From positions 25,143,702 through 25,207,701 of the forward strand of contig NC_091219.1 of assembly GCF_040958095.1 (NCBI RefSeq): DNA of 64,000 nt. The letters are read 5' to 3'. The notes beneath the pieces are model-generated. The model worked only from the letters and a program-made list of their open reading frames with translations, was not told the DNA's origin and searched no databases. This document shows positions 1 through 64,000 of this stretch, one piece after another. Each line of letters opens with the position of its first letter. Position 1 is the first letter of the stretch. Both the position numbers and the translations under genes were made by a program. The DNA comes from Procambarus clarkii (taxonomy: Eukaryota; Arthropoda; Malacostraca; Decapoda; Cambaridae).

Positions 1-300
1 GAGGGGGTCTTCCCCACCAGCAGCTGTTCTTGTACCATGACCACGGCACCTATCTTCTCCCTCCCCCCCCCCCCCACCCCCCTGCCACTCTCTTACTCCA
101 TCCTGCTGACTCTAATTGTTTTCCTCCCTCTCACCCTCTCTCACTCTCTCCCTTCGTCTCTCTCACTCTCTCCCTCCCTACCTCTGGCCTTGCCAAACCT
201 CTGCCAACTTTCCCGCCTGCTGTCATAACTCACACGATATTCTACATTTATATAACTTCTCCTTCACCTGTACCTCTCCGCCATCTTTAATTAGCTTAAC
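1..300. repeat. C- and CT-rich low-complexity DNA
   Basis: Poly-C and CT-rich tracts (a C run near 62-77, CTCTC words to about 180). The short open frames here are Ser/Leu/Pro-rich products of that composition and show no recognisable domain. I see no gene. Confidence 0.7.
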
Positions 301-329
301 AAGCTAAGGATGATTATCGGACGCCACTT

Positions 330-505
330 GTCTCACACCTGCTGAGGTGGGGCTATAACCGCCTCCTTGGGGGGTTACCTTGAGGTGTGTTCGGGGCTTA
401 GCGTCCCCGCGGCCCGGTCGTCGACCAGGCCTCCTGGTTGCTGGACTGGTCAACCAGGCTGATGGACGCGACTGCTCGCAGCCTGACGTATGGGTCTAAC
501 CTCAA
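330..505 (-). mobile_element. LINE 3' tail fragment
   Basis: On the minus strand this carries the same GC-rich tail as the copy at 775-920: the words GCGTCCCCGCGGCCCGGTCG and CAGGCCTCCTGGTTGCTGGA are shared in inverted orientation. Another minus copy lies at 33023-33145. It ends in short AACCTCAAGG-type repeats. Family assignment is by inference from the 660-920 copy, which keeps some coding sequence. Confidence 0.6.
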
Positions 506-523
506 GGCAATTTTTAAAAATCA

Positions 524-640
524 GTGTATCCCCCCCCCCCTTTCATACAACATGCACTCCTGGGCCACTCCACATGTGTTCCTGTTCTCTTAGTATGTAC
601 TCCCATCCCCCCCCCCCCCCCCACACATAGACATTCCAAC
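524..640. repeat. Poly-C tracts
   Basis: Two C homopolymer runs (about 529-541 and 607-622) flank ordinary sequence. They separate two inverted LINE tails. Confidence 0.8.
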
Positions 641-659
641 CCTCCCTTCCCTCCTTCCC

Positions 660-920
660 CGCCAAAAAACCATGTTCAACCTCCAGCTACACATAAGAGG
701 CATAACTGGCAATCCCCTCACAGTGTTCAAGAGAGAACTGGATAAGCACCTCTAATGGATACCTGATCAACCAGGCTGTGACTCATACGTCAGGCTGCGA
801 GCAGCCGCGTCCAACAGTCTGGTTGATCAGTCCAGCAACCAGGAGGCCTGGTCGACGACCGGGCCGCGGGGACGCTAAGCCCCGGAAGCACCTCAAGGTA
901 ACCTCAAGGTAAGGTAACCT
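660..920 (+). mobile_element. LINE 3' end: last codons of ORF2 plus tail
   Basis: From about 708 one frame reads NPLTVFKRELDKHL and then WIPDQPGCDS, the usual C-terminal pattern of many non-LTR reverse transcriptase ORFs (F-K-x-E-L-D-x-x-L then PDxP). A TAA lies in that frame near 753, so the fragment is not intact. It is followed by the GC-rich tail (825-890) and CTCAAGGTAA repeats. The same tail terminates the tRNA-headed SINE at 47733-47957. The clade cannot be fixed from this much sequence. Confidence 0.6.
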
Positions 921-1247
921 TTCGACTCACCTTTTGACGCCATTTAAACACACCTGCAAGTGTCGTGGTAAGGGCTTGCTAGTAGGCTCGTTGACTCACA
1001 GGTGTTGGCGTCTGTCCGCCTACCCTTGCAGCAGGGTCTAGGCTACTAGACCCTATGCTACTAGGTCTACTCAGAGCCAAGGGGGTGATGTTTATAAATC
1101 AGCTGAATTTAAAATTACCTTAGTAGTTGTCTAGAAGCTGATCTCCAGGTATGAGCCATCATTAATTAATCATACATGCATCAACCAGACAATTATTATA
1201 AACTTAAAGCTTGACTGTCAAACATGATGATGCGCTGCCCCCAGCGC
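921..1247. other. Gene-free stretch
   Basis: Nothing beyond short direct repeats of CTAGACCC/CTAGGTC near 1035-1065. No coding, RNA or promoter signal is convincing. Confidence 0.5.
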
Positions 1248-1624
1248 AGCCCGTCCACCAAACAAAGATCCAAAGTCCATTCCATGCACCCGCCAAACCC
1301 CCTGTTTATGAATGAAAAACGGTTTACACACGACTCACAACTGATGACGTTCGAACACTTCCGGAACAAGTGCTTCACTGACGAATTTTGTTCGAACCAC
1401 AACGCTGCAAATGCTTCACCCACGTACTACAAATACAAATAATCGCCAACAGAACCTAAACACCTAACCTAACCTATGCCTATATATACTCAATATGGTA
1501 ATATATTATAACGTTAATTTATATTTAAGAAAATTCCTGTTTTGAATGGAATGCATATTAAAATTCATGAATGCGTCTGTGGGGTCGACCGCTGGACGTA
1601 ATGGACTTGAGTCGAGGACGGGTT
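1248..1624 (+). mobile_element. MITE, copy 1 (~375-bp family)
   Basis: Begins AGCCCGTCC and ends GAGGACGGGTT, short terminal inverted repeats of about 10 bp. The interior matches the copies at 6973, 22191, 46122 and 63806: AACCCCCTGTTTATGAATGA, a GTTCGAAC-type palindrome, CCTAACCTAACC and GCGTCTGTGGGGT in the same order. It has no transposase frame, so it is non-autonomous. The minus-strand frame at 1196-1423 runs through the element but is not kept among copies. Confidence 0.85.
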
Positions 1625-2045
1625 GCTTGATGATGGCCGCTAGAGGATGGACTCCACTAAAGTCCTCTGTACACATCCCACATCAATAAAACCCGCGTAT
1701 TAAAAATACAAATGATTGCCAACAGATTCCACGAACCTAACATAACCTAATTCTAATATATAATAATGTTAATTCAAATAAAAGCAATATTTAATACACA
1801 GCACGTTAACATTTATGAATGTGGCTTGGATAAGCTTAGCCTGAGTAAGAGCACACACAGGGGTCATGACCCCTGGTCTTGACCCCTGGTCGTGACCTCT
1901 GGTCTTGACCCCTGGGGGAACAGAGGGCAGGACAAGACGACGACAAGAAAGATTTAAAACACTTCTCAGCTGTTCATGTATCAAAGGAAGCGTCAGTTTG
2001 ATTATAGTTTTGTTTTGTTATTGAGAGCGACAGGCGCTGGAATCT
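1625..2045. other. Gene-free stretch with a short GACCCCTGGTC repeat
   Basis: About four degenerate copies of a ~16-bp unit (GACCCCTGGTCTTGAC) lie at 1863-1916. The rest is AT-rich with no convincing gene. Confidence 0.5.
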
Positions 2046-2110
2046 GTCAGCCAATTAGAGTTCAGAGCGGCCCGTCCGGCGTGTCTATATAAGGAACGAC
2101 CCGGGACGGC
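2046..2110 (+). promoter_or_regulatory. Candidate RNA polymerase II promoter
   Basis: CCAAT at 2051-2055 and TATATAAG at 2086-2093, 35 bp apart, precede a GC-richer stretch. An ATG at about 2130 opens only a frame of about 22 codons, so no protein gene is supported. The downstream sequence runs into a repeat tail (2186-2245), so this could be the promoter of a mobile element. Confidence 0.25.
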
Positions 2111-2185
2111 CAGCCAGAGACACCTGAAGATGTTACGCCACCAGAGACCCACACACACTCTCCAAACATCTACCACCTCCGGGCT

Positions 2186-2245
2186 ATACTCAACCCCGTG
2201 ACACCTCTTGTGGGTGACTTAATCTTCAACAACAACAACAACATC
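2186..2245 (+). repeat. Repeat tail ending in (CAA)n
   Basis: GACACCTCTTGTGGGTGACT followed by TTAATCTTCAACAACAACA resembles the interspersed tail at 4376-4428, 8198-8248 and 44799-44856 (CCACCTCTTGGGTGGCTTAA). The hairpin CCACC...GGTGG and a simple-repeat end suggest a retroposed 3' terminus. Confidence 0.5.
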
Positions 2246-2313
2246 ATGGCCAGTCTACCAAGAGTATTCACACAGTGACATGTACCTTATTTTTAGATGT
2301 ACATACACTGAGA

Positions 2314-2383
<70 letters not shown>
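2314..2383. repeat. (TA)n microsatellite
   Basis: About 35 uninterrupted TA dinucleotides. Confidence 0.97.
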
Positions 2384-2386
<3 letters not shown>

Positions 2387-2928
2387 TCGTGGATTGCATT
2401 CAGGGGCTACAGTATACATGCTGGTTGGACAGTAAGCTCTTGTGGTGACTTTAAATAATAACTCTCCAGCTGTAGATAGATTTAACAGGCAACACGAAAT
2501 CCAGACTGACAGACTGGATTTAGGACTTTGCCCCACAGCTTGTCCTCAAGGTGTACTAGCCCGAGCGTGTGTGTGCCCCTACACACCTTCAAGAGTGCAG
2601 GAACACACTTGAAGAGGCTGTACGTAATGCAGAAAGACTCAGCCTAGTTCAACGATTTGTCTCAAATATTTCGGCTAGAAGTTAATGACCCAACCATCAT
2701 CAACGCCCACTAAGCAAGGAGGGAGAATTGTAGCAGCAGATATTCTCTAAAAGTGAATGAGTTTATTTTTGATCAAGGAAGTAGGAGTTACAACTCCAAG
2801 CACGACTCCTCGCAAAAATACGCGCCTATAGGGGAGTCTTGAAGGTTCCTGTGTGTGGTTTTATTTGATAACTTGGGGCGGGGGACTTGATGTGATTTCT
2901 GAATGGTGTAAGCTTCAGTATGGTGACT
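2384..2928. other. Gene-free stretch
   Basis: Unique-looking sequence of moderate AT content. No domain, tRNA box or promoter is recognised. Confidence 0.5.
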
Positions 2929-3246
2929 TGAGTACCTGTGAGTACCCTGATGTACCTGTGAGTACCCTGATGTACCTGTGAGTACCCTGCTGTACATATG
3001 AGTACCCTGCTGTACCTGTGAGTACCCTTCTGTACATATGAGTACCCTGATGTACCTGTGAGTACCCTGATGTACCTGTGAGTACCCTGATGTACCTGTG
3101 AGTACCCTGCTGTACATATGAGTACCCTGCTATACCTGTGAGTACCCTTCTGTACATATGAGTACCCTGATGTACCTGTGAGTACCCTGATGTACCTGTG
3201 AGTACCCTGCTGTACCTGTGAGTACCCTGCTGTACCTATGAGTACA
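2929..3246. repeat. 20-bp minisatellite, about 16 copies
   Basis: Tandem units of AGTACCCTGATGTACCTGTG with variants GCTGTACATATG and TTCTGTACATATG that recur in a higher-order pattern. The long repetitive minus-strand frames (TGTSGYSQVHQ-like) are by-products: 20 bp is not a multiple of three, so three phases are cycled. Confidence 0.95.
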
Positions 3247-3899
3247 ATCCTTCACGGTTGGTCTGGTCAAGCACACATCAGAGCCCGTTCACTCTTGGTT
3301 TTCCACAAACGTACTCAAATGCAACCTGTTATTAACCTGATCAGCAACGTACTAACCCAAGCCACCCACCTAACCTAACCCACTGACCCAAAGAAAACGA
3401 GGATATCTGTGATCCGTAACTTTTTGATGGTAATTTGTCATTTGTACGTTCTGGATGTAGCCAACGTACCCAAAATGATGCGCATTATTTGTAGATAAAG
3501 GAGTTGAAGTAACGCAGACAGGATGGATGCAGGAATCCCCACTGCTTAGATATCTGATTTAATCTACGTGACGTCTCTTTCTCTCTCTCTCTCTCTCGCT
3601 ATCGTCTCAGGTGTTTCCCTTCTAGTTATTTTGAACACCTGCAGCACTTTAAAAACTTTAGATTTGGTTTGTTGGATTACTAATGGACTAATGGTTTTTT
3701 TTATCCTTTGACAATATGGATAACGTAATGACCACTGAAGCGAAAGTCACAAATATAAAGAAATCCAAAATTTAAAGAACACTCATATATCAATAAAAAC
3801 ACATTAATATAAAAAACTCACAAATAAAAATGCATAACTAATTTAACAAGAGAGCAGTACACAGAAGAACGACTGTACACGACTTGTACACATTTGGAA
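3247..3899. other. Gene-free stretch with CT run and degenerate AT repeats
   Basis: A CT microsatellite lies at 3577-3598. At 3740-3840 there are degenerate AAATAAAAA/CACAAAT repeats like those at 5058-5245. No gene is seen. Confidence 0.5.
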
Positions 3900-4428
3900 A
3901 TTCACAGCTCAATTGGACGCTAAGGAAGGGCCAGGTCATCTCGGGTCAACGGTGAAGGAGGTCACGAGGTTCCGAGGATTACAACTGCCACATCAAAGGA
4001 GGCCGAGGACCTCACATGTCCCTTACAGCTCTATATAAGAGCAAGTTCAAATTGAGAAAAGACCTCCTCATGGAGGTCATCTCCCCAAACTCCAACGACA
4101 GCAAGTCTCAGCCAAAGAGAAAATGGAAGACCAAGAGGTCTATACTAACCCACCAGCTCCATAACTGGTCCCAGCCAGACCTCCGAGACTGAAATCCACC
4201 ATGAAGACCCCCCATCCGTCCACAGTGCTCCAGTATCAGCTATTGATACAGATAATAGGCTCCAAAGCGCTTCCACTTACGGGCTCACCATAGCCCATGC
4301 TACTTGGAACTTCTTGTTCCGAATAGCTGAATCTAAAACAAAAACAACAACCCTGAGAATTGTCTTACGGGGCTATTCATGCCCGTGCCACCTCTTGGGT
4401 GGCTTAATCTTCATCAATCAATCACGTC
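3900..4428 (+). mobile_element. Decayed retroposon with composite 3' tail
   Basis: Broken Lys/Arg-rich coding-like sequence (3950-4200) leads into two tails found elsewhere: TAGCCCATGCTACTTGGAAC then TAGCTGAATC and AAAACAACA (also 17434-17530 and 27800-27890), and then CCACCTCTTGGGTGGCTTAA with ATCAATCAATC (also 44799-44856). Family not resolved. Confidence 0.45.
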
Positions 4429-5245
<817 letters not shown>

Positions 5246-6972
5246 GGTTTCCCTCACAGGACTGTTTCTTCCTACTGTCCAGTGATCCACCTCAAGGCTA
5301 AAGAATAACCGTCCTTGAAACAGGAACTTCGTCGTTGGCCACTGGAAGGAGAATGATTGTGGAAGCCACCTCCTCCATCCACAAATTTTATGAGCTACAT
5401 TTTGGGAAGGAATTCGAGAGTAGTTAGCAATTATTAACGTGACTGGTACAACAAGGTAGGAGCTGGGATATGAAGACAAGGAGCTGGACTAGGAGGGCAA
5501 GGAGCTGGAGGGTAAGGAAGTGAGGGGGATAAAGAGCTAGAGCTCGCTTTCCTGGTAGTCATTGATAGGTAATTACTGATAGGTAAGTACCCGCGTCGTC
5601 GTTTTCATGTCCTCAGAATCCAGCGAGTATAACTGTTCATTCACTTCTTCCTCCTATCCCCAGCTCCTTGTCCTCATTTCCCAGCTCCTTGTCCTCATAT
5701 CCTAACTCCTTGCCCTTATATCCTTAACTCCTTGTCCTTATATCCCAACTAGATACGAGCTCTAAGATTATACTGGCGTAGTACTTATTACTCCCCATAA
5801 TTACCTTACCCAACACTTCATTAACGACGCCAGACGTTCTAAGATTGATCAGGTAACTCCTTCCCAAAGATGCTGAGTCCTTAGTCAATTTCTTCCAAGA
5901 TCCAAGTGATTCTTCCGTATGGCTTGAAAGCACCAAGTGACACGTTACTCCAAACTTGAAGCGCACTCCACCGTCTCAGTAAGACTCCAGGATACTGCAA
6001 CAATTCGCTCTGTCGATTCTTAAATTGATTCGGAAGAGAGATTGTTGTCGACTGACGAGTCTACTAAGATCTTAGGGGTAGTAGTCGGCTATTTGACGTA
6101 GAGTTTGCCATCTAAGAACAGGTAGTCAGGTGTCGAGAGCTTGTGTGAAGTGACCTGAGAAACACGAGGTCGTGAAGTGACCTCATCAAGAACCGTTATA
6201 TTGGCACTTAAATGCGACCTAACGTGATGACAGTAGGTCGTGTGATGTTCCAATTCGTCTGACCTTGCGGATGTTGGAAGTGCTCGGGGGAGTAGTCGGA
6301 GTCAGTGAGGACGTTCAAGTGAGGTGCTGTGCGCACCTTACAAGGAGCTGCGAGGTACAGTGCCTGTGTGGGAGCTGAGAGTTACAGTGAGCTACCGTGA
6401 TATACGTTTCATTGAACAGCTCACTGAATGGTTTTACTACGATTGCATAACTATAGTATTAAGCATGGGAAAAATACGATGAATTACAGCAACATATAAT
6501 GATGAAAACAGGAGTATTATGTAACTAAGAGTTGACAAAACCGTAAATCGAGATAAAACTCTACGGAGTGTTTACGTCAGATTCGGTTATTATCTATTTC
6601 CTATACCCCCCTTTCCCCTTGTCCCACATCCATGCCCACTATCTACCCACCCTCTCCCGTACCCCCTTTCCCCCATCCCCCCTCCACCAATATGCCCGCG
6701 GAAATTGTCAGAGTGGGCGGGGACAGGCGGAGAGGTGCTTCAGTACACAGAAGTTGCGTGGCACTTTAAACTTGGTGGGGCTGTTATTTTTTTTATTGTG
6801 ATCAGGTAGATTGTGGTTGTGGAACTGAATTCCATCTTTTGAGTCCGCCTTTGAATCCTCCGTGGTAATATCTAGAACAGTCCATTGTCAGCTCTTGCAT
6901 CTTGTTGTGGTTGAGTAAGCAATTGTGTCATTTGCGCAACGCGTCCTCGGACCAAGTCGATTCTATCAAGCC
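5246..6972. other. Gene-free stretch with an inverted pair of short-unit repeats
   Basis: At 5455-5545 units like GACAAGGAGCTGG recur; at 5650-5755 their complement recurs (CCAGCTCCTTGTCCTCAT). The two blocks could pair as a long imperfect hairpin. The remainder, including the C-rich tract at 6603-6690, shows no supported gene. Confidence 0.5.
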
Positions 6973-7347
6973 AGTCCGTCCTCCAAACAAAAACCCAAAA
7001 GTGATTCCATACACCCGCCAAACCCCCTGTTTATGAATGAAAAACGGTTTGCACACGACTCAACTGTTGATGTTCGAACACTTCCGGAACAAATGCTTCA
7101 CTGATGAATTTTGTTCGAACCACAACGCTGTAAATGTTTCACCCACGTACTACAAATTCAAATAATCGCCATTAGAACCTAAACACCTAACCTAACCTAT
7201 GCCTATATATGCACAATATGTTAATATATCATAATATTAATATATATTTGAGAAAATTCCCATTTTGAATGAACAGCATGTAAAAACTTATGAATGCGTC
7301 TGTGGGGTCGATCGCTGGATAGAATGGACTTGGCCCGAGGACGGGAT
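6973..7347 (+). mobile_element. MITE, copy 2
   Basis: Same family and orientation as copy 1. Ends are AGTCCGTCC and GAGGACGGGAT; the interior order is conserved. It lies about 200 bp outside the left edge of duplication unit A, as copy 3 lies outside unit B, although flanks of the two copies do not match. Confidence 0.85.
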
Positions 7348-7707
7348 GAAACCGTGAAAGGGAATGGGAGAGGGGGGGAGGGCTTTTCTCCCACCCCCCC
7401 TACACTTCGCTCTCACGTCCCAGCACTAACCGAGCCTTAATCTGTGCCGGTGACGACGTACCCCTGGATGTTATTTCGCATGTCTCTCCTTTGGTGTTGA
7501 CCCCTTTGGCGCCTTCTCCAGTGGTGCTGCCCATTGTGTTCTACCTCTGTCTACACGTCAGTCATCCCCCCCACCCTCCTCCTCACTCTACACCTCAGTC
7601 ACGTCTCCCTTACTCTACACCTGCCTGAAAAATGTAAATTATGTTAATTTATCTTCACAGTTCATAATTCACCGAACTAACGTTGCCGTGTATATGTATA
7701 CTTTACA
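7348..7707. other. Left edge of duplication unit A
   Basis: G- and C-rich low-complexity sequence to about 7540. From about 7545 (TCTACACGTCAGT, CACCTCAGTCAC, AATGTAAATTATGTTAATTT) the sequence tracks 22836-22960, so homology between units A and B starts near here. Confidence 0.6.
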
Positions 7708-8386
7708 CTGCGCTCAAAACTTTGGTGAAACTGACCGTACACTTAATGACAGACTTAAGGAACACAAAAGAAGCGTTAAGTCTGCAGACACAAACAATGC
7801 TCTCTGTCATGTTAGGGATTCTAATCATCCTATTGATTGGTCTTCCTCCAAAATAATCTTTCCTCCCTCTACTCTACACAGACGCCGTCATGTTGAATCA
7901 GCTCTAATACACAACAGTACCCAACATGAACTCGAGTCCTGGCTTTGTTGCTGTTGACTCTTCCCTTTCACAGTATATACTCAAATGCTCTAAACTTTCT
8001 AACAAACTTGACCTAATCATAAGCTTACCGTTTATCTTTCTTTTTGTTTCTTTTTTTTTTCTCTTACGATCCCTGTCTTATTCCTATCCTCTTTATTTCA
8101 CCTTACCTTTCGTATCTTTTGCCTTGCTTTTTCTTTATCCAAGATTTCCTTCTCACCTTTCTCTTGCCTATTTATTGCCTTTGCTTCCTTCCCTCATCTT
8201 ACGGGATATTCATGCCCGTGCCACCTCTTGGGTGGCTTAATCCTTATAAATCTTCCCTCATCACAATCGACTTGAGAATGGTCCAGGATGGACCTAATCG
8301 TCGTCGTCCCTTCACTTTCTAGTGTGTGGTCTGGTCAACATATTTCAGCCACGTTATTGTGACTCCTCGTCTGCACTCAAAACTTT
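7708..8386 (+). mobile_element. Penelope-like element fragment with ~16-bp target duplication
   Basis: The first ~240 bp read in frame as GETDRTLNDRLKEHKRSV, then CHVRDSNHPIDW and RRRHVESALI, the GIY-YIG endonuclease region of Penelope-like elements. It starts inside that domain, so it is 5'-truncated. A 3' region follows and ends in the GGTCC...GGACC hairpin tail and CAGCCACGTTATTGTGACTC. The insert (7724-8370, ~647 bp) is flanked by CTGCGCTCAAAACTTT (7708-7723) and CTGCACTCAAAACTTT (8371-8386). Unit B keeps the unfilled site near 22993-23010. Broken; young relative to the A/B duplication. Confidence 0.85.
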
Positions 8387-8594
8387 ACAGTATAAAGCAA
8401 ATGGCGCAGACAAGGCCAAGATACAGCTGAAGGAATACAGACAGCTTGTTACAGAAGGTTCTAGATATAAATCCTAGAATCTAATTGTGTCTAAGCGCTG
8501 TCCACTCAACCACGAGGCCCCTCTCGCGTGTGCAAAAAATATAAAAAGAGAGAGAGAACTATTTCTTAAAAGTGGGCGTTAAAAAAAAAACACT
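8387..8594. other. 3' flank of Kazal gene 1 with SINE remnant
   Basis: Tracks 23010-23100 of unit B. At 8491-8525 a fragment (AGCGCTGTCCACTCAACC) of the minus-strand SINE seen more fully at 23602-23780 remains, followed by a poly-A tract at 8581-8590. Confidence 0.55.
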
Positions 8595-8625
8595 AATATC
8601 TATACATGCTTTAATGACAAATGTA
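8594..8625 (-). terminator. Poly(A) signal of Kazal gene 1
   Basis: ATTAAA on minus at 8615-8610, about 170 nt after the TAG. The gene 3 copy at the same place has canonical AATAAA (23859-23854), which supports the assignment. Confidence 0.6.
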
Positions 8626-8785
8626 AGTGAGGAACCACTAAGTTATTATTAGTAAAGTGCGTGGTAGAGAGAGTGTCCATCAGGACGTGCGGGCTGGTGG
8701 AGGCGACCTGGGCCTGGAGCCACAACACTCCAACGTAGAAGTGTTCTTCATTCGTCTGGAATAAGTCAGAATCGTAGGCTGGCAT

Positions 8786-10600
<1,815 letters not shown>

Positions 10601-10678
10601 CGTTGTCACAAGTCTTCACAAGGTGGCAGAACACAACCTTGGGAGAGAAAAGTAAGACATTGTGGTCATTGTTGACCC

Positions 10679-11310
10679 CCGCTGTTGCTGCCACGACCTG
10701 AGACCCTTACCCATGTTTGGTGGCGTGTCTACCACAACCACCATTACTGCTACCACGACCTGAGACCCTTACCCATGTCTGGTGGAGTGTCTACCACAAC
10801 CACCATTACTGCTACCACGACCTGAGACTCTTACCCATGTTTGGTGGAGTGTCTACCACAACCACCATTACTGCTACCACGACCTGAGACCCTTACCCAT
10901 GTTTGGTGGAGTGTCTACCACAACCACCATTACTGCTACCACGACCTGAGACCCTTACCCATGTCTGGTGGAGTGTCTACCACAACCACCATTACTGCTA
11001 CCACGACCTGAGACTCTTACCCATGTTTGGTGGAGTGTCTACCACAACCACCATTACTGCTACCACGACCTGAGACTCTTACCCATGTTTGGTGGAGTGT
11101 CTACCACAACCACCATTACTGCTACCATGACCTGAGACTCTTACCCATGTTTGGTGGAGTGTCTACCACAACCACCATTACTGCTACCACGACCTGAGAC
11201 CCTTACCCATGTCTGGTGGAGTGTCTACCACAACCACCATTACTGCTACCACGACCTGAGACCCTTACCCATGTTTGGTGGAGTGTCTACCACCATTACT
11301 GCTGCAGCTA
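10679..11310 (-). repeat. 62-bp minisatellite in 5' UTR intron of gene 1, about 10 copies
   Basis: Units of 62 bp containing CCATTACTGCTACCACGACC and TTACCCATGTTTGGTGGAGT. CCATT recurs at 10741 and 10803, fixing the period. Related arrays occur in the same intron of genes 2 to 5, always in the same orientation relative to the gene. The 93-aa frame at 11151-11432 is a read-through of the array, not a gene. Confidence 0.95.
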
Positions 11311-11504
11311 CCACTACCAGTATCGTCCTAACGCATGGGCACTCTAGCCAACTACCCAAAGGCCCTGCTATTCTAGGGCCACCACCACTATTCTCTTGGA
11401 CCAGTCAATCACTGTTCTTCGTATACGAGTAATTAATTATCTTTAAAGTAGACCAAAGTTAATGTTAGTGTTTTGTTGGGGACATGAAGCCTGTGGTAAT
11501 AATA

Positions 11505-11742
11505 ATATAAACATATTTACTTTGGGCTTGTATCGAGGTCCACCGCCCAAGGTCGAATTGCTGACCCTCTCCACGATACAAACCCGCGACAGTTGACTAA
11601 CTGTCGGGTAGCTGTTTATATCGAGGTGAACAAACGCGTTAGGTGATAATAAACGTGCCCAACCATTTCTATCGTGCCCTAAAATCGAATCCCGGATTCC
11701 CCATTGTGAGTCGAGAACGAAGCCAACTGTACTGTGAGACCC
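11505..11742 (-). mobile_element. tRNA-derived SINE in intron 1 of gene 1
   Basis: On minus: GTCTCACAGTACAGTTGGCT (A-box region) and GGGATTCGATTTT (B box), then a body and an AAATATGTTTA end. The same insertion is at 27270-27506 in gene 3, so it predates the A/B duplication. Confidence 0.65.
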
Positions 11743-11818
11743 AATGTTTAAACCTAAATGCAAGTCGGGGCCTCCTAGGCTTGAGGACTACAGCATTATC
11801 ACGAAATTAAGTTCTCAC

Positions 11819-11885
11819 CTTTTTCTCCTCCAGTTGTGGCAGGACTGACGCTGGGTAGCTGATTGCCCGCCTTTTATACCCACTT
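11819..11885 (-). promoter_or_regulatory. Core promoter and non-coding exon 1 of Kazal gene 1
   Basis: On minus: GGTATAAAAGGCGGGC (TATA 11878-11872), then TCAGT initiator with A at 11846, about 30 bp downstream, then exon 1 (AGTCCTGCCACAACTGG...) ending AAAAAG|GTGAG at 11819. The gene 3 copy at 27587-27650 is nearly the same. Start site inferred from TATA-Inr spacing. Confidence 0.75.
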
Positions 11886-13399
11886 CTGATGCTGGGTTGC
11901 CAAGCCTCCAAACTAGCATTGATAGGAAATAGTGTTTAGGTTTACGACCCAACAACTTCCGGAGGGTTGTTGGGCCAGCACAAGAGTTACATTACAGTTG
12001 TTGTAAAACATTATAGGTTTCCTGATAGTTCACTGAGTGCTAAAGGCAGGAAGTCATTTGCTTCAATTCCGCCAATCACTTTTTTCCGCTTATTTTTTTT
12101 TTTGGGGGGGGAGCTGTTTATTTTACCTGAAGAACCGCCTCTGAAAACATTTCCTAGAATAACAGGTTTAAAGGAGATTTTCCCGCGCAGTTCAGAGAGG
12201 ACGAGTGCGCATGTGTGTGTGTGCTCACCTGAATGTGACGTCAGCTACAGCCCCGCTCCACTAACTCGCTCCACCCATACTCAAGATGTATATGTTGATA
12301 TAGACATATGTATATGGCTCATGTATGTGTTCACACGTGTGACGCTCTTCCTGTCTCTGTTATTTGTTAACTTTGTCAATGTCTAAGTGTTTTGTATGTC
12401 GTATTTATATCCTTGGGAATCTCCACTTCTTTAGGTATCAACTCTTATCTGATGCATCCTTTCTCTCTGCCTAGTTGTTTACCTTTTGTATTTAAAAATA
12501 CCTTGCAGTAAAGTACTGCACTGGAGTTGAGTTGTGTGATGTATATAAATGGACCCACATATATAGATGTACAATGTCTCTCCTTTAGAAGCACTACACA
12601 TCGTGTGGCATCACGTCATATGCATCAAGCTCAGCTGTTTGTTTCATCACATTTCTTCGTGATAAATGTTTAAGAGTGAACACTGTAACATTTCACAGCT
12701 TCTTCGTAGACCTGATGATATACGTAAAGGTATCTAGCAATTGCAGGTTAACCGTTACGGATCAACAGATTTATTTTAAAGCTAATTTTGTTCATCTTTT
12801 GTCAAGTGTCTTGGAAGCATCAAGAAACAGAGAACAGAGCTGTCATTACTGTTGTTGTACTGATTATATTATCTTACAGCACAAACAGGATGGGCCCAAG
12901 GATTTTCTATTGAGAAACTCCACTTATTATATGATAATAATAATAACATATAATAAAAAAATATGTATGTTTATTATTGGCTGTTTCACTACTCCCATCT
13001 GACTTATCCGCTCTCAGTGTTAACTTCTTCTACAGAAAGATCTCCTTCAACCAGTGAGTACCGCCCCTAACACCCCAGCCATTATCTTCACGGTGTACGT
13101 GAGCCCACAGTCAAGCACTCTATGGAAGGCCTTAGGATTGTCAAGGAATATGCAGTCAACCCAACCTTTTCCACTTCATCTCCCTTACTCTATCATAGGA
13201 ATCTGACAATTGCGTGATGCATTTTGATGCATCACACAATTGCGATTTCTGTGTGTAATGAAGTAAGGGCGAAGAGGGAGAACGGCCTATTGACATAGCT
13301 CGAGTGCATACGGGGGAGTTGTGTAAAACCCTGGTTTGTGTCTCGGAGAGGCTGCAGGATCCAATAAGTTCAGTGGAACTTCGGTTTCAACTCCTTTTG
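11886..13399. other. Bidirectional intergenic region between genes 1 and 2
   Basis: Shared with 27660-29060 of unit B, for example GATATACGTAAAGGTATCTA and CAGGATGGGCCCAAGGATTT. A 108-aa open frame at 12676-13002 looks conserved at first but shifts frame in B, so I read it as non-coding. A near-perfect hairpin (CAATTGCGTGATGCA and its complement) lies at 13208-13243 and is absent from B. Confidence 0.6.
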
Positions 13400-13552
13400 A
13401 CCATGTCGTAGCTCAATCGATTAAGGCAGCGTCTGGGATGCTCTCGGGCGCAGGTTCGAATCCTCGTCACGACCTTTGTGGATTTGTTCATTTGATAGGG
13501 GGTCCACGACGGACCGAAACGTCGTCACATAAGGGTCCACGACGGGTAGAAA
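13400..13552 (+). mobile_element. SINE with tRNA head joined to a Penelope-type tail
   Basis: TAGCTCAATCGA (A box, 13409-13420) and GGTTCGAATCC (B box, 13453-13463) form a tRNA-like head. After TTTGTGGATTTGTTCA comes GGTCCACGACGGACCGAAAC, the hairpin core that ends the Penelope-like copy at 8275-8300, then a second 33-bp copy of it. A related head with a clipped tail is at 24711-24806. The chimera is seen directly; its mobilisation is inferred. Confidence 0.7.
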
Positions 13553-13654
13553 CGTGACTTTCATTTCACTTCATGTGTTAGGCTTGGGTTCCGTTATGGT
13601 GACTTATTCTCCGATAACATTACACAGGTTGTTAAGGAAAACAATAGTACGAGG

Positions 13655-13715
13655 AGACAGACGGACACACACAGACGAAAACACAGACGGAAACACAGAC
13701 GAAAACAGGAGGCAC
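13655..13715 (+). repeat. Short CACAGACGAAAA tandem repeat
   Basis: Four to five degenerate units (ACACAGACGGAA). Unit B has a longer array of the related GAGACACAGACTGAAACAA at 29610-29850. Confidence 0.6.
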
Positions 13716-13769
13716 AAACGATTCACAAATATAACAAAAAATTTCACCCCAAAACAATTAAATAATTCC

Positions 13770-13905
13770 CTTTTTTGGTGGAGACAGAAACCCTGTATAG
13801 TTAGGTTTATGGCAATGCAGTAAACCATTAGTGAGTTACAAGGCGGGGGTCAAGAGCTGACGCTTGATCCCGTAGACACACATTTAGGATAATACACAAG
13901 CGCCT
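13770..13905 (+). repeat. Retroposon-like element common to units A, B and C
   Basis: TTATGGCAATGCAGTAAACC and CTTGATCCCGTAGACACAC, with copies at 29905-30035 and 38336-38460 in the same place upstream of genes 4 and 5. A possible B-box word (GTTCGATCCC in the B copy) is present but no clear A box. It predates the amplification. Confidence 0.5.
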
Positions 13906-14039
13906 CGTTACAGGGGCCGGCTTCTGGGGGAATTTCTCTCACTCTAGGAAAGTTTCAGAAGCTGTTTTTAAAAATGAAAAAAAAAAACTCCCCCATGTAC
14001 TCCTGATGTAACAAAACCTTGAATGAATTTTTAGGAATT

Positions 14040-14299
14040 TCTGAAATCTGATGATGGTACAGCATGTCTTCTAGGTGCATATATATTTAAAGAGTTTACT
14101 TTAGTCCTAGACAATGTTCAAGACTAAAGAATTACTGCTGATTGGTCAATAAACTGGTGGGGTTAATAGGTCTTAATTCCAGTAGAAAATCCTATAAGTG
14201 TTAGTTTGAACGTCTGGCAGCCCCGCATCTGGGGAGGGTATAAAAGGCATGAGAGATACAGCCACACTGTCAGTCCCGCCGCCACAGTAGGAGTTACAG
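14040..14299 (+). promoter_or_regulatory. Promoter and non-coding exon 1 of Kazal gene 2
   Basis: TATAAAAG at 14239-14246 and TCAGT with A at 14272, 33 bp apart. Exon 1 is 14272-14299 (AGTCCCGCC...GTTACAG|GTAAG). Upstream, GATTGGTCAATAAAC (inverted CCAAT), AGACAATGTTCAAGACTAAA and GTTTGAACGTCTGGCAGCCC are kept before genes 4 and 5. The constancy of this block against the decayed surroundings suggests regulatory function. Confidence 0.75.
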
Positions 14300-14576
14300 G
14301 TAAGAAGTTTAGTTTGTGGACATTTGGAATCTACTTTGATAATGTTGGAGTCTTCAAGCCTTTCATGCCTCCTACTTGCATTTACGTTTAAACATTAACT
14401 AACGATAAAATTAACAAACACCAGACCCCGATTTTAATCTTGGTTCTCATTATAGATAATAATGTGTCCAGCTATATACACAGTAACTGGTCCGGAGTAG
14501 TGGTGATGGCAGTATTAGTGATGATGGTTGTGGTGGCAGCAGAAGTGATGGTACCTAAGATTACATGTCTCTAAGA

Positions 14577-15033
14577 GTCTCAGGTCGTGGCTGCAGTTAT
14601 GGTGGTTGTGGTAGACACTCCACCAGACATGGGTAAGGGTCTCAGGTCGTGGTAGCAGTAATGGTAGTTGAGGTAGACACTACCAAACATGGGTAAGGAT
14701 CTAAGGTCGTGGTAGCAGTAATGGTGGTTGTGGTAGACACTCCACCAAACATGGGTAAGGGTCTAAGGTCGTGGTAGCAGTAATGGTAGTTGTGGTAGAC
14801 ACTCCACCAAACATGGGTAAGGGTCTAAGGTCATGGTAGCAGTAATGGTAGTTGTGGTAGACACTCCACCAAACATGGGTAAGGGTCTAAGGTCGTGGTA
14901 GCAGTAATGGTGGTTGTGGTAGACACTCCACCAAACATGGGTAAGGGTCTCAGGTCGTGGTAGCAGTAATGGTGGTTGTGGTAGACACTCCACCAAACAT
15001 GGGTAAGGGTCTCAGGTCGTGGCAGCAACAGCG
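14577..15033 (+). repeat. 62-bp minisatellite in 5' UTR intron of gene 2, about 7 copies
   Basis: Complement of the gene 1 array (GACACTCCACCAAACATGGG and GTCGTGGTAGCAGTAATGG). It sits 40 bp before the acceptor of exon 2. Confidence 0.95.
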
Positions 15034-15112
15034 GGGGTCAACAATGACCACAATGTCTTACTTTTCTCTCCCAAGGTTGTGTTCTGCCACCTTGTGAAGA
15101 CTTGTGACAACG

Positions 15113-18100
15113 ATGGGTTCCCTGGCCTTCACCTCCGCCCTCCTCCTGCTGCTGGTGGCTTGTGGCCCTCTAGTGTCCGCTAAACGTAAGTTATCGGAAA
15201 TTTGTCGTTTGTTCATTCTAACGCTTAATATACCTGCAGCTTCTTTGTTAGTGAGTTTGTTTGCGTCGTGTTGCGTACTGCGTGATATGCTAGTTTACAT
15301 TTAGAAGACAAATATTGGTTCTGAAACTGCTTCTCTGTAAATTGTGTTCATCAATCTCATTCTAAGCTTTATTAGTATTGTTATATATTAGTGATAGTGT
15401 TAATTTATTATGTTAGTCTTTATTATATAAAATTAAGCAGCAAATTGTATTACTGCAGATAAAATTAGATTTTATCACTCTTGTATCATAAGTATTAAAC
15501 TGTTTTATGGTATTATTTATTTTGTGATGAACTCAGTGTATTATACTCTGCTCAATCGTCCTGGATAAAACTACTTTATAACTGAGAAAATCAGGTGACA
15601 TGAGAAGGATTCGAACGTGCACAGTAGGTACTCCCAAGAACACGTCTTAAGACCAACAAGGCGTGTGCTTAGGAGTATACGCAGCTTGTGCGGGTTCGAA
15701 TCCTGCCCCCCCAATGGTTCCTGCTGCTTTTCTCCTCGATACATCACGGTAATCTGATTTCTTTGTGCACTTAAGTTCATTGTTTTAAATTTTTATTTCG
15801 GGAATTATGCTTATATAACATTGTAATAGTTATTATAAGCGTATAAATATTTTATACTAGAGGGGGGAGTGATACCCGGCGTTGCTCGGATGAGGGAGGC
15901 CACATCTACACTACACACGGTCTTCGTCACTGTAACCATCTACACTACACACGGTCTTCGTCACTGTAACCATCTACACTACACACGGTCTTCGTCACTG
16001 TAACCATCTACACTACACACGGTCTTCGTCACTGTAACATCTACACTACACACAGCCTTCGTCACTGTAACCATCTACACTACACACGCCCTTCATCACT
16101 GTAACCATCTACACTACACACGCCCTTCATCACTGTAACATCTACACTACACACGCCCTTCATCACTGTAACATCTACACTACACACAGCCTTCGTCACT
16201 GTAACCATCTACACTACACACGGCCTTTATCGCTGAAATGCCCATCTTTTAATCACTACAATACTACTTACCACGCTGTAACCACTTTAACTACATACAA
16301 CCTTCAACGGTGAAACTATCTCCAATACCCTGGTACAGCCGGGAGCCCTATCTACACCACCTCCCTTCTCCTTCACCACTTTCCCTCTTCTACTCCACGT
16401 TCCCACTCAATCATCCACTTTCCCTTCATCACTGTAACCATCTTAACTAAATACTATCTTCATCAATAAACCACCTAAGGCAAACTATTATTTCATCATA
16501 TTCTGGACGAATCTTAGTGACGATGGAATCTGGTTATTTAGTGAGGTTGGTATCGAGGAAGGAATGGAGGTCAACCTTGATTCCCATCACCTATGATAAT
16601 CCCCTTACAACCACCAGTTACCCTGCAAAGTTTGATGAGGCAGCCTAGCCCCAAACTTCTGGCCTATCGCGAACGGATAAATAAACATTTTTTTTTTTAA
16701 CTTCATATCGTTAAATGTGGAACTACACAAGTCACTATAATAGAACCGACTTCACTTTCCGGGGGTTAAGACGTCACTAATACAACCGACTCCACTTTCC
16801 GGGGGTTAAGACGTCACTAATACAACCGACTCCACTTTCCGGGGGTTAAGACGTCACTAATACAACCGACTCCACTTTCCGGGGTTAAGACGTCACTAAT
16901 ACAACCAACTTTCCTTTCCAGGACTAAGGCTTGTGTGCCCGGAAGTGTGCACAGCTAACTACGCCCCGGTGTGTGGTACTGACGGGCAGACTTACAGCAA
17001 CGCCTGTCGACTGGAAATCAAAGCCTGCAAGAACCCTCAACTCAAACTCAAAGTCGCTTATGAAGGACGTTGTCGTGAGTTCTCTTCTTCGTCAAATTGT
17101 ATCCATTCATTTTTATTTCTATTTATATATTTATCTTCTCTCTCTCTTTGTGTATTGCACAAATTTGTCTGCTATAAATTTACGTCATTTTGAGGTTATC
17201 GTAATTTATTTCTTGTATTGAGACTCTCAAAGAGACTATTAGCAGGGTCCGTTTTGTTTAAAATGTATTTGTGTACGTTCGTATTTAGATAAAATATTTA
17301 AAAAAAATTATCAATTTGAATATTGTTATAAGTGTTTTTTTCATATTTGTTTTAAATACGTTAGACAGTTGTTAAAATTTGAATATATTGGTAAAATTAG
17401 ATTCCTAAATTACTTACGGCCCAACACACATCAGCCCCGCTCCTGTGCCAGGTGAGTCCACTACGGGCTCTCCATAGCCCGTGCTACTTACAACTTTTTG
17501 TTCTCAGTAGCTGAATCTTAAACAACAACATACGGCCCAAAGTAAACTTGTCAATAATATAAACATTCTAAATAAGTCAAATATTTATGAATACGAAATA
17601 TAATATTCGCGTAATGACCAGGTTCTCATAGATCTGCCATTACCCTTGCAATAATAGCCCAGGTTGAGTTACCCAAAGAGAAAACACAAATATAAAGGGG
17701 CAATAACACAAAGTAATGATCTCTTCCAATATGCTCTCGTAATCTTGCGTATGTAACAGAACACTAGTTTATTACAGAACCTTATCGCTATAACACACGG
17801 TTCCTTCACGTTAAGAGAGAGAATCACAGCTAAAAAAGTAAAGAGGCACACCCAGCAGGACGCGGTCCCACGGGGCTACGGTGTATAGCGTACCAAAATG
17901 ATTCTAACTGAATACACTCGCCATAACTCTTTGCCACTGGCAGACACAAGGAAAATTGACTGATGACCGAATCACACCCTAGAAGATGAAGAGACGACGA
18001 CGTTTCGGTCCGTCCTGGATCATTATCAAGTCGTGTGTGTTCAGGACGGACCGAAACGTCGTCATTTCTTCATCTTCTGATGTGTGGTTTGGTTATATCT

Positions 18101-20364
18101 TCAGCTACGTTATTGTGACTTATCTTCCGTAATAAACTGGTATATAGCGGTATACTTACAACACACGTCAGGCGAAACGCGAACGAAACACAGTAGCATC
18201 TTGTCACCGAACTGTAAAATATTAAAATACACAACAATATATCAGAAATCATTGAAAGAGAATGTACAATAACACATGAAAATTATAGGTCACCAAAACA
18301 CTAATAATCACTGTTATATAACTGGTTCACTGACCAGTTATATAACATTTTAAGACCTAGTATGTCTAAAATAATCTAGTCTACCCTGAGACTGCAAATT
18401 AACACTAAGTACAAATCGACCCCTTGGTTAGAGAGTCTTGTAATTTCTGTAAAGTTTACCATAAATATATATATCCCGTTTTCTTTGGATAAATTTTAAC
18501 ATTTTATTTCCCATTTTCTTTTAATAGTTCATCTTAAATAATTTCTTTCTCTCTTTCCCTCTAGTTATAAGTATTTAGGTATATCGGTTATTATGCCATT
18601 CGCAGACCTAAATGTTGGTGCTCGTCTCTGATAAATTAAAAATTGTCTGCTCTTCACGATTTATTAATTATAGTATATTAATTTATTATAATACAAGTAC
18701 TGTATTGAGTATTTGTTTCCAGGAGGCTTTTTTTTTTGTTACATAAAAGTTGTTACATTCTTGTACAACATTCTTGTACATTCTAACATGTTGTCCTTTC
18801 ATACTTACGCTCTGACCTCTTTTGTTTCTTCTGGTTTGTTATAGACTACTCTATCCCTTTTTCAATTTCAAGTATGTTTATTGAGGCGTTGAGTCACAAT
18901 AACGTGGCTGAGATATGTTGACCAATTCACACACTAGAAAATGAAGGGACGACGACGTTTCGGTCCGTCCTCGACCATTCTCAAGTCGATTGTGGACTTG
19001 TGGTCGATTGTGGGTCGTGGACAAGACGGACCGAAACGTCGTCGTCCCTTCATTTTCTAGTGTGGAGTGGTCAACATATGTTTATTGAGACAAATATGTT
19101 TATTGAGATTCCCCCCCCCCCCTCCAACAATCCTTTGTTTCTGGCTACGTCTCTCCCTGGGGATTGGTGGTCAGGTCCCAAAAGTTGGCGAACAGCCTCC
19201 CTCCGCTGCCCTTAGCCAGTCTGTTGCTGAGAAAGGCTCTGACCAGCCGAAACGCTCAACATTCACCTTTCCCATTTATCTATGGTTTTCCCGCATATAT
19301 ATTATATATTCTGTATATAACATCTTGTTGAACCTGCAACGACTGCTAGTAGGATTATCGCACATCATTGTCTCTGTGCTACAAGTGACTTCGTTTTTCA
19401 GGTCCAGCAAAACAATGTTTGGATGCCTGCCCATTTAACTACGACCCTGTGTGTGGCACAGACGGGAAGACTTACAGTAACGCCTGTATCCTGGGGATCG
19501 AAGCCTGCAAGTTCCCTCACCTCAATCTCAAAGTTGATTACGATGGAGAATGTCGTAAGTTCTAAACCTCGTCACCTTGAGTCCATATTTTCTATTGGTG
19601 TATCTATTTTCTGAGTGAAATTATTTTTCAGTTATAATTTTGTTGTCTTCACTCCCCGGAGACACGCACTATCTTCTTAATTATCTTTATCTTTTGAGAA
19701 AAATACCTTTACCAAGGAGTAACTGTCCCAGCCTGTACTTAAGGGAAAGTGATTATACCGGACGCAACTCTCTCTGGTTAATCACCTTGAATATTTAGCG
19801 ACATATTTGTGTTGCTCTAAAGGTTCCAAAAATATTTTAGTGCAGCTCAGTTTTCGTGTCAGTACTAGTGGAGACAAGTTCAAAAATGAAGAATGGAGAA
19901 AAATTCTCAAAATTCTCAAAAATAGAGAATGCGTACAGACAAGGGGTTACAAAGTTAATCCTTATGAAAGGAGATTAAGAAAGCTTCACTACATTCCCAA
20001 AGAGAAACAAAGACTAGGGGTGACAAGATTATAAGATGTAAATAGGTGGAAGTGAATGACAAAGAGGATATAGAAAAAGTTTATATAAATATAATGGTAT
20101 TATTGAGGCAAGACGTTGGTAAATACTAGTTTGCGTAATATAATGAACCATCCCAAATCGCTGGATTGTTTCAAGGTTAGACATACATGAAAGAATTTGG
20201 AAGGATATCAAGAGGGACAACTTCGTATGGGCTAATAGGTGTTCTACAGTTTTCTTTATGGCAAAAATATGTTCAGTCTAATGTTAGGCTATTCCAAAAT
20301 CTAAGATAACATAATAAAAATATTCACATGGATTTAAACTATTGTCTTCGAACTTTCAGGTTAG
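15113..20364 (+). CDS. Kazal gene 2: secreted two-domain serine protease inhibitor
   Basis: Predicted 127 aa. Exons: 15113-15185 (MGSLAFTSALLLLLVACGPL then VSAK, phase 1), 16922-17074 (domain 1, 153 nt), 19402-19554 (domain 2, 153 nt), 20360-20364 (GT completes Arg, then TAG). The 5' UTR part of exon 2 starts at 15076. Acceptors TTTCCAG, TTTTTCAG and CTTTCAG; donors C|GTAAGT and C|GTGAGT. Domain 1: CPEVC, loop TANYAPV, CGTDGQTYSNAC, IKAC, EGRC; predicted P1 Ala. Domain 2: CLDAC, loop PFNYDPV, CGTDGKTYSNAC, IEAC, DGEC; predicted P1 Phe, pointing to a chymotrypsin-like target. Signal cleavage probably after VSA. All introns are phase 1, so domains can be gained or lost as whole exons. Confidence 0.92.
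15186..16742 (+). other. Intron 2 of gene 2: tRNA-box palindrome and 34-bp minisatellite
   Basis: At 15607-15703 a near-palindrome starts GGATTCGAAC and ends GTTCGAATCC, so it has B-box words on both strands; gene 4 has it at 31566-31665. At 15902-16225 about ten 34-bp units (CATCTACACTACACACGGTC) lie in tandem; gene 4 keeps two to three. Confidence 0.75.
16743..16921 (+). repeat. 40-bp tandem repeat made of mutated splice-acceptor copies
   Basis: About four units of 40 bp (GGGGGTTAAG recurs at 16761, 16801 and 16841). Each resembles the real acceptor region but reads CTTTCCGG where the functional one at 16915-16921 reads CTTTCCAG. Gene 5 has a single copy with AG at 40181-40209. Confidence 0.8.
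17434..17530 (+). repeat. Retroposon tail in intron 3 of gene 2
   Basis: TAGCCCGTGCTACTTACAAC then GTAGCTGAATCTTAAACAAC, the tail seen at 4280-4350 and 27810-27890. Confidence 0.6.
17985..18140 (+). mobile_element. Penelope-tail foldback in gene 2 intron 3
   Basis: Two Penelope-type 3' tails in opposite orientation (ACGACGACGTTTCGGTCCGT and ACGGACCGAAACGTCGTC) make a long hairpin. It ends in CAGCTACGTTATTGTGAC like the copy at 8346-8365. Confidence 0.7.
18873..19089 (+). mobile_element. Penelope-tail foldback with 13-bp target duplication
   Basis: Insert 18886-19076 (191 bp) flanked by TATGTTTATTGAG at 18873-18885 and 19077-19089. The arms carry GACGACGACGTTTCGGTCCG and its complement. The paralogous stretch of gene 4 is replaced by a different Penelope-tail insertion and a deletion. 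Confidence 0.75.
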
Positions 20365-20584
20365 ATTCAGGCCAGCAACTGGAGAAGACTTCCAGAGATC
20401 GTCCTGCCATTTCCGGCAGTGATCGGAGAAGACTTACAGATTTACCACCATTGTGAAAGCTTTGGCCACAACGCCTCAGTAGCCGTCCACCACCTCATCT
20501 AGGCACCGGCACTCTCTGCAACGCCAGTAGCACCGCTCTGTGTACCACTTTGTCATCTGTACCACTATTTTGATTCTCATTAAT

Positions 20585-20620
20585 TATGTTAATAAAACTG
20601 GAATACTGAGCATTATTTAA
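20585..20620 (+). terminator. Poly(A) signal of Kazal gene 2
   Basis: AATAAA at 20591-20596 in GTTAATAAAACTGGAATACT, a context kept at 34187 and 42072. The 3' UTR is about 250 nt and starts directly after the TAG. Confidence 0.85.
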
Positions 20621-21740
20621 CTGTGTCCTAACCATGTCTTTTGCGTTGTTGGTGTTTTTACTCTATCTCGGTTTTGCTTTAATATCTAGTCATGTGTTTG
20701 ACCGCGCTCCTCGGCTAGTACTCTGATCATATGGTTAGTTAACTATTCACTAGCTTGTCTAGGGATGTATGATGGATATTAGCTTTGCTGGTAAAGCCCA
20801 GGGAAATCCCTACAGAAGGGTAGAAACATCTAGGTCGAGTGACATAAATAAAACATATATTTACAAATAAATAACGTAACAGGGAATATTATTTAGGATA
20901 AAACTTCCCCTACTCTTCATGTACCTTAACATCTATATAATAATAATCACCAATATGTTTTACCATTCACTGATAGCATAAGCAATATTTCAAACCTAAA
21001 TACTTTAATATGATAATTGTATGTTGAAGGAAAACCCACACATGCAATAATATTTACCAGACACACATGGATATACTAGGAAGCCTGGACTCTTTATGTA
21101 TCCCTACTTTTCTCCGCAGCTTCTCAACCTACTCTAGGGTCCCCACCAACTTGAATAAATACGAAATTGTGGTTTATCTGGACATCTGGCAGTGTAACCC
21201 TTAAAATTCACGATCGTCAGTTAACGTTTTTAGGAGATGCAGGTTCAAGGCTGTGAAAGTCCTAGACTATGATGGTCCTAGGCTGTAAAGGTCTCGGGAA
21301 CTACATAACGGAAACCAGGACAATGAGAGGATTCCTTACTCTGTGTAAGACATTTTGTTTTGTCCTTAGGAAGTAAGTGCTATTTGCTTATTACTTAGGG
21401 CTATAGTACAGAAAATGGTTATTATTCCCCCTCTAACACTGCTCTGACCCTTGTCTTAAGCCAGCTTAGGGAAGATGTCTTGAAGGTTACTTTAACGCTG
21501 CCGACTCCTTCTCTAGAGCTGTGACAAACCTTGACAAACTGTATACTGTAGAGAGAAGAGGTGCGTGAGGGAGATTGTGCCATAATTTATAACTTTGCCT
21601 ATTGAGATCCAAGACTTCGTATTGCTTATAAATATGCAAGTCTCATTGTAGAAACAGAGAATAATAAATATTGTAAAAATAATTTTGAGGTAATAGTGAC
21701 TTTAACTGGCGTTCTGGTGATTCCTAGCCACCTGTTACCA
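20621..21740. other. Right part and edge of duplication unit A
   Basis: Co-linear with 34210-34815 of unit B up to GGACATCTGGCAG (~21180-21195 against 34780-34793), where homology stops. No gene is seen after that. Confidence 0.55.
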
Positions 21741-21805
21741 CCACTATCCTTAACTCCTTGTCTGGCTGTCCGTGGGGACAATTGTGTCGCTGTGTGCTCC
21801 AGTGT

Positions 21806-21872
21806 TCGATGGTTCGTACTCACCTAATTGTGCTTGCGGGGGTTGAGCTTTGGCTCTTTGGTCCCGCCTCGA
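21806..21872 (+). mobile_element. SINE fragment
   Basis: ACCTAATTGTGCTTGCGGGG and TTTGGTCCCGCCTC resemble a SINE body widespread in decapods as I recall it. The match is from memory, without a search. Confidence 0.4.
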
Positions 21873-21899
21873 AGAGTGTAACCAAAACACTCCACCAAA

Positions 21900-22172
21900 C
21901 ACTGAGAGTGTTTGTTGGTGGGCGCTGTTGGGGGCCGTGCTGGCCAGTGGTATGGGGGTGCCTTTGTCCCTGTAAAGCGGAAGGATACAATTGGCCTGGA
22001 ATTCACCGGACATACGTCTTACCCAGCAGATAAAGTAGTGCTGTTGGACCTTTTGCGATTGGATGTGTCGGTGGTGTGTAGTGTACAGATTGTTGCAAGT
22101 CACCGGGCGGTGGTGAAGTTCGGTTCCATGACTGTCTACCAGGGCTTTGTGGATCGTTATGATGGGTGACTC
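21900..22172 (+). mobile_element. Retroelement ORF1-like fragment
   Basis: An 85-codon open frame (21912-22169) with KDTIGLEFTG and SHRAVVKFGSMTVY segments ends in FVDRYDG. It has no start context or neighbouring exons and looks like a piece of a transposon structural ORF rather than a host gene. Family unknown. Confidence 0.3.
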
Positions 22173-22190
22173 TTCACGCTACCTGCAGGC

Positions 22191-22571
22191 AGCCCGTCCT
22201 CCAAACAAAGATCCAAAAGTGATTCCATCCACCCGCCAAACCCCCTGTTTATGAATGAAAAGCGGTTTACACATGACTCACAACTGCTGCGTTCGAACAT
22301 ATTCGGAACAAGTGCTTCACTGACGAATTTTGTTCGAATCACAACGCTGTAAATGCTTCACCCACGTACTACAAATACAAATAATCGCCAGCAGAACCTA
22401 AACACCTAACCTAACCTAACCTATGCCTATTTATACACAATATGCTAATACATTATAATATTAATTTATACTTGAGAAAATTCCCGTTTTCAATGAACAG
22501 CATGTTAAAATATATGAATGCGTCTGTGGGGTTGACCGCTGAATGTAATGGACTTGAGTCGAGGACGGATT
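22191..22571 (+). mobile_element. MITE, copy 3
   Basis: AGCCCGTCCTCC to GAGGACGGATT, same family. It holds the longest CCTAACCTAACCTAACC run (22406-22424). An internal piece (AATACAAATAATCGCCAGCA) is repeated just beyond its right end at about 22573-22601, which points to a nested or aborted rearrangement. Confidence 0.85.
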
Positions 22572-22601
22572 GAATACAAATAATCGCCAGCAGAACCTAA
22601 A

Positions 22602-23600
22602 GTTATTATCACACACGACTAGGATGGTCTAGGATGGACTGAGAAGTCTTCGGCGTTTCTTAAGTAGCCTGGTGTAACCATGGCATATAAAAATTGTATG
22701 GTATAAACGGTGGAAAGTGGCACTTCAGCAGTGTGTAGTCTCATCACCTTAGGACTCCAAAAGTCAAATATAATCAAGTCATGGCCTTCCCCCCCCCCCC
22801 TCACTCTACACCCAAGACATTTCTACCCCTTAGTCTACACGTCAGTTATACCCCCTCCCTCCCTCCCCCTACACCTCAGTCACATCTCCCTTACTCTAGA
22901 CTGTCTGTAAAATGTAAATTATGTTAATTTATCTTCACAGAGTTCATAATTCACAGAAGTAACTTTGCCGTGTATATGGTACAGGAGTTTACACTGCACT
23001 CAAATCTTTACAGCATAAACCAAGTGGCTCCAGACAAGGCCAAGATACAGCTGAAGGAATACAGTACAGCTTGTTACAGAAGGTTCTAACTATAAACATC
23101 CTTGAATCGAATTATGAATAAATTTACGAATAATTTGATCGGTATCAGATCATCTCGACTTACTGACGCTTTTCACAATCAGATTTAATAATGTCGTGAG
23201 AGTTTATGTGATGTCTGATTTATTTTCCTAGTTTTAGATTCTTACACATTAGCGCTCGAGGGAACACTGGAAGTTACGACTAATGATTTCCTGTTGTCGG
23301 GGGACAGGAAGCCTGTTTGGTTTGTCGTGGTCCTGGGTGAACAGAGGCATCATCTCGCCCGGGAACCGTAATGACCATTCAGTTGTGAGCCAACTGTGTA
23401 GACCACTACGCTACCGTTAATTAATAACAGGTTACTATAGCTCCTCGAGAGTAGAACCGAACTGTGATACGCGGACATTCAGCGTAAGTAAAGGAATTCA
23501 CAATTACAAATATCTAGATAACTGTGCAGGTGCTTTCAGGGTGGGTGTGGCTTATTGTGGTAATGGATATGTCTACTACATATATTTCTAACACACATAT
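22602..23600. other. Left part of duplication unit B, 3' flank of gene 3
   Basis: Low-complexity C tract at 22789-22800. From about 22836 it follows unit A and keeps the empty Penelope site (ACACTGCACTCAAATCTTTA, ~22991). 23100-23580 shows no gene. Confidence 0.55.
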
Positions 23601-23601
23601 C

Positions 23602-23780
23602 CCCAGGAAGCAGCCCTTGGTAGCTGTCTAACTCCCAGGTATCTATTTACTGCTAGGTGAATAGGGGCGCCAGGCTGAAAGAAATTCTGCCCATTTGTTT
23701 CTACCTCTGCCGGGGATGGAAGCCGGACCCTTAGGACTAAGACCCCAGAGCGCTGTCCATTCAGCCACGAGGCCCCTCTC
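23602..23780 (-). mobile_element. tRNA-derived SINE
   Basis: On minus: CCTCGTGGCTGAATGGACAG (A-box region), CCGGCTTCCATCCCCGG (B-box/T-arm region), then AACAAATGGGCAGAATTTCT and GGGCTGCTTCCTGGGG. The last two words are also in the SINE at 47733-47957. Unit A keeps only its head end (8491-8525). Confidence 0.7.
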
Positions 23781-23844
23781 GCGTGTGCAAAAAATAGAGA
23801 GAACTATTTCTTAAAAGTGGGCATTAACAAAAAACTAATATATC

Positions 23845-23862
23845 TATACCTACTTTATTGAC
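23845..23862 (-). terminator. Poly(A) signal of Kazal gene 3
   Basis: AATAAA on minus at 23859-23854, about 165 nt after the stop. Confidence 0.75.
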
Positions 23863-24024
23863 AAATGTAAGTGAGGAACCACTAAGTTATTATTAGTAAA
23901 GTGCGTGGTAGAGAGAGCGTCCATCAGGACGTGCGAGCTGGTGGGGGCGACCTGGACCTGGAGCCACAACACTCCAAAAGTGTTCTTCATTCGTCTGGAG
24001 TAAGTCGGAGTCCTTGGCTGGCAT

Positions 24025-26413
24025 CTAACCTGAAGTAATAGAGAACAATATCTTAATTTTAAGAGAATACCGATTATATATAAAATTATATTACCGGGGT
24101 TGTAGTAGAGGCAGAGACGTCCTGAAGGCAAACAATCATGGATTGTTGACTGGTTTCAAGAATAGATTGGACAGGAAGATGAGATAGAGAGAGAGAGAGA
24201 GCGAGAGAGAGAAAGTATATATGTGGGCCCCGCCAAACATGAGGCACCAGACCTGCTCCGGTGTAACCTAATTATCATGTTGTTGAACCCTTGAACCAAC
24301 GTAGTGATGACGTAACTCTGGTGACAGTGGGTTCAGTAGTCGTCACGTACAGTAACGTCTAGCGAGAGCTGTTTGGCTTACTGGTCGTTACCTTCATTGA
24401 GATCATGTCTCACTTGGTCGATCTTATCAAACTGTCTTAACTTAAAGACAGAATTGGAATTAATATGAGCAGGCATTTAAGAGTTTCGCAAAGGATAAAA
24501 ATGAGAAACTAGTAAACTATTGACCCGACAACATAATAACACAAATGAAGTTTGTAAGAAAGAAAATTAATTGGAAATATGTCATAAAGTGAAAGCCTTC
24601 TTCGCTGCTCAACAAGACGAATTCGGCACGAACCAAATTTTCCGGAGTTGTCGAGGGCTTAAGACTGTGGCACCAACACTTAAGACAGAACAGCTCACTT
24701 GTCAACTTGTACCATGTCGTGGTACAGTTGACTAAGTCGCATCTGGGAACATCCCATGCGTAGGTTCGAACCCTCATCACGCCCTTTGTGGATTTGCTCA
24801 CTTGTTAAGACGTCAGTCTTTAAGACAATTACTTGATGATGAACCTAAGTTCCCTGACTAACGGTTCTTATGTATATTCATTTATAAGAAAGTATTACTA
24901 TAGTTAAAAAGTTGATTAGTATTATCATTAGTATTTATTATAAACATTAATTACATTGATTATATCCTTACGGTTGTATTATGTTTGTAATTATGTATTA
25001 ACTTTCGGGTTCTAATATATGAATGGGGGACGATCTTACTAATAGCGAAGAAAAACGTTCATTAGTGATACTTATTACTCCAATTTCGTCTAAATTCTTT
25101 ATTAAGTCTTTGGAAAACTTTCCGCCAAAGTCATTTACTGATAACAAATTGAAACAGATCACATTGAAATACTCACTACAAGAGCCGTCGTGTAGCTTCT
25201 TGATGCTCCAGTTGCTGTTGCAAGAAGCAATACTCAAGTAGCAGTCGTTGTCGTACGTCACGCCGTCAGAGCCACAGACCGGATGGTAAATTTCCCGGCA
25301 CCCTTGGGGACATCTGGACGTGCCCGCCGCCGCTGTAGGGGCTGGGGGGAGGGGGGGGAACAGTGTACATGTGGGCACCGAAAACAAAAAATCATCCATA
25401 AATATAATTCCTAACAATGGAAAATAACTTTACTTTTCACCAAAACTCATTTAAGTAAAGCTAACTGTGAACTTCTCGTGCGCAGAAGAACATTATCACG
25501 TCCCATGATGAACACGAGAGACTCATTACTCACCCAAGATGTCTCGTGCATTTATAAAAAAAAAATGGGGTAATCAAGACACACACCCATGAGCGCAAAA
25601 AGTTACTGATTTGAACTATTGGTAGTCTAAAGGCGGAGCTTAATTAAGAGCAGATGCTCAACCTTCCAGGTACAAACTGGTGAACCAACCCGTTCTCGCA
25701 CTTTCGTATAGTCAATATTGACTTATTAAATATGTGCATATGTGACATACTAAACATACTAGTTTACCTTGAAAAGCTTCATAGAAAACACCGACCTTAC
25801 CTAACCTTCTAAGTATGTTAAGATAAGCATCTTATTGCTTCGTAATTACAATTATTACTTAACCTATACCTATAATAGGTTAAGTAATAATTGTAATTAT
25901 TAATTGTAATAATAATGTAATTATTATAGGTATAACCTATACCTATAATAGGTTAAGTAATAATTGTAATTACGAAGCAATAAGATGCTTATCTTAACAT
26001 ACTAAGAAGGTTAGGTAAGGTCGGTGTTTTCTATGAAGCTTTTCAAGGTAAACTAGTATGTTTAGTATGTCACATATGCACGTATTTAATAAGTCAATAT
26101 TGACTGTAATAAAGTGTGAGAACGGGTTGTGTGAACACACACACACATACAAACACATATAGTGAGAACATAACTAGGTGAGCATATATGAAGTGATTTA
26201 AGAAGTAGATATGACAGCGCAATATGCTCCGGAACCTATATACCAGTAGATTACAGAGTTTAGAGTCAGGAACTCAATTACCCGCAAGTACAAATAAGTA
26301 AGTAAAACTAGGTTACCATACGCGCATAACTAACGTGACAGAACAAGCCACAATAACTTACAAGCCACAAGCACCAGCAGCAGGAGGGCGGAGGTGAAGG
26401 TCAGGGAACCCAT
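24025..26413 (-). CDS. Kazal gene 3: secreted single-domain inhibitor, duplicate of gene 1
   Basis: Predicted 70 aa. Exons on minus: 26413-26362 (MGSLTFTSALLLLVLVA), 25332-25177 (Kazal, 156 nt), 24029-24025 (GT then TAG). Exon 2 begins at 26450 with the common GTTGTGTTCTGCC. Domain: CPQGC, loop REIYHPV, CGSDGVTYDNDC, YLSIASC, DGSC; predicted P1 Glu as in gene 1. Differences from gene 1 include Arg-Ala to His-Pro in the loop (which restores the usual PVCG), Arg to Ser and Ala to Ser. The second residue is Gly, as in the plus-strand genes, where gene 1 has Arg. It is head-to-head with gene 4. Confidence 0.9.
24711..24806 (+). mobile_element. tRNA-headed SINE fragment in gene 3 last intron
   Basis: ACCATGTCGTGGTACAGTTG and B box GGTTCGAACCC (24763-24773), then TTTGTGGATTTGCTCACTTG, as in the SINE at 13400. 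A minus-strand head of the same kind is at 40500-40575. Absent at the same place in gene 1. Confidence 0.6.
25686..26129. mobile_element. 444-bp foldback DNA element in gene 3 intron
   Basis: Almost the whole insert is an inverted repeat: it begins CAACCCGTTCTCGCACTTT and ends with the complement AAAGTGTGAGAACGGGTTG, with arms of about 190 bp (shared inner words AGATAAGCATCTTATTGCTT and GACATACTAAACATACTAGT). Flanks GGTGAAC and TGTGAAC suggest a 6-7-bp target duplication. Gene 1 has the empty site (ACTGGTGAACACAAACAC, ~10327). No transposase. Superfamily not assigned. Confidence 0.85.
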
Positions 26414-26495
26414 CGTTGTCACAAGTCTTCACAAGGTGGCAGAACACAACCTTGGGAGAGAAAAGTAAGACATTGTGGTCATTGTTGACCCCCGC

Positions 26496-26626
26496 TGTTG
26501 CTGCCACGACCTGAGACCCTTACCCATGTTTGGTTCAGTGTCTACCACAACCACCATTACTGCTACCACGACCTGAGACCCTTACCCATGTTTGGTGGAG
26601 TGTCTACCACCATTACTGCTGCAGCT
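26496..26626 (-). repeat. 62-bp minisatellite in 5' UTR intron of gene 3, about 2 copies
   Basis: Same unit and orientation relative to the gene as at gene 1, but much shorter. Confidence 0.9.
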
Positions 26627-26644
26627 ACCACTACCAGTATCGTC

Positions 26645-27262
26645 TTAACAGGTAAAACCATGCGTTTTTGAAAAACAGCGCCATCTGATGCACATAATAG
26701 CAACATTCACGCTATACTAAATATGTCACGAATTCCATTTCAATGTTTCCGATTGCATTGATAAATTTTATTTTCATAGATTTCGATTACTTTCTTTTTA
26801 TTGAATTATTTTGTGTGACATTGTGTTGGAATTGAGCTGTGTTGTTTACCATACCGTTCATTTCGTGAGTATAGTTTATTTTTTTATTTTTTCATATTTT
26901 CATTTCATTTTTTAACTGTTTTTCTTATATTTCAGTGATGGGAACATCAAATCACTTGATGTTCCCAATTTTCTGATGGGGAACATCAGACCATTTGGGA
27001 AGGCATCGGATGAGGGAGTGGGGAATGGTGGGGATGACGAGGGGACAAGGGAGGGGGAAGGATGAGGGGACGGGGGAGTTTGGGATGGTGGGGACGAGGG
27101 GATGGGGGAATGGAGAATGGTGGGGAGGACAAAGGGACAGGGGAGTGGAGCATGGTGGGAAGGAAGAGAGGATGGTGGGGAAAGGACGAGGGGAATGGTT
27201 GGGAAGCCGAGGAGACGGGTGAGGACTGGGTGACAGGGAAGGTTGCTGTAGCCGGGTACTGC
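26645..27262. repeat. Unit B-specific interspersed repeat with purine-rich block
   Basis: Unit A lacks this stretch between the minisatellite and the SINE. It starts near GTAAAACCATGCG, holds a G/A-rich degenerate repeat (GGGATGGTGGGGACGAGG units, 26995-27235), and ends AGCCGGGTACTGCTAGTAA, resembling the complement of TACTAGAGG...TACCCGGCGTT at 15855-15885. Pro/Ser-rich minus frames here are compositional. Confidence 0.55.
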
Positions 27263-27269
27263 TAGTAAT

Positions 27270-27506
27270 AATATAAACATATTTACTTTGGGCTTGTATC
27301 GAGGTCCACCGCCCAAGGTCGAATTGCTGACCCTTCCCACGATACAAACCCGCGACAGTTGACTAACTGTCGGGTAGCTGTTTATATCGAGGTGAACAAA
27401 CGCGTTAGGTGATAATAAACGTGTCCAACCATTTTCATCGTGCCCTAAAATCGAATCCAGGATTCCCCATTGTGAGTCGAGAACGAAGCCAACTGTACTG
27501 CGAGAC
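27270..27506 (-). mobile_element. tRNA-derived SINE in intron 1 of gene 3
   Basis: Paralogous copy of the insertion at 11505-11742, with only scattered differences. Confidence 0.65.
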
Positions 27507-27586
27507 CCTTAATGTTTAAACCCAAATGCAAGTTGGGGCCTCCTAGGCTTGAGGACTACAGCATTATCACAAAATTAAGTTCTCAC

Positions 27587-27655
27587 CTTTTTTTCTCATC
27601 CAGTTGTGGCAGGACTGACGCTGGGTAGCTGATTGCCCGCCTTTTATACCCACTT
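27587..27655 (-). promoter_or_regulatory. Core promoter and non-coding exon 1 of Kazal gene 3
   Basis: TATAAAAGG on minus at 27648-27640, TCAGT with A at 27616, donor AAAAG|GTGAG at 27587. Same layout as gene 1. Confidence 0.75.
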
Positions 27656-27796
27656 CTGATGCTGGGTTGAACCGCCTCTGAAAACTTTCCTAGAATAACA
27701 GGTTTACATGATATTTTCCCGCGCAGTTCAGAGAGAACTAGCGCGCATGTGTGTGTGTGTGCTCACCTGAATGTGACGTCAGCTACAGCCCCGCTC

Positions 27797-28150
27797 CTGT
27801 GCCAGGTAAGTTCACTACGGGCTCACCATACCCTGTGCTACTTGGAACGTTTTGTTCCCAGTAGCTGAATCTAAAACAACAACAACCCGAATGTGCTGAC
27901 AGAGACAAGCTGGGCTCCTAGGCCTGCCTTCCGTACACTCTTATATCAAATTGTGTATTAATTAAGTTAGCTACAGTGACTTCTTCATTTTACCTAATCT
28001 TCTGATTGACGTCTCTTAATACTGTAAAAGAGTCCTTCTGTCATCTGTATCTCTAGTTTGCACCTATGACCAGGTACATAGCTTATGCAGTTCCCAGCTT
28101 TAAATAACGTTTCTTTATCTACTTTATCAGGTTCCCCTTATATCAGTTCA
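27797..28150 (+). mobile_element. Retroposon insertion in the gene 3/gene 4 intergenic region
   Basis: Unit A runs straight from CAGCCCCGCTCC to ACTAACTCGCTCC (~12250-12275); B has about 350 extra bp here, with the tail ACTACGGGCTCACCATACCC and GTAGCTGAATC then AAAACAACAACAA. No coding sequence left. Confidence 0.55.
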
Positions 28151-28768
28151 GTCCACTTTCTCGCTCCACCCATACTCAAGATGTTTATTTTGATATAGAT
28201 ATATGTATATGTATGTAGCTGATGTTGATATGTGTGTGACTCTCACGTGTGACTCTCTTCTTGTCTCTATTATTTGTTGACTTTGTCAATGTCTAAGTGT
28301 TTTCTATGTCGTATTTATATCCTTGGGAATCTCCACTTCTTTAAGTATCAACTGTTATCTATGTGCTATATATAAGAAGGACCCACATATATAGATGTAC
28401 AATGTCTCTCCTCTAGAAACACTGCACATCTTAAGCCATCACGTCATATGCATCAAGCTCAGCTGTTTGTTTCACCACATTTCTTCGTGATAAGTGTTTA
28501 AGAGTGAACACTGTAACATTTAGCAGCTTCTTCTTCGTAGACCTGATGATATACGTAAAGGTATCTAGCAATTGCAGGTTAACCGTTACGGATCAACAGA
28601 TTTATTTTAAAGCTAATTTTATTCAGCTTTTGTCATATGTCTTGGAAGCATCAAGAAACAGAGAACAGAGCTGTCATGTAGTGTTGTTGTACTGATTATA
28701 TTATCTTACAGCACAAACAGGATGGGCCCAAGGATTTTCTATTGAGAAACTCACTTATTATAATAATA

Positions 28769-28815
<47 letters not shown>

Positions 28816-29290
28816 TTTAATGAAAAAATATGTATGTTTATCATTGGTTGTTTCACTACTCCCATCTGATATATCCGCTCTCAGTGTTAACTTCTTCTAC
28901 AGGAAGATCACTTCAGCCAGTGAGTACCGCCCCTAACACGCCCCTGAGCCCTCAGTCAAGCACTGTATGTAAGGCCTTAGGATTGTCATGGATTATGCAG
29001 TCAACCTGTACTTAACTCTTTCCGCTTCATCTCTCTCACTCTATCAGTTTTTCCACACCCAGCATCCATGATGTGAGATTCAGTCTTGAGTAAGTATTCC
29101 CAGCATGGAACCCCAACTTGGAGAAACTCAACATGCACCAATACCAGTTCCTGAGCCGAAGGGATTAAGTTAAGTGGAAAGACTGAAGGAACTGGCTCTC
29201 ATAACATTTAATGAAAGAATGAGCGTGAGAGACATGCTAGCATTATAATAATCCAACCCTCACGTAATATACCAAATGATCGCCACGTGA
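28151..29290. other. Rest of gene 3/gene 4 intergenic region
   Basis: Conserved with 12280-13330. Includes an (AAT)n microsatellite at 28758-28815, only about 20 bp long in unit A. No supported gene. Confidence 0.6.
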
Positions 29291-29299
29291 CGATTTGAT

Positions 29300-29530
29300 A
29301 AGGGTCCACGACGGACCGAAACGTCGTCACATAAGGGTCCACGACGGACCGAAACGTCGTCACATAAGGGTCCACGACGGACCGAAACGTCGTCACATAA
29401 GGGTCCACAACGAGCCAAAACGTCATCACATAAGGTATCAACGACGGACTGAAACGTCGTCATATAAGGGTCCACGACGGACCGAAACTTCGTCATATTA
29501 GGGTCCACGACGGGCCGAAATATCGCTTTC
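29300..29530 (+). repeat. 33-bp minisatellite built from the Penelope-tail hairpin
   Basis: About seven units of AAGGGTCCACGACGGACC followed by GAAACGTCGTCACAT; the start word recurs at 29300 and 29333. Unit A has two (13496-13552). Each unit contains the GGTCC/GGACC stem and GAAAC. Confidence 0.9.
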
Positions 29531-29609
29531 ATATCACGTCATATGTTAGGATTGGGTTATAGGTTTCAGTTCCGTCATGGTGACTTATTCTCTGATAACA
29601 AGGGGGACC

Positions 29610-29850
29610 GAGACACAGACGAAGACAAGAGAGACACAGACTGAAACATGAGACACAGACTGAAACAAGAGACACAGACTGAAACAAGAGACACAGACTG
29701 AAACATGAGACACAGACTGAAACAAGAGTCACAGACTGAAACAAGAGACACAGACTGAAACATGAGACACAGACTGAAACAAGAGACACAGACTGAAACA
29801 AGAGACACAGACTGAAACAAGAGACACAGACTGAAACAAAGAAACACAGA
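29610..29850 (+). repeat. 19-bp minisatellite, about 12 copies
   Basis: Units GAGACACAGACTGAAACAA with TGA/AGA variants. The long minus-strand LFQSVSLVSVC frames come from this array. Confidence 0.92.
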
Positions 29851-29904
29851 TGAATAACAAAGATAACACAAAATTTCCCCAAAAAACTCGTAAATAATTC
29901 CCAA

Positions 29905-30035
29905 TTTTGGCGGGGACAGAAAGCCTGTATAGTTAGGCTTTTGGAAATAAAGTAAACCACTAGTGAGTCGTAAGGCGGGGATCAAGAGCTGACGTTCGAT
30001 CCCGTAGACACACACATTTAGGATAATACACAAGC
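29905..30035 (+). repeat. Retroposon-like element, unit B copy
   Basis: Matches 13770-13905; has GACGTTCGATCCCGTAGACA. Confidence 0.5.
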
Positions 30036-30169
30036 GCCTCGCTACAGGGGCCGGCTTCTGGGGGACTTTCTCTCGCTTCTCTCACTCTAGGAAAAGTTTC
30101 AGAAGCTGCTTTTAAGAGTAAAAAACTCCCCCATGTAATCCTTATGTAACAAAATATTGAATGAATTTT

Positions 30170-30432
30170 AAGGAAGTTCTGAAATCTGATGATGGTACAG
30201 CATGTCTTCTAGATGCATATACACTTAAAGAGTTTACTTTAGTCCTAGACAACGTTCATATATAGTATTGCTGATTGGTCAATAAACCAGTGTGGTTAAT
30301 AGGTCTTAATTCCAGTACAAAATCCTATAAGTGTTAGTTTGAACGTCTGGCAGCCCCGCATCTGGGGAGGGTATAAAAGGCGTGAGAGCCACAGCCACAC
30401 TGTCAGTCCCGCCGCCACAGTAGGAGTTACAG
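30170..30432 (+). promoter_or_regulatory. Promoter and non-coding exon 1 of Kazal gene 4
   Basis: TATAAAAG 30372-30379, TCAGT with A at 30405, exon 1 30405-30432, donor ACAG|GTAAG. Upstream inverted CCAAT and the conserved block are as in gene 2. Confidence 0.75.
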
Positions 30433-30704
30433 GTAAGAAGTTTAGTTTGTGGACATTTAGAATCTACTTTGATAATGATGGAGTCTTCAAGCCTTTCATG
30501 CCCCCTACTTGCATTTACGTTTAAACATTAACTAACGATAAAATTAACAAACACCAGACCCCGATTTTAATCTTGGTTCTCATTATAGATAATAATGTGT
30601 CCAGCTATATACACAGTAACTGGTCCGGAGTAGTGGTGATGGCAGTATTAGTGATGATGGTTGTGGTGGCAGCAGAAGTGATGGTACCTAAGAATACATG
30701 TCTC

Positions 30705-30985
30705 TAAGAGTCTCAGGTCGTGGCTGCAGTAATGGTGGTTGTGGTAGACACTCCACCAGACATGGGTAAGGGTCTCAGGTCGTGGTAGCAGTAATGGTAG
30801 TTGAGGTAGACACTACCAAACATGCCACTAAGGGTCTCAGGTCGTGGTAGCAGTAATGGTGGTTGTGGTAGACACTCCACCAAACATGGGTAAGAGTCTC
30901 AGGTCGTGGTAGCAGTAATGGTGGTTGTGGTAGACACTCCACCAAACATGGGTAAGGGCCTCAGGTCGTGGCAGCAACAGCGGGG
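30705..30985 (+). repeat. 62-bp minisatellite in 5' UTR intron of gene 4, about 4 copies
   Basis: Same unit and orientation as gene 2, fewer copies. Confidence 0.93.
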
Positions 30986-31061
30986 GTCAACAATGACCAC
31001 AATGTCTTACTTTTCTCTCCCAAGGTTGTGTTCTGCCACCTTGTGAAGACTTGTGACAACG

Positions 31062-33751
31062 ATGGGTTCCCTGACCTTCACCTCCGCCCTCCTGCTGCTG
31101 CTGGTGGCTTGTGGCCCTCTAGTGTCCGCTAAACGTAAGTTTATCTGGAGTTTGTGGTTTGTTCATTCTAACGCTTAATATACCTGCAGCTTCTTTGTTA
31201 CACAGTTTGTTTGCGTCGTCTAGCGTACTGCGTGTCATGTTAGTTTAAATTTAGAAGAAGAATATTGGTTCTGGAACAGTTTGTTTGTTAATTGTGTTTA
31301 TCAATCTCATTCTAAGCTGTTTTTTAGGATTGTTATATACTAGTGATAGTGTTAATTTATTATGTTAGTCTTTATTATATAATATTAAGCAGCAAATTGT
31401 ATTTCTGTAGATAAAATTAGGCTTTATCACAACCATATCATATAAGTATTAACCTGTTTTATGGTATCATTTGTTTTGTGTGATGAACTCAGTGTATTAT
31501 ACTCTGCTCAATCGTCCTGGATAAAACTACTTTATAACTGAGAAAATCAGTAGGTGACATGAGAAGGATTCGAACGTGCACAGTAGGTACTCCCAAGCAC
31601 ACGTCTTAATAAGACCACCAAGGCGTGTGCTTGTGAGTATACACAGCTTGTGCGGGTTCGAATCCTTTCCCCCCAAATGGTTCCAGCTGATTTTATAATT
31701 AATACATCACGATAATCTGGATTTATTTGTGCACTTAAATTCATTGTTTTTAATTATTTCGGGAATTATGCTTATATAACAATGTAATATTTATTACAAG
31801 CATAAATATTTTATACTAGAGGGGGAGGGATACCCGGCGTTACTCGGGTGACGGAGGCCGCATCTACACTACACATGGCCTTCACCACTGTAACATCTAC
31901 ACTACACACGCCCTTCATCACTGTAACCATCTACACTACACGCGAGATAGAGTAGCTTAGGCTGCAGACGAGGAGTCACAATAACGTGGCTGAAATATTT
32001 GTTATTTCAAATATATGAAACGTAGTCGTCTCTTCACTTTCTAGTGTGTAGCTTAGGCTATCTCTACCCACCTCTGCCAACTATCCCTGGTTGCTGGCTA
32101 CATCTCTCCCTGGGGATGGGTGGTCAGGTCCCAGACGTTGGCCTCCAGCCTCCCTCTGCTGCCCCTTAGCCAGTCTGTTGCTGAGAAAGGCGCTGACCAG
32201 CCGAAACGCTCAACATTCACCTTTCCCATTTATCTATGGTTTTCCCGCATATATATATTATATATTCTGTATATAACATCTTGTTGAACCTGCAAACGAC
32301 TGCTAGTAGGATCATCGCACATCATTGTCTCTGTGCTACAAGTGACTTCATTTTTCAGGCCCAGCAAATCAATGCTCGGATGTCTGCATACTTAACTACG
32401 ACCCTGTGTGTGGCACAGACGGGACGACTTACCCTAACGCCTGTGCCCTGGGGATCGAAGCCTGCAATTTCCCTGAGCTCAATATCAAAGTTGATTACGA
32501 TGGAGAATGTCGTAAGTTCTAAACTTCGTCACCTTGAGTCCATATTTTCTATTGGTGTGTTTTTTTCTGAGTGAAATTATTTTTTATTTATAATTGTGTT
32601 GTCTTCATTCCCCGGAGACACGCACTACCTTCTTAATTATCTTAATCCTTTGAGAAAAATACCTTTACCAAGGAGTAACTGTCCCAGCCTGTACTTAAGG
32701 TAAAGTGATTATACCGGACGCAACTCTCTCTGGTTAAACACCTTGAATATTTAGCGACATATTTGTGTTGCTCTAAAGGTTCCAAAAATATTTTAGACAC
32801 AGAAATTACCGGTATCAGCTGAACATTGTTCAGTTTGCGAAATATAAATACAGAAAAGATCTGTGTCAAGAATAGTAGGGATCTAAGGCTCAAAAAAATG
32901 TTGGGAAAATGCTTGGAATAAAGGCGATAGGAGATTAGTGTACACAAACAAAGAGTTTACATTAGTCCTGGACTATGTTCAAGACTAAAGTACACTTGCT
33001 GCTTGGTCACATACCTTGCGATGATTTCGGGGCTCAACGTCCCCGCGGCCCGGTCCCCGACCAGGCCACCTTATTGCTGAACTGGTCAACCAGGCTGTTG
33101 GATCGCAGATAGACGTATGAGTCACAGCCTGGTTGATCAGGTATCAAAGACGGTAGATATTGTTCTTCAGCTTTATCTCGACAATGTTGGGGCCGGAATA
33201 GACTGTGCAGCTCAGTTTTGGTCTCAGTATTAGTGGAGACAAGTTCACTGGAATGCGTACAGACAAGGATTACAAAGTTAATCCTTATGAATGGAGATTA
33301 AGAAAGCTTCACTACATTGACAGAGTAGGATGTATCTTATTATCTTATCTATGTAACATGTATCTTATTGTATTTTTATCTTAAAAATAATAAAATTTAC
33401 ATTAAAATATGTAAATAGGTGGACGTGTATAAAAAAGAGGATATACAAAAAGTATATATAAATTTAATGGTATTATTAAGGCAAGACGTTAGTATATACT
33501 AGTTTGGGTAACATAATGGACCAGCCTAAATCGATGGATTGTTTCAAGTGCAAATTAGACATACACGAAAGAGTTTGGAAGGATATAAAGAGGGACTGCA
33601 TCGTATGGGCTAATAGGTGTTCTAAAGTTTTCTTTATGGCAAGAATATATGTTTATATAGTCTCATGTTAGGCTATTCAAAAATCTAAGATAACAAAGTA
33701 ACAAAAATATGCACATGGACTTAAACTATTGCCTTCTAACTTTCAGGTTAG
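31062..33751 (+). CDS. Kazal gene 4: secreted inhibitor reduced to one domain
   Basis: Predicted 76 aa. Exons: 31062-31134 (MGSLTFTSALLLLLVACGPL then VSAK), 32359-32511 (Kazal, 153 nt), 33747-33751 (Arg completed, TAG); exon 2 starts at 31025. Domain: CSDVC, loop ILNYDPV, CGTDGTTYPNAC, LGIEAC, DGEC; predicted P1 Leu. Its flanking intron sequence matches domain 2 of gene 2. The stretch that holds domain 1 in gene 2 (about 16230-18870) is missing and the gap is marked by a Penelope-tail insertion (31964-32048). Phase 1-1 exons make the loss frame-neutral. Splice sites and poly(A) signal are intact, so it looks functional. Confidence 0.9.
31566..31665 (+). repeat. tRNA-box near-palindrome in gene 4 intron
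   Basis: Copy of 15607-15703 with B-box words GGATTCGAAC and GTTCGAATCC at its ends. Confidence 0.6.
31953..32059 (+). mobile_element. Penelope-tail insertion with 11-bp target duplication
   Basis: Insert 31964-32048 (85 bp; GCAGACGAGGAGTCACAATA to TTTCTAGTGTG) between TAGCTTAGGCT at 31953-31963 and 32049-32059. Independent of the gene 2 insertion at 18886. Confidence 0.75.
32945..33005 (+). repeat. Displaced copy of the Kazal promoter block
   Basis: AGAGTTTACATTAGTCCTGG and ATGTTCAAGACTAAAGTA match the conserved block upstream of gene 2 (14090-14130) but sit in the last intron of gene 4 with no TATA box after them. Confidence 0.6.
33023..33145 (-). mobile_element. LINE tail fragment in gene 4 intron
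   Basis: Minus copy of the GC-rich tail of 775-920 (CGTCCCCGCGGCCCGGTC, CTGGTCAACCAGGCTGTTGG). Absent from gene 2. Confidence 0.6.
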
Positions 33752-33846
33752 ATTCAGGCCAGCAGCTGGAGAAGACTTCCAGAGATCGTCCTGCCATTTC
33801 CGGCAGTGATCGGAGAAGACTTACAGATTTACCACCACTGTGAAAG

Positions 33847-34070
33847 CTTTGGCCACAAGCAGGCGATGAGTCACAATAACGTGGCTTAAGTATGTTGACC
33901 AGACCACACACACTAGAAGGTGAAGGGACGACGACGTTTCGGTCCGTCCTGGACCATTCTCAAGTCGATTGAGTATGGTCTCACAATCGACTTGAGAATG
34001 GTCCAGGACGGACCGAAATGTCGTCGTCCCTTCACCTTTTAGTGTGTGGTCTGGTCAACTTTGGCCACAA
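33847..34070 (+). mobile_element. Penelope-tail foldback in 3' UTR of gene 4, 12-bp target duplication
   Basis: Insert 33859-34058 (200 bp) flanked by CTTTGGCCACAA on both sides (33847-33858 and 34059-34070). Gene 2 has one CTTTGGCCACAA (20460-20471), the empty site. Inner arms of about 75 bp are nearly perfect complements (GGTGAAGGGACGACGACG and its partner), so the mature 3' UTR should fold into a long hairpin. Confidence 0.85.
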
Positions 34071-34180
34071 CACCTCAGTAGCCGTCCACCTCACCTCGAC
34101 GCCGGCACGCTGTGCAACGCCAGTAACTCCATTCTCTGTACCACTTTGTAAACTGTACTACTATTTTGATTCTCATTAAG

Positions 34181-34215
34181 TATGTTAATAAAACTGGAAT
34201 ACTGAGCATGTTTAA
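34181..34215 (+). terminator. Poly(A) signal of Kazal gene 4
   Basis: AATAAA at 34187-34192 in the family context GTTAATAAAACTGGAATACT. Confidence 0.85.
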
Positions 34216-34815
34216 CTGTCCTAACTATGCCTTTTGTGTGTTGGTGTTTTTACTGTCTCGGCCTGACCTTTAATATCCAGTCATGTGTTGAGCAGCGCCC
34301 CTATCCTAGTACTCCGATCATATGCTTAGTTAACACTTACTTCACTAGCTTGTCAAGGGATGTATGATGGTTATTAGCTTTGATGGTAAAGCACAGGGGA
34401 AATCCCCACATGAGCATAACAACATCTAGGTCGAGTGTCTAATAAAATATATATTTCTAAATAGCAATATATATAACAGGGAATATTATTCATGAGAAAA
34501 CTTCCCCTATTCTTCATGTACCTTAACATATATATAATAATAATAATAATCAATCACCAATTTATATTACCATTCACAAAGAGCATAAACAATACCTCAA
34601 ACCTAAATACTTTAGTCTGATAATTGTATGTTGAAGAAGTACCCACACATGCAATAATATTTACGACACACGAATATACTAGAAACCCTAGACTCTTATG
34701 TATCCCTACTCCGCAGTTTCTCAAACTACTCTTAAGAGTCTCCAGCAACTTAAATAAATACAAAATTGTGGCTTATCTGGACATCTGGCAGAGTGTAACC
34801 CTCAAAATAGAGCAG
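34216..34815. other. Right edge of duplication unit B
   Basis: Matches 20621-21200 and ends where a SINE begins at 34816. Confidence 0.6.
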
Positions 34816-35093
34816 TCTCCGTGGTGTAGTGGTAAGACACTCGCCTGGCGTTCCGCGAGCGCTATGTCATGGGTTCGTATCCTGGCCGGAGAGGATTTAC
34901 TGGGCGCAATTTCTTAACTGTAGCCTCTGTTCTGTTTGGATGAAAAAACGATTCTTCGCGGCAGGGGATCGTATTCCAGGGACCATAGGATTAAGGACTT
35001 GCCCGAAACGCTACGCGTACTAGTGGCTGTACAAGAATGTAACAACTCTTGTATATATCTCAAAAAAAAAAATATCTAAAAAAAAAAAAAAAT
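34816..35093 (+). mobile_element. tRNA-derived SINE with poly-A tail
   Basis: GTGGTGTAGTGGTAAGACAC (A-box region) and GGGTTCGTATCC (B box) head, a body with TTCCAGGGACCATAGGATTA and CGAAACGCTACGCGTACTAG, and two A-rich runs at the end. Confidence 0.8.
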
Positions 35094-35639
35094 CACTAAT
35101 TCAGGTAACGGCCTCCAGCGCCCTCCGCCATGTTCTTTTACTGTCCATGGAGCCAGCCAGGTCACTCGCCCCTTGATACCAGAACGTCCATTATTTCTGA
35201 TTAATCTTTAAATATTCCCTTTTACCTGTACTCTGTTTGAATGTCATATACAAAAGAAAATTTGTCCAATACAAAAGGTGTACATACAATCTTCATGTAT
35301 TCCATAATAAGCCTTTGATTCCCAGTACTAGTTTCATGGGCGGTGTGATATCAGCGCTCTACGGCCTCCTGACTCCAGGAAACAAACATTTTTCTCAAAA
35401 CTTTTATATAAACACTCTCTCTCTCTAGCCAAATTGCTACATAAACTGTTTACACAAAATATATCTTAATGGAGGATTCGTAACAATCCTCACTTTAAAA
35501 ACTTTGATGTGTTTACACTATATTACAGTATAATATTAATTTTTCTTCTGTTATGACCCAATATTAATATATTTTGCTGATTTCTACCATGTCCTATTTA
35601 CTTACACAATTAATAAACAAAAGTCTTACTTGTGAATAC
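35094..35639. other. Gene-free spacer between two opposed SINEs
   Basis: A short CT run at 35416-35427; nothing else recognised. Confidence 0.5.
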
Positions 35640-35897
35640 TTTTTTTATACAAGAGTTCTTACAATCTTGTAAAGGCACCAGCATGCATAGCGTTTCAGGC
35701 AGGTCCTTAATCTTAATATTCCCTGGAATACGACCCTCCAAAACGTTTAACAATCACATACCCATTCACTGCAGGGTGAACAGAGGCGTTCAGTTAAAGA
35801 GTGGCGCCTAGTCAATCCTCCCCGGCCTGGATACGAACCTAGGCCAAAGCGCTGGCGAAACGCCGGGCGAGTGTATTACCATTGCGCCACGGGACTT
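35640..35897 (-). mobile_element. tRNA-derived SINE, opposite orientation
   Basis: Minus head AATGGTAATACACTCGCCCG and GGTTCGTATCCAGGCC, body with GTCGTATTCCAGGG, same family as 34816-35093. The pair could make an inverted repeat across 0.55 kb. Confidence 0.75.
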
Positions 35898-36105
35898 TGC
35901 AGTTAATACCTTGGCCCATTAACTGCGCAGTTAATATTTGGTCCATAATTTTACATACGAACATGTTTTGTACGCAAACAGGATTATAATGTAATGTGTC
36001 TCCACGGGTCCTGTATTTTTTATGCTACATAAATAGAATAAAACAAAGGCACCGACGCACCCCAAATTTTGCAGGATATATATACCCACATATATATAGG
36101 GGTAC

Positions 36106-36106
<1 letters not shown>

Positions 36107-36200
<94 letters not shown>
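36107..36200. repeat. (TA)n microsatellite at 3' side of LINE
   Basis: About 47 TA units. It abuts the 3' end of the LINE. Confidence 0.96.
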
Positions 36201-36203
<3 letters not shown>

Positions 36204-38030
36204 ATTATGGAAGGGAGTACCACCTCTAGCTGGAAGATTGGGGACCCATAGCCTCGGAGGAAACCACGCATAACGCATTAGAGGGAATGTTTAGATCCCC
36301 TCCAATACAGTTTCTGTGTGCTTTTCTCCTACCACCCCCTTCCTTTTTTATTTTTTGTGCTTTATTATGCATTTGATGGTTACAAGATATACATGGGTTG
36401 ATACAAAAATAATAATGCAAAAAGGTGCTTAAAGGTTATGGATCTCTTGAAAAACACAACAATGGGAAACATTGATGAATGTCACAGACGGGTTCGATCA
36501 TTGTTGCAAGTCAAACACTTCTTCGAATTCCTCTGAAGTTGGACTAGTGCCCAAGACGCAACAGGCATTTCCCCTCTGAATCGCAACACTGAGGCGCTGG
36601 AACAAGAAACTTTTTGCTCTCTGGTCTTTTGTAGCGCTGATCAATTTGTCCCCCAATTCCTTCAGGAACTTCAATGCACATTTTCCCCACGAACCGAGGG
36701 TCTCCGAGCCGATCGGAACAAAGCTGTAGCAGTGTGCTAGACCTCTGTATTTAATAATTTTATGCGATTCCCTGAAAGAAGCAGCACCACCGCTTTCACG
36801 TGTGCTGTAGTGGAGGTAGGTACTGGCCAGTGTGGCAGCGCACGTGTAGTCCCATACCACTTGCTTACCATCCTTCCAAGGTAGCAAGGTGACCCCATCA
36901 GGGCGCTTCTGAGGGTCGTTAGGTCTGGATAAGTGTGGTTCTCTTTGTGCCGGGCAGCGGGCTGTGGCGAGGCTCCTCTTGATGATGTCGTTGACTTCTT
37001 CATGTCTTGCAATTTTACCCTGTGATTTACGACATACCAGACCATGACGACCATATTGGTCTGCCATCGCAGTTCCGCAGATGCACCTATGTTCGGTGAG
37101 GATGGGGGCGGCTAGGCGAAGGGCAACTCCAATGCGGAGAGCGTCATGACTGAGGCGAGTTCCCAGGGCTGCATTGGGCACAGCAAATAAAAAATCCCCG
37201 GCGTGGGGTGCTGTTACCGCTAGGAGGCGGGCTTTGTTTTCAGCATCAGCGTTGTCAATCATTGCTGTGACAGTCTTTTCCATTATGGGGCTATCCCAGT
37301 GGGCCTGCTTGTGGTCTTTTGGGACTTGTGGTCGGGGTTGAGGGTGTGCAATGGTGTCCCATTGTCTGGCTGCTTCGATGAACGTTTGATCATGAGTTCC
37401 CGCTGTCTCTCTCATACGCTCTGGTAGGATCTGCCCTGCCAATTCGTTGGCTGCTGTACATGAGGATAAGAATGCTGGAAGTGCTACCTCAGTTGCCTTT
37501 CGTATGCCTATCCCTCCAAATCTCACTGGCAGTGTTGCTTGGTCCCACTGACTGTCATCTAAATCTAGGTTGAGCGCCTTCCTGAATATTGACCTGAGGA
37601 GCTCATCATATTGATTTAGAAGTGGGTTGCCAAAAGTTGGTGCACACCTTAAGAAGTATGTTAGCCTGGGCAGGGTAAGGCACTTTGTGAGAAGGTAGAG
37701 GGCATCGTGGGAGTCCAAGTCCCCAATTCTCTCTTCCATCCTCTTTAGGTCTCTAAACTTTTCGTCAAGGACTGCAGCAATGGCATTGTGGCCCAGAGGT
37801 GCTCCGAGTAGTGTGCTGTCGGTAGGTTTAACGACTGAGGCTTCTGGTAGAACTGATTTCACTGCTCTAATGATTACTTCACTGGATGCAATAATTTCGC
37901 ACTTGGAGGGGTTAAGAACGAGACCCATGGACTCCCCCCCGTGTCTTCACCAGCTGTAGGTCTTATAGCAGGGAATCTTGTGTGCCTGCCAGAGTGCCAT
38001 CATCCAGGAACCAGATGTTGAGCTCGCTAT
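36201..38030 (-). mobile_element. RLE-type non-LTR retrotransposon (LINE), 5'-truncated
   Basis: Minus-strand 3' part of a LINE ORF plus ~295-bp 3' UTR. It enters inside the reverse transcriptase at the catalytic motif [13 protein letters not shown] (~38015-37980). A TAA (CAA expected) and a frame change at the seven-G run near 37935 separate this from the 476-codon frame 37928-36498. That frame holds the thumb region (DALYLLTKCLTLPRLTYFLR), a zinc-knuckle-like CICGTAMADQYGRHGLVC, then RPDGVTLLPW and VVWDYTC, a PD-D-type restriction-like endonuclease at the C-terminus. This layout is that of R2/R4/NeSL/Hero-type LINEs; exact clade open. TA microsatellite sits at both ends. Confidence 0.85.
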
Positions 38031-38050
38031 ATATATATTATATATATATA

Positions 38051-38118
<68 letters not shown>

Positions 38119-38145
38119 TATATATATACAGTATATATACAGTAT

Positions 38146-38237
<92 letters not shown>
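38031..38237. repeat. (TA)n microsatellite at 5' side of LINE
   Basis: About 200 bp of TA with CAGTATATATA variants in the middle. Confidence 0.96.
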
Positions 38238-38239
<2 letters not shown>

Positions 38240-38335
38240 TTGTAAGTTCTTAAATACTTGTAGTTCTTGCATTCTTGTAAGAACTTTTGTACATTTAAAA
38301 GAGAACTTACCACAAAAATCGTAACTAAATCCCTT

Positions 38336-38460
38336 TGCCGGGGGACAGGAAGCCTGTAAAAAGGTCTATGACAATGCAGTAAACTACTAATGTGATGTAA
38401 AGCCGGGGTTTAGGAGCCAACGCTCGATCCAGTAGACACATATAGGTGAGTACACAAACA
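38336..38460 (+). repeat. Retroposon-like element, unit C copy
   Basis: GACAGGAAGCCTGTAAAAAG and CGCTCGATCCAGTAGACACA; marks the left end of sequence shared with units A and B upstream of gene 5. Confidence 0.5.
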
Positions 38461-38935
38461 CGGTTTCAGGAAAATTCCTCCCGCTTCCCTGTCTTAAAAA
38501 AAAGCTCTCGGATTCTGCTCTATAAGTCAAAACTCTCTCTTACTCTTTACATAACAAAAGTCTGAAGGAATTTTAAGACATTTTTAAACGTCTTAAAATT
38601 CGTAACATTTACAGGACACTGATGGAAAAAACAATGAAACAAATTACAGGCAAACTTAAATATTTTTTACGAAAATTTTTTTTCCAGAGACCAGTGGAGT
38701 CACCTAGAGGTTACTTTACAGTAATATTATTTGATTAGCCCAATCATATGTAAACATTCAAATGAAGAAAATAACAAAATTAATAAAACTGCAGTTTAGA
38801 ATTAAAACGTAAAAATTCATGTATTGTTAATATTGTTTTGTTCATTTTAAATTTAACATGTGATTGGGTTAATAAAATAATATTACGGTAAAAGTAACCT
38901 TATGGACCACCTTGTATCGTATATAGACCGTGAGG
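38461..38935. other. Gene-free stretch upstream of gene 5
   Basis: AT-rich. Weak similarity to the gene 2 and 4 upstream regions around ACATAACAAAAGTCTGAA; an imperfect inverted repeat (GATTAGCCCAATCATATGT and ACATGTGATTGGGTTAAT) spans 38731-38875. Confidence 0.4.
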
Positions 38936-39170
38936 TATACCCATCTAGGTGGTCGTTCATTTGAGTTAACATAAGTCCTAGACAATATTCAGGACTAAAG
39001 TATTCTCGCTGGTTTGGTTAGTAAACTATTGTGTTTAATAGGTTAATAATCCCAGTACAAAATCGTGCCAGTGTTAGTTTAAACGTCTGGCAGCCCCGCA
39101 TCTGGAGCGGGTATAAAAGGTGCGAGATCCACAGCCACAGTCAGTCCCGCCGCCACAGTAGGAATTACAG
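38936..39170 (+). promoter_or_regulatory. Promoter and non-coding exon 1 of Kazal gene 5
   Basis: TATAAAAG 39112-39119, TCAGT with A at 39143, exon 1 39143-39170, donor ACAG|GTAAG. The upstream AGACAATATTCAGGACTAAA and GTTTAAACGTCTGGCAGCCC blocks are kept but more diverged than between genes 2 and 4. Confidence 0.75.
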
Positions 39171-39459
39171 GTAAGAAATCGAAGATTTGTTCATTTACAC
39201 GTAAGAACTTATTTGTGGAAGTTTTAAGTCTACCTTGATAAATGATAGTCCTCAAGCCTAGGATGCCCCGACTGGCATTTTGGGTTCAGCATTAAAGATA
39301 AAACTAACAATTGCCAGCCGTGTATATTAAAATGTTAGTCTACGGTACAGATAATGTTGTTTAGGTAAACAGTGACTGGTCTGGAGCAGTGTAACAAGAC
39401 AACAGCCTTCTTCCCACTTATTACAGTAGCAGCTGCAGTCATAAATGTGACAGCAGTGA

Positions 39460-39522
39460 TGGTGGTTGTGGTAGACACTCCGCCAAACATGGGTAAGGGT
39501 CTCAGGTCGTGGCAGCAACAGC
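39460..39522 (+). repeat. Single 62-bp minisatellite unit in gene 5
   Basis: One unit (GGTGGTTGTGGTAGACACTC, CAAACATGGGTAAGGGTCTC) at the position of the arrays in the other genes. Confidence 0.85.
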
Positions 39523-39602
39523 GGGGGTCAACAATGACCACAATGTCTTACTTTTCTCTCCCAAGGTTGTGTTCTGCCACCTTGTGAAGACTTGTGACAA
39601 CG

Positions 39603-41881
39603 ATGGGTTCCCTAACCTTCACCTCCGCCCTCCTCCTGCTGCTGGTGGCTTGTGGCCCTCTAGTGTCTGCTAAACGTAAGTTTATCTGGAGATTGTGGTT
39701 ACACTAATACATACACTCGTGTGCCTGCAGCTTCTTTGTTATAGATTCTTTGCGTCGTCTAGTGTACTGTCGGGCTAGTTTTCATTAGCAAATAAATATT
39801 GGTTTTGGAACTGCTTTGTTAATTTTGTTCATCATTCTTTCCCTTTATCACTGTACCCGTCTTGGCTAAATACTATCTTCAATAAACTTCATATACCAAA
39901 CTAACATTTCATCATATTTTGGTCGAATCTTTGAGGGAGTGAGGGAGGGGAATTTTTAGGGGAAAGCGCAAAACCATTATATACATACAGGATGGAATCT
40001 GGTTATTTGTTGAGGTTATCAAGAAGAATGGACGTCAACCTTGACATAATCACCTACTATAATCCCCTAACGACCACCTTGTGAAGGTTTAAGTAGCCCC
40101 AGAATTCTAGCCAATTGCGAACGGACAAAATGGTAATTTTCTCTTTATTTAATATTGTTAAATCTGCAACTACAAAAGTCACTGTAATACAACAGACTTC
40201 ACTTTCCAGGGCCAAGAATTAGTCAATGCTCGGACATCTGTACAGATGACTACATCCCGGTGTGTGGTACGGACGGGAAGACTTACAGCAACGCCTGTCG
40301 ACTGAAAATCGTTGCATGCAAGAATCCTGACCTCAAGCTCTCAGTCGCTTATAAAGAAGAATGTCGTGAGTTTTCACAGTCGTCAAATTGTATTCATTAA
40401 TTTTTCATGTTATTTATTTATCTTCTTGTGTGTGTATGTACTGCACTATTTTCAGTTATAAATTTGTCTAGAGAAAATCAATTGGAGCAACGAATGTTAT
40501 GTTCGCTTGACTCGAACCAGCAAGATACTCCCAGCCGCGCACCTTGCCCCTGTACCACGACATAGCCGAATAAATCGACATGCCACGACTAAATCATGAA
40601 ATTGCGTGCGTTAACGGGAGTAATTTCAAACTCTATAGAGATCACTTGCCCACTTTCATTTCAGACTTCATGAAAATCGCTCGGTGGTGGTCAGTTGTTA
40701 TGCTATATTTCTTAATGCATTTAACTGAGGCCTACCCCGACCAGATTTGTCCGTCCCATACTTCAGTCCATTTCCCTGTAAATTTCCATGAGGCTACCAC
40801 CAAGCCTATGACCTCCAACTTTGGACAGACTGACTGACTCACAGAAACAGACAAATAATTATACATGTTTAAACCTGCAACGACTACTAGTAGGATCATT
40901 ACATATCATTGACACTGTACTAGAAGCGACTTCACTTGCCAGGCTCAGTAACTGACTGCAGGGACGCCTGCCCATTTAACTACAAACCTGTGTGTGGCAC
41001 GGACGGGAAGACTTACAGTAACGCCTGTGCCCTGGGATTCGAAGCCTGCAAGAACCATCGCCTGGATCTTGAATTTGATTATGACGGAGAATGTCGTAAG
41101 TTCTCAACCTCGTCAGCTTGTGTCCATTTGTTCTATTAGTGTATCTATTTTTATTAGTTTTTTTTTTTAAATTTTCATGTATATATTTATGCTGGTGAAT
41201 TTTTCCTTCATTCCCCGAGAAGAAACGTACCTTGGGTCTGGACTGTTAAAACAAAGGTATACATTCTGGTTGGTCGGTATGCACTTGTGTTTGTCTTAAT
41301 AACTCTCCAGATGTTGATAAACTGCAGTTCAGTTTTGGTGTCAGTTCTAATGGAGATACGTTCAGGTGAACACATACAAACAAGAGTGACAAAGTTAATC
41401 CCAGGAATTAGAAACCTCCTTGATGAAGAGATTAAGGTGGTTTGGGTATGTTGCCTAGAGAGACTAAGATTAGGGGTGACAAGTGAAATATATATATATA
41501 TGGATGAAAGTGTATAACAAAATATAGAAAATGTTAAATATATAACACAAAACAGTGTATATAAATGTAATAGTATTATTAAGGCAAGACGTTGGTAAAC
41601 ACTGATGTGTAACATAATGGACCAGCCCAAATCGCTGAAGTGTTTAAAGTGCAGGTTAAACATAAATGGACGAATTTCGAATTATATAAATAGGGACTGC
41701 TTCCTATGGGCTAATATTCCTGCTACAGTTTTTTTTTATGGCAAGAATATATGTTCAAAGTAATGGTTTTATGTTAGGTTATTCCAAAATCTAAGAACTT
41801 TGATATCAACAAAAAATACTCACATGGAATTAAACTATTGCCTTTGAACTTTCAGGTTTGATTCAGGCCAGCAACTGGTGA
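39603..41881 (+). CDS. Kazal gene 5: secreted two-domain inhibitor with extended C-terminus
   Basis: Predicted 135 aa. Exons: 39603-39675 (MGSLTFTSALLLLLVACGPL then VSAK), 40210-40365 (domain 1, 156 nt), 40943-41095 (domain 2, 153 nt), 41856-41881; exon 2 starts at 39566. Domain 1: CSDIC, loop TDDYIPV, CGTDGKTYSNAC, LKIVAC, KEEC; predicted P1 Asp, unusual. Domain 2: CRDAC, loop PFNYKPV, CGTDGKTYSNAC, LGFEAC, DGEC; predicted P1 Phe. The terminal exon begins GTTTG where genes 2 and 4 have GTTAG, so translation runs on for LIQASNW before TGA. Domain order matches gene 2; no minus-strand partner gene was found. Confidence 0.92.
40500..40575 (-). mobile_element. tRNA-like SINE head in gene 5 intron
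   Basis: On minus: ATGTCGTGGTACAGGGGCAA and GCTGGTTCGAGTCAAGCG (B-box region). Same head type as 24711-24806. No tail recognised. Confidence 0.5.
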
Positions 41882-42065
41882 AGACTTCGTGAGATCGTCC
41901 TGCCATTTCCGGCAGTGATCGGAGAAGACTTATAGATTTACCACCACTGTGAAAGCTTTGGTCTCGTCACCTCAGTAGCCATCCACCTCACCTCGGCGCT
42001 GGCACGCTGTGTACCACATTGTAAACCACGTTGTAAACTGTACTACTAATCTGAGTCTCATTAAA

Positions 42066-42100
42066 TATGTTAATAAAACTGGAATATTGAGCATTTTTTA
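42066..42100 (+). terminator. Poly(A) signal of Kazal gene 5
   Basis: AATAAA at 42072-42077 in TTAATAAAACTGGAATATTG. Confidence 0.85.
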
Positions 42101-42490
42101 ACTGCGTCCGGAGTTTACATTTGTTTTGTTCTCGCGTTCACTGCGTTTATCATTATTTTTCAGTTTCGGCCCATTATTTAATTTGCTACTTTGTCATGTA
42201 CAATTAAACAAAAATCTCACTTATGAACACTATTAATACTTGTCCTTAATTTTAGATTACGAAAATGTTTTGTGCACCAACAATATTATAATGTCGTGTC
42301 TCCATTGTCCTTTAATGGACACATTCATAATCACGACTACTCAGTGTAGTTAACACGCACTAACATGTACTCTAGAAGCATGCTAGTGACAAGACATGAT
42401 ATATACTAATTTTTTTTAATTTAATTGTTCATCAGCCTGATGGAAGCACAATTGAAAAACATAATAGTTAATAACTGGGCATCCACCTTG
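42101..42490. other. 3' flank of gene 5
   Basis: AT-rich with no repeat or gene recognised; homology to units A and B ends near 42100. Confidence 0.5.
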
Positions 42491-43370
42491 CAAGTTGAAC
42501 TGGTAGTAGGTAGCACTCAATGAAGTAGACAGCTTAATTATTTCTGGTTCCCTTTCCTCACTACTAGCATTAAATAGTTTACAATCAAATAATAATGTGC
42601 TTGTATCTGAATCCAGACAGATGTATACGCATACTTAATAAGCGGGTAAACATCAAAATATTGTGGATTCCTTCTCACATTGGCCTGCAGGAACATAATC
42701 AAGTTGACGCCCTTGCTAAGATTGCAGTAAATAAAGACAGTGTTGATCGGAATCTTGAGTTATCAAATAGGTTCATTAAAAGTGTCATTAGATGAGAACT
42801 GTTGGATGAATTTGAAGAAAATAGAACGGTGCAAACTGGAAAACGCATTTATTATTATTAACATCTTTATTGACAAAATTAATTAAAATTTTGACTAATC
42901 TGAGGATTTCGATTGTCTTATTAAAGTGAGGATAATGGTTGTATTCACTGTCACGCAGGACAGAGGGTCATACACAAGACAATAAGTCTAAACTGTAGGC
43001 AGAAGCACATATATATCATGGTTACAATCAAGGTCCATTGTTCATGACAATGAAATGTGTCACGTAAAACATGTGTATGGAGGACAAGTAACAACATCAG
43101 CAGACTGTGGTGTTCCGTGTTGCTATGGAAGTCTTAGTTGTAGGGTTGCTATAAAGCCATTGCTTGGTTAATGACTTTAACACTTATAATGATACATGAC
43201 TAGCAGCCAAACGTAGCGGGCGACCTGCACCCTCTCTTGTTTTTTTTACAAACAGACGTTGTCACAGCTCGAATAAGACTTTGCTACAAGTGTGTCTGGC
43301 AGTTCGGCTTGTATAGGGATCTTAATGAAGTTAAGCGTAGTTTTAACAAAAGACAAGGACACTACAATAT
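42491..43370 (+). mobile_element. LINE fragment with RNase H remnant, split by another insertion
   Basis: NIKILWIPSHIGLQEHNQVD and ALAKIAV (42646-42730) match the C-terminal RNase H of I/Jockey-type LINEs (W-x-P-S-H-x-G...D-x-L-A-K). An earlier part in another frame (SLQSNNNVLVSESRQMYTH, ~42570-42630) implies a frameshift. Coding similarity resumes at 43255 with VVTARIRLCYKCVWQF, after an unrelated ~390-bp block (~42855-43240). An old, dead copy. Confidence 0.65.
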
Positions 43371-43371
43371 T

Positions 43372-43495
43372 ACATCTTGGATTTATTTATTTATATATAT
43401 ACAAGAAGGTACATTGGATAGTACAGTATTTACATTCTTGTAAAGCCACTAGTACGCGCAGCGTTTCGGGCAGGTCCTTAATCTAGCAGATAATT
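43372..43495 (-). mobile_element. SINE 3' part
   Basis: Minus-strand CCTGCCCGAAACGCTGCGCG and ACTAGTGGCTTTACAAGAAT continue the body of the SINE at 34816. Another copy is at 46911-47020; both keep TATACAAGAAGGTACATTGG. Confidence 0.6.
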
Positions 43496-43724
43496 TTAAG
43501 TAGGTAATTTCAATCATCGTAATTGTAAAAAAAGGATTGTAAAAATACTGAGCCATTTGGAGATAAATCTAAACTCACGCTGTATGAAATGTCAATGTTT
43601 TTTACTTAGGATAAATTACCTGAAATTCTTGCACAATGATTAATTGTAACTACATGGCTAAGGAAATTGAACAATTTCTGTAACTGGCTGACATTATAAG
43701 GTTAGCAGGAGATATAGTGACACA

Positions 43725-43810
43725 TTAGCACTCGCTGGCCGAGTATCCAGCACTATACTGCCGGGGGCATGTAAAGTCTAGCTGTCCGGGTTCGAATCCT
43801 TCAGGGGGGG
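43725..43810 (+). mobile_element. tRNA-like fragment
   Basis: GCTGGCCGAGTATCCAGCAC (A-box-like) and GTCCGGGTTCGAATCCTTCA (B box). Too irregular for a working tRNA; likely a SINE head. A poly-G run follows. Confidence 0.45.
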
Positions 43811-43857
43811 GGGGGAGGGGGTTAAGATAATGAGTTTTCGTATATATATATTTTTTT

Positions 43858-44070
43858 CTAATGGATGAGCGTCAACTGAACGAGCGTCTAATGAATGAAC
43901 GTCTATTGAACAAGCGTCACTGAATGAGAATTTACTAAACAAACGTTTAACAACGCACATTCAATGAGCAAACTTCTAATGAACGAACGTCTAACGAACA
44001 ACCATCTAATGATTGAGCATATAATGAACAAGCATCTAATGACCGAGTATGTATGAAATAAGCATAGCTA
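43858..44070. repeat. Degenerate ~16-bp minisatellite
   Basis: Diverged units around CTAATGAACGAGCGT repeated about 12 times; old by its divergence. Confidence 0.7.
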
Positions 44071-44670
44071 CCCTCCCCCTCCCTCACTCCATCAATCCTT
44101 TCTCCCCTCCCTCCCTCCATCCCACCCTACCTCCCTCCATCCCACCCTACCTCCCTCGCTCTCTCCCTCCCACTCGACTCCCCCAAATATTAGAATCCAC
44201 CAATAAAAACTATTAACACCAGCACCTCACATATTTACTCCAAATGGAACTATTATTTGGCAGAGTTTAAAAGCAGAATGGATTAGGTTATAAGCCGATA
44301 TTAGGTTATATGTAACATATGCTGGTTAAGAACATACTAACCAACCGGCTTGGAAGGAAATGTAGATGTTTATCTCTCAGAATGTTTGATAATATGTTTA
44401 TTGTTTGTCATGTGTGTATATGTATGTATTAACACGATGTACTGAACGGGGTGAGAATAGCTTGAGCTGCCTCATCCCTTTGTGTGTATTTTACATCAAT
44501 AAACTTATTTTAGTTTCAACCGGCTTTGTTGCTTCAGTAACCTCATCATTCGTGGAACTGGTTCCCGGAGAAATTGTGCGTCAATTGACTCTAGGAAAAA
44601 ATTTAAAACAAAAATAATAGTTCAATGTGAACTATATTCGAATAGTTAACAATAACATTCTATATTCGAA
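44071..44670. other. Gene-free stretch
   Basis: CT-rich tract at 44072-44180 (CCCTCCCTCC words); no gene recognised. Confidence 0.5.
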
Positions 44671-44718
44671 TGCACAATAACATTTATGTTATTGTGCAGA
44701 CGGGAGACATCTCCCGTC
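44671..44718. repeat. Two perfect hairpins back to back
   Basis: TGCACAATAAC-ATTTAT-GTTATTGTGCA (44671-44698), then GACGGGAGA-CA-TCTCCCGTC (44699-44718), with no gap between. Confidence 0.9.
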
Positions 44719-44736
44719 ACGTAGGGTGCAGTCGTA

Positions 44737-44856
44737 CCTCCACAGATCTGCAGTATCATCTATTGATACTGGCAATGGCTCAAAAGGGCCACCATTTACG
44801 GGCTATTCATGCCCGTACCACCTTTTGGGTGACTTAATCTTCATCAATCAATCAAT
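44737..44856 (+). mobile_element. Short retroposon with CCACC/GGTGG hairpin tail
   Basis: ATCTATTGATACTGGCAATG leads to CGGGCTATTCATGCCCG (hairpin) and CTTAATCTTCATCAATCAATC. Related tail at 4376-4428. Confidence 0.55.
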
Positions 44857-45254
44857 CTGTTATTGTGACATTTGCAATAAAATACCGTGCCACAAGTACC
44901 GAGTACTGAGCGTATCTCTACAGTGACCACCTTGTCTGGTTACACAGTGGACGGACAGTGGGGCCGCAAGGCACAAACCACTGCAAACACCGTTACAGTG
45001 ACTCAGCAGCACTGCATAATTAACCAGTGAACACAATTTCCAAGTGAGGCGTTGGTTCAACGATGAATTTATGCACCTATTAATTAAACCCCTAACATAT
45101 TCTTATGTATATTTTATAAATAAAATTAATTGTTATTATATATTTCCAGCTATATGGCAATTTCTACTAATATAGATTTTCAATGCAAGCTTTTACAGGG
45201 CTTATTCCTTCATTTGACAGCCCTACGTTAGCCTGTTCAAATACGGTTATTGAC

Positions 45255-45374
45255 CAGACCACACACTAGAAGGTGAAGGGACGACGACGTTTCGGTCCGT
45301 CTTGGACCATTCTCAAGTCGATTCATTCACAATCGACTTGAGAATGGTCCAGGACGGACCGAAACGTCGTCGTC
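45255..45374 (+). mobile_element. Penelope-tail foldback
   Basis: Inverted pair AAGGGACGACGACGTTTCGG ... CGAAACGTCGTCGTCC around a short loop (GATTCATTCACAATC). No clear target duplication. Confidence 0.75.
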
Positions 45375-45838
45375 CATTGACATTGCTACCCTCCAGCCTA
45401 GCCTCAGGAGGGCTGACCGTTATGTCGGACGTGACCCAGATATGCCTTATCGAGCACAGAGGTCAGCTGCCTCCCCGGTGTGCGATCAAAACATGCACTT
45501 GGCTCGATTTCTAATTGAAACCCGTGTTGTTAGGTTAAGACTGGATTATATACATTATATGCAGGTTTTTGATTCGTTGGCGAACCGTTTTATGTTCGAA
45601 GTGATTTGCATCTCTGTACTGTGGTTTGAAATACAACACACAAAAATTGCCACTCCATGACTGCCCATTCCCGGATGCTGGAATGTGAGAAAACAAGGGA
45701 GCGCACGCACGCTCCCATGGGTGCGTGCGTGTGTGAGAGAATAGTTCTGCTGACAGTTAAATCTACATCAGTAGGTAGAGAAGCGCCCAAAGGCACTTGT
45801 AGCGGAGCCTAAGCCTAGCAGTGGAAACATCTAGAAGT
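45375..45838. other. Gene-free stretch
   Basis: Open frames of up to 72 codons without domain similarity; a short CGCACGCACG...GTGCGTGCGTG inverted repeat at 45692-45731. Confidence 0.45.
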
Positions 45839-45911
45839 CTGCTAACCTTATTGGATGATCAATAAGGTTAGCAGTCAATAAGGATACACTCGAAAATTAT
45901 TTCGAGTGTAT
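45839..45911. repeat. Second pair of adjacent perfect hairpins
   Basis: CTGCTAACCTTATTG-GATGAT-complement (45839-45874, 15-bp arms) and ATACACTCGAA-AATTAT-TTCGAGTGTAT (45884-45911, 11-bp arms). The 9 bp between them repeat TCAATAAGG from the first arm. Confidence 0.9.
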
Positions 45912-46112
45912 GATAGATGGGTGTAACTGGTGTGAATTTTACTTTACCTCAAATCAACTAGGTTTTGTTGATGTTCCTGGAATTTATTGTCCTCAGGCTG
46001 CTCAAAGACAATCCAAGACAGCAATCAATTGCCTCTTCACGGGCAAATGAAGATTAGCTCATTAGATTCTGATTAGCTCATTAGTTCTATCCTGCGTTCG
46101 GAGCAAGACTTG

Positions 46113-46507
46113 TAACTGTGCAGCCCGTCCTCCAAACAAAGATCCAAAAGTGATTCCATGCACCCGCCAAACCCCCTGTTTATGAATGAAAAGCGGTTTA
46201 CACACGACTCAACTGCTGACGTTCGAACATATCCGGAACAAGTGTTTCACTGACCAATTTTGTTCGAATCACAACGCTATAAATGCTTCACCCACGTACT
46301 ACAAATACAAATAATCGCCAACAGAACCTAAACACCTGACCTAACCTATCTTATGCCTATATATACACAATATGCCAATATATTACAATATTTTATACTT
46401 GAGAAAATTCCCGTTTTGAATGAACAGCAAGTTAAAATTTATGAATGCGTCTGTGGGGTCGACCGCTGAATGTAATGGACTTGAGTCGAGGACGGGTTTA
46501 ACTGTGC
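46113..46507 (+). mobile_element. MITE, copy 4, with 9-bp target duplication
   Basis: Element 46122-46498 (377 bp), AGCCCGTCCTC to GAGGACGGGTT, between perfect TAACTGTGC repeats at 46113-46121 and 46499-46507. It sets the element ends for the family. Confidence 0.9.
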
Positions 46508-46910
46508 GACTCATCATAGATGTAAAGTTCCTTGTATAGCGACTTGTGAGCCTCTTGTTGAATCACTTGTGACAAAAGATTATTGATGTATTTGAGTGGG
46601 TGATTAATTTAAATAGGTATGTGTATGTATACATGTATACGTATATATATGCACATGTATGAGTATGTGTACACATGTATATACTGTATAACATTAATAA
46701 TTTTGTAACTAGCGTCAAAAGATTGTTACAGTATTTGCTTAGCTAAACGAACTAGAGGGTTCAGTTCCTGAACCGATTATGTGCCTCTGTAATCCTTTAC
46801 ACCACCGCTCATAATAAAGAAATTGAATTGGAGTTGAGTGCATTCAAGGATGACAAGGAGTCACGATTTAGCCTGTCCTCTCCAGCGTTCACAACGTCAC
46901 TAAACTCCTG
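46508..46910. other. Gene-free stretch
   Basis: Alternating purine-pyrimidine runs (GTATGTATACATGTATAC) at 46617-46690; nothing coding. Confidence 0.5.
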
Positions 46911-47020
46911 TATTTATTTATTTATATACAAGAAGGTACATTGGGTTTGTGAGAATACATAGCATAGTATTTACAATCTTGTAAAGCCACTAGTACGCGC
47001 TGCATTTCGGGCAGAAATTG
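46911..47020 (-). mobile_element. SINE 3' part, second copy
   Basis: TATACAAGAAGGTACATTGG, CTTGTAAAGCCACTAGTACG and TTTCGGGCAG as at 43372-43495. Confidence 0.6.
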
Positions 47021-47329
47021 CTTGTATTAAATTAGATTAAATAACTAAGTATTAAATTAAATAACTTGTATTAAATTGCCTGAACTTAACCAGAGGACCC
47101 ACGATTATAAAACGGAACATTACGGCAATTTTGCGAGCCTCTTGTGATTTTTAGTACACCAGTTCTTGGCCGTAGGGGATTTATTCGTCAAAATGCGATG
47201 TACTATTCGAAATGACGGGTTGTACAATTAACGCGTCGACTTTAAGATTCCTATACACGTTCGAGTGTAAGGATTATGGCGAACAAATGTTTGAAAAGTG
47301 GTCGCCTAGTTATTTATACAAGCTCAATA

Positions 47330-47520
47330 CACCGAGGAGTGTTACTAGCGGCGCACACTCGCCCTGATCAGAGATTTAGCCTGGGTTCGTATCTTAGCTG
47401 GGAGACTTGACTAACCTAGCTAGTCCTTGACTGTATGCCTCTGTTCACTCAGCAGTAATTGTGCATCTAGTTAAAAGATTGGCGGGCCGTATTCCAGTAA
47501 AACTAGTGAATAAGGATTAA
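47330..47520 (+). mobile_element. tRNA-derived SINE fragment
   Basis: CGCACACTCGCC (A-box region) and CCTGGGTTCGTATCTTAGCT (B box), body CTGTATGCCTCTGTTCACTC and GCCGTATTCCAG. Same family as 34816-35093. Confidence 0.6.
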
Positions 47521-47732
47521 ACTACCCAATTTCGAGAAGCGTTCGTTTACCATGTTTTTCCAAGTTTGGGCCTCGGAGCCAAAGGATGCCACTTGCCAGC
47601 TCAGAGAGGGATAATGGGCATTGGCCAATGCAGGATAGGGTGTCGTCCCAAGCTGTGCACTCACTTTTCAACAGAGATCCTACTGTATTGTACATTTTCC
47701 AACATTGGTGCAGACTTCTCCCTCTCACCCCC

Positions 47733-47957
47733 GCCTAACAGCTGGGTGGACAGAGCTTCGGATTCAGAGTCCAGAGGTTCCGGGTTCGATCCCCGGTGGA
47801 GGCGGAGACAAATGGGCAAAATGTTTCTTTCACCCTGATGCCCCTGTTACCTAGTACCTGGGAGTTAAGACAGCTGCTACGGGCTGCTTCCTGGGGTGGA
47901 GGCCTGGTCGAGGACCGGGTCGCAGGGACACTAAGCCCTGAAATCATCTCAAGATAA
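47733..47957 (+). mobile_element. tRNA-derived SINE sharing the LINE tail
   Basis: AGCTGGGTGGACAGAGCTTC (A-box region), GGGTTCGATCCCC (B box), GGGCTGCTTCCTGGGG body, then GGCCTGGTCGAGGACCGGGT and CTAAGCC...CTCAAGATAACC, the tail of the LINE at 825-915. Confidence 0.8.
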
Positions 47958-48703
47958 CCCCAGCCCGGATATCCAAACCCACCACCAAGGACGACCCCCA
48001 CAAGCAAGGGGTCGTAACCCCTCCAGTTAGTGATCTGATGACTTGAACGGGAACCCTACATTGGTTCCTTTGCACATACAATACAATGCCCAGAATGGTA
48101 AGAGCATCCCCCAATGGACTCTGAGTCGCTTGCAAGCCCTCTCCACCATAAAGGAGAACTATTCAGTTGTTTAATGAATAGGAAGCCACCCTTGACAGCC
48201 CAGCAATGGTGTGCAAATGACCCCCTCGCCACACGGTGGTGTACAAGAGGGATCAACATAAAATGGTAAACAGCTTATTTAAATATTAAAGTAGAAAAGC
48301 TGATTTTCCCAACATTGTGGTAAGAGTAAATCAAACTAAAGCAGACTGTGACTTAAGTTTATTAAGACTGAGCCATGACATGAGGGCCAGGTAGTGTGTC
48401 CTGGCATTTATCACAGATAGTGGCTGGTCACGTGGTGGTGGTAGTACAAGCTAAGGCTGCACGCGCTCTTCTCGCTCACAACCAAATCAAGACTCGGATT
48501 CTCAAAGATTTGTACATTAAGTTTTCCCCGGAACTGTTGTTGATTTGGAAGGATTCCATCTCAATGCAGAAAACACTGAAGACAGTGAAAATGACAAAAC
48601 ACGTTGCAGCAACACTACCACGGCCATGTTTTCTCATGGGGGGTGGGGAAAGTAATATATGAACCTAAAGAATCTGCATCTAGAACCCTTTCATTCGCAA
48701 CTT
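47958..48703. other. Region downstream of USP22 with one weak coding candidate
   Basis: An 88-codon plus-strand frame (48396-48662) reads NQIKTRILKDLYIKFSPELL and is not obviously compositional. I recognise no family, and no flanking splice site or neighbouring exon is clear. It could be an exon of an unknown gene or a transposon scrap. Confidence 0.3.
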
Positions 48704-51700
48704 TTTATTGCACGCACACATTTCACTCATTTATATATCTTGCATGCACTTGGCTCACGGCTGGAAAAATGTTTTCCACATTCACTCTCCTTCTTTCCCT
48801 CCCCAATCCAGTAAAGAATACTGGTGTTGATTTCATAATCCTCAATTTCTCGCTTTAAAATGATATGTATGTTTTGCTAACGTACTCATTCATTGGAATC
48901 ATTTCAGCAAGCTGGAACATTAAAAGCATCAGAATAAATGCAAGAACATAGAAAAGCCCTTTATAGCAACAGCAAAAACCTGACATTAAAAGTATACAAA
49001 ATACTGACACTGCATTTGACATTAATGACTGGACATTAAGGTCCCTAATAATTGCTATAAAGTCAAATTTGGCAATACGTAATTTACTGTTAAGGCCATA
49101 ATGGCCAAATACATGCTATTTAATATGCATTTAGTTCCACATTACAGAAAATAGTTGTATTTTATATTTAACATCTTGATTTTATTTAAACAATTGAATA
49201 AATTCTACTGACTGTAAATCAGATCCCAAGCCCTTAATTCCACTATACAGTATTTGACATACTTTCAAATTAAATGTTTTTATTTTTAATAGCCTGGGAG
49301 TTTAATCACTCTTAGAGATGTTTTAGTTAGCTAAAGCCAAAAAAAATTAAAATGTTCTAATACAATAACTAAAAGCAAATACAGGTATTACATAATTTAA
49401 AATATCATGTATAATCACAAACTGTGTCAATAATAAATTTAATCACCATTCGTAAAAAGAGAAATTAATTTAGTTACAACACACACTTCCAACACTTCAC
49501 CAAATAATCTTTTAAGACACTTATGACTGCAATACAGACTATTTCCAATACCATTCAGTGTTATTGAGGGGCAGGAAATCATCCCAATTTGCAGCCTAAG
49601 CAATGTGAATTCATTCCCACAGATGATTACCTGAAATTTACTCAATAAATTTTTTTATTTTTGCACATACTTTTTACGCTGTGCAACTATAACACTGGGA
49701 GGATGTTTATCTTGCTAGTGCAAGATGCCAGAAGTGAAAATCTGTCAACTCGAGCTCTCGGGAAATAAACAATTTGCAATCTTAAAATACTAATCTTGAA
49801 ATCCAGAAAGCCAGTATTTATAAGCTGCAGAACGAAATGCAGCCAGAATTAGGATGGGCATTAATATCCAAGTTAAGGCGACCAGTTTTGATTTTTGATA
49901 ACCATAAAAATAGGCAATTACGTGAGTGTGTTCAACCGTGTTTTCTTACCAGCACTAGTTATTGAACTTATTTTTAACTATAGACTAACTTTAAAGGACC
50001 CCATAGAGTTTACCAAAATAATATATTGCATATCAAAATTATTCAGAAGTTAGGATTTTTACTTTAAACCCTAAATATAATGTTTAAAAACAAAAATTAA
50101 TAAAAGTATATTTGTCAAGATTAATTCCAGTACTGTACTTAAAATATTAAACAGACTAAGACTTCAAATTCAGTTAAACCAGCTCTGCCAGTTGATTGTC
50201 ACATTCTCCAAGCATACCATAATCTACACCACTTTTACCTACAAATTTTGACATGTACTTCAAATTAAAATTAATATTATTCCTTAACATTTTCTTGTCA
50301 CACACATTTTCCAAACATACAAACTTCACATTCATACACATACACACACATCAAATTTACAGGTGCCATTCCCTTACAACTGCATTACACTGTCAGTTAA
50401 CGTCATTCGTAATCATTAGTCAAACTCAGGTAGTGATGAAGTTCGCACGGAGAGGAATTTTTTTGATGAATCACTTTAAATGAATACATAACTACATCCA
50501 TACATTCAAGAGCATGAGACAATTACCATGACTTACCATATTTGATTGACACACTTTAAAAGCTAATTGTGTGACAAAGCACCTAACAGTCTTAAATCTG
50601 TCCTGTGCAAAAGGTATCAATTAGAAGAAAAATATGGTAACTATCTAACCAGAGGCATTTACAAAAAAGAGTACAAAAGCCTACTTACAGTTCTAGAGGA
50701 TTGCACGCAATGATGCCGGCAGGTTCCCTATGATACTTTGCAGAATCCATCATCGGCAAAGTATAACTAAATAGAATTGGCCGACTTTTAAAAGTACCAG
50801 CATAATTACCTTAATGCAATACTTTATGTATACATACATACCATTGCCAGCTTTCCAAATCACTGGTAACATAGAAATGAATATTACTTCTGACAACATT
50901 TACACACAAATCATCTCTTACACTGTATTTTCTGTACACAAATGATCTGTGCACTGTACTGTACTACGGCCTCATGAGGTGGGACAATGTTAATGCCTTT
51001 GAATGTGATACATTCAACAAGGCCGCTGCTTGAGCACCTTGCTGCGACTCAAAACATTCCGAGGGCTGTGTTGCAAGGCCATACTATCCATTAATCTTCT
51101 GTACAACTTGGAAAATACAATTATTGTACTTAGATCATTTTTCAAGGTATTCGGTTACCCTTAACATTTCTCAATATTCTTTTGCATGATACTTCAAGTT
51201 GTACACAAGATTAGAAAAAATATAGCAGTGTAATATGGCCTTAATTTCTCATACTTTGGCTTTTAATACCTGTAGTTTTAAGTAGTCATTCAACGTAAGT
51301 AATAAGAATATACTTTTGACATGGACATGACAAATAAACTGTACACACAAAATGCCCATAATACTGTTTGAAGTGTATAAAACATTCATACCATCAGAGG
51401 CAAAACCAAAGTTAATGTACCATGTCAGCAGAGGTTTTATTAAAAAGAGTGTGCACTAATAAAGTTACTCCTTCAAAATTAGCAAATTCAGCAGTCTTAA
51501 ACTAACAATAGCTTCTCAATACCTAGAACAACTTTTCAACAGCTCCTCATCCTTGAAACAAAATGGAAAGCTGATGGCATTATCCTACAAAGTTGCCCAA
51601 CCGAGTTACATGACATTTTTACACCTGCTATGCCCAAGACTGACGTATAGATCAACGTGCCAATGCTTACTTTAAGAGCTACGCACTGACAGTACATAGG

Positions 51701-52409
51701 CCAGCAATGGTGGTGGTTGCAGAGTGATCCTTTGCCAAGAGATCACCATATCTACCTTCAACACCAAGCCCTAATTCTTACTTTCAATCTGCAACGAAAG
51801 TAAGTTGTTATTACTATCACCTTAAGAAGCTCGGAATACCTGATAACCTTTTGCGTTTACATTCCAGAACCATAGTGGAACATTTATGTACTGAGGACTA
51901 GATCCAATTTACACCTTTACCTCCTGTTAAGTCATGGAAGACAAATTAAGATTGAAATTATCACCAAACTTTGGTGAAAATCCCTCAGCTATATAAAGTA
52001 AAAAGTAAACACTGTGACATCCTGATTATCTTCAAAAGCTAGAGCCTTTGGTCTCCCTCTGCAAGTATAGTACAAACTACAAAAAGAGGCAATTACAAAA
52101 TGTTCTGAAATCTCTGCCACCTATTCCGCTATCACTCCTGAATGCAGTAATTTCCTCCTCAAGGTCTATACTGGCTTCATTATACGAACCTTTGGTACAT
52201 CTTTTTTTCCTAAGAGTTGTCATTTTATAAATTACATTCATAGGTTTGTCGTCACAACTTGCAGAATGACCAGATCTGTTGGTTACCATGAAACGCATTC
52301 CCTGCATTCCATTCCAAGTTAGCAGGATAACAATGAAGACGTTCAGAAGTCAGCTGAGATTACAGAGGTTGAAGTTCATCATATCCAGTGGTTGTTGCAT
52401 GCAAGCCAT
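48704..52409 (-). other. Probable long 3' UTR of the USP22 gene
   Basis: Follows the TGA at 52412-52410. This ~3.7-kb stretch is AT-rich and free of the SINE, MITE and Penelope debris that fills the rest of the window, as expected for transcribed exon sequence. A possible poly(A) signal AATAAA on minus lies at 48709-48704; nearer candidates (for example about 49280) cannot be excluded. The end is inferred. Confidence 0.4.
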
Positions 52410-55400
52410 TCAGTCATACTCTAGTATTTGCTTGTGATAAAAAAGGAGGTATCTGAAAAAAAAAAAAAATGCAATTGTGCAACTGTATATTGATTCCGAG
52501 TGAAATAATGACCATCTGTAAGGTTACTACAGCTATATCATCACTATTAATACTCTGTTCTCCACTTGATGTGGTATAAAGGCAATTGCCAAGAAAGGAT
52601 GAAAAAGTACTATGTAATAAGGAACACATTCTTTTTTTATGACAAAAAATATGGATTTTTCTTATAGTATACATATATAGTATATACTAATACTGTACAA
52701 GTTTCAGCCCATTCAGACATACAAATAATACTGTATATAAATGATTGTGTGTGTATATAAAGAGTAAGTAATAATCAAAAATTAGCAAAACACACACTCG
52801 TCCCAAAAATCAGGACATTCTACAAGGCAGTTCACAACTATAAGAGGGACACTGTAGTTTGGACAGCATTCTGGCAAGTGACCAAGAACTCGACAGGTGA
52901 GTGACACACAACCTAGCCAAAACCGTTTCCCGCCATCTATCAAAGTAGTAAGAGGGCAGCCAAGGGAAATAGATTACTTACAACATTTTTTCATTCTGAT
53001 GACACTAAAACACGTACAGTAGGCCAACTGTTATTCACAAATCATTTGTATAATCATTGCTGTCCTGCATAATCTATTATAAATAGACTTTTTTGCATCT
53101 GTTCTCTAACAGTATTCATTTGTGAACATTTTGATGCCAAATTTATAGAATAACAAATAACTCAAAAAAGATGAAATGATTGTAAGCGTTTTCTTGTACA
53201 AGTTTTTGTTTTTGTATACTGCTGAATAGGACCTGCCAAGCACCCTATGTTTACATTCAAGAATGAGCAGAGAGGAGCATAAACTACTATAAATTCTCTT
53301 TTGTTTTTGCATCTATTCTCCAGACAATTTATTTGCCAACATTGAGACCAAATTTATTGCCATAAACTAATAACTAAAATGTAAATTTGTATAAAACCTT
53401 CCCACAACTGAGTGACCCACGAGTGGAGCGGACAGCCCACAACATTTACGCTCAAAAACTTGTAGAGGCCAGACCGCGAAAGTAATAAGAGTGAGCAGTT
53501 TATTACCTACACAGAGCAATGGCAGCCCAATGACCGACAGTGGAAGCAGATTCAAGAATGAACGACAGGGTAAAATCTAACCAAGAAAGCCCTTTCCGGG
53601 ATTCCATACGAAGTTACTCCACCCTACCCAATGCTGGGGGTGTAGCAACCAAAGAAAGGCATCTCCTGGCAAAGCCTTTACTTTTGATGATGATGATGCA
53701 TGACTGACTAATCATTGTAATACCCGACATACCAACCACCACTCTGCTGTTCTACACCTCACTTAAGTGCCCAAATTACAATTCCATCTGTTGTGCCATT
53801 TCAGCGTTACTAACCCTTCACTCTGAAGCACATCCTGGATGGTTGCTCGAGTGATCATATGATCATCACATTTGTACCACTGGTCGCGGTGCTGACGCAC
53901 ATACGCTGTGTAGTGACCGGCATCTAAGTTCCCTACATGATTTACTACTGCAAATAGAGAATACCTGCAAAAAAAATATAAAAAATGTGTGAAATTATAA
54001 GAGGAATACCAAAGACTATAGTCATGTTTCCCTACATTATTAAATAAAAATGTCAACTACATAACATTTCTATCTGAAAATCACAAATTTCAGAGATGCC
54101 AACACAACAAAGCCTACTTAAAAAAATTAGCTTTTATTATTCTTCTACAATACATTTTTACCTCTATAGTTATTTTTGCAATTATACAAATCAATTTTAG
54201 TTACTTGTGAATGCACCTTTGCACTTGTCAAACACTTCAGTGCACCTCTCCTGCTGTATAAAACATGCATTAAAACAAATACAAACTTGCCTATTATTAA
54301 TATCAGTTGGATGTGTCGTAACACCGTTATGGTTATTATTGTTGTTTCTTCTGTTAGACATAAATGGAGTCATGTCCAAATGTTCAGGAAAGGAGATAAA
54401 TGTGGAAATCTTCTTGTGTAACCTGTTGCTATGTTCAAATCTCTGAAAATGTTAATAAAAAGTTTGCATTATTACACGAGATATTTTGACAGTAAAAGCC
54501 ACAACAGCTTCATAAAATATGGTATAGGACAATAAAATATGTATACAGTATAAATAATCCAACCAATACATGCAAAATAAAGAAGACATTTCGGACTACC
54601 TAGGACCCACATCAGCGAGTCTGGATAGATTACGATGTCATCACTTTTGTTTATTTTCATGTGAGGGGTTATTGGGTTATTTAAGACCATTAGATGATAA
54701 GAATAAATGAAATCACAGATGGCCTATTGGCCCATACAAGACTGCTCCTTATTTATATGCACCCAAACTTGTCATTTATGCTAACCAACAGTTGGAACAA
54801 TTGAATGGTCCCACATCTGTTATGTTACCCAGTACATAATTTGTTCCACAGATCAACCAAAGATCAGCCTCATTATTGTGACTAATTCTTTACATACAAT
54901 AAAACTCATTATCTGGACTTTGGATAACTGGAATTCACCAATACCGTCAACTCAATTGTTTGCTTGCTAGCCTGTCATTCTTTGATTACGGGTACACTTC
55001 AGAAAATATTCAGATACAATCCAAAATTTTATTCAAAGAACAGACAATTATCCTATTATGAGCAGTTTTTCCCCATTTGTCTAGACCACACGGTCCATGC
55101 AGGTTAAGCAATACTTTATTATAAATGGCCCTAAAATGCATACGTGTACACAGCATATACAAAGTGTTGCATTCAAACCCCCAATGAAATAATGTGACAA
55201 TTTAATGGCCATGCAGGGAAGAATGCCCAAAGTCATACAGAAGGAAAGTGAGGAAATTTATGACAAATCTAATCTCTTAAAACAAAACCTATGACCGAGG
55301 TATAAAATATGATTAATGAATTCCAGTAAATCTGAACAAACAACCTTTAATGCTTTGTTTGGTATCTAAACAGCGAGTTTCAATTATTTAATAAACATTG

Positions 55401-57084
55401 ACACGTTTTAAGAAATACTGTATAAATAATTAGCACTTTTGTGGCCCATCACCTCACCCATGCTCAGAATGAAATATGCTCAAGAAAATACACACACACA
55501 CACTTTTGGTGTACAGTAATGTTTTAACATTACTCAGGGCACAATAAAGTATAAAATATCAGGTTAAATGTACTGACCAGGGCACAATAATGCATATATT
55601 ATCAGGTTGGATGTACTGACCAGATCTCTCTAATGTGTAATGTAACCTTCGATTCACAATAACTAACACAGCAGGCAGGCACAAGACATTAAACCTTCAG
55701 CACTCGCTGTGCCAAAATGAAACGAATATCCATTAAAAGTTTGAGTTACAGTATATAGGTATCTGCACATTGTCCAGTAATAAATTTCCCCAAATCCTTA
55801 AGAAACACTAACTAATTTTATTGTGTGAATTCGGCCATTAGGTCACAAAATTATGGCGAAGGTATTTAATAGTATTGCATGTGCGTCTCCGGATAAGAAT
55901 TGCAGAACCTATCTGTGTGATCTGAATAAGCTAAATTGAGTAGATAAAATACAATAACCAAATTTTAGAGAACAGAGTCATCAGGTCAATAAATATATCA
56001 TTAAGAGTCTTAAGTCAGACATGTATATTCTTACTATAAACTCTAAAATCAGCCAACATTACTGTAGGTCAAGTCACATGTGCAAACCTACCCAATTCAT
56101 GTAACTAACAACTGTAAACATGTTGTAAGGTTACACTATAATTTAAAGCAGTGTAACAATATGAATGAACTATTGATTCATGTATCGTGTTTGAAGTCAT
56201 CGCTATATCATACTTATTAATAACCCAACAACCATAGATAAAAAGAAATGTTGAAATGGGTTGATTGGTTTGCTTTCACAGCCACGTTATTGTGACTTTT
56301 CATCTACACTGATTACATGTAACACTTACCTTGAGATGAAAACTACACACAATAGGAAGTTTCTTCATAGTAAGTTGCTTTGTGGACTCTTGGTAGCTTT
56401 GACACCCGCTACATTTAATTTTTGCACTGCTGCCTAAAATAACAAAAATTGTACGTATTACACAACACGACTCGTCTATATAATTGAATGTAATGTTAAC
56501 TGAGATTTAAATTCATTTCAAGCACACATCAAAGAATCCAATGCTGAAAAGCATTGCTCAAAAAATATGGCTTTAAGTCTCTTTGAAGAGCAACGCACCA
56601 GCGTAATAAAATCAATAAATAAGGGAGACGTATCAATGTTTAAAGTTATATCTTGCAACTGATTTAATTTTTGTTTTTAAACCCTGTTATAAATATAACA
56701 GATATATATCTTAAGTTTCAAGCAGATAAAGGTGTTATCCATATATTGCACAGGCAGTGAATTTTTGAGTAACAGTATACTGTATACTGTATATAATTAT
56801 ACTATGTATGCATGCATGCATGCATGCATGCATGCATGCGTATATTTTTTACATACAATTCATTAATTATCAAATTCGATATACAGTACTAGCTGTATCA
56901 AGGGTATTTAATAGTAAAGGTCATCCTTCAAGTGAACTTACCTAAGTGCTCAGGTCGAGTAAACCGATCTAAGCAATCTGCAAGAGAGGTGGGAACAGTT
57001 TTGTCTGCTTTGCTTGTACCATAGGGACACGGTCCCAAATCCAGAGAAATATCCCAAAACGGATCTATCGTAGTCGAGACTCCA
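52410..57084 (-). CDS. USP22: USP22 orthologue (Drosophila nonstop), C-terminal exons: SAGA deubiquitinase
   Basis: Ubiquitin-specific protease that removes ubiquitin from histone H2B in the nuclear SAGA complex. Five minus-strand exons: 57084-56942 ([16 protein letters not shown] ... [12 protein letters not shown]), 56433-56330 ([19 protein letters not shown]), 54442-54291 ([28 protein letters not shown], Asn-rich stretch), 53964-53815 ([28 protein letters not shown]), 52452-52410 ([16 protein letters not shown]). Phases fit throughout (2, 1, 0, 2, 2). Catalytic His is in GHY and the acidic residue in WYKCDD; CSGC is half of the zinc site. The Cys box, UBP zinc finger and start lie beyond 64000. 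The intron after 54291 is GC-AG. Identification is from family knowledge, by eye; spacing and residues match vertebrate USP22 along the whole tail. Confidence 0.95.
53085..53378. repeat. Diverged ~210-bp direct duplication in last USP22 intron
   Basis: TTTTTTGCATCTGTTCTCTA...CCAAATTTATAGAATAAC (53088-53158) reappears as TTTTTGCATCTATTCTCCAG...CCAAATTTATTGCCATAA (53303-53368). Confidence 0.5.
54443..56329 (-). other. USP22 intron
   Basis: AT-rich. A short Penelope-tail trace (CAGCCACGTTATTGTGACTT) lies just beyond the donor side at 56279-56300, and ACAGTAATG...TCAGG direct repeats at 55515-55625 (TGTACTGACCAG twice). No extra exon is seen. Confidence 0.55.
56801..56840. repeat. (ATGC)n microsatellite
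   Basis: About nine units of a self-complementary tetranucleotide, in a USP22 intron. Confidence 0.95.
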
Positions 57085-58054
57085 CTGAAAATCATTAAAA
57101 ACCTGATACTGAAGACATTTGAACTTTCAATTATATCAACCAGCATATAAAACAAAATTCTTCATTTAGCAAATTACTATATTACATTTCAAAACAATGA
57201 AATGCTGAAGCAAACAGAGTACTGTACTTTAACCCTACTTCCCCAAAATAGAACCATTTGTCAAAGCTTTGGGTTATAATCCACATAGTTAACAAACAAT
57301 AGTGATAGCTATGAACTAAAATGAAAGCAACTTTTACACACAACAAATTTAGCTGCTTATTGTCAAACAAAACTTACATACCACATTATTAATAATAGTA
57401 AAAAAAAAAAAAAAAAAAAAAAAAACAATCTTTAGTATATGGTGTTCAGTACAGTATCATTATGCACTTTTCTGAACCAGTCCCACAGTGCTTCCCCAAG
57501 CTACCTTTATTTTTATATAGAAATTCGTTTTTTAGAAATGCAAACACAGTTATATACAGGCCCACTATACACACCACCACCAAGCACACATCGACTTTTC
57601 TCCCCACATCACAGGAGGGAATATTTCTAATGATATTTTCAAGTAGCTAAGGAATGAATGAAAGTGTGGGAAGTCCAATTTAGGTTGCCATAAAACCAAA
57701 AAAATTTTAATCCTCGTCTTTCCAGCAAGTGATCATTGACAATGAAAAAAAAAAAACACGTATTGCTCTGCATACTACATGTTAATAACCAAGTGTTATT
57801 CCAACCACCACTAGATGGCAGTATAGACCACAATAGCAAGGTTGGAGAATCAGACATACTATACAGTACTACATTTGAAGTGCCAGTCACACAAGCACAC
57901 TCAGGAATATCTAGGCAAAAATGGAGAAACTGGAACATGCGAGAGAGCGTCTCGGAAAAGAATACTGTATTTCAACATGTTAGTACAGTACTCTACTCCC
58001 TATTTTAGACCTAGGGCCCTTCTGATGTTCCCCAAATCAATTTTCTATGGATGA
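57085..58054 (-). other. Start of a long upstream USP22 intron
   Basis: The acceptor TGATTTTCAG is at 57094-57085. A 25-bp poly-A run at 57401-57425 and AT-rich unique sequence follow. The exon encoding the CxxC segment before GVSTT was looked for up to 64000 and not found. Confidence 0.6.
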
Positions 58055-58228
58055 CTAAATCACACACAAGAAGATGAAGACGACGACATTTCGGTCCGTC
58101 TTGAACCATTATCACGTAATTTGTCCACTTGATAATGGTCCAGGACAGACCAAAATTTCATCGTCTATTTCCTGGTGTGTGGTTTGATCACACATCAGCC
58201 ACGTTATTGTAACTCATCGTTTGCAATT
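58055..58228 (+). mobile_element. Penelope-tail foldback in USP22 intron
   Basis: ACGACATTTCGGTCCGTC and, inverted, TGATAATGGTCCAGGACAGA with CAGCCACGTTATTGTAACTC. More diverged than the copies in the Kazal cluster, so older. Confidence 0.7.
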
Positions 58229-63805
<5,577 letters not shown>

Positions 63806-64000
63806 AACCCCGTCCACGCATACAAAGATCCAAGCTCGTTAATCCAGCTGCCAAACCCCGTTTAAGAATGAAAAATGGTTTGCACACGACTCGCAACTGA
63901 TAATGTCCGAACACTTTCAGAACAAGTGCTTCGCTCACGTCCTCTGTTCGAACTACAATTCTATAAATGCTTCACCCACGTACAGTACTTCAAATTCAAA
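63806..64000 (+). mobile_element. MITE, copy 5, cut by the window edge
   Basis: AACCCCGTCCACGCATACAA, AATGAAAAATGGTTTGCACA and CTTCACCCACGTACAGTA follow the family order. It is the most diverged copy. Confidence 0.75.

What the first reader, a model, noticed from the sequence alone, without database searches (positions are those of the whole stretch)
18873..34070. Foldback pairs of Penelope tails insert as units with their own 11-13-bp target duplications
Seen: 18886-19076 (TATGTTTATTGAG), 31964-32048 (TAGCTTAGGCT) and 33859-34058 (CTTTGGCCACAA), the last with a confirmed empty site in gene 2. In two of the three, two tails lie head to head as a hairpin of about 150-190 bp. Known: Penelope-like elements often have partial inverted copies at their ends. 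Here the inverted tail pair alone behaves like a mobile unit, a SINE-like parasite of Penelope machinery with no tRNA head.
Basis: partly seen in the sequence, partly recalled or inferred. Interest (0 to 1): 0.75.

Follow-up and report, generated by a model that had tools for sequence, protein, structure and literature searches.

The report
Two-ended Penelope tail insertions
Short hairpin-shaped pieces of a Penelope-type jumping gene are scattered through this animal genome, and they look like two tail copies laid down from the two sides of one DNA break and stitched together in the middle, which bears on how this poorly understood class of jumping genes inserts.

Summary
The three window insertions have exact 12-13-bp target duplications, and the empty site of 33859-34058 is seen in two paralogues (the second diverged). 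The 4-Gb genome holds many such units: 79 of 103 fetched loci have a flanking duplication at a score that 1 of 299 mismatched flank pairs reached. Both outer ends recur: one is the Penelope 3' end with a 35-nt extension, the other the same tail without it, in 59 of 59 fetched loci found with two arms-only queries (about 54 independent; two exceptions in another set).

The units lack Penelope body and recur, but they do not look copied whole like a SINE: the junction between the arms differs in most insertions (75 distinct among 103 loci), a filler-like junction has one exact match genome-wide, and the commonest occurs in both orientations and several arm subfamilies. Best reading: both sides of a staggered break prime reverse transcription on short Penelope tail RNAs, one at each of two start sites about 35 nt apart, and the two cDNAs are joined. 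Inverted tail ends, one about 37 bp shorter, and two start sites in vitro are published; the regularity and the remade centre were not seen in my paper searches.

The parts
18886..19076 (+). foldback e1: extended tail (inverted) then short tail; duplications 18873-18885 and 19077-19089 (13 bp)
   Evidence: best other match 87% among the 40 scored of 2282 candidates
31964..32048 (+). e2: extension piece plus part of one arm only; duplication GTAGCTTAGGCT at 31952-31963 and 32048-32059 (base 32048 shared)
33859..34058 (+). foldback e3; duplications 33847-33858 and 34059-34070 (12 bp)
33859..33893 (-). 35-nt extension at one outer end of e3 (Penelope 3' end read on the minus strand)
33894..33970 (-). 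arm of e3 that carries the extension
33971..33984 (.). centre (junction) of e3, 14 nt
33985..34058 (+). second arm of e3, ending at the short 3' end (the next base, 34059, is shared with the duplication)
20460..20471 (+). empty site of e3 in one paralogous gene
41956..41967 (+). empty site of e3 in the other paralogous gene (site diverged)
7724..8374 (+). 5'-truncated Penelope copy: GIY-YIG remnant (by eye; no Pfam match for this copy), 3'UTR, tail 8262-8374 with extension; duplication about 7712-7723 and 8375-8386 with one mismatch
17961..18125 (-). older foldback, extended and short ends, no clear duplication
58048..58223 (-). older foldback, extended and short ends; duplication CAATTTTCTA 58038-58047 and 58224-58233
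45250..45388 (+). foldback lacking the extension, one arm cut short, no duplication found
56276..56308 (-). extension-like piece alone

Best explanation
Each full foldback is the product of one two-ended integration by the Penelope machinery. Shown: target duplications of mostly 11-16 bp; two Penelope tail copies facing each other; outer ends at two fixed positions of the tail about 35 nt apart, nearly always one of each; a junction that is new in most insertions. Inferred: the endonuclease cuts both strands; each 3' end primes reverse transcription on a short tail RNA that starts near the pLTR boundary; one copy starts at the outer site, the other at the inner site; the two cDNAs meet and are joined through short matches with local copying, and gap filling gives the duplication. 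The RNAs are usually of one subfamily but not always identical. The foldback as such is then not inherited; the tail RNAs are.
For: Duplications at fixed ends: 79 of 103 loci against 1 of 299 controls. One extended and one short end in 39 of 39 and 20 of 20 fetched loci found without the extension in the query; three segmental-duplicate pairs in the first set and two in the second. In 30 Penelope copies with body the 3' end is extended in 9, short in 13 and unresolved in 8, about 8 to 8 after merging copies with the same flank, so each site alone is used about equally. Centres: 75 distinct in 103 loci; L033's centre has one exact match; the commonest centre occurs in both orientations and several subfamilies; similar arms do not go with similar centres. 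L094 is a body copy with unequal inverted and direct parts, one extended and one short end, within a duplication of up to 15 bp, some bases of which may belong to the element. Solo tails start at or within a few bases of the same inner boundary (L054/L055/L067, L075). Published in vitro work: a Penelope protein cuts and extends both strands and starts at two adjacent sites (PMC11167929).
Against: The same in vitro work saw no difference in start site between strands, so a one-of-each rule is not predicted by it. Arms of a copy are more alike than arms of different copies (0 of 5000 permutations in each of two sets), with six shared rare variants, which a self-templated second arm would also give. 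L064 and L072 carry only a short inverted piece next to the centre, as a snap-back would leave. Two c8-type foldbacks have extensions at both ends (L060/L061 and L065). 24 of 103 loci reach no clear duplication. e2 has an outer end off the short site, and 45250-45388 lacks the extension. No RNA, protein or expression data.
Confidence: 0.68

Rival explanations
1. SINE-like unit: the whole foldback is transcribed as one hairpin RNA and copied by Penelope protein, with its own outer ends.
For: Recurrent ends and constant extended/short polarity; subfamily markers mostly agree between arms; some centres recur (GTGAGAATGGTCTCAC, both orientations merged, in 9 of 103 loci, partly because 10 loci were fetched for it).
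Against: Most centres are private although arms are nearly identical; a filler-like centre has one exact match among the 40 scored of 469 candidates; the commonest centre occurs in both orientations and in different subfamilies. It needs an RNA 5' end exactly at the short site.
Confidence: 0.12
2. Self-priming: the first cDNA (or an antisense RNA) folds back and copies itself, making the second arm, as proposed for rotifer Penelope inverted ends.
For: Palindromes at the junction, within-copy arm similarity and six shared rare variants; short snap-back-like pieces in L064 and L072; proposed in PMC3846280 (Discussion read).
Against: The second arm stops at the short start site, 35 nt before the other end, and abuts the target duplication; arms differ at positions 51-52 in 11 of 103 loci (some are single later mutations, but for instance L119, L126, L164 carry different subfamily pairs); a same-site C/T difference between arms in 11 of 38 loci and T in both in none (the query, itself C/T, favours such copies); L094's two parts end at different points of the body.
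Confidence: 0.15
3. Ordinary 5'-truncated Penelope copies next to unrelated inverted copies, or a DNA transposon (MITE-like) with inverted ends.
For: Inverted arms; 5'-truncated copies with body and no inverted arm exist (L078, L079, L087, L097).
Against: Clean empty site for e3; the duplication spans the pair as one event in 79 of 103; unequal ends and duplications of varying length do not fit inverted-terminal-repeat transposons.
Confidence: 0.05

Closest known systems
Penelope retrotransposons of the bdelloid rotifer Adineta vaga (PMC3846280: passages and the Discussion read)
   Same: Inverted pLTR at one end, a 31-bp extension optionally on one of the inverted pLTRs, one described copy whose inverted pLTR is 37 bp shorter than the full ones, 8-10-bp duplications in the copies named, palindromes at the inverted junction, pLTRs around captured DNA.
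   Different: In the copies described a body or captured sequence lies between pLTRs; here the pair alone is found at many places, the extended/short arrangement held in 59 of 59 fetched loci of the arms-only queries, and the junction is mostly private.
PAc Penelope-like element of Anolis, in vitro (PMC11167929: abstract and main text read, parts 1-2 of 4)
   Same: Two adjacent reverse-transcription start sites that delimit the tail; both strands cut and extended; AT-rich targets.
   Different: Genomic footprints here suggest one start site per target strand; in vitro no strand difference was seen.
Twin priming of LINE-1 (recalled)
   Same: Both target strands prime, giving inverted insertions with target duplications.
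   Different: In LINE-1 the second primer starts at variable internal sites; here both ends lie at two fixed tail positions.
Metazoan retrozymes (PMC7229834 and PMC7761336: passages read)
   Same: Small, self-paired, non-coding, thought to use Penelope machinery.
   Different: Those carry a type I hammerhead and occur as tandem repeats; no hammerhead match here.

Membership tests
Penelope-derived insertion | Tail homologous to the 3' end of copies with RT and C-terminal GIY-YIG | tested here: met
   Tail follows the GIY-YIG region and 3'UTR in the window and in 22 of 30 body loci with a scorable 3' end. Pfam on three body ORFs: GIY-YIG in 3 of 3 (E 3e-4 to 7e-3), RVT_1 in 1 of 3 (E 5e-4), all below Pfam's cut-offs. 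The window ORF and four other fragments gave no Pfam match; solved-structure and NCBIfam searches gave nothing relevant.
Penelope-derived insertion | Optional 30-40-bp tail extension | tested here: met
   35 nt, on one end.
Penelope-derived insertion | Target duplication of about 8-15 bp at AT-rich sites | tested here: met
   40 of 46 duplications are 11-16 bp; 67% AT overall. The longer calls include element bases or an AT repeat (L108, L115).
SINE | Copied as one RNA, so internal sequence is shared by descent | tested here: not met
   Mostly private centres.
SINE | tRNA, 7SL or 5S-derived head | tested here: not met
   No tRNA gene found in the window by ARAGORN; no Rfam match at gathering. 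A weak test for a diverged head.
Metazoan retrozyme | Type I hammerhead ribozyme | tested here: not met
   No hammerhead among Rfam matches up to E 10 in 33840-34075 or 8180-8400. e3 did match miRNA hairpin models below their gathering scores (best E 1.9e-12), which I take as any long hairpin.
Metazoan retrozyme | Circular RNA intermediate | not testable with these tools
   No RNA data.
Inverted-repeat DNA transposon (MITE) | Symmetric terminal inverted repeats with fixed-length duplication | tested here: not met
   Ends unequal in 59 of 59 fetched loci of the arms-only queries; duplications vary in length.

The most novel reading that the evidence does not exclude
The Penelope ribonucleoprotein works as a two-RNA, two-strand integrase with a fixed division of labour: in each two-ended event one target strand is primed at the outer start site and the other at the inner start site, so the long-known optional tail marks which strand was primed where, and inverted pLTRs are the normal footprint of this two-ended reaction rather than of self-priming.
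Probability: 0.45. Interest if true: 0.76.

Novelty: new variant of a known kind. Interest (0 to 1): 0.58.

Why it matters
How Penelope-like elements insert, and why they often carry inverted ends and an optional tail, is left open in the two papers read: one favours self-priming on an antisense template, the other finds two start sites and both-strand extension without linking them to inverted ends in the parts read. The pattern found here (one extended and one short end, a duplication, a mostly new centre) gives a simple testable scheme and many natural products to test it on.

Tried and rejected
Hammerhead or retrozyme reading: by eye the arm has a hammerhead-like stretch in the place published for Anolis PAc, but Rfam gave no hammerhead, so it stays a lead. 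A model in which the short arm is inherited as such and marked by T at position 55 (17 of 39 short arms, 0 of 39 extended arms in the e3 set): dropped, because L141, L146 and L148 carry T on the extended arm and because the e3 query is itself C/T, which favours such copies. Outside collections: no match in viral contigs or genome contigs. Left-arm and right-arm distances across copies are not correlated (r 0.105, 1114 of 5000 permutations as high). Centre-versus-arm correlation is negative (r -0.276), partly perhaps because best overall matches were chosen. Whole-unit copying was tested with centres and set aside as the main route; the recurrence of two centres (9 and 8 of 103 loci) is only partly explained.

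Rows dropped: L014 (duplicate of L011). Six pairs among the 103 loci look like segmental duplicates, so about 97 are independent. Of the 39 loci apart from e3, 14 were newly fetched, 25 had been fetched before. Of the 40 loci, seven (the query among them) were already fetched and 20 of the other 33 were fetched, 13 not. Of the 40 scored loci, 20 were fetched, 30 of 40 each. Each search scores only its best 40, so all sets are the closest relatives of their query. Eight of 30 body loci had no scorable 3' end. The L153 copy (upstream of L104) was looked at for a duplication without a clear result.

Full report
Setting. The window lies in a 4.03-Gb genome held as G000.

Observation. The three insertions and their target duplications are real. 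The empty site of 33859-34058 is seen in two paralogous genes of the window, cleanly in one and diverged in the other. The tail is the 3' end of a Penelope-like element: in the window it follows a GIY-YIG-like remnant and a 3'UTR at 7724-8374, and of 30 genomic body copies 22 have it at a scorable 3' end. Three body ORFs match GIY-YIG and one of them also RVT_1, all below Pfam's cut-offs; the window ORF and four other fragments gave no match, nor did searches of solved structures and NCBIfam give anything relevant.

Anatomy. Read in the element's own sense, the tail runs from a boundary near TCACAATCG to a short end at GGTCAAC, or 35 nt further to an extended end at CTGC. A foldback is two such tails head to head. 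In the window e1, e3, 17961-18125 and 58048-58223 have one extended and one short end; 45250-45388 lacks the extension; e2 is a fragmentary version.

Genomic copies. Query e3 gave 1565 first-look candidates, of which 40 were scored, all nearly full length at 91-100%. The 39 others were fetched. Of the 40, 30 have a duplication score of 9 or more against 0 of 400 mismatched flank pairs. An e1 query gave 2282 candidates, and 20 of the 40 scored loci were fetched: 16 of 20 had duplications and 19 centres were distinct. With three further sets (10 loci with the commonest centre or its shorter form; 14 and 20 loci from arms-only queries) there are 103 loci: 79 with duplications, control 1 of 299. 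Candidate counts are not copy numbers.

Ends. To avoid choosing for the extension, arms-only queries were used. With e3 arms, all 39 loci other than e3 (25 already fetched, 14 new) have one extended and one short end. With L114 arms, the 20 fetched loci gave the same, and 17 of 20 had duplications. Three pairs in the first set and two in the second are segmental duplicates, and L157 duplicates L125. By contrast, in body copies the 3' end is extended in 9 and short in 13 of 30, with 8 unresolved, about 8 to 8 once copies with the same flank are merged. Two foldbacks of the c8 type have extensions on both sides (L060/L061, L065), so the rule has exceptions outside the arms-only sets. A rotifer copy with an inverted pLTR 37 bp shorter than the others is in print (PMC3846280); the regularity is what is added here.

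Centres. In the e3 set 31 of 39 centres are distinct, and similar arms do not go with similar centres (r -0.276). Part of that negative sign may come from choosing the best overall matches. The commonest centre, searched with 72 nt, has 5 exact and 6 matches at 97-99% and nearly full length among the 40 scored of 484 candidates. Ten further loci from that search show the centre or its shorter form in the opposite orientation relative to the extension as well, and on several arm subfamilies. A filler-like centre, L033, has one exact match, itself. Over all 103 loci 75 centres are distinct. By eye, many centres are made of words found in the arms, as end joining with local copying would give (inference).

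Arms. The two arms of a copy are more alike than arms of different copies (0.0249 against 0.0319 in the e3 set, 0.0361 against 0.059 in the e1 set; 0 of 5000 permutations each). Positions 51-52 differ between arms in 11 of 103 loci. Six copies share a rare variant in both arms. Against a single template, position 55 is C in one arm and T in the other in 11 of 38 loci and T in both in none; choice by the C/T query inflates this.

Spectrum. Among 30 loci found with the 8262-8374 tail are solo tails that start at or near the same inner boundary (L054/L055/L067, L075), foldbacks with inverted arms cut at various points, short snap-back-like pieces (L064, L072) and tails with body or 3'UTR (L048, L063). 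Body copies without an inverted arm have duplications in L078, L079, L087 and L097, two of them with one mismatch. L094 combines an inverted extended tail plus part of the 3'UTR with a longer direct body ending short, within a duplication of up to 15 bp. With the e3 extension-plus-arm query, 23 of 40 scored loci (e3 among them) show an inverted partner; the listing seems to cover only about 50 nt beyond the match, judging from e3 itself.

Mechanism. These facts fit two-ended target-primed reverse transcription on short tail RNAs, with the cDNAs joined afterwards. The published in vitro system cuts and extends both strands and starts at two adjacent sites that delimit the tail, without a strand difference (PMC11167929). 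The rotifer paper describes inverted pLTRs, the 31-bp extension on one of them and palindromic junctions, and favours self-priming on an antisense template (PMC3846280). I prefer two-ended priming because the second arm ends at a start site against the duplication, because some copies have arms of different subfamilies, and because L094's parts are unequal. Self-priming remains possible for part of the copies.

What is new. Paper searches (and 31 and 68 on crayfish and on the ribozyme) listed nothing that I recognised as a regular one-of-each rule or as tail pairs forming a large class; only open-licence papers were searched and nearly all were seen as listings only. The pieces are known; the regularity and the remade centre are, as far as I could see, not.

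Noticed in passing
13470-13590 and 29272-29558: 33-bp tandem repeats share the GACGGACCGAAACGTCGTC word with the Penelope tail.
   Followed up: no
33985-34035: By eye a hammerhead-like stretch (stem, GAAAY, GTC) with an ATG at the start of the stem, in the place published for Anolis PAc; the usual C3-G8 pair would read U-A (motif recalled). Rfam gave no hammerhead match.
   Followed up: partly
25686-25867 and 25948-26129: Inverted repeat with 182-nt arms, 97% complementary, 80 nt apart.
   Followed up: no
19091-19107: A further copy of the e1 duplication TATGTTTATTGAG lies 18 bp downstream of the right one, so the target may have held a repeat already.
   Followed up: no
L049: A tail preceded by many tandem copies of about 20 bp of its own inner end, within a 12-bp duplication.
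   Followed up: no
L155-L174 and L009-L047: By eye, arm lineages differ in the few bases beyond the inner boundary (TCCAC versus TCTCAC), as if their source RNAs had different 5' ends.
   Followed up: no
36498-37946: 482-aa open frame on the minus strand with no Pfam match up to E 1.
   Followed up: partly
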